DNA of 64,000 bases. It comes from Polytrichum commune (taxonomy: Eukaryota > Streptophyta > Polytrichopsida > Polytrichales > Polytrichaceae). Below, piece after piece: positions 1 to 64,000 of this stretch; the stretch's first letter is position 1, and each line of letters starts with the position of its first letter. Both the position numbers and the translations under genes were made by a program. The notes under the pieces were generated by a model that did not search any database, had not been told where the DNA came from, and saw nothing but the letters and a program-made list of their open reading frames with translations. The stretch lies in assembly GCA_950295325.1 (NCBI GenBank), contig OX485807.1:40330440-40394439 (forward strand). Reading direction: 5' to 3'.

Positions 1-842
1 ATGAGAAAGCAAACATGAACACATGGTTTTTATTCCTTCTTAAACCCTAAACCCAACGGTCTTCGATAACTATGTAAAAATTTCTATCCCAACGATCTAC
101 AATAACGTAAAAAAAAATCAGGAAAAAAAAATTCGGCCAATGACTGATTTTCAGCCTTACGGCTCCCTTGATTTCCGTTGAGTCGAGCATTTTGCCTCGC
201 CTCAACGGAAAACCCGTTGGACCATGGCACATTATCCAAATGGCAGATTTTAGTAGTTTTGGGGGACCTCAAAGTTAGTGGTCATTCTCCTTTTTTCAAG
301 GTAGTGTAAAGCCAAATGGGACCAAGAGCACTTTACTCTCCAATCACAGATTTTAGAATTTCATGGTCAAGGCTCTTGGTCCATAGTGTAAACCGCCCCT
401 TACATTCTCGTGATGTTCATTTCGGGTTTACAAACGAAAGTAGACTAGCTTTGAGACGAAAACAATGTGATTTATGACGGAAGCAACATGGGAGTCACCT
501 CCCTCGATTCATATTTCTATCCTTCACATTTAAATTCAAATTTATTATTTGATATTACATATGTCCTTCCAAAAAATTAAATTCAGAAGAAAATTCAAAG
601 AAAAATTAAATAATGCTTATACTTGTAAGAAGATAAGTAAAGTCATGATGAAGGGTTGTCAATGCTTAAATGTATTCTATGATATTATTTTTATAAAAAA
701 ATGGACAAGGCATCGTCAAGGTCATGAATCTTGCCCACCCCTTAATCACCCAATAGTTGGTGGGGAAGTAGTGCAAGCCCTTCATTGGGCCCGCATGCAC
801 ATTGCATGAAAATTAGGACATTCTTACTATTCTCTTCCCATT
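1..842. other. A+T-rich stretch without a recognisable gene
   Basis: No open frame here has recognisable domain content or splice-site-bounded coding character. A short plant-telomere-like run (AAACCCTAAACCC) lies near 42-54, too short to be a telomere. Nothing else stands out. Confidence 0.6.
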
Positions 843-1240
843 AAGTTTGGTACACTCAAATAGGAATGCGTGTAGCCACCACACAATGTAGCTTAGGAGC
901 AAGCTTGAAGAGGACCAATACGAAGAGGATTGGGAACATGAGTTGCCAAAAGACCACAACAAGCACCAAGGAGAAGAAGATGAAGTTCCCTTGAAGGGAA
1001 TGATGTGAATGTTGAGAGCTTGAAGATAAGCTTGGAACGTGGAGAGCTTGAAGGGAATGTTGGAGAATGTGGGAGACCTTGAAAGGAACAATAGGGGTAC
1101 ATGGGGGAGCTTGAAGGGAACCAATGAACCTCCAATCTTCAAGCACACACCAAGACCATGGACATAGGGCTTTTGAAGACCTCTAGGTTTTGAAAGGTAG
1201 TTAGTAGAAACTACTTGAATCGATGCATGTTGGAGGAAAA
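843..1240. repeat. Degenerate GAGCTTGAAGGGAA-type short repeats
   Basis: The motif GAGCTTGAAGGGAA or a close variant recurs near 903, 990, 1015, 1044 and 1107. In between, one plus-strand frame reads as an acidic peptide (for example DQYEEDWEHELPKD) that runs into a stop. The long minus-strand frame across it is Ser/Leu-rich and looks like the complement of the repeat. It may be a remnant of a retroelement or low-complexity coding sequence; I do not recognise a family. Confidence 0.35.
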
Positions 1241-3983
1241 TAGATGCTAGAAAATAGTTAGATTCCAATATTCCAATATTCCTCAACCCACCATCTCAAC
1301 AACTTGCAAGACAAACTCAAATCGACATTTTCAAAATGAAACTCTTTGGATACACCCTCATCTAATGTTGACATCTCCAAAGATTGAAGACACCTCCCTC
1401 CTACCATCCCATAAAATTCACCCAACTCAAACCTACTTTATAAATGGCTACTTCACACCCCCATTCAAAGAGGGGAGGAAGGTGTATCGACTTTGGGAAT
1501 AATATCACCCCCAGTCCCTCCCCACATCAATAAAAACAAACATTGTCGATTCCCAAGCGAGCAAACAATGTTCCAAACAAATCATTCAAAACGTTATTGG
1601 TGGCTCTTAGACGCACATAAACCGCAATCAACAGATTGTCCGTATTCACATACAATCCATATTCCCTCTACCCAAAACAAACCATAGCATAATTTATCCT
1701 CAGATACCAATATGTTTGTCAATCAAAATTAAAACTCCAAAATTCACCATGCGTTTCCAAATCACTTCTAGACCACGCATGTTAATGTTGATTGTCACTC
1801 CCAACCTCCTAGTCATGATATTCTCCTTCTACATTGTGGTCGTGGCATCCATACTACCCAATGTGGGGTCATTGGTTTCTTGAGATGTGACCGGTCTAGT
1901 CGTAATCAACATGTTGTCATGTTGGCTTGGAAGATCCCAACTAGATCTACCAAGATCCCAACTCCGTCTTCTGATATGAACTAACTTACACCTAACCATG
2001 AACCTCTTTTCTTTGTCACTAATTTTCCTAGATGGTAGATTGGAAGGTGCTCTTGTTCCTTAAGCTACGCCTAGTCATGATTTACCCATCATAATTGTCG
2101 TTGGTTTTGGATATGCTATTATGGCCTAGATGTACATTCTTGACTCTTCACTATATCAACCCTTCACTATATGTCATTTGTTCATTTCATCCCTAATTGA
2201 CATGATAGTGAATCTCATGTGTATGTACCAATTTAACTATCATTAATACAAGAATAACCCAAAATTATCAAACAATTTGGCTCATGCACAAATATTTCAT
2301 AGCCCACTACAACACCCAAAGGATCTCAAATGCGCATAGGCACCTACCAAGGAAAAATTGCTAGACACCAATTTCTTCACTTGGTTGTACACTTGCCACC
2401 ACTTACACTATCATTCAATCTTCTATTACAAGGCTAAAACCAAACATTATTGTAGTACATACTACCTTGGACTTATGTTGTCTTGGCCCGTTGCACATGT
2501 GCATATGAACTACTATCCCAAATGACCCGCCCTATACACCATGCAATCGTATTCCCATGCCCGTGGATACCCCTCATATGCATGTATGCCCATGTCCATG
2601 CTCATAAGCCCCTTTGTCCTGCCACCATGCCCCCATGGAGTGCTTCAAGAAAAAAATTAACCAAAACAAAAAAAAATCAATTTCTTGTTTATTACATTGT
2701 CCTACTTTGTTCAATAACCCATGCCATATCACCATTCGTCTTAAATTCCCCTGCCATGTCCATCATTTGCACTTGTGCTCCCCCACTTTTTCACATTTGT
2801 TTGCTTTTTCTTTTGTCACATGTTTGTTGTGAGGAATTTGGCCCTTTTTCTTCGGGAAGCTAGTTGGGCACGTGTCCAATGTTTCAGAGACCACCACCAC
2901 ATGTTGTGCGTTTTAGATAGATATCACTGCCCAACCTTGTGACAACCCCAACATGTTTACACCTCCAGTTTACAACTTGCATAAGGTTGTTGAGCCCAAA
3001 AATGACACATTAAGAAGAAAAAAAGTTGTATTTTGGGCATTTTAAACAACTTAAACAAATCATACATAGATTAACAAATGTATACATAGTATACAACTTT
3101 TTTCAAAATAATAAATTTGTGTGCAACCTACTTTTTTTGGCAAAGTTGTTTGAAGAAATAAGGATGAGCCTTTTACTCTCTACCAAGGGGTCGGTTGCCA
3201 GGTGAGAATCACCACAAAATCATACTACTGTGGGTGAGAGTCTTCTATGACCTGAAGGTGTTGTCCTCTTTTTGTGGATCATTGCTTATACCGCCTCATT
3301 GAGTGGATAGATCCTTGATGAGCCACTATATATGATTTGCCAAAATTGGTGCTATTTTGTCCTTAATGCCACATTGATTAATCATTTTTAACAATGACTT
3401 ACTCGATGGCTATGTTGTACTCATTTGTTGATGGCCTAAGGATGAGAAATAAGTGTCATGTAAAGGAAGATGTTACTTTAAAACATTGCTACCTTATGTA
3501 ACATTTTGCCATAACCTTGCCTCCAACAATGTTATCCATGGTTAAATAAATACAAAATTTAATAAAGAAATAACACACAAGAACCAAACTTTAGTAAACA
3601 CCTTGTAAGACAAAGGTAGTTTATCAACCCTACCATCCACATAGAGCGCCCATGACCCTCTATTTATACAGACAAGGAGAAGAGTCATATGTGTATTTAG
3701 TTAAGAAACCAACAAGCAATCCACTTTCAATAAGCATTACTAAATAAGGGGAAGTCCAATGTCCAATCCAATTTTTTTGGTCAAAGCGTCGTCGTGGACT
3801 TGTTGATGCAACACAAGTTTGGTTTTGTAAAAATGTTTGGTAAAAGTGGGTGAACATGAAAAATGAACACCCACAAACCTTAGAGGCTATTGTGTTGTGG
3901 TCATGCACGAGTTGGAGGGTGTTGGCCAATGAACAGGGAGAACCAACCGCTAGTTACAGATGAACCGGTTGACTTTGAGAAGT
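1241..3983. other. Intergenic DNA, no gene recognised
   Basis: Only short open frames without recognisable motifs. The final ~60 bases (about 3926-3983, CCAATGAACAGGGAGAACC and onward) recur in reverse orientation at about 25163-25221, so this edge is part of a dispersed repeat. Confidence 0.55.
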
Positions 3984-4294
3984 AACTACATTAAAAAGGA
4001 TTTCTAGTGTTTGATACACTAAATACGAACGGATACACTAAATATCGACAACCCTATGAAAGTAAGTAACATTAAATGTAAACTCAAACACTAAATATCA
4101 ACTATGGTAACATGTGGAAGTTACGTGTTTGAATTTAGTGTTAGTGAGGATATGAAAAGAATGATATAACAAGGGTGGTGGCAGTAGGGAAGGTAGTGAC
4201 ACATTTATGTCTAACACTAATCGTCAAGGAATTGAAAATTGATGTTAAGTAGGATAGGGTGATAACAACACCAAATATCCTATTTAGTGTAGTT
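3984..4294. mobile_element. 311-bp MITE with imperfect terminal inverted repeats
   Basis: The left end reads AACTACATTAAAAAGG and the inverted right end AACTACACTAAATAGG; similarity runs about 36 bases inward. The flanks carry an identical 5-bp direct repeat GAAGT (3979-3983 and 4295-4299), as expected for a target-site duplication. The body has several ACACTAAATATC-like motifs that resemble subterminal repeats. It has no coding capacity, so it would be a non-autonomous DNA element. The superfamily is not clear; the TTTAGTGT-rich ends recur elsewhere in the window (27355-27584 and around 21048, 30252, 30549, 30926). Confidence 0.7.
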
Positions 4295-4299
4295 GAAGT

Positions 4300-4839
4300 T
4301 CAAGGACTTCTGGAAAAAATCACACATCATTTTAGAAGAATCTATAAAATACACCTCATATCCGTAAAGAAAAACGGAAAAGCTCACAACTTGTGGCCGG
4401 TTATCGGACTTGGAAACAAGACTAGAATCTTGATTGATTGTGCCCAAAAATCTCCCCGGACACTTGTGTGGGCGGAACCGACCGTGAGGGTCGAGAAGCA
4501 TGCATTGGGCACCAAAGTGATGTGAAAAAGGGAGACATTCGTTGCCTCACTCTTTTAGGGCCCTGCAAGGAAGGGAAGGGACGGGACGGGACGGGGAGGG
4601 AAGGGGAGGGGAGGGAGCCTTTTGGGGGTTGAGTGCATGTGCAATTGTCATGACTTGCTCGTGTCTCATCTGCCTGTAGTTTTCCGACCACCGCATCACA
4701 TCCTAGCCCATGACATCATTGTTCTTTTTAAAGTGTTAAAAAGTAAAGCAATGGCACAATGAACACCCCACGATCCTTGCCACATATCATGATATGTGGC
4801 TGTTCCAAAGTACCAATAGAATTTGATGGTTCCCTGAAC
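4300..4839. other. Intergenic DNA including a G-rich tract
   Basis: No gene recognised. The notable feature is a G-rich tract at 4568-4616, listed separately. Confidence 0.5.
4568..4616 (+). repeat. GGGAC/GGGA minisatellite, G-quadruplex-prone
   Basis: At least eight runs of three or four G separated by one or two bases (GGGAAGGGACGGGACGGGA and onward). This meets the usual G3+N1-7 quadruplex pattern on the plus strand. No gene lies immediately next to it. Confidence 0.6.
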
Positions 4840-6592
4840 GACATTTTTTTTATATAAATAAATTATATTGGCACAAATTGAAAATTCATTTGCATGAGAA
4901 TCCAAAATGCAATCAACATGTGCGAACCTGCGCCACCCGAGTGCAGATCAAGAGATGATGATCATTTGTAGCCTATCCTTCCACGTGACAACTAAGTTAC
5001 TTTAGGTCACAATAAGGTCTTTAACCCCTTGAGTCGTTTTGGATTTGTTAAGATTGTCTTGGTAGGCCACATCCGGGGCATTTTCCAAATCCTTGAGAGT
5101 TTGTTTCCACTCAACCATACCATAGTCATGTAGGGCATCCCAAATGACTTGGTGTGTTTTCTCAATGGGCTATTGCATATTGTTAAACACCGCATGGTTC
5201 TGTTGACGCCACATAATCCACAAAACACTGCTTCTAAAAGGAACCAGATGCAACTGAACCGTCTAAGTGTTTTGCACAAAGCTTGCTAAAAAAACATTGC
5301 ATCGTAGAAAATGAATTTTGTAGTCTGAGATTCTTTTTTGGCGAAAAATTGCCAAATGATGTTAGCAGCGAATCACCACCCATGTTAAGCGAGAGGACAA
5401 CTGTACAACCTATGTTCCACGAATTCCGCAGATGGAAGGCCACAATGGGGGCAACTTTTGTCAATTTCCATCGAGATTTTACCTCGCCATTCATTAACCG
5501 TAATTGTCTTATGAATGACCAACTAGAGGATGGCCCCCTCTTTTTGTGCCTTAGATTTGTGCCAAATGATATCCCATTTAGGGAAGGTGGAGGGGAGAAT
5601 TTTATTTTGACCTTTGTGCGGAGTTGGCTTCTAAAGGGTTGTTTGCTTAGTATACCGTTTCCTTCCTTCTTTGGCCGAGTAAGTGAAGAAGGGCATAACC
5701 TCTAGCCGCCACCAACGAGCAAGGTCAAAGAAAAGTTGATCAAGTTTTTCAAAGAACAAATTGAATTGAGTTTTCTTGCTTCCTCTTGTGAGGCTATATA
5801 CCCTGACGTGTGTCATCCAACCATCAAAAGCCGTTGGTGGTGTTGCATTCTCCGTGTTCGGTTTAATCTCGGTAAGGGTGAAATATTACGGGCCCACAGT
5901 AGATTTGGGGAGATGCTAAACTGAATGGGGCTAGGGCTATAATCCTTAAGATAGCCAACGCAAACAACCCATTTTGGAAATGCATCCTTCGTGCTCTTCT
6001 AAAGGCCAATCCATTCATGTGAAGTGAGTTGGGCATTTTGTTGGTTGAGCATTTTATCTCAGTAAGCTATGTAAATTTTAGTCAATTTAAGCCAAAAGTC
6101 TTGGTGGACTTCTTCTAGGGAAATTTTAACTTTAGCATCCCCCCACTTTAGGAAATTATACTTTCATGGGTCCCACATATCCCTGAAGTATCTAAGACCA
6201 TTCTTGTACAAGGTGTAGGCCATGTACATGATAATACCAAAATATAAGCCTTAATATTCCGTCTTCTACCAAATATTGAATTGCAAAATATCTTCAGGAG
6301 TTGATGGAGAGATGCATGCAACCATTTTTGCCATCAACATCTATGATTGGGTGATGGTGGTGCCAAACTTTGGATCCATCATTTATAAAGAATTATGGGC
6401 AAAACAACCACAAGGAAGAAGTATGCCATAGGCCGTGAGAGGATTGTTGCAATTGTATGATATGCTACCTCAAAATAATTTGAAGGTTCTTATTGCCAGG
6501 AACTAGGGCTTGAATAATCTATTTGCATATGAGGGGTTTCATAGTATCATCGGACGCGATAAGACCAAGGCCTCTGACTTTTTTAGGCATTG
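4840..6592 (-). pseudogene. LINE (non-LTR retrotransposon) 3' half, decayed
   Basis: Read on the minus strand, this is the C-terminal part of a plant LINE ORF2. It starts near 6590 with a piece like KKVRGLGLIASDD, the GGLGL segment that follows the reverse transcriptase. It continues through PKWDIIWHKS and the zinc-binding zf-RVT-like segment CPHCGLPSAEFVEHRLYSC (near 5440), and then VIWDALHDYGM. Several stops and frame changes break it. The minus-strand 3' end carries an A-rich tail (T-run near 4846-4853 on the plus strand). A second copy of the same 3' end lies at 47262-47560. The upstream part of the same element resumes at 7950, so the two pieces were once continuous. Confidence 0.75.
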
Positions 6593-7949
6593 TTGTTAAA
6601 AATTATGTATTATATCTCCTACGCATAAAATTTCTTTGTAATGATAGTTTTGTGTATTTGTGTGTTCTTCCCTCTTAATGTTCTCGCAATTCTCAATTGC
6701 TAAGTATCTATTTGTTCAATGCCCTTCACTAATTGAATGTGGTCCACTTTGACACCATTTAAATTGTAATTTTAAAACCAAAACCTCACAAAACCTTGTA
6801 CAATGTTTCTATACTATATCTTGTCATTTGTCTATACACATTTTTTTATAATAAAATAAACAATATACAAACTGTTGCAAGGTTTCTCCCAAAAATCTAA
6901 AATTTTGTCCTCAATTATCTTCCAAGGTCCGGTAACAACAAAAATTACAACTTGTAATTCACAATTGCAATAGTCATAAAAAATTTATACAATATGAACA
7001 AGATGTTAAAAAAATACCTTCAAAATTTCAACATTATACCTTGTATTGTCGCCGAGAACTAAACCACTAAAGTCAAATCACCTCATTGGCAAAATTTCTC
7101 GATTCACTTCATTTTGATGCTTCAAATTTTTTTCTTCATATCAAATTTGAAATTTTTCTTTACAATTTTATATACATATATTATATGTTACCTAAAATAA
7201 TTCTTCAAATTTTCAAATTTAAATTTAATTCCAATAAATTATAATTGGCCACAAACTAAATTTCAAAAATTTGCATCTTAGTAATTTACTGTCAAACATA
7301 TAATATATGCACAATGTATATTATTTCACTCCTCCAATTTACATCAACATCCCTTACCATTGTAAGTGCTTAGAAACAATTAGAAGACCCTCAAAATTCT
7401 CAAGACCTCAATTCATAAGTCCTCCAACCAACACCAACTTGAAATCCCGCAAACTCTACTTTACCTTTCAACTTCCTCTCCTTAAATATTCAACCCTTGG
7501 TCTTTAGGGATCAGTCATTGCCGCCACTAATTTTAATTTACAATCCTATCATCATATCTACTATCAATTATATCACTAATTTTTCTTCTAATATCCAATC
7601 TTTATTTTCATGTCGATATTTTATTAATTTTAACACAGTCTTCATATCCACACAGTCTTCTTATCCGTAATTTGCTCATATCCATCATTTCATCATATCC
7701 ATGTTTCGTTTATGTCTACCACTAATTTTTTTTAAATCTTATCCTTCTACCGATTAACATCTTTTCTTATACCCTTGTCAATTTTTCCGATTTTCAACCA
7801 ATAACCTAGACAACAAACCGGTTTTTAATTTACCATGAACTAACATTTCGATTAAAAGTACCCTATACTAATGTCCATCAAATATATACTTATAAATCTA
7901 ATTAACATATATACACTTTATAATTTAACTATTAAACGCCTCACATAAT
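6593..7949. mobile_element. ~1.36-kb A+T-rich insertion splitting the LINE
   Basis: The LINE reading breaks exactly at a Cys-Met-Pro-Lys stretch: one side ends near 6590 (GGCAT on the plus strand), and the other resumes at about 7950 (CATGCATCAC). The sequence between is very A+T-rich and non-coding. CAT is duplicated at both junctions, and GGCAT/GACAT is a possible 5-bp duplication with one mismatch. The left end begins TGTTGTTAAAAATTATG, which would suit a solo LTR, but the right end is not a clear CA terminus. The class is left open. Confidence 0.5.
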
Positions 7950-8590
7950 GACATGCATCACTTATCCCAACTTACACGTTCTCTCTCATCCATATTAGAA
8001 GTAGTTGCGGAGTAGAACTTTAATCCTCCCGAGAACTGTCTTTGAGGAAGCTCAAATCACAATAAAGTACCAAATGAATGACATAAGAACCTAATCGACG
8101 ATGAGGGTTCGTTCTACAAATGACAAGTTTGTGGAGCTCCAATATCTGAGTTTGTCATTGAAACTATTCACCAAAAATTGGTCGACATCGTGTAATTCCA
8201 ATTTAAGACCAAAATGCGTGCCTAGAAGTCTTAACAATTTTCAGGATCAGCCCATTTTCATTGGTATTTTCCCACCCATCTCGGTGTTTGTCATTGCCGT
8301 TGAATATACCACATTTTCATGCTAATTGATTTCAAGTCCAAAGGTAATACCAAACCTGTAAAGGATTCCTACAAGGTAATCTATGTTGATTTTTTCTGCC
8401 TTTACCGTGAAGGATGTATCATCAATATATTGGCAAATAATTTGTTGATAATTGCTTTGTGAAAAGGTAATGCCTTCGAGGTCACCAATTTCTATTGCAT
8501 ACTTAAACACTGCATTTAACACCTCTGTCATTATAATGAACATATATGGAACTAAAAAGGGACCGGAGTTTCTATCTATCATCATCATTT
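7950..8590 (-). pseudogene. LINE reverse transcriptase fragment, decayed
   Basis: Minus-strand translation from about 8575 downward gives a reverse transcriptase core: PYMFIIMTEVLNAVFKYAIE, GDLEGITFSQSN, then the catalytic YIDDT box (YxDD family motif) and GITFGLEIN. In other frames it continues through RYWSSTNLSFVERTLIV and IKVLLRNYF to the break at 7950. The 5' end (fingers domain, endonuclease) is missing, as is usual for 5'-truncated LINE copies. Several frame changes and stops show it is dead. It is contiguous in origin with 4840-6592. Confidence 0.78.
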
Positions 8591-8749
8591 GAACATATAT
8601 GGAACAAGATGACAACCTTGATAAGCTCCTTTATGAAGTTTGAAAGGCTATGTTGTTTGATTGTTAATCTTAACAGAGTCATGTTGTGTCATGAAACAAC
8701 ATTCTAATAATTTTAACAAATATATAGTCAATATATAGGTGGCTACTAC

Positions 8750-8900
8750 GTTTTGAGACATCCGCATGTTGATGCGAGTTGTGTAAGAAAGTTGTATTAG
8801 GTCTGGACCAAGCCGGGTTCGAATCCAGTTGATTACATTGACCGATGCTATCCCAAATTGAACTAGTATTAAAAGAAGAATAATCTATAGGCAGATACAA
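8750..8900 (+). mobile_element. tRNA-derived SINE, copy A
   Basis: About 150 bases align with a reverse-oriented copy at 38205-38348. Shared blocks include GATGCGAGTTGT, the Pol III B-box-like GGTTCGAATCC (8816-8826), and GCTATCCC. The B box matches the tRNA T-arm consensus, but I cannot fold a full cloverleaf, so a SINE is more likely than a tRNA gene. No A-rich tail is obvious. It lies directly upstream, in LINE orientation, of the truncated LINE. Confidence 0.5.
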
Positions 8901-9437
8901 AGAAGACACTACTACGCGGGTGTGTGTATAACCTTCTCAATTATTTTTAATCTTTTAGAAACATGTTATTATTTATCATCGTGAAATAATCAAACCGCTC
9001 GTGGTTGGGTTAAGATTTGTGGTCTAAGTAGAAAGAAAGTTAGTGAATAGAAATTAGATTTAGGTCAATTAGTTAGTATGAAGAAATCTATACAATGGAT
9101 GAAAGACAACGAATGACAACATCAAATGGATGATGGACAACGCATGTTGACGTTGAATGAATGAATGACAACGGAGGAGAACGTCCAACGTAGAGTGTGT
9201 GAGAGTGTCAATGCAAATGTATGTATGAGTATAAGTGGTAATGTGTATGTGGATAAAAATATGTGTAAGTGTAAGAAAAAGTTTGTTAATTTAGATATGA
9301 GAGATAAGCTAAAAGTTAGGAACTTGAAAGTGTACCACCCAATGTCTTCACCAAATCTAATGACAAAGGTTTGTGTATGTATGTATGAATGAAGATGTAT
9401 GTGTGTAAGTGTGTATAAGAAATAATATGAATAAAAA

Positions 9438-9466
9438 TGTGTGTGTGTGTGTGTGTGTGTGTGTGT
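9438..9466. repeat. GT dinucleotide microsatellite
   Basis: A perfect TG/GT run of about 29 bases, ending where the inverted-repeat element at 9467 begins. The GT-rich sequence resumes at 10462. Confidence 0.9.
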
Positions 9467-10461
9467 CTCGGGGAGTTCACTGCGATAATATTAGAAAACA
9501 ACGTGCGGGAAAATATAGGGTAATTTATATTCACAAAAGGAAAAACTTAGAATTTTCTTAGAAGTAATATAGGTGAGTATGTATGATAAATTTTTTATTA
9601 TAAATAATATAGGCTTGATACAAATAACGCATATTTTTAAAATATTTGTAAAAATATACCGTAGGATTTAAGGATCCTAGGTTTTTTTGAAATAGGGTGT
9701 CATTTGTGTTCAGAGGCGGGAAGGTTTTGGATGAAAAAATACGTCGATTCAGTTGAAAAAATGGGATGAAAGATTGATGAGGGCGGATGACGGAATCCTG
9801 GGTTTAGGATTAAAGGCATGCATTATTTGTTGATTATATACTAGTGTTCTTAAAAGCTAGGAATTGTTTTGCAAGATGAACATGACATATTTCATTTGCT
9901 ATGAACAATTTTGCTAGTATTTTTAAATGCTAGAAACAATTTCTCAAGATAAATTAGAGGAGTTATGGTTGGTCTTGTGTCTGTCTGCTTCAAGCAGGAT
10001 GTTGTAGTATTAACTCTATACCCTTCTACATTATTGCATGGACCCTATTTTTGCTTGCTTTGTTGTTCGTGTTTTAATTGTTTTTTTTACACTCAGTACC
10101 GTTGTGTTTAATTGTGCGTGTAACTTGATTGAGGAACATGGGTTGATTTTGTTGTTTGAAACTGTTTATGAACACTCTTAATGTAAAACCTTGATGTGCC
10201 TTGGATTTTGGTGACTTAGTACTTTGAATGCTCTTAAACCCTTTGGAGAAAAATCAAATAATTATAATGAACATACCTAGCTTAAAATTAGAGCTTCATC
10301 AAATTTAAAAGTAATTATAGGGTCATTTAAAAAACAAGAAATTAGCAAATTATATAATAATATGGTACAAAAAATTAAGGATGGATAATTAAATACCCCT
10401 TGAATAAATACCCTTGTCACGTACGTGTATACATATATACATGTCTAGTGAACTCCCCGAG
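9467..10461. mobile_element. ~1-kb inverted-repeat element inserted in a GT microsatellite
   Basis: Perfect 15-bp terminal inverted repeats: CTCGGGGAGTTCACT at 9467-9481 and its reverse complement at 10447-10461. GT repeats abut both ends (GTGTGTGT on each side), so the target-site duplication is hidden in the microsatellite and its length cannot be read. The interior is A+T-rich and has no coding potential, so it would be a non-autonomous DNA transposon. The superfamily is uncertain. Confidence 0.65.
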
Positions 10462-10985
10462 GTGTGTGTGAATAAGAGTGTGTGTGTGTGTATAAAAATG
10501 TGAATGAGAATGTATGTGTGTGCGTATGAAAGAGTGTGAATGTGAGTGTGAGTAATAATATGTGTGTGTGTGGTTTGTGTGTATGTATGAGAGTGTATGT
10601 GACTATGAATGATAATGTGTGTGTAATATGTATGTATGTGCATGTTTAGGTAAGTGTGTATGTGAGTGTGGTTGATAATATGTACGTGTGTGTGTGTGTA
10701 ATTTGTGTGTATGTATGAGATTGTATATGTATGAGAGAATATATGTGAATGTGTTGATAGTGTGTGTGTAATATGTATGTATGTGCATGTTCAATTAATT
10801 GTGTATGTGAGTGTGAGTGATAATATGTGTATGTGTGTGTGGTTTGTGTGTATGTGTGATAGTATTTATGTGAATGTGAGTGATAATATGTATGTGTGTA
10901 TGTGAGTGTTTATGTGTGAGAATCTATATATGAAATGAGAATGAGAATGAGAATGTGTGTGCATGACTATGTGAGATTATAAATG
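10462..10985. repeat. Degenerate TG-rich microsatellite
   Basis: Interrupted runs of TGTGTG, TATGTG and GAGTGTGA over about 520 bases. Long His/Thr-rich frames on the minus strand are products of the repeat. It lies in what would be the long intron just before the first recognised exon of the gene at 11031, comparable to the repeat-filled intron of the second copy. Confidence 0.85.
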
Positions 10986-11030
10986 AGAATGCATATGTTA
11001 TTAATAATTTGCAATTGTTTTTTGATGCAG

Positions 11031-14000
11031 GATTGTAGTGCCAGTGATCACAATGATGATGATATAAATGTTGAATCGTTGAAGGATGTTGAAAAGATTG
11101 TCAATGAGATCTAAAACCACAGAAAACCAACTTCAATTATGTGATTAGCAATTTGCGCATTAAACCATCAAGGAAGTCTAGGATTTCCATTCCTATATGT
11201 CGTTTGGTTTCATTGGTTGTTGTTCGACCTGTGCTTGAGGTTGACGTGCAATTATTAGATAGTGAATTCATCAATGGCTATAGAGAAGGCGATAGGGTTC
11301 CCTATATATCAATTTATGATCAAAAGGGCAATCAATTTGAATTGAATATTGAAATGAAAGCAAATTGGAATGTTCATTGGCGTGCAGCTAATGCCTCATT
11401 TGAAGAAAAACTTAATGCTGATGATAACTATGTCAGTTCGCGAAACAAAATGTTTTTAGTTTGGGAAGGAAATCATCATGTGACTGCATGGTGACTGCAT
11501 ATAGAGCGTTTTCATGCAGAGGATCCATAATGACATTATGCAGTTGATTGCATATGCTTGAATGCATTTAGCAATGTTGGAGTTCTTCTTGAAGCAATGC
11601 ATGAAGTAAACATGTATAAAATCCATATTCATTTTTTGCAAGTTCTTTTGGTCTTTGATTTTATTTATTTTGACTAACATTTTTTTTCCTAGGTCCACTG
11701 AAAGTGACCATGTGAAGACCAATCTTGTCCACAAGCTTCATCGCATTCGTCATTTTGGTCTTTTATTTCTTGAGGATTTCAAATCACTTTGCATATTTGA
11801 ACTTTGCATGCTTAATTTTATACATACATAAATTCTTGTATACTTTATTTTCTTATGTGCTTAACTTTTTGCATACTTACATATTTGATTATTAGATATT
11901 TGAAATCATTTGTACTTAAGTTCTTGCATGATTAAATATTTGATTTTTTTATATTGTCATTATTACATACATTAATCTTGTAAATTTTATACATATTTAT
12001 AATTTGAGTATTTATCCAAGTCAATATCCATTCAAGCTCCAATCTATAACCGGAGATGACATTGAAAAATTTGTAAAACATTGTTACATCAACAGTTCAT
12101 GGCACATACAAGATACGGTAGTGGAGGTGGTGGAATTCTAGCCCAATGTTGCGTACAACTAATCATTTTCCACATTCTCTAGGAAATGAAAAAAAATTGG
12201 ATTCATTTCTTGCTCGAGTATCTCTGTAGGCGCAAATATTTCATAATATTTCAATTTCATGTCACATGTAGATGCTTAATTATTTAATATGATTCTTATT
12301 TTTATATATTGATTTTATGTGTGTTTATTTTCTTCATTGTGTAGTTGGAGGAGGAGGTTGTAAAAGAATTAGAGAATATTGAAAAATAGTTGGGTAAAGT
12401 CAACTAGAGGAATGATATACTCAAGGCCTCTGATTATGTTGAGAAATGGAGTATTATGTTTTGGGATAAAATAATCTTCATTTTAATACGTGCAGTACCT
12501 CCATTCTCTAAGGGCACTAAGCATTCAGACTTTCATTCCGGAGAGATAGTTATGAAGAGAGTTTTATATATGTAATTTGAACTTTAATACCGTATTTAAA
12601 TTGTTGAATATTTTCATTACAATTTTCTAGTTGCAATGCAAAGACTAAGTATGTGTAATTGTTTAATACATGTACATGCGAATATGGTTGTTCGCAAAGA
12701 AAACAATAGTATTTATTTATTTGCATGTTTTCTTAAATGCTTGGATAGACAAAACCCACAAAAATTGCATTTAGACTCCCGCACAATTGAAACTTTGGGA
12801 TCTTCATGTTTGCCAAGAATGTCCTTGGTTTGTGTTTTCTGGTTTTTTCTACCCTGTAGAAGAAGATGTTGAACCTAAGGCTGTAATCGGAAGTACCCCC
12901 TTGATGCATCGCAAGATACAATTGAAACCAATAATATTGATTTCCAATCCATGAAGGAAGGTGTGGTAACACAAACCGAAAAACGTAAAAAGGGTAAGAA
13001 GGTTGATATTCCATATACACCTCCAGATGTAACCACAAATGATGCAACATGTATATCTATTCCTATCGACGTAGACAAAATTTTTTTTTTCCGCAACAAA
13101 TCTCTATTATGGTTCAACAACCTACAGGATATTCTTCATCGTTGGTTCAAGTGTTGTCGGAAAACATCTCTATCATGGGATTGATATTAACTCCTTCACA
13201 TATTTTATTATTGAAGACTCACGACTTTATAAAGCAAGTGAGCATCTACATCATTTATTTGATAATTCAAGAATTATATTTAATTATTAGTTTGTTATTA
13301 TTTTTTCTAATGTTGTTTTATATTTGCGAGTGCAGTTTGATGATGTGCATACAATACAAATTGAAAACGATACATGCTCGCACAGAGGATTCGATTTGTC
13401 AATCGCAGATTTGTCTAAAGGACTTCTGATGCCTCTTGTTTCACCATCTGCTATTCTAAAATGGAATAAACACGATAGTGATGAGATAGAAGCAATTTTT
13501 GAATTTGCATTATATTTTCTTCACGATGATGCACATATTCTTTTATTCGTGTCAGAATCAAAAAATGTGTGACTTGATGTTCGAACATGTGCAGCAACTC
13601 ACGAATTTAATCTCCTTAGAGATTGGTGGGGCATCAAGTTCATGCATCTATGCTTGGGTGTGGATGCATCTGCAAAGGTATATGTAGATGATAATTATTT
13701 CAAATTTCTTACATGAAAGCATCAATGTTGGCGTGAGAAACACTCGTATACTAATATTCATAATGTTGTTGGTTTTGTAGTCAAAGAGATTTCATATTTT
13801 TTTATACCGCCGAGCCATAAAAAGTAACATGGCCATCTCATTTAACAAGAATGAAGTACTCATCAAAGAATGTGTTAGTATCAAGGATGATGATATTATC
13901 TTCAACTACACATCAAAGAATGACCAATTGATGGATGGTTCAATGCCATGGCGGGGTGCTAAAAAAAAACATCGAGACATACATCAAATGTTTATCGAAT

Positions 14001-14614
14001 CATTAACTAAGTCTGGCGGAGTAGTTGTGGATGTCACTGCATCAACAAATTCATTATCTTAACTGTAACAAAATTATGTGCATTTGTTTAAATTAATTTT
14101 TGAGTCTACCATATTGAAATCTATTTCAATGATGTTTGCGAGTGCGTATATTTATGCGTGTTTGAACAGTGGTTGTCACCTTGTTGCATATGAAGCGGAC
14201 TCCCAAATTTTTAACATCATTCTTGCTCCAGTTCGTGCATTGTCCGCTCAACGTTCTAAAGTGCAAACATCAACACAATCAATGATCATGGAGGATGATG
14301 AATAACTTGTCAAAAAAATGGCTAGAAAAAACTCGTTTGAGTACGTGAGTTTCTCATTGGATTTTTTTTAAATGAATCTATTTTCTCATTGGCATTTCTT
14401 TATTATTTCTCACTCATATGATGTTTGCAGTGCAGAGTTCATGGAGTCATTGGACTCCCTTCCGAAAGCAATGGCGTTTCTTGTATATGCAGAGACTATT
14501 GCTATTGCACGGCCAACCATGTCCACACCCATACCTCGTACGAGAACAAGGAGATTTTTGTCACAGGTGAAGATTTTTTTCCTCCTAGAGGCAACAGAAG
14601 ACCGTAGTATGTAA
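11031..14614 (+). pseudogene. ParB-like / amino-methyltransferase-like gene, copy 1 (decayed)
   Basis: This is a more decayed paralogue of 37808-43706. The first recognised exon follows an acceptor (GATGCAG, ending 11030). It contains a ParB-like domain: FINGYREGDRVPYISIYDQ, then NKMFLVWEGNHHVTAW, where VWEGNHH aligns with the ParB-type DGNHR box. A TGA at 11492-11494 ends that frame, next to a duplicated GTGACTGCAT (11480-11489 and 11491-11500). The reading then continues with HIERFHAE and LLEAMHEVN. An intron at about 11614-11692 precedes STESDHVKTNLVHKLHR. The MKRVLYM end and its donor (near 12572) match copy 2. The methyltransferase-like part starts at 13336 (FDLSIADLSKG, ILKWNKHDSDE), has a TGA at 13570, an intron at 13678-13780, then PWRGAKKK, GGVVVDVTASTNS and GCHLVAYEADSQIFNIIL. 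A last donor GTGAGT follows FEY near 14342. The middle segment (12640-13000) aligns poorly. It cannot make a full protein. Confidence 0.7.
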
Positions 14615-15094
14615 ATATATTTGTTTTGGTGTTATTTTTTATTTAATTTGACAATTGATTTGATTTGACAATTGGTTTGATTTTGAGAATTTAAAAAAAA
14701 TTACTAGTTTTATTGGACGCAATGTGGAGAGTTGCTAGATGATTGCAATAAATGGGTTTTGTTTTCAAAATTCTAAATTAACTTGGTTTTCATGGATTTC
14801 AAATTTTTTGTAAGTAAGATCATTTATCCATTAAGGTGCCTCTATTGGCATAGAATTTATTTAACAACGTGTTGGCCACTTCTATTGACTTTTGAATTTA
14901 AAAAACAACCTAAGCATTTGCACATAATCAAAGTAATGTAGATTTATACAATAAAGACAAATTTTTCCATCCCCCTTTATATTTTCACGAATAATGTTCA
15001 TATACTTCATGTCAAAAATCCACGGTTATAGGATACAAGTGTGTGTAAAACCAACATCCTTTCCCTCCTCACCACTCACATGATAGCACTCCCC
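14615..15094. mobile_element. Right-hand terminus shared with the composite element
   Basis: CCACGGTTATAGGATA at 15020-15035 and CTCACCACTCACATGATAGC, running to CACTCCCC at 15094, match 43787-43889, which lies after gene copy 2. Beyond CTCCCCA the two copies diverge (GGGTGACGG here, CTATTGG there), so the shared boundary marks an element end. The matching left end and transposase were not found upstream of copy 1; that side may be deleted or replaced. 14615-15019 shows no recognisable content. Confidence 0.65.
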
Positions 15095-18000
15095 AGGGTG
15101 ACGGTGGAGGTTGTCAGGTACTAAGCATCCAACAAGGTCCCACATGTTTAGCGTCGTCATGCAAAACCCAACGGCCGTTGAGAAGCGCCAATACACTCCT
15201 TTCCCCAAAAAAATCCAAAGACATTTCCCTCCATATTAACGCGCTTGATTCAAATTTGGACAGAATATACACACTTCTTCATACAAATAAACCAACCCAT
15301 AATTATTCTATTGATCCTACTACACACTTTTAGAGGGATCCTATGTTTATGATTTTTTTTTGGTTGGTTTGTTTGTTTTATTAATTACAAGAATGGAGGA
15401 AATATCCACCACCCTACTTTACATATAATCATGTAAAGGACATAATTCCAATGCTATGGTAGATCTAACAAAATTATAAATTTACCCTAAATGAATTAAA
15501 TTAATATTTTATTTTATTTTTAATCTCATATGGTTTTCTAAAATTACGATAGTCATCTCCCTGAGTGTTAGATGCATGTGAGAATGACTAGTGGAAAGAC
15601 TAATACTTGGCGTTAAGATTATCAAGAAACTACAAGATTTTGTATAGTTTGTCAAAGGTGGGATTCTCTATGTTGGTTTTGGCAAGGTTGGATAAACTAA
15701 ATGCAAGCACATGAAAATATGCATAAATTGAATTCTTGTCATCATTGTGCAAACAAATAACATTCAGACTGAATGTGGAAAATGTCCATGAATATTTTGC
15801 GAAATACTGTCAGTCCCATAGAACATTGTTATGTATATGAATAATGATATGTAAGAGAAGCATGGTGGGAGACTTATACATTCCAAAAACTTTGTTCCAA
15901 GATTTGATTTTTATCACATTAGGTCCCTTCATTGAAGTGAGATTGAAACTAGGACTTGAGTATGATCATGGCCAAACACCTATGTCCATGAATTTTCATC
16001 TCTATGTTTAGACCATCTCAAATATTATGGAGAACTTGAAAAATTCCAATAATGTGTAAATTGCCCATTCAAAATATGTGTATTTTTGGGCAACTCCAAA
16101 AATACTACTCAAATATGCATATGCAAAAATATTGTAATTAAAAAATCTAGAATGATGAGAACCATGCTCAACCGAATTTAAATTAGGTTATAATTATTAT
16201 ATTATATTTGAATGATTTATATGATGAGAACCTTAATCCTCTATTCATCATTCATGTTTCCAATCATCTTATATTGCAAGTGATATTGTTACATTATGTA
16301 ACTATAATGAACTTTGATGGTTATTGGTTTAAGGTTAATTTGTTTGGGCTAGATGATGCATTTTGTCCATTGATTATACTTATGAATGTTTGTTAAAAAC
16401 CCATAAGTCACATTTTTTTTTTCTAGTGTTACTTCTTCTTAATCACAACGTATATTCCCAAATGCTAAAACCTTTCGGGTTATGCCATTGGAATATTAGG
16501 TGGGTCTTGGTGTTTCGGTCTCCCTAAAATGAAGATACTATATAGACACTAATACCATTATTATTTTTCAAATACAACATTTTGGTGTATATAATGAGAA
16601 AATTTCAGTCACCCAAGAAATGGTATCTAATGCTATATTAGGTTACCAACACCAGTTGGTAACATGCTCCTTGTATAGTATCAAACAACAAATATTATCT
16701 ACAAAACCTTTGTAGCATAAGCCTAATTTGTGATGAAAACTTTGAGTGGAGGTCCAAAGACATGATACGATGACATACTTACATATGAACCTAAAGTTAC
16801 AGCTAGTACTATAATGACCAATGGAAATTGTAAAAAATATGGTATAATGCATTATGAGCCAAATTCCAAAATGATGGTGCTTGCAAATTGAAGAAATTTC
16901 TTTACAAGGTTGAAGCCTCTTCCATGATATGGAATTGAGTACAATGACAAGTTCAAGGCATGTTGCCATTCTCAGTCATAATACATATCTGAGCCTAGTA
17001 GTAGCTACAAAATTGCACTACAATTCATCATGAAGGTTACATGGAAGTAGGGGAATCCTACTTATGCAAGTCATCTTCAAAGGATCATGCTTCATTTAGC
17101 TCCTATTCGTTGTTAACAACAAAAGTGGTTTTATTCTTACAATGATAAAAATGGTAAAAGTGAGTAGATAAGGATTAGAAAATAGGATTATATAGGGATA
17201 GGATAGAAGGTTACATTTAAAAGAGACCACAAATTTATGGATTGGTTAGGAATAGAAATAAGATTAGGCTAGGACTTGAATGAGATTTAAGGCGAAGACG
17301 GATAATTTTTAGGTTTGGCCAATTTTGTATGAAGAATCCATTTGGTTACCTCTTTGGAATGAATGTGTGTTGAAGTTCTTTCCATGTATGTGTCTTAGAG
17401 AAGGTATGTATGGGAATGCTCAACAATTTTGGCTCGATTGCATGTGTTGAATAGTAGGGTTGAGTTGTTCTTTCAAATAAAATTTCGGTAGTTGCGAACA
17501 TAATAAACTACGAAGGCACATGAAATATGATTAAGGAAAGTAGTAACACGCAATCAACTTTAATAAGATTAGAAAGTGGTATTCAAGTAAGAGATTTTAT
17601 TCATAATAGGCAGCAGGAGAAACCCGAGGATTATGTATAGTAGCAATATAACCAAGTTCTACTTAAGGATGGGGGTGATGGTGAACACTTTGAGTTGAAA
17701 TAAGTAGGGTGGAAAAATGGTTGTTAGCCATGTAATAGAGTTGGTTAAAGGCTTATGATTATTGGAAGAAATGGTATGAGGAAGGTAGTGTATATCATTG
17801 GGCCAAATGAGCCGCTCCTAATGAAAACCGATGTTATAGTATCGGTAATATAAGATATTGTATGGTACCAACAATTTGAGTACTACTGGGGAGGTTAGAA
17901 ACAAAGCAAGCACTTTAGTATTCTCCAAGACTTCCAAAGGAACACGTGGGGCGAGGTACTTAAAGGGTGATGTCAAGCTACCAAAGAGGGGGGTACCAAG

Positions 18001-19391
18001 GAAGAGTACCGCGAACAATATAGTACCAATTAAAAAAGGGAATGACCTAAAAGTATCAACTTTTAGAAGAATCCCAATAGAGAGTATAAATCGTGAGTAA
18101 ATAAGGTATCAGTAGCAATACATGGTAATGTGACATGACAAATATCTCCAGTAGCAATAAGGGCATGCGGTAGATGACACGGTACAAATAAGTTCTCGGT
18201 ATTGTACCAAAACTGATTGTCCGGTAGAGTAGAATGATGGAGATGTGTAAGGTCCAATCTTAGTCCAATAAAAAATACCTAGTTCCACCAAGTGTAGACA
18301 TTCTTTGAAAAATATCACAACTACTAGTATCTACTAGCTGGTAATTTGACCTTTCTATCCTTTCTTACTATTACTGGCTTTCTATACTTTCCTAATATTA
18401 CCAAGTCATCTCGCTAGGCTAGTACCCTCTGACCACCTTCTCCTATGTTGGTGACCAATAGGCATTATTCCACCTTAGTAAATGTTAAGGGCTACATGGT
18501 TATGTTTGGTGAAGTCTTTTTAATTGCATGTAATCCAACAACTTATTCTACATTATTACCTCACAAAAATGGGAAAGACGCCAAGGGTGAAGGTGAGGGC
18601 TTGATTTGGAGGTCATCTTAGCAACACCAAAGTCTTGTCACGTGAAGGTGTTTAATACCTAGTATTTTTTTTAATAAATAAGTAATGATGAATAAAATAA
18701 GAAAGAATGGTTGTGAATTGGAGGTATGATACAAAAAATTGAAAAGATTCAAATTCACCACTTATCATGATACCTCTCTTTAAGAGATTGATGGTCAGGG
18801 ATCCGTGGCGTCTATGTAAACTTACCATCATGGATGAAGGGACTCCAATCTAAAACAAATCCTACAAGATTAATGGCCGATTTATTCCAATTTGACTCCA
18901 TTAGACTGGATCGAGGTCTATGATTGTATTTCCGGAATCCAACATTCTAGAAATAGTCATTTATAAGTTATAATATGATTCAGTACGTTTTACCTTTGCC
19001 ATGCATGAGTTAGGTATGTAGACACCATGAATCCCTAGTTGAGATTTATGGCTACCACACACCTAACAATCATTTTGTACGTACAAAAATGACTTGTTCA
19101 AATCATACTACAAAAAGAGAAGCTCCAAGTGGCATATAATCGAATTTCTACCATTATGGCAGTCGCTTGTATTTTACAGTTGTCACTTGTCCGTATCGAC
19201 CGTTTTCATGAGTGAAGCTTCAAAAACCTGCCACACCATCATAGAAGGGAAACCAATATTGTCTCAACTGTCAGAGCAAGGCTGCGCTGGCGCTTTCTTT
19301 TCCTCAAGTTTTTTTATAAAAATAATTAAAATAACCATATTTGATAAATACATTCTGATCACACACCTTGTTTGTTCTTCTAGACAGTTTT
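15095..19391. other. Intergenic DNA, no gene recognised
   Basis: A+T-rich, with only short frames lacking motifs. 17820-18250 is unusually rich in GGTACC/AGTACC words (near 17869, 17956, 17995, 18008, 18023, 18181, 18206). I cannot assign it to a family. Confidence 0.5.
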
Positions 19392-19546
19392 CATACCGTT
19401 ACTCAACATCTTGGGATCTCAAAATATAACGGTGGGATGATGGGAGTTCAGTCTAAATTTGGATCTCCCTACACAGCTTTTCAAGCATTTGATTGCTATA
19501 TTTTGAGGGTCCACGTAACAAGAATTGAACACTGAGTAATGTTATG
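19392..19546. mobile_element. 155-bp MITE, copy 1 of the CATAACATTACTCA family
   Basis: Ends read CATACCGTTACTCAAC (left) and, inverted, CATAACATTACTCAGTG (right), flanked by TTTT on both sides (19388-19391, 19547-19550). The interior aligns with 28260-28414, including GGATG-TGGGAG-TCAGT-TAAAT and CTACACAGCTTTTC. Non-coding. Confidence 0.6.
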
Positions 19547-20708
19547 TTTTGATGCCTATTTGTTTCTAGGTTCTATAACTAAGAACAAATTGACCATTCA
19601 ACCAAACTCAGTTTATTTTATTGCAAAAGGCCTTGTTCCTCCCCAACACAACGCGATCCATGCAATTTGTTGTCTATACCAAAATGTCTACTTGTTGTCA
19701 AATGTGACACCAACATACTTTAACGGACTTAACCTCGAAGTCCTATGGGATGCCTGTTAAGGGTTTGGTTTTCCCAGAGTTGGTTCAAACTATTTGAATT
19801 GACTTAGACTATCATATAATGATTAAAAAAACTATAGCAACATGATACATTGGGAATCAAGTATTATCACATGATGTATTACTATCTAATGACCAAAAAA
19901 TTAATAGGTACATAGGTGAAATTGGACCAAACTCCAAGTCAAATTCTAATATACCAGATTGTATGGTAAGATCTTCAAGAGCATGTGTTGAAATGATTAT
20001 GATAATTTTAGAACAATTTGTTTAAGCAAAATTTCATCAATGAAACAATGAATGATAGATAAATAAATTTGGTACACAAAGGGTACTAGAAAAAGAGGGG
20101 GGCAAACAACACCTACATGAAACATATGACTCCATGTACAAAGGTATAGATGGATGAAAATTGGTTCATTTCATTTAGTATCATGGATGTTTTTGTAACA
20201 CATGTTTCGTCCTCGTCATTCCTAGGGTTTATGCCTTTGCGTTTGTGTGGTCTATCATTCTCTTTCTCACGTAGCTATACATTTTTGCGGTGACTTTAAA
20301 TCGACCGTTTAGGGGTGGGGAATATCTTTAAAAAATAGACCTCAATAAATTTAGTGTACGGTCGACCCAACCTTATAGATATTTAGACTATAATAGTTCT
20401 AATGAACAATCCATAAATTTTGATAGTTATATGATTCCAACAAAAAAATTCTAAATTACCACATGGTACCATCCATTAAAAAAAACAAAAAAAACATTTA
20501 TAACCAAAGGGGTCCACAAAATACTACCTTGCACCAAGATACCCCCCCCCCCCATTTACTTACCCTTGGAAGACAAGTGTATACATAAAACCATACTAAC
20601 TAACCGACTCAAGAATCTATCAATGCCCGAGCGTTTAGGAGGGATATTAAATGAGAACTTAAGACCCTTCCATAGACCCATCCCTATGTGTAACACACAC
20701 ACACACAC
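19547..20708. other. Intergenic DNA with poly-C and CA microsatellites
   Basis: No gene recognised. A C12-13 run sits near 20542-20553 and a CA repeat near 20694-20709, abutting the left arm of the foldback element. Confidence 0.5.
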
Positions 20709-21607
20709 AACTTTTTAAATGTACATCATAACCACCTTAGCACCGGCACCCAAAAAATGATTAAAGCTTCAAAAAGTTTGTCCGAGGGAAGACAAAGTCA
20801 ATGAACATTCAGTATATTCTACATTATCTTTGCAACCATCAATGTATCCACGTTGAAGGACAATATGTACTATATGAGTACATATGATACACAGCCCGTC
20901 AACCATCGAACTTCCAACACATGAGACAATATTCATGATTATTCAAGACTAAAGTCAATAACCATAGGACATGATATATATATATATATATATATGTTTA
21001 TTATTTTGATAAATGATACATTTGCAATCAATTTTATTTAATCTTTGTGCTACACCAAAATATGATATTTAGTGTTACTATAACAAACATGATTAAGTCA
21101 AGTTTGACTATAAAGAAATTATTATCATAATAATTCCCAAATAAATTATTCATTTATTTTATGTTTTTAATCAATAAATAAATGAAATATCCATTTTTAG
21201 CATAATAAATTTTTGAATTTGAAAATAAATATTAAATCATGTAATGATATATTTAAAAAACTTTATAATCCATATATTATAGCTCAACAATAGATGTACC
21301 AATTTTCTATATATATAATGTTTTATAAATATTGATTGTAATAATGAATAATCATGAATATTGTCTCATGTGTTAGAAAATTGTCTCATGTGTTGGAGTA
21401 TTGTCTCAACTTGATGGTGGACGGACTGTGTACCATATGTACTCATATAGTGCATGTTGTCTTTCAATATAGATGATTGACGATTGCAAGGATATTGTAG
21501 AATATACTAAATGTTCATTGAATTTTGTCTTTTTCCAACAAACTTTTTGAAGTCTCATTCTTTGGGTGCTGGTGCTAAGGTGTTTATGATGTGCATTTGA
21601 AAAGCAA
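20709..21607. mobile_element. ~0.9-kb foldback element with ~235-bp inverted arms
   Basis: The left arm (about 20709-20945) and right arm (about 21343-21607) are imperfect reverse complements. Shared pieces include CACCTTAGCACC, CTTCAAAAAGTTTGT, TCAATGAACATT, AGTATATTCTACA, TATATGAGTACATATG and ACATGAGACAATATTCATG. Arm identity is roughly 80% by eye. The right arm has an extra internal repeat of ATTGTCTCATGTGTT. The ~400-base spacer is A+T-rich, contains a TA microsatellite (about 20970-20996) and a MITE-like end (GATATTTAGTGTTAC near 21065). A CA microsatellite abuts the left end and I see no clear target duplication. It has no coding capacity. Confidence 0.7.
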
Positions 21608-23990
21608 CTGCTCTTTTCATTTTTTATATAACTAATGATAATAGATGATTTTATAAAATTTATAAAATAATTATTAATCACGTGTATTAAATTTATATTA
21701 AATGTATAAAAATTATGTTGTTAGTAAAATTTACATTTTTAAAGAAATTTGATAAGTTGATGTGTATTTTTTCCAGTATGAACATATGTACCAAACACCA
21801 ATAACTTAAATTAGAGGTGGACATGTTCTTTTTATATGTAGTTATGCCAACAATTTGTTGGTCGTGTTGTACAAAATGATTGGTGTGACTAGGAGTGTAA
21901 CTTAATCAATTAGCTAGGCAGAAAGAGCCAACACCTTATACAAGTGGTGTCAAAATGGATATTGTTCATGATGATACATAACTTTTGTGAGGTAGATGAT
22001 GCATGTTGTTTTGACCAAAAGATGATTTATTTGTATTGGAATGATATAAAAATTATTATAAATATAAAACATTTAATCAAGGTCTAAACTTTATAACAAT
22101 TATAAGATTATTAGTTGTTGCCATACATTGAATTTCGTTGTACCTATATTAAATGATCGATATGAGAAAATAATAAAATCTTAAGAGGAGTGAATAATGC
22201 ATTTTAAATTTGCTGAAAATAAATGCAATCAAATAATGAAATTTGACATCAAACCAATTTATGAAATATAACTAAGATAGTAATAATATCATATAAACTG
22301 TCATACTTGTTGAACTTAAATCAAATGAAAATTAAGAATGATCTATCGACCACATGAAAAACATGACATTGTATGGTTCATTAAGTAAGTTATTACAAAA
22401 CATATATAAGTACATATGAGTTTGGATATCTTGTATTGTATATGAAACCACAATGTGTTATTTTGAGATATCTCTTGGCTTCAAAGACTACTCTAATGTT
22501 TAGAAGCATATTAAGCTCTCATGCTAAACACACTCATGATAGAGGTGGATAATATGTTATGTAACAAATAAATTGATTTTCAAAATAGAAATGACTCTAG
22601 AGTGTGTTGTGTGATGAGTATAACATGCCTCTTGTTTATGACTATTATGTATCTCCCTCATGCACGAAGGTTAAAAATATGCTTTTAGATGATAAATTTG
22701 AATCTACAGAAAAGTCTTCCCTATCGCGCTTTAAACAAAGAAGATATTCTAATGTTGTCATCGCAACAAACATTTGGGAATCAATATAGCAAAACGTGTT
22801 CCTCATATAATGAAAAACTCAAAACATGTCTCATATTTGATCTAACCATGCTTAGGCATCTTGTCATAAAGTGTTTCCGAATTTGTCTCCAAAAAAAGAA
22901 CAAACTCATGTCAATGGAGGTTATATGTGATATGATAGAGGTTAGTTTTTTCAACTAGGGTCCTTAGAGCATGAATGTTGTCGGGTTAGAGTGTTATATA
23001 TATATATACATGATCATAACTTCATAAGGAACTAATTTATAATTTTATGTTTAATGAGGACACAAATGATCTGAATTGGATTGGTGTAATGCTTTCATTT
23101 ACATACATGTATTTCCTCTATGCGAAACACTTTGAAATACTTAAAGTTGTTACCTATAACTCACCAGGATTGCACATGGAGATTCATATAAGATCTAAGG
23201 ATGATAATAAAATAAGGATTACAAATGGACATGTATACAAAGGCAAATTTGTCCATGGCCTAATTGTTCTTCAAATATTGCTTATATCATGAGTAAATTT
23301 GAGCCATTGTTCAGACATAGCTAATGAAATCATGATTCGCCTTCATAAAATTGCATCCATGCTTAATATGAATCTACACCTCATGACGTGTCCACATCTC
23401 AACATAGATTTTGACAATCTTAAAAACTAAAGATATGCTTGCAACTTGCCATCAAACTATAGTTTAATATATGACTTCAAGAGGTCCTATCAAGATCTTC
23501 ATCATAACATTAATATTTGTGATAAAAATAAAAATAAAAATATATTACATATAGACATTTTTGGGAGTGTATATTTAATCCTATGGATGTGATGTTTTGA
23601 TAGTGTCGCATAACTTTCCTATTTTGACAGTTCCTACAATTGGGCTACGATTCTTTTGGAGGATTTTGATTTTATAGTGCATCTTAAAAAATGGTCTAAC
23701 CCTAGAGCCTTATAGGATAATTACTTGAAATGTATATTAATTATTCCAATGTGCGACATAGTATGTTTGAAATAACTGTTTCTAGAAGGGATTCCATCCC
23801 TCTATGCTAATCGCTCTATTGGTTTTCCTCTTCCTACAACATTTCTTTATTTTGGTTAGTTAGATACAAATGTAACACTTCTTTTCATTGTCAAAAATAC
23901 ACAAGGTCACCCAAGACCTAAGGCTAAGAGGGGTAGTTTCCTTAGGTCCGCGCAAGGAACCATACAACCCAAAAAGGGTGGAAAAATACC
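21608..23990. other. A+T-rich DNA with unrecognised coding-like fragments
   Basis: Plus-strand frames at 22604-22958 (LVYDYYVSPSCTKVKN, then KQRRYSNVVIATNIWESI) and 23047-23292 have a protein-like composition but no family I recognise and no clean start. They may be remnants of a retroelement. The rest is non-coding, with a TA run near 22992. Confidence 0.35.
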
Positions 23991-26900
23991 TAAGCATGAT
24001 AACTTAAGCCAACAAAGTGTCACTTGACATCCTAATAGATCTTCGAGTTGGACTAGAAGTGAAGAAGGTTGTCACTTGGCTCTCCTTAGGGTGTCAAAGT
24101 TATCAAGCATTTCCTCACCATATTTTGCTAGATAATTATGTGCACTTTAGTCCTGTCCCATCTCATATTGTTGAAAGTCAAATTTTAATTTGTCTCAACC
24201 CAAATGGTCTACAACATAAAACATCCACGAAGAGGAGCCAAAATATCAAGAATCTGCTAGGAGAGGGAGAGGTAGGGAAGATTGCGTTGCCATTTTAAGT
24301 CTAAATATTGGTTAGGTCTAGGTTTCAAGCAATTGGTGATATCCGCTGAAAAATCCCACACCCTACAAGCTAGTTTGTAGTTCCAAAATCTATGATCAAG
24401 GATCTTAGCAATAACAATGGCATACAAGTGGCACTTGTTGTCATAGTTGGTAAAGCTTCTAGTTCTCCATACTTATTTGACCACCGTAAATTTGTTTCAA
24501 AGGGACCAAATGAACACCATACAATAGAAATCACCAAATCAACAAGTGATTTTTTTTTCTATATAGTTGAAAATACCAAATGAAGACCTTGAGAAACCAT
24601 GGCATGAGCTGCATGACGGTTGTTCTACCTTTGCAAAACCTACCGGTCCGATGTGTAGAGGCATGCTAAGTAAGTGATGTATCCCAAGAAACTAAGGACA
24701 GAGAGACATGGGTCCCTCTGCTCCAAGGTTCTTATAACCCTTCAAAAGCCAACAAGCTCAGGCTGGATGCTAGTATATTGTGTGAGACTTTGGTAACTCA
24801 ACCTCAACTTAGCTCAGACTGGACGACCAAAGAAGAGAAGATATTGGGTTACTCTTAGATTGCTATCCAGATGCTGGTCTTTCAGAAGTTGGTTCACAAC
24901 AACTCTATAAGTAGTTAAGAGTGCAGTTGGTACTAAACAATAACATGGTCAAGCAATAGGGGAAAATGTTGAACGAGTCAGTGTCCCGGGAGATTTTTGG
25001 GCTAATAGGTCAAGATCCTAGTGTTTCCAAGTCCAGCTGGTTACATGTTGCAGACTTTCTGTTGCAGACTTTCTGTTGTTCTTTATTGGTTTGAGGTAAG
25101 TTCTATAGACTCTTCTGAAATTACAGTAACTTTCCTATAGACTACAGAGGTTCAACCAGTTATTTCTCAAACTCAACTGGTTGATCTGTAACTAGCGGTT
25201 GGTTCTCCCTGTTCATTGGAACCAGTTCTGCCTGTAAGATCGATGGGGATGCCCAGTACAGCTCTACCAAGTACAGAATACATTCTGACACTGAAAAGAC
25301 ACAAAAGAATGTGAAGTGCTTGCCCTTATCAAAATCCCAGAAGTTGGCTAGGTTTCCAAAAACCTGATAGATTGACTATGACAGCAACTGGAAACAAACA
25401 ATCAGGAAACAGACAGAACAGTCTTCAGAAAACTTGGTTGCACTGTGCATTCTATATCATTGAGTACCTGCTGTACTAGGAACAGTGGGAAGAGTTCAGC
25501 AATCAGAAAGCTGAAAGTTGGCTAGTACTGCTTCCAAGTCCATAGAGATCAAGAATATTGAACTTGACATGCTCAAGGTTCTATTCACATGCATGGCTGA
25601 CCCTCTGTACTCTGCTCATGGAAATTGCCACATGAAAAATAACTGTTTCACAGCAATGGTGGTCTAGACTCTACAGCGAATTACTGTAGCACAAACCCGG
25701 ATGTAACTGATATGTCATTGTGCATTTCATCAAGAAACCTAGACTGATACCCAAGAGCATTTCCATGTTCTTTTCTTTCGGGTTCTGGTGGTCTTGTATG
25801 TTTTTGACAATAAAATAAAATTTGTTTCATCTATTTCAAAAACATAGACTTGATTATCATCTTAAAGTTTTTGGTCAAAACAACAACTTGTGGTTATACG
25901 TAAGCTGACACAAGAAGTTGAGAGTTTAAAAAATGGATGGCACTCCTTTTAGTGGAACTCAATGTGAAGGGTGGTTTGAGAACTGACATCAAAAGCTTTC
26001 CTACCAACTTGGATAAGGTGAAGAGTATCCTCTGTGTAAAGAGTAGTTGCTTTTCAGATACAAGAAGCCAAATTGTAAGCGTGCTTGAAAGAGAATGCTA
26101 CAAGTACGACATTAGTACTTAACAAGACCCTTACCTGTAGAAATGAATTGCAATGAACAAGAGCTATGGAGAAGACCCCAACCCTCCCCTCCCATCATTT
26201 CTCTGGGTTGTGACTTCATGCAACCCTTATGATCCCTTGGTGGCCGAACGGCCTTTGCAAAACCTACTTGCTCTGTTCCGCTTGATAGGGTTTGCATCGT
26301 AGGATGCAAGTGGCGTTCCGTCTCAAGAAAGTAAGGGCAGAGAGAGGCGAGGTTCCTCTGCAGCACTCTACCCACATCTAGAAGCTGATGGAACTTGGAA
26401 ATAGGTCATCGTGTGGAAGGAAAACCTACAGACTCTAAGGCGTTGAACCACATTGTGAAGTGAGGTCTCAGAGAGCCATGGATTTCAGTTCTCAAAGAGA
26501 CGTTGCTCTCAATAGGCGAAAGCATCTTCCTCCTGGATTGAGGGGCGTATGGCGAGCCCAGAAGTAGAAACTCAAGCCTGCTCCCCACCCTTAACTCTCT
26601 CTCTCTGTCTCTCTCTCTCAGCAAGACAAAGTCTGGAGTGATAAGATCTATTTAACACATGTTGTAAGCTTAGTTATGATTACAGCAAGTTGTATCCATT
26701 CTGAGATCATACATGTGTGGTGTCCGTGTTCCTGCAGTCCCTTTCCAGCAGTTCCTGCAGGCCGTTTTGCAGATTACAGGACATAATGTGCCGGCGATCG
26801 GATGCCGATTCGATTACCTGCCTTCAAAGCTGTTGGTCACTTGATCACTTCGGCGACTGGTGATGAGTGTTGCAGGCAGAGTCAGTCTGCTCACATGTTA

Positions 26901-27349
26901 ATGAATGTAAGCCTGGCTGACAGCAGTATTCATATCCAACTGGAACTTTGGTATGAAGTACTACACACTGTGTCCACGGAAAGCATAAAGACATGGCATT
27001 ATGGACGGAAATGGCTGCTTTTGAGCTCTGACAGGAAGAACGATACACAAAAAGCTGCACAGAGTTGAACCTATCCGGTGCCAATCTCTGGGCGACTCCT
27101 GATCACTTGAAGGACATTGCAGGATAAGGTTTTAGGGATCAATGAGACATCACATTGGGGTTGCTAAAGTTCATTGAAAGGTGGGCATCCTCCCAGCTGC
27201 CGCCCAGCTCAAACACGACATAGGCTCTGAATCTTTCCTGCAAAAGGTACCAGGTCCGTCAATTTCTTAACTCCATCACAAAGGACCCTCATTCCTGACG
27301 TTCCATCATCCGCTCTGTCAAGCATCTCGGAATCTAAGATAGTCGTGCA
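23991..27349. other. Mosaic of dispersed repeat fragments, no gene recognised
   Basis: Base composition rises in G+C from about 24600. 24632-24710 and 26233-26360 share blocks in the same orientation (CCTTTGCAAAACCTAC; CAAGAAA-TAAGG-CAGAGAG and CCTCTGC), so they are related repeat copies about 1.6 kb apart. 25163-25221 is the reverse complement of 3926-3983. The 93-residue frame at 24017-24298 has no recognisable motif. Sequence from about 26640 to 27350 matches nothing else I can identify. Confidence 0.4.
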
Positions 27350-27354
27350 TGAAA

Positions 27355-27584
27355 CTACTGCACCGTTTGTGGCAATTAGTGACACTTACTATCCAGAGTT
27401 ACATTGCGCTACAACTTTTTCTATGATAGAACTCAATTTCTACCAACCAAGGTGAAATTGATTGTTTGAACATTATAGAACATTAACATCTTTACTTGGT
27501 GAAAAAAAAGCTAACAATAAAATGATATGACGATGCGAAACTCCGAATAGTAAGTGACACTAAATATCATAACCGGTGTAGTGG
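27355..27584. mobile_element. 230-bp MITE with ~45-bp terminal inverted repeats
   Basis: The left end is CTACTGCACCGTTTGTGGC and the inverted right end CCACTACACCGGTTATGAT. Similarity continues through TTAGTG(T/A)CACTTACTAT to about 45 bases. The flanks carry an exact 5-bp direct repeat TGAAA (27350-27354, 27585-27589). The ends share the TTTAGTGTCAC motif and the 5-bp duplication size with the element at 3984-4294, so they probably belong to one non-autonomous superfamily. Non-coding. Confidence 0.75.
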
Positions 27585-27589
27585 TGAAA

Positions 27590-28259
27590 GTGGGACAGAG
27601 GTGATGTTAACTTTATAGCCTTGTGAACATTAAAATGTTCATAATTAAAACCTAAAATTTTACCCAGCCCAATTTCGGGTTTTGGGGGTAGAAAAATTAA
27701 TTATGAAGATCGACAAAAGGATTTTAAAATACTGGAACACAGGGTCCCTGATGTTCATCACCTGATATCCCAATCTCTACGGTGTGAGAGTGTTATTTGG
27801 TTCATTTATTTTCTCGTTCTCCAACTTCTACCGATTATATTTACACAACAAAACTTGTGTTGCATTAGCAAAGCTATGATGGAGCATTGATCAACAAAAA
27901 TCGGATCGAAATTTGGACTTCTCATGATTCAATTATGGTTATCGGAATCAACAATATTGTATTCATTATTGAGTGTGGAGAAGTTCATAAATTTTGAAGA
28001 CGTAGTCCAATATTTGTTAAACTTGTGTTTTTATGGTGTTTGTTATTTGATCTTCACCTAACCACACATCAATGAAACATGGGTGTCCAATTTAAAAAAG
28101 GAATCAAATAACATCTGCATGCCTTTGGTAGATAGTAGATGTACCTTTGTCACTAGTGGATCCATCTACCTTGGTCCTAGATACTAGATAGATGTACGAC
28201 CTTGTGGGTCTTTGTGCTACTTGAAGAACAAACAATTGCAAACCATTTTCAAACTTGGA
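27590..28259. other. Intergenic DNA, no gene recognised
   Basis: A+T-rich, without motifs or repeats that I can place. Confidence 0.5.
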
Positions 28260-28414
28260 CATAACATTACTCAACGATGTGGGCCCTAGGAATATAACAA
28301 TCGGATGTTGGGAGCTCAGTGTAAATCAGAGTCTACCTACATAGCTTTCCGAGCATCCAATTATAATATTCAGAGGGCTCACTAAACAAGCACTAAGTGT
28401 TGAGTAATGTTATG
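28260..28414. mobile_element. 155-bp MITE, copy 2 of the CATAACATTACTCA family
   Basis: The 16-bp terminal inverted repeats CATAACATTACTCAAC are perfect at both ends. The interior aligns with 19392-19546 in the same orientation. No convincing target duplication is visible. Non-coding. Confidence 0.65.
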
Positions 28415-29041
28415 GATAGTAAGTACCTAAAGAACATTTAAATGTACTTGTTATAAACTGGACACAGTTACCTTCTTCCTAGATGCAAATAGGTATTATG
28501 AAGTTCAGGGCCCTTGTGCAAGTGATGAAGTTCACTGACTCTATTCTCACTCGAGCTAGAGTGATTCATCGCCACCAATAAGGCTCACCTCAAAACCACC
28601 ACCTTATGCACACATAAGGTAAGTGGGTAGTAAACAAGCAATTTCTCTCTGCACATACTTTTCGTAGTGTATGAAACATGCAATTAATGAGAGATGATTA
28701 ACAAATTCACATTGTGCCCGTAGCCACTTCCCTCTTACTGTTCTGTGCTTGTATGAATATCCAATTCATATTTTAAATGAATACTCTTTGAATTATTACA
28801 TGATCATATATACATGGTCCCCCACTTATGTTTACCATTGCGTCTAGAAAGGTTAACAAATTTTGAGCATGTAGTTCAATCCCTTTTCAAGACATGTCTT
28901 CTTGTTGTCCCAACTGTACACTACTCAAATAAAGGTATTCATGAAAGAGCAGACACCAAAATATCAAGCACATCTACCTTGATTCGCGTTGGTCACATCA
29001 AAGACATGAACTATAAATTGTTGGGGTAATGTCTTATGTGA
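28415..29041. other. Intergenic DNA, no gene recognised
   Basis: Short frames only; nothing assignable. Confidence 0.5.
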
Positions 29042-29345
29042 GCTACTTTTATTGCATGTCTTATGTCCATGGTTAATTACTAGCACTGTAAGATGTGGGC
29101 TACTTTTATTGCATGTCTTATGACCATGGTTAATTACTAGCACTGTAAGATGTGGGCTACTTTTATTGCATGTCTTATGACCATGGTTAATTACTAGCAC
29201 TGTAAGATGTGGGCTACTTTTATTGCATGTCTTATGACCATGGTTAATTACTAGCATTGTAAGATGTGGGCTACTTTTATTGCATGTCTGATGACCATAG
29301 TTAATTACTAGCACTGTAAGATGTGGGCTACTTTAATTGCAAGAT
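29042..29345. repeat. 57-bp tandem repeat, ~5.3 copies
   Basis: Units begin GCTACTTTTATTGCATGTCT at 29042, 29099, 29156, 29213 and 29270, with a partial unit at 29327. They are nearly identical. Because 57 is a multiple of three, the minus strand reads as an open 19-residue repeat (LVINHGHKTCNKSS); this is a by-product of the period and has no independent support as a protein. Confidence 0.9.
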
Positions 29346-31819
29346 GTGCTCTCTCATGCATCACAACTTTTACCCAAGGTTGGCATGCGATTTGTAATTG
29401 GTCTTGGGAGGAAATTGATTGATATGGGTCACTGCTGCACATCAAGTTCACATCAAGTTCACATCAAGTTCACCCATTTAACAGAAACCAGTGTCCATTG
29501 GAGCCTGATTTCAGGATCCTGTACACAGCTTTTGGTGTTTGGGTAACTTTTAAGGCCAGTAAATGATCATTCGCTCTTGGCAATGATATTGTACGTGTTC
29601 ACTCAGATGGTTGAAGAAGTAGCTGCTTACAAAACCATTACATCTACACTGTCTGGTATATAGTGGCACATGTGTAATAGTGCCATTTACCCTATTTAGA
29701 GGTGTATGCTAGATTATATTGATGATGAATAACTTCACCTTAGCTATCATCTCACGACACTTGATGTTCAAGTGTGTTTACTAATGTCTTGGCATGAGCA
29801 TGTTCAATAATGTTATGAGGTGCATGCTTATGTTACACAATGATCTACAAGTTGATTGAAGTGTACACAAATGACACTTGACATTTATATGCTCAAGAAC
29901 GTCTTCCTCTTGCACACTAAACTTTAAACACGTGACACTTGCCATTAGTACGCTAAAAAATATCTTCCCCTTGCAAACTAAAATGTAAGTCTATCATCTA
30001 AACTATCCCAATGTGCTAAATGTCCTATTATAGATTTTTTTAAAATTTTAAGCTAAAAAAGTGGCAATCCTGCATTATGGCCAAAACCACGATAACAACC
30101 GATACTCATCAATTGTTTGATATCCCTTTTGAATCACTCTCATGTTGACAAATAGAATCATATTGGCAATTAGTGGGCCTGACACTTTGAGACCTCTAGG
30201 AGTTTAGTTTAGGCCCTTTGCAAATGGGTGTACGTGACACTAAATACCATAAATGTTGTAGTGGAGTTAGAATTATTCACATCATGTGAGTTTCCATGTA
30301 GGCCACTCGCCCACTAGATTCTAGATAATAGTGGGTGGGAGGTGTTCACATGTAGATAAGCACAAGCCACCAATCAACCACATTCTAGTGGCTACTAGAA
30401 TTTGGCGGGCCATGGACACATGACGCTAGACTTCCATGCGCCCACTAAGCACTTTTTAACCTACAAGTGCCAGTCATCAAGGGATTGAAGATTGGTTTTA
30501 AAAAGGAAGAGGTTAGTAGATGGACCCAAATTTGTAAAGATGAGAGTAGCTACACTAAATTTGTTATTTAGTGTCACCAATTCTGATTGTCTTGCTCAAT
30601 ACTAATTGTAAAGTGTACTAGTGTAATGTCACCAACACTAAATGTTAACCCAACATTATTTGTCATTCCTTGTAAAAAAAATTTGGGATTATAGATGTAC
30701 AGTGTTGCAATTACAGTCACTAACCAAGTGATTTTTCATCCAAATTTCAATCATCCATGACAATATTTTATCACAAGTTGCTGACAAGAAAAAGTAGGGG
30801 TTTAGCCAATGGATGAACTCATCCATCATCCATGACAATATTTGTTCATTTATTCATAAGTGTCATCCAAAAACTTACCATAGTGACATAAGATACCATA
30901 TGACACTAAATGTCATATGTAGTGTAGTATCATCCACATAAGAGGTGGATTGAGGAAGTGCTATTTCTTCCTTATCTTTTGGATAATACATGAGAAATTT
31001 CATTTTGATGCCGTCCAAATTGTTGCGCACATACCAGTCTATGATGGCGTTGTGGACATTAATTTGTTATAGCTTCTGGAAATTTCACCTTGATGGCTTC
31101 CCACTCTTAGTGGATAACCCCAACGCCTTGAAAGGTCCTCCTTGCCCACACGAGTGGGAATGGGAAATTGGACAAACTGGTGCACTGCCTTTCGAACGGG
31201 GGTTATGTTTGGTTCCAACCCCATAGAATTAGCCGATTGCACGTTCAAATGCCTTTTCCTTTTATTAAATTGTTTAAACACCATGTTGGAATCCTCTAGC
31301 TTGTCATCTCCCATCCTCCATCTCCATTCCGCCATCACCTTTATTAACATGATAGATGTGTATTTACAAACGAAATTTTAAACACGCTCACACACATGGC
31401 GGTATCCACACCTCAATGCCAAAAATATTCAATCCAAAATTGGCAAGGGTTTCATCCCATCATTTATCTTCCAACTCCCTTTGACCCTCTCTACAGATTG
31501 GGCAAAGTATGTTAAACATGCTAGGCCCTAATATCGCACTTGAGGCGAGGTGGTTGAAAGTTAGGTCAATGAGACCTCGCACCTTATAGATAGGTTGGGA
31601 GGGTCTCATATTCTTTGGGGTTGATCTCCTCAATCATGACCGTTGGATGCGGTTACAAGGCGGCAATCGACCAAGACAAATGATTGCTAAGTAGTAGTTG
31701 ACCAAGATAGTTGACTTAAGGCAAATGAGTACTTAGTAGTAGTTTAATAAGGGCAATCAACTTTTACTTTGTAATCAATTGTTGGATTGCAGTCGACCTA
31801 TGTTACCTATTTTATTGAT
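29346..31819. other. Intergenic DNA with scattered MITE-like ends
   Basis: No gene recognised. Ends related to the 5-bp-duplication MITE family occur near 29643 (CTACACTGTCTGG), 30230-30256 (GACACTAAATACC to TTGTAGTGG), 30549 (CTACACTAAATTTG) and 30900-30927 (GACACTAAATGTC to AGTGTAG). I could not pair them with flanking duplications. The minus-strand 103-residue frame near 31039-31350 has no recognised domain. Confidence 0.4.
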
Positions 31820-32125
31820 TGCTACTTAGTGCAGTTGATATAGGGCAATCATTTGCTACTTAGTGGAGTTGACATAGGCCACTCATTTGCTACTTAGTGC
31901 AATTGATATGTGGCACTCATTTGCTACTTAGTGCAGTTGACATAGGGCATTCATTTGCTATTTAGTGCAGTTGACATAGGGCACTCATTTGCTACTTAGT
32001 GTAATTGATATAGGGCACTCATTTGCTACTTAGTGCAGTTGACATAGGGCACTCATTTGCTATTTAATGCAATTGACATAGGGCACTCATTTGCTACTTA
32101 GTGTAGTCGACTTAGTGCATTAGAC
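31820..32125. repeat. 34-bp tandem repeat, ~9 copies
   Basis: Units beginning TGCTACTTAGTGCAGTTGAC recur every 34 bases at 31820, 31854, 31888, 31922, 31956, 31990, 32024, 32058 and 32092. Sequence just upstream (31680-31800) holds degenerate relatives of the unit. Non-coding minisatellite. Confidence 0.9.
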
Positions 32126-32379
32126 TATTTGTTAGCAGTCAATTTAGTAACCAATAATCATTTTAGTGAAATTGCTTGTTGTTTAGGAATCAACCTAGAC
32201 ACTTGGTTGTTGGTTTGTAGTCGATGTAGTTTTTTGATTGTTGATTGTTGGATGGTCACATGCCTTTTACAAGGCTAATATTTCCATTAGTATTATCCAC
32301 CATCATGCATTCATCAAGGTCATGAAAGAAATTAACGAGGCAAGAAGTATATAAAAATTGCCAGCCTATCATGCAATGC

Positions 32380-33120
32380 GTCAAAGTTTAATTGACGATG
32401 CACCGTACAATATCCAAAAATTAGTGGAGATGAAGACAAAGTCATCCATCCATAAATATGGGTGCATTATTTGTTTGGAGGCATGAGAGATGTTGTCCAC
32501 TAGCCTCTGATAAACCTCATGCAAGTTTGTTGGTGTGTAACGTGTTCCTTGGTTCCATCGACACAATCAGTAGCATAAAGGGCGTTAACTACGTCACAAC
32601 TAGGGCAAATAGATATATTGTCAAAGTGGATCCAATTTTCTTTTTTGTCCATGTTTGCTTCAAGAATGCGGCGGCCATGAAAGAGGCGGCTAGCAATATT
32701 AGCCATAAATGACCACACTTATATTGACAAGGATATGCAACGCATTTTTTGAACTTGTTCTTGAAGAATTGAGAAAAACAATAATATATGAAGCATGTTG
32801 TAGACAAGGCAAAGGACATTATCAAATACATTGAGATCCACTAATGTCCTCCGGCAATCTTCCTTATTAACTCACCAAATTTGGGATTGAAGATGTTTGA
32901 ATCCACAAAATATGCCATCAACTCCATAATGATCGATTGATTCATGAAGTTCATACATGCATTGGAACAAACGGTCAAACATTCTGATTAAATGGCTTGC
33001 ATGAATAAGTTGAGTTATTGAAGTGATGATCAATGGTGAAGTGCCATCAAGGCGCGTCAAATCAAGGCAAATGTGAATGATGATAATTTGTGTATTACTT
33101 GCAATAATTATTGTCACATG
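32380..33120 (-). pseudogene. Decayed unrecognised coding remnant
   Basis: On the minus strand, pieces in shifting frames look protein-like: NVFDNVLCLVYNMLH, then FMANIASRLFHGRRILEAN, HFDNISICPSCDVVNALYA with a CxxC pair, and HASKQIMHPYLWMDD. Several stops separate them. I do not recognise the family; a transposon-derived protein is possible. It lies just outside the left end of the composite element. Confidence 0.3.
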
Positions 33121-33440
33121 TCAAAGAGGTATTGAAAGCACTAAGAATATTTGATGGCGCAGAGTCAACGATGGGCAAGGCTTGGTTGACGATAAAGAAC
33201 TTGGGAAAATATGTGCTTAGGCTTAGAAATTATTATTTCAATTTAATCCACGACATTGTCACATTGCCCAAAGAAGATTTCTATAGCTAGTAGCGTAAGA
33301 TGACTATGGACTTCCACCATGTGAATGTAATGTTGAATGCGTATTTATTGGATGACCTTAGCATCAATGAAGATGCTACCATTGATGGTATTTCCAGTTC
33401 ATCCATTATGCTCTTGATTTGTATCCGTCGGATTTAAACC

Positions 33441-33550
33441 GAGGGAAGCTATCTTATAAGCGATGAGCAATGAGCAGTGAGCGGTGAGCAATAAGACATG
33501 AGTGGTGAGCAATACGACATGAGCAGTGAGCGGTAACATATGAGTAATGA
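33441..33550 (+). repeat. Left terminal inverted repeat of the composite element
   Basis: Begins GAGGGAAGCTATCTTATAAG and is built of short GAGCRRTGAGC units, including a duplicated GTGAGCAATA(A/C)GACATGAG block. It aligns in reverse complement with the right end near 43889. The extra internal units make it longer than the right repeat. Confidence 0.7.
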
Positions 33551-33782
33551 ATTCAAAAATAGTAAAGGTGCACGGGTTTAGGGTACATGAACTAAATATA
33601 GTACTACATGAATTGAAGATTTTCAATTGTAAAGAGTTCAATTGAAGCAAGAAGGAAGCGTATTACCGTGGATCATTTGAAATGCTTCCAGCCCATTGCT
33701 GATTTTTATTATAAAAATCCAAACCAAAACATGTCATATTTTGACATTCAAATATATGGTATTTAATAGACCATTTGCAATA

Positions 33783-36700
33783 CTACTTACACTCTACAAT
33801 ACCAGCAAGTTCAAGTCGTCGCATGACCTCGTTATAGGTATATGTAGGTGCATGAATGAACTTGTCACTCTCGTAATCCACCTTGCACAAAAATCTAAAC
33901 ACATAATAAAGATATTTACAATACACCCATTTTTCTTTCTTTCCCAATGCATGAGAGGACATTTTCGTGAAATCCGGGCATGTGCAATGCGGGATGTCGC
34001 CAATTGCGACATGGTAGGTGATATCATGCTTGGAGACAATGTTGATTATCACTCCAAAGCCCGGATATGGAATGGCAGTGACCCCAACCACATAGTAACC
34101 CTCCATGAGTCCGGCGCTCTCCCATTTGTTTTTGTGATCCGTTAGCGGTGCTGTTGGATTACGACGCACTGTCTTCCCAAACCTGAATGTAGGGTGGGCG
34201 TCCGGGTTTGGTGGCATAGAAAAATGCGAACGAGGGATGGGGAGAGTTGCGATTGTTGAAAGCCTACGACGAGGGGACAATGCCTCCCTCTGCTGTAGTT
34301 GAAATCCAGCATCTTCAAGTGCCAAAATCTCCTCTCGCGATAGATTGGTACCTATCTCCACCGGCCACGTGTTGGGTACTATAGGCCAGTCCAACACATA
34401 TTTCTTCTTACTGCCACTCACACAACGTTTGATGTCGTCAGGGCAAAACCAAAATTCATACTCCACATTGTTGGGAGAGCGAAATTCCTTCCTGAGCCCT
34501 TTGTATGTTGGAACAGGTGTGCCATGTTTTCTAGTCCCGACTTTGGCATTGCACATAGTCCTTGTAATGGCCTGTAGTGCCCAACATCGTTTGGCTGAGT
34601 TGGGTGGTAATCTTGCAATGTGCTACTTGGAAGCAAGACAATCTGTCTCTAACACGGATGTAGTATGAGCCACACCATGAATTGCAGAACTCAACGATTC
34701 CTCTATGCGTTGATGAGTTACTCAGGTGTTGGGACGAGGAATGGAATAGTTCACTTTGTCGGGTCGATGAGAGTCACAATCAGCACCCGGTGGTAGGTTG
34801 AGTTTGCGTTTGGTGGAACCAAAGAGCTCTGACCCTTCCAATGCACAATCTCTAGTGTTGACGTCTTCTGCCCCTGGATAAGACTTCATGGCATCGGCCA
34901 ATATTTTTGGATCTCCACACTTGGCAGCCGCTTTGAGTTTCAAGGATGCCGAATCAGAACCTTTACCATCAGACCCCCCTTTCAACCATGTCCGGTAATT
35001 TGCAATTTGCATGAAGGCACGGATCATGTCGTCCACTGTAGCTTCATATAAACAAGTCATCTTGTTGCCGGACTGTTGGAGCCATTTATTGTGTACAGTC
35101 TCTGCAAGGTTGCATGTTGGCATTTCCGCACGCTCTTCTATTGTCATATCCTATGAACAACACACAAATACAAGATTAAGAAAAACATAAGATATATTAT
35201 ATATCAGTGGCAAGATATTGAATGACAGTGAATAATGAAGTTTGATATGTACTTACAAGTAGCATATGACCACCCCATTGTCTGTAACAAAAGTGCCAAA
35301 ATTCCAACCACTCTGAAAGGCAAGGATGTCTTCTTCCGAGGCAGCTCCAGATGATAACCACTAAGAACGAATCACATGGTACTTAGTCTCAACGTCATCC
35401 ATTGTTTTCGCGTCTTTGTAATCCTTGCATATTTGTTTTGTGTTGAAACTGCAAGGATGGTTTAATATACTTTTGGGTCACCTTATTCAAGCTTGCAGAC
35501 CAATGGAAAAGACATGTATGCTCACGTGCAACCATGGGTAGACTTGGATCACCATCCCCGTAAATCGCCCTCATCGCATTCCAATTAGCTTGAGCACTAT
35601 CAGCCATAAACCCTTTAAAGTTTACGTTTGGTACATAATTTTCTGCCATAACAACATTCAAATTTTCCCAAAAGAGAATTTGTGTTGCACCATCTTCAGA
35701 TTGCATGTCACAACACACAATAGTCAACACTTTACAGTATTGACTGTCGTACACATGGCATGCCATGGTCGTCAAGTCCTTCAAACGTTTGACATGGTCA
35801 AACATAATCCATGAATTCTCCATGTCCCCACCGACTTGCATCCTCTTTACAAGCTCCACACCACTACCTGGAAGGTCTACATACATCTTGAAAACAAATA
35901 CTTTGTCTTTTGACTGCCCTGGAAACCGACTACCATGGACGAACTTGAAAGCAGAGTGGTCTTTGAGTGCCATAATACTATCCATAGTTTCCATTCCACT
36001 ACGCAAAAAACGCTTTGATCCATATACAAAGTTACAACAATTCGGAGACGAAAGAGTGCTGAATTTGTCCATGACTACCTCTAGGGATGAACCAACCAAA
36101 GTGATGGTCTTCGACAGTTGCGGGAGATTTGAGAAGGTAATTAGCTAAGAATTGTTTGTTTGTTGCCATAATTATGGCTAAATTTTTGGCTGTGGGTGTT
36201 TTCAATACTTCATTTGCAACGCACTGGTATGCCATGTCCAATGACTCACGGCATGCGCCATTGGCTACAGGGTGATCATGTACACCAATATGAATGCAAG
36301 CCCTGGACATTCCAACAGATGTGGATTGGATGTATATAATTCGAGCATGACATAAAACAATACACACATGTGTGAAACGACATACCTTACACTCAACAGT
36401 GGACCTAGTGGGAGGAACATTACCCACAGCAAATGGGAGAGGAGTTGAACCGGCCCATTCATTGTTGTTCCGGAGGCCCCCATTGCGATTCATGTAATCA
36501 CAGTAGTCATTAGGACATTGGAGATGACCAGCACAAGTAGAACGCCGGAAGGACAATCCAAAATCATTTTGGATATTGGTGGTTTTGGTGGTGCACCAAG
36601 GGTGACCGTCGCACATCTTGTCCATGCCGTCCATTGAGCGGCCATACGTACTTGGAACTTTAAGTGCCACAGGGGGTAAGCAAAACAAAACATCACCATT

Positions 36701-37411
36701 AAAAGAAGATGGTAAGTACTTGACATCACGAACATCTATACTATCAAAATCAATGGATGCGAGATCTAACTTTGATTTTTTTCTTGACTTTGTCAGCTTC
36801 AAGGCATCAACTATAGTCAACCCTGTAGATGAAGGTGAAGGGTGTAGTGGAGGACGTTGAGAGGGTGACATTAGGGGAACCACCCTCTTGTACATAAGAC
36901 TGCAAGGAGATTTGGATACATGTATAGGAAGTTGCAAAGGAATAGAATGAACACCTTTAAATGGAAACGGCGATGTGTTTGAAAGATCAACAAATGCACA
37001 AATGTCATCTTCTGAATCCGATAGCACAAACACACTATCATCAAGGGGTTCTACCTTAACATGTGCGGTAGAGGGAATTTGAACTGTGGATGTACCGGAT
37101 TCGTTTGTCAATATGACAGTAGAAGCTTGCATCTGAGACTCAGAAAGACCTATCATCCTATATGAACCAGGTCCTAAGTTCCACATAAAACCAACATCTG
37201 TTCTATTTTTTTGAACCAAAATCGTTTCATACACCTCTCTATCTGCAGAGTACATCTCCTGCTCTAAATACATGGAGCCTATCTGGAGGTTGAATCTCAA
37301 ACTAAGTAAATCCTCTGAAACACTCACATGACCATCATCTTGAAGTGACAAAATGAAGGGAACAAAACATCCATGAGCTCTAATGGTAGCCATGGAAAAT
37401 GGAAAGATCAA
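33783..37411 (-). pseudogene. Mutator-like (MULE) transposase, decayed
   Basis: This would encode a cut-and-paste transposase that acts in the nucleus on the element ends. The N-terminal 459-residue open part starts at 37411 or 37393 (MATIRAHGC). It includes a Cys/His-rich DNA-binding-type segment (CAGHLQCPNDYCDY, VECKVCRFTHVC). The next piece (36099-35395) has the catalytic core with NFKGFMADSAQANWNAMRAI and CLFHWSASLNKVTQKY, typical of plant MULEs. Then follow DMTIEERAEMPTCNLAETVH and, at the C terminus, a SWIM zinc finger (HCTCPDF, then WVYCKYLYYVF), where Tyr replaces the usual final His. An intron fits at 35151-35256. Damage: frame breaks near 36090, 35430 and 35325, and in-frame stops at 35361-35363 and 34722-34724 and near 34612. 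It is divergent from the gene at 37808. Confidence 0.85.
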
Positions 37412-37807
37412 TTGAACAAGACATCATAATAATTTTGGGTGAATGTTGCTTTTATATAGAGGTATGTGATGAAGTGAATGAAATTGAAAACGCGTCATAC
37501 AATAATGGATGGTGATGAAAGCGTGTGATACCATAGCATCTAATAATATGGAAGTAAACATATCACAATAATAGTTAGAGAATATTTACAAGCAAGATAC
37601 ACACAAAACAACGAGGCTAGGGTGTCAGAAACTTGTGGGCCTTATAATAAAAATATAAACAAAATGAAAAACGCGTTAAAATATTTCGTTCATTAGACGC
37701 CAATTGCAACATGAATGATCGTAATATACGTTGGATTTATGTGGGATAGACATATTGGAAGAATAAATGATAGTGGACTGATAGAGGACACATTATAGAC
37801 ACCAACG
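37412..37807. promoter_or_regulatory. Divergent promoter region between the two element genes
   Basis: A TATA box reads TATATAAAAG on the minus strand at 37458-37449, roughly 40-65 bases before the two candidate transposase starts (37411, 37393). On the plus side, a weak A+T-rich TATA-like stretch (AAAATATAAAC, about 37649-37659) lies about 150 bases before the ATG at 37808. The two genes would therefore be driven outward from one ~400-base segment. Confidence 0.5.
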
Positions 37808-38204
37808 ATGGTGGAGGATGTAGAGAGAACACCCGTGAGGCCGAAGAGAAGGCGTAGGAAAGCTTTGTATTTTACTTCTGAGAAAAAGAGGTTCAGACTG
37901 AGTATGAGAAAAAAGAATGCAAACAAGGAAGGGAAAATAAACATGTTGAATACGATAGTAGAAACTGTGAAAGCACTGGATTCTGATATGATGGAGGGTG
38001 ATGAAGGTGCACATGCAGACGATCGTATATCGGACTCGGAAATGAAGACGAGTTCAAATAAGACAACAAACAAAAAGGTAAGTCAGCTCAACGTAAGTCG
38101 ACAATATTGTTGGGCATATGCTTTAGTTTGTTTAAAGTAGTTAATTTAACAAAAACTTTATTTAGAAGGATCTATGCACACTTGCGTAGGAAAACCTTCT
38201 ATGT

Positions 38205-38348
38205 ATCCAACCTACTTTATTTCTTGCCTAAGCACTAGCTCATTAAGGGATAGCACCAGTCAATGCAACCAACTAGATTCGAACCCAAGTTGGAGCAGAC
38301 CGAAATATCAGTCTCTTTAGACAACTCGCATCCATAGGTGGATGTCTA
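38205..38348 (-). mobile_element. tRNA-derived SINE, copy B
   Basis: Minus-strand copy of the sequence at 8750-8900, with GATGCGAGTTGTCT, a B-box-like GGTTCGAATC (plus 38276-38285) and GGTGCTATCCC. It lies in the long first intron of the ParB/methyltransferase-like gene, so it inserted after or with that element. Confidence 0.5.
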
Positions 38349-38476
38349 TACCATTTTTTCTTACACTTTTATATATTTGTCGATGGTATGAGAGAAGTGA
38401 ATACTTGGAATATCGGCGGCCCACCCGAACATCATTTCTGACAACGAGTTAGAAAGCTTAAAAGATAGAAGGGAAA

Positions 38477-39089
38477 ACCCTGTGCGTTAGCGCACATGGT
38501 TGTTTAGGGTTTCTAAGTCGCTTCCTAATATCCTCTGCGTTAACGCACGGGGTTATTTACGCTGTGTAAATCGCTCCCTAATACCCTGTGCGTTAACGCA
38601 TAGGGTTTTCCCTCGTAATTTCTAGGGTATCTAAGTCGCTCCCTAATATCCCGTGCGTAAACGCATAGGGTTGTTTAGGGTTACTAAGTCGCTCCCTAAT
38701 ACCCTCTACGTTAACGCACGGGGTTGTTTACGTTGTGTAAGTCGCTCATAAATACCCTGTGCGTTAACGCACAGGGTTTTCCTTCCTAACTTTTAGAGTT
38801 TTTAGTTCGCTCCCTAATACCCTGTGCGTTAACGCACAGGGTATTAGGCAACGACTTAGAAACCCTAAACAACCCTGTGCGTCAACGTACATGGTATTAG
38901 GGAGTGAACTAAAAACCCTAAAAGTTACGAGGGAAAACCCTGTGCGTTAACGCACAGGATATATGGGAGCGACTTAGAAGGTTAAAATTTAGGATGGAAT
39001 ACCCTGTGCGTTAACGCACAGGGTATTAGGGAGCGACTTAGATACCCTAAAAGTTAGGAGGGAAAACCCTGTGCGTTAACGCACAGGGT
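38477..39089. repeat. Array of eleven 24-bp palindromes forming a nested inverted repeat
   Basis: The unit is a perfect or near-perfect palindrome with half-site ACCCTGTGCGTT, centred on GTTAAC. Copies start at 38477, 38530, 38583, 38648, 38701, 38754, 38819, 38872, 38937, 39001 and 39066, so spacing is mostly 53 or 64-65 bases. Spacers left of 38819 carry CTAAGTCGCTCCCTAAT and those to the right carry its reverse complement ATTAGGGAGCGACTTAG. The whole block is therefore one large imperfect palindrome centred near 38830/38831. It lies in the presumed first intron of the plus-strand gene. No protein is encoded. Confidence 0.95.
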
Positions 39090-39523
39090 ATGTACGAGCG
39101 ACTTAGAATGTCTAAAAATAAAACAAATAGCTATTGTATAAATTGAAAACGTCATGTAAAGTGTTGAAACTAAAAATTTGTTCAAAATGGGGTTAGGATG
39201 TAAAAAATGAGTAATATGCCTACTGAGATATTCATGTAGTATGTGACAGGAGCTTAAAAATGACCAAAAACAGTAAAATATTTTTTGTGGCCACAAATCC
39301 AAAATCTACGAGGTGGCCAAAAACAATGAAATAGATAGAAGAATGAGTAAAGAAAACGATATTAAACACACAAAAAATACTAGAGAAAGTTGTAGCCATG
39401 GAGATTTAGATAATTTACAATATTTTTATTGTTTTTTTCGGACACGATTAGTATTATTTATAGATTTTACAAGTTTTGGCAAATCTACCAAAAAAAAAAA
39501 ACTTTTTCAAACCTTTAGCATAG

Positions 39524-39678
39524 ACCCTGTGCGTTAACGCACAGGGTCTACGCTAGCAACTTTCAGACATATGTAGTCAGGTGCATAGACCCTATGCGTT
39601 AGCGCACAGGGTCTACGCCCGCAACTTTGGTAGGCCTCAAAGTTAGGGGCATAGACCCTGTGTGTTAACGCACAGGGT
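39524..39678. repeat. Second cluster of three 24-bp palindromes with different spacers
   Basis: Same palindrome (half-site ACCCTGTGCGTT) at 39524-39547, 39589-39612 and 39655-39678. The flanks are GCATAG before and CTACGC or CTACCC after, unlike the CTAAGTCGCTCC spacers of the main array. All three spacers here run in the same direction (direct repeats about 65 bases apart). Between the clusters, 39090-39523 is A+T-rich and unassigned. Confidence 0.92.
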
Positions 39679-39894
39679 CTACCCTAGTTGTTTAGGGTAA
39701 GCCGCTACCCTAATCACACAATACTTAAACTACCAAAGTCACACCTAAAATTTTTTTTTTTTGTCATTCTTCCTCTTGTTGGTGGTTCTTTGTTGTTGTG
39801 GTGGCTGCTGCTATTGCTGCTCTTCTTCTCTTGTTTTTGCTCATGTGTTGCCACTACTTCTAGTGTTATTCCTATTGGTTTAGGTGGTATTAGT

Positions 39895-40080
39895 TCAGAT
39901 ACTAATCTATTGTTCTTATTGTTGTTGTTTGTGGTGCTGCTGCTATTGGTGTTGTTGTTGCTGCTGCTGTTGGTGTTGGTGCTGCTGTTGCTGGTGTTGG
40001 TGTTGGTGCTATTGGTGTTGTTGTTCCTGTTCCTACTGCTGGAGTTGGTTTTGATGTTTGTTTGGCTGGACGTGGTGCTA
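39895..40080 (+). repeat. TTG/CTG/GTG trinucleotide microsatellite
   Basis: Interrupted TTG, CTG and GGTG units over ~185 bases give a Leu/Val-only frame on the plus strand and a Thr/Pro/Ala frame on the minus strand. Neither is likely to be coding. It sits in the same long intron as the palindromes, about 180 bases before the exon at 40264. Confidence 0.85.
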
Positions 40081-43000
40081 TCATGTTTTGTGTTGTTCTT
40101 CTACTGTTGGTGTTGGTATTGCTGTTGGTACAGGTATTGTTTTTTCTCTACACCTTTAAGCATGTTCTCTTATGTAATCAAATACCTTCATATTTTTATT
40201 GAAAGTTTTAAAACATACTACATCAAGAAGATTTCTAAAATTTATGTCATTGTTTGTATTTAGGACCAAACAATGGATGTGGAGAAATCAGTTCCTCTTT
40301 CCACGGATAATGATTCCACAAAAATCTCAACTCAAGATTGTCCATCCAAACAAGTTCATCATGATCAAGACATCTCATCAAACTTTCACAATAAGAATAA
40401 GAACCCCTCAATGATTTTGACTCCGATGAAGACAACGATGGTGATAATAAAACCTATCAACAGAAAGTATGGGAGCTTACGGACAAGCGAAAGGTTAATT
40501 TCACTTCAACAATTTCCTCAATCCGTGCTGGACCGAAATCTCGTTTGCGTGTACCCTTATGTCGCATGGTTCCGATGCCTATTGTGCATCTTGCTTTGAA
40601 AGGCGACATCACTAAATTGGAGGCTGATTTTTTCAATGATTATCGTAATGGTGACCGTGTGTTTTATCTATCGGCCACCGACTCTAAGGGAAATTTTTAA
40701 TTTGTGGATGACGAGGTTCGTGCATCTTAGAGCCAAATTGGGCTCAAGCTAATGCGGTGTTTGAAACTCAATTAGATGTCGACCCTTCATTTACATCATA
40801 CAAGAACAAGATATTCTTCATATGGGATGGTAATCATAGATTTTTTGCTTAGAAAATTTATATTGACCGCTTGCATACCGAACATTATGAGCGTCATGTC
40901 TTTGTGGATTCCATCATTTTGGCGTCCGAGCTTGATGACATTCCAAGTTTGTTGACTGCTATGCACGACATCAACAAGTAATGTTCTTACTTCTTTTTTT
41001 TCATTTATTTTTGGTTTGTATTTTGTTATTTGAATTATATCATTCTAAATTCATGAATTCAATATTTTTTCAGGTCAACAGAAAACTCTCACGTTTCTAC
41101 CAATTTGGTGCATACTTTGTATCGGATGCAAAGTATTGGCACCATGCCTTTGAATTCTTTTAAAAAACAACTGGATTCTAGAGGTTATAAGCGATGTGAG
41201 GAGAAGTCCGTCGAAACTTGGTATTCTTTGACGCGGCCAATTTTTCTTGATTACATATACAGTGTAAGTTTTTCTAGCATTTCCTACTATGTTTTTAATG
41301 TTTATTTATCTTTCATTTACATTACATCTATATGCACTTATCAATTTTGGATTTTATTTGATTTTTCAGCAAGAACTTGCCGAGGCTAGCGATATTGCTC
41401 TCAACTTTTACAATGAAACCCATCATCTTGAACGAACTTCAGAAGGAGTTTCTAAAGCAATGTCCGCAGCTGTCAACAAAAAACGTGCAATGTTGTCTTC
41501 TAGTTTTACAAAACAACTAGCGATTGCTGACATCAACCTCACCCCTGCTTTTCTTGAAGAAGTTAAGCACCATTGGGGTTCATTTTCGGTGCCTGAAATG
41601 TTACAAGAGAAACTTCATCGTGTTGCTGTTAGTAATGTGGATCCAGATGTCAAAGTCGGATGGCTCAAGCTTTGGAATGACAATAGATTTGACAAAGATG
41701 CATTTCATTTTCTGAAATCACCCCTCTTTGATTGTGCACTTAATGATTGGTTATCAAAGTCTACATATTGGGCACAGTTAGAAAAAAAACTATTAAAGAG
41801 CTTCAAAATATTCTTTCATCTCCTCTTCAATTGCCTACAGATGTGCCTACTCTCTCCGAATATATCCAAACCTAGAAGTTTGCAGCTTTCAATTCAATAT
41901 TCTATCGTGAATTCAAAAGCGGAAAAGTAAAAAAAACACAACGTTTGGGATGAGCAATTGAATATTGATCTTGCTATGAAGCGTGTTCTATACATGTACA
42001 ACTTATTCTTTATTATGTCTTGATATTTTTTCATTACATTTTACTTTTCATTAAATATTTGGCTCATAATATTTTTGTGTGTAGGTATTTTCGATATGTT
42101 TTGATTCCACACAAATGCGTTATAGGGGAACTTCGTTTTTTTCCAAATTGGCGTGACACTGGTGCGGAAGATTCATGCATGTTCACTACTAAAATTTGTT
42201 TGGATTGGCCGCTCCCACACTATGAGGATTGTGGTTGGTATCTTGATTGTTCTAAGGATGCATGTCTGTCAAGTGAGAAGGCAATCCGTCAGATAAATGA
42301 TGCCAAAAATGTAGATCCTCGTGATACTGCAATTTTGCAAGCACAAAATTGTGCAGCTTAAACTTAGAGAGCCATAACCAAAAGAAACAAAACGTCGTAA
42401 GAGAAAACATGTTCCTGAAACCAAAATATAAGGTCAATCGAAAATTTCACAATATGAAGAATTGCTTATTCTTTCTAATGATTTGGATAAGAATACACTT
42501 GGAGGCGAAAGTTCAAAATCCGGATGCGATATCTTGACTTCAACCTCTCCAATAGACCTGCTGAAATTCCTCTTTGGAATAAATATGACAAGAACTGGAT
42601 GGTTGCAACAATGTCCTTGTGCAAGTCCATCTTGTCTAATGATGGCATCCTCATAGTATTTTCCGCTATCGATATACAAACCAAGAAGGTTTTGAATTCA
42701 ACCTTACACAACGGCAACATAAAAGTTCTTAAGACTTTTATTTGCCTCAATTCGTACATGGTGTTCAAGGATCCGGAGTCTTCAACCTACACCGTAAGTA
42801 TAACACATCACAATTGTTTCTATTTAATTATTTTGGTGTTATTTGTATTGTATATAGTTTTAATACAATTTATATTTTTTTTGTAGACTCCGGCATTTAT
42901 GGCTCATGTCTTGGTAAGGGATTTTACTACCACAAAATCCACGAGACAACCAAACTCCACTTTTTTTGGCACTGGATTGAAAAGCAAAAACTTGCTTTTC

Positions 43001-43786
43001 AATTTTGTAGATGAAAAAAATAGGCTTCTTAAAAAATCGGGAAGACCTTGGAGGGGGCCATATCAAAAATCGCCGCGTTTTTTTTCAAGATCTTATTGAA
43101 TTGTTTACACTATCGAATGGACGCGTTGTTGATTTGACATGTTCCACTGGAGCTTCTATCCTAGCAACACGCGCATGTGACAGACATCTTCTTGCATTTG
43201 AGGGTGATAATGACATGTTTGAGCACATATTGAAACCGCTTTTGGAAAAGGTTTTGAAAGAGGGGTCATCTAAGGAGAAAATACAAGATCTCACAAATAA
43301 AGATGATGACCTTTCGGATGAGGAGATGCTTGAATTTGAGTGTGAGTAAGTTTTGATACAATAAATTTTTATTCAATTCATTCGTTTCATTCAATTCATT
43401 GGTTCATTTTTATTTCTTCACATTATTTACATGTTTCATCGATTTGATTTCAGGAATACGATTGGAAAGAGGACATGTCTCCCGTTTTGGGCACATAGAC
43501 AATTCCTACGAAGTCCAAGCCGTAGCCCGCGTCTCCCATCATATGCCGAGAATGTTGCAATTGCAATGTTGAATATCGAAGATTCGGATCCAAATGAAGA
43601 ATCTTGCTATAGTTCCAAAATCAATTCGCAATGCAAAGGTGCTCGAATATATATAGATGACGAGGCAAAAGATAGTTTCATGTCTAGTGCTACTAGTGAT
43701 GAATAAATATTTGGACTTCATGTTGTTTATCCTTCTCAACCCTCTTATTACTAAACCCTAAAATCATCATTTTTAAGGCCACAATT

Positions 43787-43889
43787 CCACGGTTATAGGA
43801 TATTGGTGGCCCTATTACCAAAATTTTCATCTTCCTCACTGCTCATAAGTTACCGCTCATCGCTCACCGCTCATAAGATAGCACTCCCC
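43787..43889 (-). repeat. Right terminal region of the composite element
   Basis: CCACGGTTATAGGATA at 43787-43802 and the terminal inverted repeat CGCTCACCGCTCATAAGATA to CACTCCCC (ending 43889) match the terminus after gene copy 1 (15020-15094). In reverse complement they match 33441-33550. It starts about 80 bases after the stop of the plus-strand gene. Confidence 0.75.
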
Positions 43890-46800
43890 ACTATTGGCTC
43901 AACGCAATCATGACAAGCCAATGCCAAGGTGAAATCCGTAACCTCCAAACATACGTAAATTAATGTCACCACAAACATGAACTAGGAACCACAAAAACTT
44001 AATTACATACATTGACAACGAGCGTATTCATCAAAAGTCATCAAACCACTTTTAGAAATCCCCATGCATATCCGATGCACAAATCACACAAACCTTAAAA
44101 TTCTAATATGCTCAATATATGTAAAACCACCGGGGAAAACATCTTACCACTAACACACCCGAACCCAAATTGCACGCTTTATCTGAACCACAAAATTGAC
44201 ACATGCCCACACCTACTCTCTACTTGTACTCACCCACACATAAAAGGTCTCCTCATAGCCCGGCATAACAATGATGTTCACCAAATAGTCCACACACTCC
44301 AATCCAACAAACATACCATGTGCTCCACCCTCGCAAATGCCGGCAACCGACACACCCAACCCCAAGACAACACAATCTCGAAATGGTTAATACAATGCAC
44401 ATGCACATGCACATGTATGGCCCAATTGTGATTGGACACCCTATGTATCCTAGGATCCCTCATAGATAGCTATGCACCCATCCCCCCATACCCATCAAAC
44501 ACCATACAATTCAGAGGATTCGCATGATGTCACAATAGCTTCCCCAATAACCCTATAAGAGAAAAATCCAATAAGTACGACCCCCTTATCACCATCACAA
44601 CATGAGTGTGTGGTGCCGTCTCCAAACGATCACTAGAGGTACTAGAAAACCTCAACATGACCCCATAAGAAGTCAAGAAACTCAAGAAATGCTTACATCA
44701 AATAGCCATAAAATACCTCACATGTACCTCCATAACATTATTCAGCCATGTGGGTCGGTTCCATGACCCTAGCATATGTCAAATATATTCAATGGGCCCC
44801 TCGAACAAAGTGGGAATATTTGTTTGTTATTCATATGTTCAAGCTAAACTTGGAAATATGGGTGGAGTTATACTCCCAATACTATGCGCATGAATGATTG
44901 CTCATCCCAATATGATTCTCTGAAATCATCATTCATAGCAACACTAACATTGAAAATACTGAAACTATTCACAATATTCTTATCATTCAACTTAACACTA
45001 TTCATTATTCGTACGGGCGTTGGTTTCTTCCCATGAAGGTAAGATAGGGAAGGTCCATGTCAACTGCTAGATATAAAATGGAACACAACCATACGGTTGA
45101 ATATGTTATGTCATCCTAAATAAATAAAACTCGACAACAACCAACCTCTAGTCAATCCGCTTTCATAATCTCATTCAATCAAGACCACACCAATCCCGGA
45201 CCATACTATAGTCAAGACTCTATAAATGTTATAGGTCGGGAGTAGCAAAAAAATAACATATATAGATTATAACAAGTAACATTTTTTGACTTCATACCGA
45301 TGATTAATAACATTTATAGAAATAACATTTAAAATTTCCAAAAATAAAGAACATTAAGTTTTATAAAAATCAAAAAGTGAAAGTACAAATGATAATACAT
45401 AATTCAACTAAAGTAATTGAAATAAATAATTTATATAGTAGTAATTTGACAAAATTCTTCCAACTAAACTAACCGAAAAAGGAAAATAAAAATAAAAATC
45501 ATGCTCCATACCTTGCCTGCAATCATGAAAATTGCAATTTTTTGAAAAAAATAAAAATCAAGCCCCATACCTCAACTTGATTGCTGATGCGTGGTCAAAC
45601 AACAAATGAATTTGATTGCAATTACAAATATTGCAATTTTTGTGGATAAAAAAGGAAAAATAAAATAAAATTCGGGCTCCATACCCTTGATTGACCCGTA
45701 AACCCGTTGACTAACACTCTACTTGCAATGTTCTGAAAAGAAAAAAGAAAAAGAAAAGAAATACAAAAAAAGAAGCTCCATACAGTACCTGCACCTGCTT
45801 GATTGTGTGACCCTGATTGCTGCGCCTAAAATATGCTATATCAAGTATTGTACGCCCCAACAAGCACCCCACCTCCTAAACCTCCCAAACCTCCTATATT
45901 TGCCATCTCCTCTCCCAAATTGCTTGAAAGTGCACAAGGAGGAAGGATCCTTTAATAAGAGAGAATATTTGACTTCTTCGCAAAGAATATGGGATAAATG
46001 TGTTTACATGTTTAAAATGTACTATGCTCTCATATAGTATTACCTTGATATTATGAAAACTAACACTTATACAAATGCAATCAACAAAGAAGGGAGAAGA
46101 GCATGTTATAACACTTAACACATAACACTCACTAGTCTTACCAATTGTGTTTTTGTAGGGGAATAAACCTTTCTTAACATACATGAAATTATAACGCTTG
46201 TAGCCTTATAGGGGTAACACTTATAGAGTCTTGGCTGTACTTCATGGAGCCCACCTCCCGGAAGATAGGAAGTACCCGTAGCTTGAAGCCCTAGTAAATG
46301 GGGATCATGGTACGGAGAAGAACGGGCTCCAATTCACGTCAGTGCAAATAAAAAAGCACCGCTGTTACTTTTAAGTATATTTATCACACAAAGAGCCTTG
46401 TCCGGCTTGCAAGCATCCACAACTGTGCAAACTTTCCAAAAGAAAGAGCAACATGTTTGTCTGCGAAGGCGGCACCTTGGATTTTGTGGGTTTTGGTAGG
46501 CTTTTAAAGTGTTGAACTCACATCTCTCAAACTACTTCCAAGATGCTAAAGCTAAGGTCACTTGAGATCATGAATTCCCGTCACGGGTGTTTGCACAATA
46601 TTAACTATCCTTTTCTCCCGTTAGCCAATTGGCTTCCCGTTCTCCGTGTTCGAGATTGAAGCCCTCATATGAGTTTCATTTTGAAGGCCTCTCACATTTC
46701 AGTCCTTCAGTTGAAGGGTTCGTTCAAATCCAAGACGTCAATCCTAAGAATATAAGAATGAAATACAATATTCATGTTAAACTTGTGCGTGAATTGTATC

Positions 46801-47261
46801 GTACATGTTTCTAGTACAATGTGAAGAATTAGGAATCAACCATCTAACTCCACTTCTTGTAGTGACAATGTCCTACACTTGTTGGTTCTTGTGGTGAGCA
46901 GATTATATTGAGGACTTCAAATGACGTCTTCGTTTTCAATTTGGGGTTGCGTTCCGAAGGGTTGTTTTGAGAGAGGTATATTCTAAAGGGCCAAATCGCG
47001 TTTGAAGGGCATTGAAGACTTCAATCTTGAACATTGCCTGAGCTCTAAAATAAATTTCATTACATTTTGTTTCATTGGGCAAGTATGATAGAATACATGA
47101 ACTAACACAATGAACCCTAGTAGGCTGTCTTATTCCAAATTTTGAGTATTGAGATCAATCTCCACATGGGAATATACATGGTCCCGACTCCCAACCAATG
47201 TGATTAAATGACACAAGGCAAATTTACTGTCGTGCTTTCAAGAAATATATGCCAAAGCATA
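43890..47261. other. Intergenic DNA, no gene recognised
   Basis: The 44110-44460 segment is C-rich on the plus strand (many CACAC/CCCAC words), with no convincing protein. 45240-45780 is very A+T-rich with poly-A runs. I see no transposon domain here. Confidence 0.5.
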
Positions 47262-47560
47262 TAGTTTCTTTTTTCTTTTTTTCTTTTTTGGCACAAATTG
47301 AAAAATCAATTGCAAGAAAGGGACCCAAAATACAACCACCCAGTGAGAACCAGAGCAACCCAAGGGAAAATCGAGAAATAATGCCCATTTGAGGTCTAAC
47401 CTTCCACGTGACTGCAAAGTTGCTACAGGTCACAATAAAACTTTTCACACCCCAAATCGAGTCAAACTCTTAAGGACATCTTGGTGGGCGACATCCGGGA
47501 CCTTATCCAAGTCGGAGAGAGTACGTTTGCACTTAGTTGCCGAAGCATGTAGCAAGTATT
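47262..47560 (-). pseudogene. LINE 3' end, second copy, 5'-truncated
   Basis: Minus-strand reading gives VTCSNFAVTWKVRPQMGIIS and LAIDFSICAK, matching the 3' end of the LINE at 4840-6592. The shared DNA includes CTTCCACGTGAC, AGGTCACAATAA, GACATCCGG and GGCACAAATTGAAAA. The minus-strand 3' end has an A-rich tail (T-rich 47265-47288 on the plus strand). Only about 300 bases survive, as expected of 5' truncation. Confidence 0.7.
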
Positions 47561-50378
47561 GTTTACCATTCTTTCTCACCGCTTTTGAATAATTGTAACG
47601 ATTGAACAACACCAATTTTTTTTTTCAAAGGAAATGAACATAACATATGATCTTGGAAGTTTATGAAAACCTCCAAAAGTTGATAATTGATCTACTCTAT
47701 TATAGGCATGGGGGATGTACACATAATTGTAATATAGAATGAGTTACTTGGGGTGTCTCTAAACTAATATCCCTATATATATATATACAAGGTTTGACAC
47801 CACAAAAAAGATAAACTGTGAGCCCAAGACTAAGCCCACAATGGTTGTTAATCCTTAAATTTATTAAAACCTTAGATTTGAAATTGCATCAATCACTTTT
47901 AAAACATAAAAAAGAGTGCAAGCTTTGAGCTTGAATTAGAATTTAGTTAAATATTTAGTGCTTGGTGTTTAGATTGGAGTGGGTGAATACCAGTTTAGGA
48001 TTTGAATTGGGCCTTAGGCTATAAGTGTTGCATTAGGAATTAATTATTGTGGAAAACGGCTTAGAGTTAGTTGATCAGTGCTTAGATTAATATTACCTTA
48101 GGAGTGGTTTAATGCCAAAGGTGATAGTTCTCTTAGGTGAGTTAGATGGATGATATTAGGCTAGGTTGCTATTTGTTTTAGGAAGGGTGGGGCTCCCAAA
48201 GTGTGGATCAGGGGGTTTGATTGTCGGATCAGGGTAGAGGCTTCGGGAGGAGGGGTCGAAGGACCGCCAAGGAGGCGGCTCTCACTCTCTGGAAGCACGG
48301 GACGAGAACATGGGAGGAGGAGCTGCGACAGGGGTGACATGTCCCAGATTTCAACAAGGAGTTGCCGCTGGTATGGTTGCATTACTACTGGGTTGTGAGG
48401 GGATTCAGGTGAGAGGACAAGCTGTGAAGGATTGACTGAGAAAGTGAGCAACCAGCCGCAGCTGAGACTGGTGACTTCTGGCTGAGGGTTGGGAAATGTA
48501 GCATCAGGAAGGCGGCCATTGACACCAGGTACTGGGCTGCGAATGGAGGGAAGAAGGAGTTGTGGTGCATCAGCACCAGAATCAGGAAGGGGATGGAATG
48601 GAAGGGGAGGAGGAAACCGAGCCCCTGGGCCAGATTCGGCATAGGGCATCAGGTGGTAGGATGTGCATACTAAACCACTCCTTATCCTGGAAATTCTTCA
48701 CCCCGAATTGGGAAGAGTGAGAGTGGGTGTGGAAGGAGGAGTAGTCGGAGGTGGATGGGTGAAAGAAAGAGGAGGATTGTGCCAAATGCAGTTCAATGCT
48801 GCAGGAATTTAGGTGGAGATGGTTGACTTTTAGGATGGATGGGAGAGCAGCAGCAGCAGCAGCACTGGGCTGCTTGCGGCCACCTAACCAACCTCGGCCC
48901 TTCTGGTCCCAGGCCAACCAACTCGGGAAGGGAGGTCCCCTGTACTGCTGGGAGGCTGCTAGTTCAGACTACACTAGGCGGGTATCGAGGCACACAGGGT
49001 ATAAGGGTGGGTCCATGGGCTCGAGGCCTGCTACCAGGGTGTTGACCAGAGGAGGTTACCTAGACTGTTAGACGCTGAAGGCAACAGAGGCCGACAATGA
49101 ATAGTTGGGCGAGGGCTTAAGGTGGCTGGTTAGTTTTAGAGTCTGAGTATGATAGCTAATATTATAGATTAAGGATTAACTTAGATCATTAGGCTTGTGG
49201 ACTTATTAGGGTGGATTGTGTGATTGACTTGCAATCGTTGTAAGCATGGGGGGAAGGAGTATTTGTCAATGCTCAATATCTCACGTGCGGTTAAAAATAA
49301 AATCAAACTTGATTTTGCATAGCACATCCTTCTTGTTAGTGCATGGGAATTAAATGTGGATGAGACAGGTGAAGAATGTGAGGGAAGGTAAGGATTGGTA
49401 GTCAAACCATTATAGGATAGAAGTGGGGGATCAACCCATAACACGCCAGGGAGTTAGTTCATGTGAGCCGAGGGCTCTCACCCGGACTAGGACGCTGAAG
49501 GGTGGGGGTTCTGGGCCTCACATCAACGTACAAACTTATCTAGGTTAGAAATAATCTAAAGTATTTATATATTTAGGAAATTGGTAATGAAGGTTGATAA
49601 TGAAATGCCTAACATACATATACTCCATAACATGATGCCTATGACTCTTATGTAGGTTTACAACCCCTTATTAACTAAAAATTGCCTTGTACATATTTTT
49701 AAATGAATCAATTCAACATTTTAAAGCAATGTGCATTTCACATACCCTATCCTTCAATTATAATATACTCTTCTTGTGCACCCACCTTGGTAGGTATGGT
49801 CAATATTGTGTGCACATCCCAAATTATGGATAGGCTGAAAACTATGAAGGTGACTTGACATACTAAGGCGCTTTGTGAACTTAGTTGCTCATGCTTAGGT
49901 ACCTTATCCTTCTCGGGGTTGTGTGGTTCCATCATTGTGCACCCTAAAGAGTTCTAACACTCTTTTTTTTGGGTCCCAATTGCCTTGTCTTTTTTTAACA
50001 ACATAATATTCAACAAAATTGTTTTATTTGCCTCAAAATAGAAAAGGGAAGTGGAGAAAAAAATCCAATCATCTTAATGAAAATTAAAAAAAACTTTACC
50101 ATCTAATAAGAAACACTACTTTGATGTGCTCTGATTTGAAACAATCAAAGGCAGTGAAGCAATTTGCATAACATCACTCATGTACTATATATTATGGATG
50201 TTATATGCAAATTGTAAAACTCATTAATCATGTCTGTAAATAAATAAATAACGGTGGGCAATCCGACGTGAATTTGAGCCCATTGGCCCTACCCTACTCA
50301 AGAATCCTCTTGGTGCATGATGGGGCTTATTGCCTACCTTACGATGGGTGTGCTATTGGCTTCCTACCTACCTCGATA
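47561..50378. other. Intergenic DNA with a G+C-richer core
   Basis: 48160-49080 is clearly richer in G+C than its surroundings. It carries a 162-residue Pro/Ser-rich minus-strand frame (48161-48649) with no recognised domain; overlapping frames are also open, so composition is the simplest explanation. It could be a fragment of a retroelement. A short CAG run lies at 48848-48862. The rest is non-coding. Confidence 0.4.
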
Positions 50379-50480
50379 AATTTTTTTTTACCTGTCAAGT
50401 AGAGAGAAGATTTCACAACGGGATTTGAACCACCAACCACTCTATTAAGAAATGGGCACCTCTCCACTATCACCCAATAG
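50379..50480 (-). mobile_element. tRNA-derived SINE, different family
   Basis: On the minus strand: TGATAGTGGAGAGGTGCCC, then a B-box-like GGTTCAAATCC (plus 50421-50431), a short body, and an A-run tail (plus TTTTTTTT near 50382-50390). The head and B-box spacing suit a Pol III promoter, but the sequence does not fold into a full tRNA. It is unlike the SINEs at 8750 and 38205. Confidence 0.5.
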
Positions 50481-51081
50481 TTTAAATTCATCTCGGACCA
50501 AAATCATGCCCATATGAAGTGAACTCGGTGGAAATTGTAAATTCTAATGATTGAATATTTCTATTAATGTTCATCAAACATGCACGATATTTTGAGACAT
50601 TTAAATTTTATTATTTGAAATATTATGAATTTGATTGTGCATTGCTTTGCCTTAGGAACACTAGTTTGTTTGTTTGTTTGTTTTTTCCCGTTTGTTGTTG
50701 ATGCTTGCAATAACCATATAAACTATATTAAAATATATTGTTATTGAGTAAGATGCATGTTTGAATGAAGTTGATATAATTCTATAACTGCTATATATGG
50801 GGCATTGAAATGCCATTGAGACCTAAAACACATCAAGGGAGTTTCTTTTCTAACACATGACACAAGGAGGAACAACTTTCTAGATGTAGTGGAACCAAGA
50901 ACCCCCAAGAATGGTTAGGAATTCAGAAGACATATAAGCAAAGTTATAATTTGTAAAGTGTCTAAAAAACTCCTAGTTTGATAGGGAGCTTTGGCCCATT
51001 TTGGACAATTCATAATGTGTAAGGAGTGTTCAAGTGATGTTGGAACCCCCAATTTTGGTGAAATGTAGATGAGGCATTTGA
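50481..51081. other. Intergenic DNA, no gene recognised
   Basis: A short GTTT microsatellite near 50665-50683. Nothing else assignable. Confidence 0.5.
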
Positions 51082-51202
51082 CTTTGGTCAAAAGACAACT
51101 ACATTAGAATAAACCCCTTGGCAAACTTTTGAGAGCATCATTTTTGATGCCTTCAAAAGTTTGCCATGAATTTGTTTTAATATAGTTGTCTTTTGGCTAA
51201 AG
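51082..51202. ncRNA. Long hairpin, possible small-RNA precursor or tiny MITE
   Basis: Arms of about 58 bases (51082-51140 and 51145-51202) pair around a TTTT loop (GCATCA-TTTT-TGATGC). They share CAAAAGACAACTA and GGCAAACTTTTGA in opposite orientation, with roughly 80% pairing overall. The size and near-continuous pairing suit a plant miRNA-type foldback, but a short MITE would look the same. No evidence of expression is available. Confidence 0.45.
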
Positions 51203-52660
51203 CCAAAAGCTTCCTGTAAAACCACTTTTTGGGCTATCGCCTAGTCGAACGAGGCAATTTCAAAATTTTGATGAGATTCATCCGGCTATTGGCCACTGAA
51301 GACAAGTCAGTGTGAAAACGAATGGCTATCGCCGTGGTGGTAGCGGTTACTAGGCTAACCGACTGTCTCTCTCCCTCGGCACTATGAGGAGAGGGCAGCC
51401 TAGGAAGAATTAAGGCTATTATCATTTTGTAGAATCTCACATAGTCTCAAGTAGCGTTAGCGATAGGCAAGATAAGCAGCAACCTTCGGTGATCGAAGTT
51501 GACTGGCGATTAGGCAAGTAAGTAGGAGATTAGCAAGGAGAGCAAGACCAGAAGCCGTGAGATGCGGACTTCGGAAGAGTCTGAACTTGGACCTTGAAGT
51601 GGAAATGTGAAATTAAGACTATAATATGAATGTGTTTGGAAAAGTCAGAATGTGTGTGTGTAAGTATGAGCAATACACGTGAAGTAGAGATTGTGTCTCA
51701 GTGATGTAAGTATTTGACAATTGAATGTGAGTCAGGCGAGTAATCTGATGGGAAGTAAACGGTAAAAAGAAAGAGAGTAAAAGTTCTGTTATCAAAAGAA
51801 TGAAGTGAAAGCTATATTGGGCGATAGGCTGGAAAGAGAGGAGACTTGAAGTTTGATTCTATGAGAGTAAAGTCTGAAAAGATCGACATTGTATGAGAAT
51901 ATGAGAGCAACCTGTTGAAGGCAATATTCATCTGGGTGGAAGTTACCTGACCGCAAGGGTACAGAAACTTGAGTCCCCTGTGAGAGCCCAGTTAAGTCAG
52001 GAAGGAGTGAAGTTTGGAGTGTATGTATAAACCGGTGTTGTCGAAGGCCAGGATATAGTCAAAATCCTTAAGGGCAATAGCCGAGAGAATAGTGAGAGGT
52101 CTGAAAGATGAGAGCAGTTGTGCAGGCTGTGAGAGCCTTAGGCCATCGTCGAAGAGCGTTAATCAGGCTATGACCAGAGAGACAGAGAGATAAAGCATTG
52201 GCGATGGACAGCAACCAACTCGCCATTACCCGAGAGGCAGAGAGGTAAAATTGAGATGAGTCGCCTGAGAGGGGCGATCGCCTGGTAGTGAGTAAGATAT
52301 CCAAATTAGGCTAAAGCGGAGAGTGGCAAGTAGTCAAAGTGAAGACTGTGAAGGTTGAGAGGCCTGGGATGGGCGAGACAACCTCCGAGAGAGACTAAGT
52401 GGCCATAGCCAGGTCCGAGGTAGGAAGCCTGAGAGACGAGAGTAGTCATTACCCGGCAGTACCGAGGTAGGATATCGCCAGAGCAGACCCTGTTTAGAGA
52501 GGGAGAGATGAAGGCAAAGCGTCAGTAGCTGGTAGGCCATAGGCTGATAGGCTTTACCTGAGGAGGAGGAGACGTTACCAGCAAAGAGTAAGGTGAATTC
52601 TTGTGTAAGACTGAGTAAAATTAACAGATTAAAGCCTTAACATAGGATATCGCCTAGCTT
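51203..52660. other. G+C-richer block with a recurring GGCGATA word
   Basis: The word GGCGAT(A/T)(G/A)G or its complement recurs near 51235, 51328, 51462, 51505, 51820, 52273, 52474 and 52649. The text around it is not tandem and frames are short. It may be a degenerate repeat or a dead retroelement segment. Confidence 0.35.
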
Positions 52661-55265
52661 ACTATGCATTGCTTTCTGTATTGACAATGTGGGTGAATTT
52701 TGAGATGAGTACCCAGGTACACCGGAAGAACAAGATGATGGCTACTGGTTCCGCGACACGAACATGATGGTTGTAAGTCAACCGAAGAATTAATTAAATT
52801 GTTGAATTACGCAAATGTGCATTCAAATGAGCAAAGACTATGCGGTTACTAAGACATTACCCCGGACTTTGTCCAGATTATGAGCCATTGACAATTTGCC
52901 GAGCTTTTGAGCTTCATAACTGACATAGGTCGAAAACCATAGAGTGATAGAACACTTTCCTTTGAGATAGGACAGACAACACTCACGACTGAACCTACAC
53001 ATATGAATCAATAAGGATGGGAAATGAGGAAATAAGTTAAGATTGGAGAGCATAAACAATGAGAATCACCCATAATGTTATTAAGAACCTTAAACCAATG
53101 TGACATTAACCCTTATAGACACTATCTCAGTCTTCCTGGAGACTTTGTTCCCTGGGTTTTGTTGTTTTGAGTCATAGCAAAAACTTACTACACTTCCCCT
53201 ATAATTCACCTAAACTGTGGGCTCTAACACCACTCGAACACTCTACAAACACTATAAAATGTCAAAAGTGAACCAAAGACTTAAGAATAATTCAGTTGTG
53301 AACCAAACGTGCTTGATAGATGGCTTGGCATTACAAAAGGTCTTTGAGTTAAACTAAAAGTAGAGAAGGTTGTTGGTTCCCCAAGATGTGTCGAAATCAT
53401 CAAGGGTTTTTTCATAGCTAAAAGGCCTCCTCAAGAAATTCTAAAGGCTTAAGAACACATGTAAGGAACATCCACTAGGGCCTAGTTTTCCAATTGTTTA
53501 TAGGGTCAAGCCTTTCGCTCCATAGTCATAAGAATGTCATGCGAATTAGAGAAGCCACCATAAAGGGCTTAAGCAACTCATTTTACAAGGAGGCTCTTTT
53601 TTATCACCTCGGGTTTGATGGAGCTAAGACCTCAAAGCTTTAATTTGACGCAGCAATCGGTCCAAACCTCTCTAGCTTTAACGTACATCAATTTGCCATC
53701 TTAGATATAGCCCTTTGGAATGTTTGATCCGCTTGATTGCGCCCCAAGAGCTAGCCCACATCACCACAAAAGTACTACAATGTGGATAATTAGACTTAGT
53801 TAACAAGATTGCCTCAACCCATGTGGAGAAAGTCTTTTTGGCCTCTAGTAGGTGATCATCGTTCAATTTATCTTGGTGAGAAAGTCATTCACGTTCTAGA
53901 TGTGAAGAGTGATCTCAAAAAAATCTTTAGAATGTTGGAAAACTCACCAAGCTTGATCCACTTTTCTTTGGAATGTGTCAAACCATGTTGATTTGTCACA
54001 TGTCACATTATGCCAATAGAATGTTGACAGACTTGTCCTAACTAATAACCAACCCTAACACAATAGTAAACTTACTCATTGGACGTCTTAGAAGCATTCG
54101 TTGAAAGGAAATTGCTTTCTAAAGCTTGCTCATAAGTTTAATCCTAGTTTAATTATCATCTATTATGAGAGACCTATAAGGCTAATCACAAATGGAACAT
54201 GTTTGAACTAGTATGAGTGGATGGCAAGTATATATCCTTCTTCAACATGTTGTAAGGAGGCAACATGATCTTCTTTTGCCGGCCCAACTCAAACATCTCT
54301 TGGAGTGTCAAATTGCCATTTGTTGGCTTCGTTAATCTTGGTTAAATCTCATACCCCTTGTTGAGTTGTTTGGATCCATTGTGTGCATCGCACAAAGTTA
54401 AAGTGCTATATGCCTTGGGTTCTGATGGCCTTATAAATATTTTTAGTAGTGAAATAAAGTATCTCACTTGTCTCACAAAAGAGTAAATTTTATTATTTTT
54501 AAACCTAAATGCACATAAATCTATATTAGATATGTATGCAACTGTGAAAGTATAAAAAGTTGGCATGCAATACGCCATAGGTGGCCATCGTATATTATCT
54601 TGTTTGCAAATGCAAAAGTTTATGTGCTATTAGTGTAAGACACTAAATTAATGAACATTTTCTTTGATGAATTTGAGAGGAATTATCATCCAACAAAACC
54701 CCCCTTTGAGTGCACATGTCGTTATGAGGCATTTTATTCGAGATCAACATGTGGTAGTAGCATGTGGACAAAGAAACACTTTATTGATTGATGAGGGTCC
54801 CATTTCGGGACATTTAGAATTGACCATCAAGAGTTTCCCTATGGTGAGATGGCCTTTATCAATTACTTTTCTTGATCAGACCCCTACATGAAGTGGTGGG
54901 TGGATAGTTGTGGATCTAATAACAATTCACATCAAAAGGACATGTTCTCAAAATTGTTAACCATAGTAGGTTCAATAGTCAACATAATTTTTTAAGTGCA
55001 GTTGATGTCTTTAATCATGTCTTGTTGATTGCAAAAATATGGCATTCTCTTGTGCATCCCTTCCTCCAGTTGTTATAATGTACACATCCAAAGAGTTATT
55101 CATGCCCAATTTTCCCCTCAAAATATCTCATCTCCCATGTTTCAAGATTCTATGGACAAATCTCAATTTGACCTCAAAACTTGTCCATGAAAAAATCCAC
55201 AACCAACATTGAGTAAAATGTACTCGAAACAACCACAAATCTATTCTTGCAATCAACAATAAATA
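52661..55265. other. Intergenic DNA, no gene recognised
   Basis: Only short motif-free frames. No repeats that I can place. Confidence 0.5.
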
Positions 55266-55334
55266 AATTTGTGGAGGTGTTGAACTATTTGCACTAGATG
55301 GGAACAAATCAATAGTTCAACACCTCCACAAATT
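55266..55334. ncRNA. Perfect 24-bp inverted repeat with a 21-base loop
   Basis: The left arm AATTTGTGGAGGTGTTGAAC (continuing TATT, 55266-55289) and the right arm (55311-55334) are exact reverse complements. Pairing does not extend outside the arms. The RNA would form a perfect 24-bp hairpin, a possible small-RNA source. No expression evidence. Confidence 0.5.
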
Positions 55335-57214
55335 CTCATGCCAAAATGTGCAAACCATATTAGGTTAGGCACCTTGCATTTGGAGTATGTAAATTATTCC
55401 AAATTTCTAACCACAAATATGAATAATAAAAGGAAATCATAGTGTATCCAAAGACAAAGGTCATTTTTACATGAATTTAAGAAAAACTCACTTCTACCAA
55501 AATAAACATCATGGATGTTCATGCAAAATTTGCATTGGAGTGGCAAACATTGATTGGAGTCAACACCCTCACATGAGCTCCAAACACAACAAAAACATGA
55601 CCGCTTCAACAAATATTTGAGTAAAAGAAACTCTTCATACCACATATGAACTCATGTGAGTGTAAGAAGGGGTATTATTTAAGGCATTAGTGCACACAAT
55701 GTAAATAAGGGAGAGGTATTATTTTTCTGTAGTTTGTACATGTAGAAATGCTACTATTTTTTTTGAAGTAAAGGTAGTTGTACCAAAAGGGCCCCTCATG
55801 TTTAGAGAAACATTTGACAATAATGTATTAGTTTCATCTAATTTACATTTTCATTTCTTGTTGTCATATGGTCATAGTCCTTAATGTCTACCAAAAAAGA
55901 AGAAGAAGAAGAACTCCGGTCTCCGGACCAAATGACTACCATATATGTTCTTGTTATGGTGTGCATTTGGGATCTAGGTTTCTACAAATCAGAGGCTCTT
56001 GGAGCACTCATGGGCTTCCGTGAGTTTTTCTCTCTAGATTGTGGTTAACTTACTGTGTTATTGTCTTTGATTGTTTGATACATCGTTGAGTTACATGCTA
56101 TAGATGAAAAAAAAAAATTCAATGACTTTTTCATTGGGAAGTGAAAGTGGATATTAAGTGTCTTTAAGGCCTATTTAGTTCATAATTTTAATTCTTTTTA
56201 TTTTTATTTTTATTTTTTGGTATATGTAGTGGAGGTATTTCTCACATTAAATTGAATTTTTTAGTATAAATACATGAGTCCATTTTCTAGCATGTTAGTA
56301 TCCCGGGGGTAGACTTTCTATTGTCATTTCTTTCTTTGAATGTCAAGGCCCCCTACTATACATCCACCTTCACTTCAGGATTTTTAATAACCATTTTAGA
56401 TGTACACACTAGAGAAAAACAATGACTGTTCCTTATGTGTATTGTATACCCTAATGCCTCAATTTGAACCCTTATTTGCACTCACGTTAATTCATACATG
56501 GTGTGAAGAGTCCACACCCTGGGGTTAGTACGTATACATATGTTTTCATCTATAAACTTCTCGTATGTAGGGGGTTCAAATTCATAGGTTTCCAATGAAG
56601 AGGCCACCCCGGGTTCCGCACTCGGATGGACTTTCCAGCTCAAAGCCACGTATCATCAGTAGCATTGTATCAGTGTGTTTCAACCTCTCCAAAACTTTGC
56701 CAAAAAACCAGTCAAGGTCTTCATGCCTGTGCCCAACGATAAGGAATGCAACCACCTTGTTCAATACATGGCTTGCTGTGAGGGTTGAGCAAAATGCATC
56801 AACTATTCAATTTTTGTTGTCTTTGGTTGTAATGTCAAGTTCAAGGTAGAGGTTTTAGATAGTGGGACTTCTGGAATTGGGGTGTTGTGGTCGATTTGCT
56901 ACATGTTGCTGCATTTTTTGGTGCCTCAGATCCTAGTGAGTCCGTCTCCACACATCGACTTCCCAAGCAAGGGACATTGAAATACTGGAGCGCACTGGAA
57001 TAGTTTCTGTGTTTAGATCACTTGTATGCTCTCCGATCCTTGGAATACTCTACATATTTGAGGAAAATCTATTGAGTTCGAGGACATAGTGATGTTCCGG
57101 AATGTGCATACGACTATCTCCATGCCCATGAATGAGTATTCTAATCACAGATATGGGAATCCGTCCCAACCTTGTAGTTGTGCTTTCGTCATAGTGTAAA
57201 TCCCTAGGATAGTT
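55335..57214. other. Intergenic DNA, no gene recognised
   Basis: Contains an AAG run near 55898-55912. No coding domain recognised. Confidence 0.5.
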
Positions 57215-58225
57215 GTTGCAATTCTTGCTAGCTCCCCTTACCTTATCTTCACCATTTCGCAACTCTAGCAAATGTCACGAGCGCTAACCTTGGACATCCC
57301 ACACACACGTGCATGGTTAGCTCCCCATACCAACCTCCAAGCTCATAGCTTGGTTACTAAATCCTCCTACACATGCATGTGGGACTCTCCCCTTAGTAGG
57401 TAGCCAATGATTAGGTGCAGACTTCCATTCATGTTCATCCAATCTTGAGTTGATCATCGCGTTGCCAGAGCAACATTATAACAACCCAAAGCATACTTGA
57501 CACTTTGCCCCCACGTGGGGCCAAAGCCCGTGGAGGCCACGCTGGTATGCAGTGGGTGGGGTCAGTCGGCAAAGTTGCCTCCCCCATATAAACCTTTAGG
57601 ACTTTGTGCAGGGCCCCAAGCCTCCACCCCACCGTCAAGTAACCTTTTGTCTTCTTCTAAGAGTTGAGGTCGGGTAGACGTTTTCCCTTAGCTGGTGGGG
57701 CTGAAACCCCCCAACAACTTCAAACCTCAATAACTTTGTTGTCTGATTTCCGATTCTATTGAGTGACCAGTCCATCGACATCTATGCATAGATGCCCATA
57801 GACTCTTATTTTGCCCCATTCGGGCAAATAATGTGGGAGTTATGGTTGTCCTAACCTTGGCAGTCTTGGGTGCCACTCCCGGGTCACTGCTGTCCCACCA
57901 TAGCGCCCCCTTGAGTGTTGGGCGCTTTCCTTAGGCATCGCCCCATTCAAATTGCCATATCTCCTAGCTCACAACTTTGATTGGGGATTTCTTGAGCATT
58001 CTAGAATCTAGACGCCATAAGCTACTTGATGCTTATGGCTTTACCCTCGTGACTCTTAGTCTCTGTGGGTGGGAGGTGTTCCCAACGCCTGGGGCCCTCA
58101 CCCACACTAGGATCACTTGGGCCTTCTCAGCTATGGCGCCACGAGTCCCGAGTGTCACTCCGGGGTCCCTCTTATGCCCATGGTTTTGCGGGCACTCCTC
58201 ATGGAGAGGTGCACGACAAAAGTGG
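57215..58225 (+). repeat. ~1-kb dispersed repeat, copy 1 (inverted relative to 61103-62062)
   Basis: Blocks shared in reverse complement with 61103-62062 include CTTGCTAGCTCCC, ATCATCGCGTTGCC, GAGCAACATTA, GGAGGCC, ACTAGGATCACTTGGGCC and ATGGAGAGGTGCACGACAAA. It is G+C-richer than its surroundings. I see no protein domain. The two copies flank 2.9 kb of unrelated DNA, so they might be the arms of one long-TIR element or two independent insertions. Confidence 0.7.
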
Positions 58226-61102
58226 ACAACTAACCACGTAGTTCGGCCGCGTTGAAAGATTCGGACAATAATAGGACTAGAGATAAGATTGTTAGTCCTA
58301 TTGTAGGAATCTATCCTTGAGGTCGACATGAAGAGGATGCCATCAACCCCTTTAATTCAACCTCAAGGGAAATTTTTATACGTGGATTCTTTTCTTTCTA
58401 TTTCATTTATTTTTTATTTTGTTTCAAACGATGTTTTTAAATCCAATGTTTTAGGTTGGAGTCCTAAAATGTGTTAGAAATTCAAGGCAACAAAATTAAA
58501 TTAAAAATATATGAATAATATAATTTCCCATATCTCTTCTTTCAAAAGAACAAATTCACATGGGCTTGATTTTTTTTATTCCATGCCTTACTTGTAGATG
58601 TCTTCATGATCAAGTTTTTAATATTGCATTCATGCTATCCAAATCCAAAACATGTGCCCAACTGCACGAATGTAGTAAGTTGTCATGGTTTAAAATTGTC
58701 AACTAATTCACTTTGAAATTTATATAGGACTCTAGAAATACCTCATTTGCATGCCTCTCTCTATCCAACTTTCACATCCTCAAGTCCCGAATTCCATTCA
58801 TACTACATCAACATAGTTTTTTAAAACCTTCCTCATTATACAAACATGCCTTCATGTTGTGGAGGGAAGTAGCCACATGACTCATATGTGCAATTATGTT
58901 GCCTCTTTACACGTAAATGACCTTGGCTCAAACCCATTTACCATATTATATAACTAGAGTGTCATAATTGCTTACATATTGCATAAAAGGAGATTTGTCA
59001 CAAATAAATAAATATTATAAATATTTGATATTATATATGAATATTTATCCAAACCCAAAGTCAAGCCCAAATGTATTGAAAGCATAATGCACATAGACTT
59101 AATAGTATTTTACTAGAATCTCAAACATTTTGATATTCTAATATTAGATAAAGTACAAAAATGTTGGATTTATTAGTGGTTGTTCACAACCAAACAACTT
59201 GACTTCTATCAAATTCTCATTGGTCGGATTCACTCGTGAGGCGAGCAAGGTTGTCTTTTGCAAATGTTATGTATTTTTCAGAGATGGATAGTGACCCACT
59301 ATGTTTCTTTTGTGGTTTCCATGCTACAAATATGGAATATGTGGCAATTCATCTTGGTCCATACTCCATTAGTAGAAAACTATGCCAAAAAGAACTTAGC
59401 CGAAACTCGACTGCGATTTTGACCATCTTGATCTGATTTGTTTTTTTGGTCTAGCAACTAACCTTTAGGAATCGGGGAGCGTATAATATATCGTTGGAAA
59501 GTTCTTGAAAATACCTTTCCAACAGTATATTACATGCCCTAAATATTCAAAATTGTAGTTGAAAAATGAAAACAAATTGTGGTTGTTTAACGACTGCAGA
59601 TTAGGTTGGTCAAAAGAACTGCACCCAATTTTGGTTGTGGTTTTTTTGGGTATAGGTTTCTTCTAGTGCTCCTAATCCACCCTCCAATAAAAAAAAAGTT
59701 GTATCCCAACTTGTATAATAATGGATCTTATCTCCATCACATATTTTTGGTCAGTAATATTCCACCTAGATTTGCCGAAAATAAGAACAAAAAATTACAA
59801 AATCTGGTCGAGACAAAAAATTTTCCACCCAAACCAGTTTAGTATATGTTTCATCTCCAAGGTGCAATATGGGAATTGGTTTACAAGGTTTGGGCTCCCC
59901 ATGTAGTACCATGGCCTTACCCTCCTCCTCAACATGCCAAACAAAAAGCCCCTCTGGTAGGCTTTAATCTTAAATAATGCATGATAGTTTATACTTCATG
60001 GCCGGAATACCATCATATGCTGTAAAACCAAAATTATTGAACCTTTGTGTGCCCAATTAGACGCTGAGCTCCACTCCAAAAGTGTTGTTCTATAAATGCT
60101 TCAAATTCTAGCACCTCTTTAATCATATTTGGGTTGACGGGAACATTGTCCAAATCCATGTACAACCTCGTCCAAAGTGGGATTGTTGGAAAATCCGCCC
60201 CAAAAATGCTTCAATATTATGGTGCATTTGGCCTACCAATATAAAAGATAAAAATGCCTCCTTGAAAATACCTTTCATAAGCAGTAAAGAGCAATAGATG
60301 AACACAAATCTACTTTTATTGTTTTTGGCACAATTGTTTAGTTATATTTGCATAGTTGGGGACAATTTTTTTGCAATCACAAGCTTATTAGGGGATTTTC
60401 ACAATGAATCCAAGCATGCATCTTTTTCATCTAGTGCTACCCCATATAGAGGTGTCGATCCAACATTGTCAAATAGCTATCATGAGGAGTACACTGGTGG
60501 TTTCTCCAAATGATGCAAAAACTGTGCAAATGATGGAATGGTGTGGTTTAAATCCGCCATATACAAATCAAGAGCTAAATGGATAAATTTGACATCATTA
60601 TAGCAATGAGCAATCATCCCCACAAGAACAACCCAAAGACTTGTTGTTGAATAAAGACTAGCTATAAGGCTTTGGAGAGAACCACATAACTTATAACCAA
60701 AATGGGTAGCTTAAAGAGTCTATCCGAAACCTTGATTTGATGACCAAAACATGGTGAGGTTGTTTTGCTATGGTGTCACTTATGCTCTTACAATGTAGTT
60801 GAAAACAAGACACACTTTGTGTTGAAGTGTGTATGCCACCCAAACTGCTTGTAGTTTGATTTAAGGCTCACTGCCTAGTTACAGAAGGAAAATAACTGTT
60901 AGGAATTAAATTAGTATCGATTAGTTAACATTGTTAGATGGTTAGGTAATACTTTAAGATCCGGCAAGGTGTTGTGCAGATGAAAATGCGTGCAGAGGAA
61001 GGTGTATATGGATGAAAGTGCATGTAGATGAAGACATGTGCGGATGAAGGTATTGAGAAAATGAAAATGTTGAGTTGATGAATGTGTGTGTGCATGAAGA
61101 CG
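58226..61102. other. DNA between the inverted ~1-kb repeats, no gene recognised
   Basis: A+T-rich, with short frames lacking motifs and no transposase domain. If the flanking repeats are the arms of one element, this is its interior, and the element is non-autonomous. Confidence 0.45.
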
Positions 61103-62062
61103 ATGGCTCTTTGTCGTGCACCTCTCCATGAGGAGTGCCCAAAACACCATGGGCACAAGGGGGACCCCGGAGTGACACCCGGGACTTGTGGTGCCATTGG
61201 TGAGAGGGCCCAAGTGATCCTAGTGTGGGTAAGGGCCCCGCGCGTTGAGAACGCCTCCCACCCATGAAGACTAGGAGGCACAAGGGCAAGGCCATAAGTT
61301 ATGCATAGCTCATGGCGTGGTGATTCTAGAATGCTCAAGATCACCTCAATCGGAGGTGTGAGCTAAGAGTTATGCCAAATTGAGTGGGGCGCTGTCCCGA
61401 GACAGCGCTCTGGTACAGAGCAGTGGCCTGGGAGTGGCTCCCGGGGCTGCCAAGGTTTAAACAAACATACCTTCCTCAATACTTGCCCGGATGGGGCAAG
61501 TGAGGAGTCCATCGGCATCTACGTGTTAGCATCAAAACTCATACAAGGAAGTTATGATGGTTTGAAGCTGCCAGGGGCTTCTAGGCCCAGTGGCTAAGGG
61601 CAAATGTCTACTTGGCCCCAACTCTTGGTAGAGAGACAAAAGGTTTCTTGACGGTGGGGTAGGGGCCCCGCGTAGAGTCCTAGAGGCTTATTTGGGTGAG
61701 GTGGTGTGGCCTCACCCACCCGAGGCCGAACGGCACGGCCTCCATGGGCTTTTGGCCCAATGTGAGGCCATAGTTGCCTAGTATGCTTCGGGTTGTTGTA
61801 ATGTTGCTCCGGCAACGCGATGATTAACATAGGATTGGACTTCCATGGATGGAAGTCCACATCGAAGAAATGGGTTACCGATTAAGTGGTGAGTCCCGAA
61901 AACAAAGTAGGAGGGTTGGTTCCCTCCTATGAACTATAAGGTCCGGGGTAGGAGGAGCTAACCATTAGCATGGCGGAATGCGAAGGGTTAGCTCTCGTAA
62001 CCTTTGCTAGAAACGAAAATTGGCAAAATTGTTAGGGAGCTAGCAAGGGTTGCGACACTCTT
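61103..62062 (-). repeat. ~1-kb dispersed repeat, copy 2
   Basis: Reverse-complement partner of 57215-58225, with the same order of blocks. Divergence is substantial, with indels in the AGCTCC-rich outer part, so the duplication is old. Confidence 0.7.
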
Positions 62063-63126
62063 GGATCAAAAGGGCAATGAATGAATACCGTTGGATTAAG
62101 GGGTTTAGAAGAATGATATGTAAGTGAAGCCAACCATAAATGCTAATTGTTAGATTTAGGTACAACCAGATCTACGGGCGGTAGGCCATGTGGTTAAAAA
62201 ATGGTGTTTGCGAAGGTTTGCGCTGGCCTTATTCTTACTATCTTTTTTCGGTTATGACACACTCTCTTTCTCCATCTCCATATAGTTAGCAATGGTCTTC
62301 GTAACGTTTCATTTTGTAGAATGATAGTAAAATTAATGTTGAATAAAATAGTTTATAAATTCTATTAATGTTGATTAAAAGAGTTTGTAAATCATGTTGA
62401 GGAATTGTTCTATGGATTTGTAGATGTTGGAATAAACTATTGTATAGATATGTGGTTACTAAAGTGAAGGCCACAATTGTTTGCCATTCAGGTTCCTCTG
62501 ATTGTATTACTACTAATTGTAGTGATTTTGGTTGTAGTGTTGTTGGTTGCGGCGTTTGAGACTTAGAAACATGAGGTAGAAATATAGGTAGTGGTTAGAG
62601 ATAGAATTAGTAGTTGGTGATGAAGTTAGTGGCTAAAGCTCTAGCTTTAGTCTTGATTGGAGTATTGGCTTGGAGGGTGGCAAAATGACATTCATCCAAA
62701 TAACATTCTTTAAAAGGATGGTTTAATTCTCAATCCTTCCACTTCTCAACCAATCCAACCAAGGGTGGCTGGAGTAAAAATTGGTGGAAGTTAGGTACCT
62801 AGAGCTAACCCCCACATTACGGTAGCAGATACTATGTATGATGGTTGAATTTTAGATGAAGTGAGAATGATTTAGGTTGGATGAAGATTTGTTTTCTAAG
62901 GGATGAAATGGTGGACTTAAGATGGTTGCATGGATGAATAATGGTTGGATGAATGTGATGAAGTTGGATGATTGTAGGAGATAGAAGGTCATTGCTTAAA
63001 GGCACTAGAGTAGTCAATCCATCCGGCCAATCTTGTGGGTTGCTATTTTGATTGAAATAGCAATTGCCAGCACATAGTGTTTCTTATATAGCTTTATTAG
63101 AGATAATTTCAATTATTATTTGAGAG
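62063..63126. other. Intergenic DNA, no gene recognised
   Basis: Purine/pyrimidine-biased simple sequence around 62560-62980 (GGTTGGATGAA-type words). The last eight bases are the left target duplication of the hAT element. Confidence 0.5.
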
Positions 63127-63954
63127 CAGGGTTGTCTATTGTGTCGTGATGGAGGCTAATCCCGACATAATGTCGTGGCGTCACGACACGTATCTGTCAC
63201 GACATTATGCTGGATGCTGTCTTTATCCTGACGAACTTGAATTTTACCGTATTTTTTTTGTGTAATTACATTACCCCAATCAGGACACGTAGGATTTACG
63301 ATGTCCACGTATGGTGCCATGTCAGCAAAGTAGAGGTAAAGTAGGAAAAAAATTACTAGCGCCCGTCCCCCCCCCCCCGTTCCCCCCGCTCCCTATGTTC
63401 CCCTCCCCCATCCGGCACCCCATCCGGCCCTCATCCGGCCTCCATCCGCCCCCCCCCACCCATCCGAACCCTCCCCCCTATCCGACCCGCCCCACCCCCC
63501 CCCCCATCCGAACCCGGCCCCCCTCCCCCCCCAATCCGAACCCCAATCTGGCCCCCATCCATACCCCATCCGGCCTCCATCCGGTACCCCATCCGGCCCC
63601 CATCCGGCGTTCCCCCCGTCCGCATCCGTTCCCGCCCCCGTTCCCGTCCCCGTCCGCTCCGTTCCCCTCCCCCCCACACCCTCATTTGTCATATTTTACT
63701 ACTTTGATTTAAACAGAATGATAAACACAAAGGCAAAATGATTTACATGGCAAGGGAAATATGCACATCCACGTTGGATTTTTCTGCCACATTGGATGCC
63801 ACCTTGGCAAGAAGGTAAGTATTTTACCCACCCTACTAGCTTCCCCCTAGTATGACCCTACGTGGACCCTATTATGTCGTGACGGAGGGGTCCGCCCCGA
63901 CACGACACGTCATGACGTCATGACGGTGGCAGGACGTCGCGATAGACAACCCTG
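63127..63954. mobile_element. Non-autonomous hAT-type element (828 bp)
   Basis: Perfect 13-bp terminal inverted repeats CAGGGTTGTCTAT at both ends, flanked by an exact 8-bp direct repeat TTTGAGAG (63119-63126, 63955-63962). A CAGGG-type terminus with an 8-bp duplication is diagnostic of the hAT superfamily. Subterminal GTCGTGACG/CACGACAC words are repeated near both ends (63142-63213; 63875-63925), as expected for transposase-binding repeats. There is no transposase frame; the interior is mostly a C-rich tract. It is the youngest-looking insertion in the window. Confidence 0.9.
63367..63672 (+). repeat. C-rich CCCATCCGGCC minisatellite inside the hAT element
   Basis: Irregular CATCCGGCCCC and CATCCGAACCC units alternate with long C runs. 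They give a Pro-rich frame on the plus strand and a Gly-rich frame on the minus strand, both artefacts of composition. The minus strand has many G3+ runs and is prone to quadruplexes. Confidence 0.85.
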
Positions 63955-64000
63955 TTTGAGAGTATAATATTATGGAGTCTCAAGTCTTCCTTTCAATTGA

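Follow-up and report, generated by a model that had tools for sequence, protein, structure and literature searches.

Positions 33441-43889 of the window (the whole 64,000-nucleotide stretch of Polytrichum commune DNA analysed here) hold one copy of a mobile two-gene element, a DNA transposon that is present in many copies and probably belongs to the Mutator superfamily. Its inverted ends are short, its target duplications measure 9-11 bp and its length ranges from about 10 to 17 kb. The element is mobile, is kept in its two-gene form across families, has recognisable domains, is under constraint and, in several families, contains family-specific palindromes in the spacer between its genes. By analogy with the VANC protein, we consider it moderately probable that the second protein of this transposon acts as a reader of its own element's palindromes, following a VANC-like logic with other domains.

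The ends of the window copy are exactly those claimed in the earlier note: GAGGGAAGCTATCTTAT opens at 33441 and ATAAGATAGCACTCCCC closes at 43889. Terminus searches and paired copies delimit a left terminus at 33441-33550 (plus strand), made up of GAGGGAAGCTATCTTAT and subterminal GAGC..TGAGC repeats, and a right terminus at 43787-43889 (plus strand) ending in CTCACCGCTCATAAGATAGCACTCCCC. The transposase gene is on the minus strand. Its exon 1 (35251-37393) contains MADSA and CLFHW motifs, has approximate ends and undergoes a frame change near 36032-36099, while exon 2 (33783-35150) is broken here and includes a CxC..CxH SWIM-finger-like stretch that reads CKY in this copy and CKH in copy I6. 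The second gene is on the plus strand at 40273-43706 and has about seven exons, with stops and a deletion in this copy. Its exon 1 (40273-40977, plus strand) encodes a putative ParB/Srx-like domain with a GNHR motif, seen on copy I6 and relatives, and its exons 5-6 (42532-43345, plus strand) encode a DNA methylase-like domain, as recognised in copies C2a and I6. All exon borders were placed by eye. Between the two genes, at 38500-39690, is an array of the palindrome ACCCTGTGCGTTAACGCACAGGGT with eight GCGTTAACGC cores; this core is found nowhere else within the 64-kb window.

Both genes of the window copy are broken, with three in-frame stops in the transposase and five in the second gene, and, compared with the nine other long copies, the second gene lacks approximately 366 bp at 42532-42536. 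The 10-mers flanking the copy (GATTTAAACC and ACTATTGGCT) are identical at 3 of 10 positions and form no target duplication, and each flank matches a different dispersed repeat. The window copy may be a recombinant or may have lost one flank, and on its own it cannot prove a single insertion. Other repeats observed in the window include inverted repeats at 57922-61408, which are 103 and 189 bp long and approximately 3 kb apart (78-87% complementary, perhaps belonging to another terminal-inverted-repeat element), and tandem repeats of 57-bp and 34-bp units at 28979-29398 and 31785-32158, respectively.

A divergent remnant of a second ParB/methylase-like gene is located at 11031-15094 (plus strand), with 25-53% amino acid identity by exon and a related right terminus. 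This gene had been described as a second copy ending in the same terminus; the terminus is indeed related, but the gene is only a divergent relative. Both a left end and a target repeat were looked for at this locus and neither was found. Upstream of the gene there is no palindrome array, and the three unrelated palindromes present there are a number that shuffled sequences also reach. A dispersed repeat is common to the element spacer (38152-38347) and to the region upstream of the 11031 gene (8724-9048), with 72-83% identity.

The genome searched for further copies comprised 407.8 Mb in 64 contigs. Both ends of the element are multicopy, with 41 matches for the left end (best 40 of 355 candidates scored) and 40 for the right end (best 40 of 443 candidates scored). 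Pairing used 40 of the 41 left-end matches, one partial match being left out, and identified 11 same-strand left/right pairs at most 20 kb apart (2.9-12.7 kb), namely that of the window and ten others. Direct repeats were found at both borders of these ten: they are exact in eight (10 bp in seven, and 11 bp rather than 10 in C2a because of a C run) and agree at 9 of 10 positions in C4a and C4b. Further copies also have target duplications, exact and 10 bp long in I6 and 9 bp long in D5 and D7. All 13 exon queries (four for the transposase and nine for the second gene) were matched in each of the nine long pairs, while the tenth pair, of approximately 3.0 kb, is an internal deletion derivative retaining parts of both genes. 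As the pairs were picked by strong terminus matches, well-kept elements are favoured in this sample.

The earlier note had proposed to check whether intact copies carry both genes between the same termini with 8-10-bp duplications, and this is what was observed in nine of nine long copies, with repeats of 10 bp and, in one case, 11 bp. Its concern that the left and right termini might come from separate insertions does not hold for the family, as a common target duplication is present in 10 of 10 pairs. Separate or nested insertions were considered as an origin of the family's layout and rejected based on the target duplications and the joint gene content.

A similar conclusion regarding gene content was reached from the termini themselves. 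Among the right termini (best 40 of 443), the second gene was found within 8 kb inside 35, both genes were found at 30 and neither gene at 3, which contradicts the possibility raised earlier that most termini lack the plus-strand gene. The left termini (best 40 of 355) give a weaker picture: the second gene was within 14 kb of 23 and the transposase within 20 kb of 20, with both genes at 15 and neither at 12. With respect to gene order in the main family, an opposite-strand transposase was located upstream within 20 kb for 92 of 130 second-gene matches (two genes having been entered as two pieces each), compared to one convergent and two same-strand arrangements, in a survey that drew on 150 of 151 matches. 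When a divergent second-gene query was used, 34 divergent, one convergent and one same-strand arrangement were found among 150 matches. Candidate places numbered 1761 for the transposase exon and, with two different queries, 1151 and 1214 for second-gene exon 1, and the best 150 of each were scored; the counts of gene content and gene order are lower bounds among these best-scoring places. A better copy than that of the window, I6, has a second gene that is open in all seven exons (exon 7 extends slightly further), an open transposase exon 1 (713 aa) and a transposase exon 2 in a single frame with one stop.

The same layout is found in a distant family, N. Element N1 is 16.6 kb in length (C1:34531309-34547940) and has the 9-bp duplication AACTGGCCA at both borders. 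Identity to I6 is 46, 47 and 39% for its transposase exons and 27-39% by exon for its second gene, so that the main-family arrangement is retained despite transposase identities of 39-47%. At another family N locus, N3, no transposase was found within the 20 kb read.

Target duplications of the Mutator superfamily are 8-11 bp in length (PMC6446971). Those found here fall within this range: 10-11 bp in 10 of 10 pairs (two with one mismatch), 10 bp in I6 and 9 bp in D5, D7 and N1. The terminal inverted repeats GAGGGAAGCTATCTTAT / ATAAGATAGCACTCCCC are short and imperfect, and are longer in N1. A SWIM match was obtained in exon 2 of I6 (E-value: 0.016, 15.2 bits, under the cut-off of 19.6) and was absent from the list for N1. 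In Pfam and NCBIfam scans, the transposase matched no transposase model; what was returned fell below the cut-off, for example DUF6208 (0.011) and FERM_M (0.008). None of the 142 listed genome matches to PF10551 was within 5 kb of 150 transposase matches, comparison of a transposase profile with three canonical MULE PF10551 proteins using hhalign gave no match, and an AF2 transposase model from six close sequences was unusable (pLDDT 29.8). The "MULE" label given earlier is thus supported by the duplication length, the ends and the weak SWIM match, but not by any MULE profile. Because the core matches no profile tried and the model failed, we describe membership of the Mutator superfamily as probable, though the duplication length and the ends fit.

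In the main family, the spacer between the two genes contains arrays of ACCCTGTGCGTTAACGCACAGGGT. The sequence CCTGTGCGTTAACGCACAGG occurs at 490 sites genome-wide (reversed control: 0), and 45 of the 50 sites listed out of these 490, all on contig C1, lie no more than 6 kb 5' of a second gene of the main family. In copy C2a of this family, perfect palindromes are absent. For family N, GAGGCCTCGGATCCGAGGCCTC occurs at 1903 sites genome-wide (reversed control: 0), and 29 of 29 perfect copies in the stretch containing N1 (C1:34527000-34548500) are located between the two genes, where they form a dense array. The palindrome of D5 and C4_43M is GGCATCTCGGATCCGAGATGCC, that of C2_1M is GGTTTCGGTACCGAAACC, and C5_18M has three CAGAATTCTGCA-based palindromes. 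No spacer array was found in D7 (0 palindromes), C7_26M (1), C2_49M (0) or C6_35M (1, in a partial read). Random sequences of like composition contained a mean of 0.15-0.8 palindromes per region. As for control regions, second-gene coding sequence contained no palindromes and the transposase region contained three, all of a second type. This second palindrome (GTTTGGGTCG..CGACCCAAAC) is also present in the main-family copies I6, C1b and C2c, in their spacers, and in a transposase intron of I6. The palindromes are thus sited between the genes and differ from family to family, in several families though not in all.

The ParB-like and methyltransferase-like calls made from the window were both borne out, the first by the fold of exon 1 and the second by profile matches to the C-terminal exons. 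Following structure prediction for exon 1 (pLDDT 83.6, pTM 0.80), the best Foldseek matches of the model were Noc, sulfiredoxin, ParB and PadC (probability up to 0.99, E-value: 0.028 at best). VIA-align, which re-aligns only what Foldseek has matched and for which Z-scores of 7-8 are common, gave a Z-score of 8.4 and an rmsd of 2.2 over 90 residues against CTPgammaS-bound Myxococcus ParB (7bnr_A). Of the 31 VIA rows listed, 29 are ParB, Noc, KorB, PadC, Srx, SerK or SbnI (we take SerK and SbnI to be relatives within the ParB/Srx superfamily) and two are uncharacterised. The G and R of the GNHR motif are invariant in 21 of 21 members of the exon 1 alignment. Based on the model, the N-terminal domain of the second protein is predicted to have a ParB/Srx-like fold. 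At the sequence level, Pfam and PHROGs scans found no ParB profile in the second protein, PDB sequence searches gave no useful match, and, among viral sequences, a pattern search for relatives of the ParB-like exon produced 107 candidate stretches, of which none was confirmed. PF02195 has three matches in the genome, none of them inside these elements. These three are on contigs C12 and C23, the element matches being on C1-C7, and are possibly bacterial DNA in the assembly.

In the reading that we favour, the second protein would bind its own family's palindromes in the promoter region common to both genes, perhaps loading at them as ParB does at parS, with the outcome that the element's promoters are held open (anti-silencing) or that both genes are regulated. 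Under this proposal, the protein and its palindromes would change together, and each family would therefore address itself.

The divergence of the two genes bears on how they may have evolved. The transposases of I6 and of D5 and D7 are 80-82% identical over 1167 codons (dN 0.11-0.12, dS 0.98-1.15); in the same comparisons the second genes are 37% identical, with 651 and 550 of 1071 codons alignable, dN of 0.69 and dS of 2.2 or saturated. These values suggest either that the second gene evolves far faster or that modules have been swapped between elements. Trees of 17 elements, from which the window copy and C3_58M were left out because their second genes are short or split, are in conflict between the two genes. 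In the clearest case, C2_49M joins C6_35M/C5_18M in the transposase tree (100/100) and D7 in the second-gene tree (100/99); the reverse placements were each rejected by AU tests (p 0.0017 and 3.8e-7), the groups having been named after the trees had been seen. C2_49M may be a remnant, as its last transposase part and left end were looked for and not found. The transposases of C2_1M and C2_68M share 93% identity with that of I6, and their second genes are 62-63% identical to that of C6_35M and 45% identical to that of I6. Against exchange, the main family as a single clade is uncontradicted by the transposase tree (support 69/87), and we regard exchange of modules between transposase lineages as a possibility. 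Our proposal can be extended to a parS/ParB-like system proper to this group of eukaryotic transposons, in which a ParB-fold protein with a converted methylase as DNA reader loads at element-specific palindromes between the genes and from there spreads along the element, and in which protein-palindrome modules co-diverge and swap between transposase lineages; this extended version is possible but doubtful.

The C-terminal end of the second protein is DNA-methylase-like, judging from sequence comparisons. PHROG_67 matches this part with an E-value of 2.5e-8 (residues 49-234 of 241), and Pfam N6_N4_Mtase matches it with E-values of 4e-4 and 0.0027, both below the cut-off; aside from one spurious weak match, nothing else was found in Pfam scans of the protein. 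Of the 37 tblastn matches to phage records, 15 were listed, 14 annotated as methylase and one without annotation. Such matches would suit a second protein that marks the element as a working DNA amino-methyltransferase (m6A or m4C), with the ParB-like part targeting it. However, where we would expect the beta-class catalytic motif, which we take to be (D/N/S)PP(Y/F/W), translations read by eye have QFPD in the main family and DLPE or DIPE in D5, D7 and N1. The catalytic motif looks degraded on this reading, which makes methylase activity doubtful and the active enzyme unlikely. The earlier suggestion of a DNA-modifying or DNA-reading accessory protein is supported overall, with DNA-reading the better fit and DNA-modifying the poorer one because of this motif; the methylase-like part would read DNA rather than write on it.

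The second gene could also be a captured passenger with no role for the element, in which case the palindromes would be used by the transposase, in replication or at transcription ends. Gene capture by MULEs is documented (accessible text of PMC13317346), several families have no palindrome array, and the matched parts of the second gene contain in-frame stops in 9 of the 10 pairs and in the window copy, C2c being stop-free. These observations are consistent with a passenger, but across 55 pairs from 11 main-family copies the median dN/dS is 0.35 (0.17-0.82) for the second gene, compared to 0.51 (0.25-1.12) for the transposase. The presence of the gene at 35 of the best 40 right termini and a layout kept across families with such distant transposases likewise argue against this explanation, and we consider it quite improbable. 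Least likely of all is that the second protein acts on transposition rather than silencing, for example as a ParB-like clamp pairing ends or copies, as a ParB-like fold and palindromic sites like those of bacterial parS would allow, but the arrays are between the genes and away from the ends, and nucleotide binding is putative.

The interpretation that we favour, a reader of the element's own palindromes, is modelled on VANC of the Arabidopsis VANDAL elements. According to the accessible text of PMC5735166 and PMC10398659, VANC, which is encoded by a Mutator-group element and is diversifying, binds family-specific motifs in non-coding tandem repeats and removes methylation. The present element is similar in that it probably belongs to the Mutator group, has an extra, diversifying gene and contains family-specific short motifs in non-coding tandem repeats. 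It is different in that the motif is palindromic, the protein is ParB-like and methylase-like, binding and anti-silencing are putative, and the transposase is unseen by MULE profiles.

MuDR and Abermu also have a divergently transcribed extra gene and GGG...CCC ends, and Abermu ORFR, like the second gene described here, is more diverged than its transposase (accessible text of PMC9168764). In contrast, their duplications are mostly 9 bp rather than 10 bp, palindrome arrays are a feature of the present element, and that same text mentions no ParB or methylase domain (0 occurrences of "methyltransferase"). The exon 1 fold and palindromic candidate sites resemble those of prokaryotic ParB, Noc and KorB, and the C-terminal end resembles phage DNA methylases. 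Unlike these prokaryotic and phage proteins, the second protein is encoded by an intron-containing gene in a eukaryotic transposon, has a degraded-looking methylase motif and matches no ParB profile.

The earlier note knew of no described MULE with such a second protein, and no ParB/methylase gene in a Mutator-like element was found in the literature searched, including the accessible text of PMC6446971, PMC13317346 and PMC9168764 (for "methyltransferase" only), in a search that covered neither bioRxiv nor much of the subscription literature. Multi-gene MULEs are already known; what is new with respect to this literature is the ParB-plus-methylase partner with palindrome arrays. As the candidate sites are visible as palindrome arrays, the pairing of protein and site and their co-evolution are directly testable with open copies. 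VANC is the one transposon-encoded anti-silencing protein met in the literature searched. If the proposed reading is true, prokaryote-type domains would here have been assembled into an independent counterpart of VANC, or into a new form of element control.
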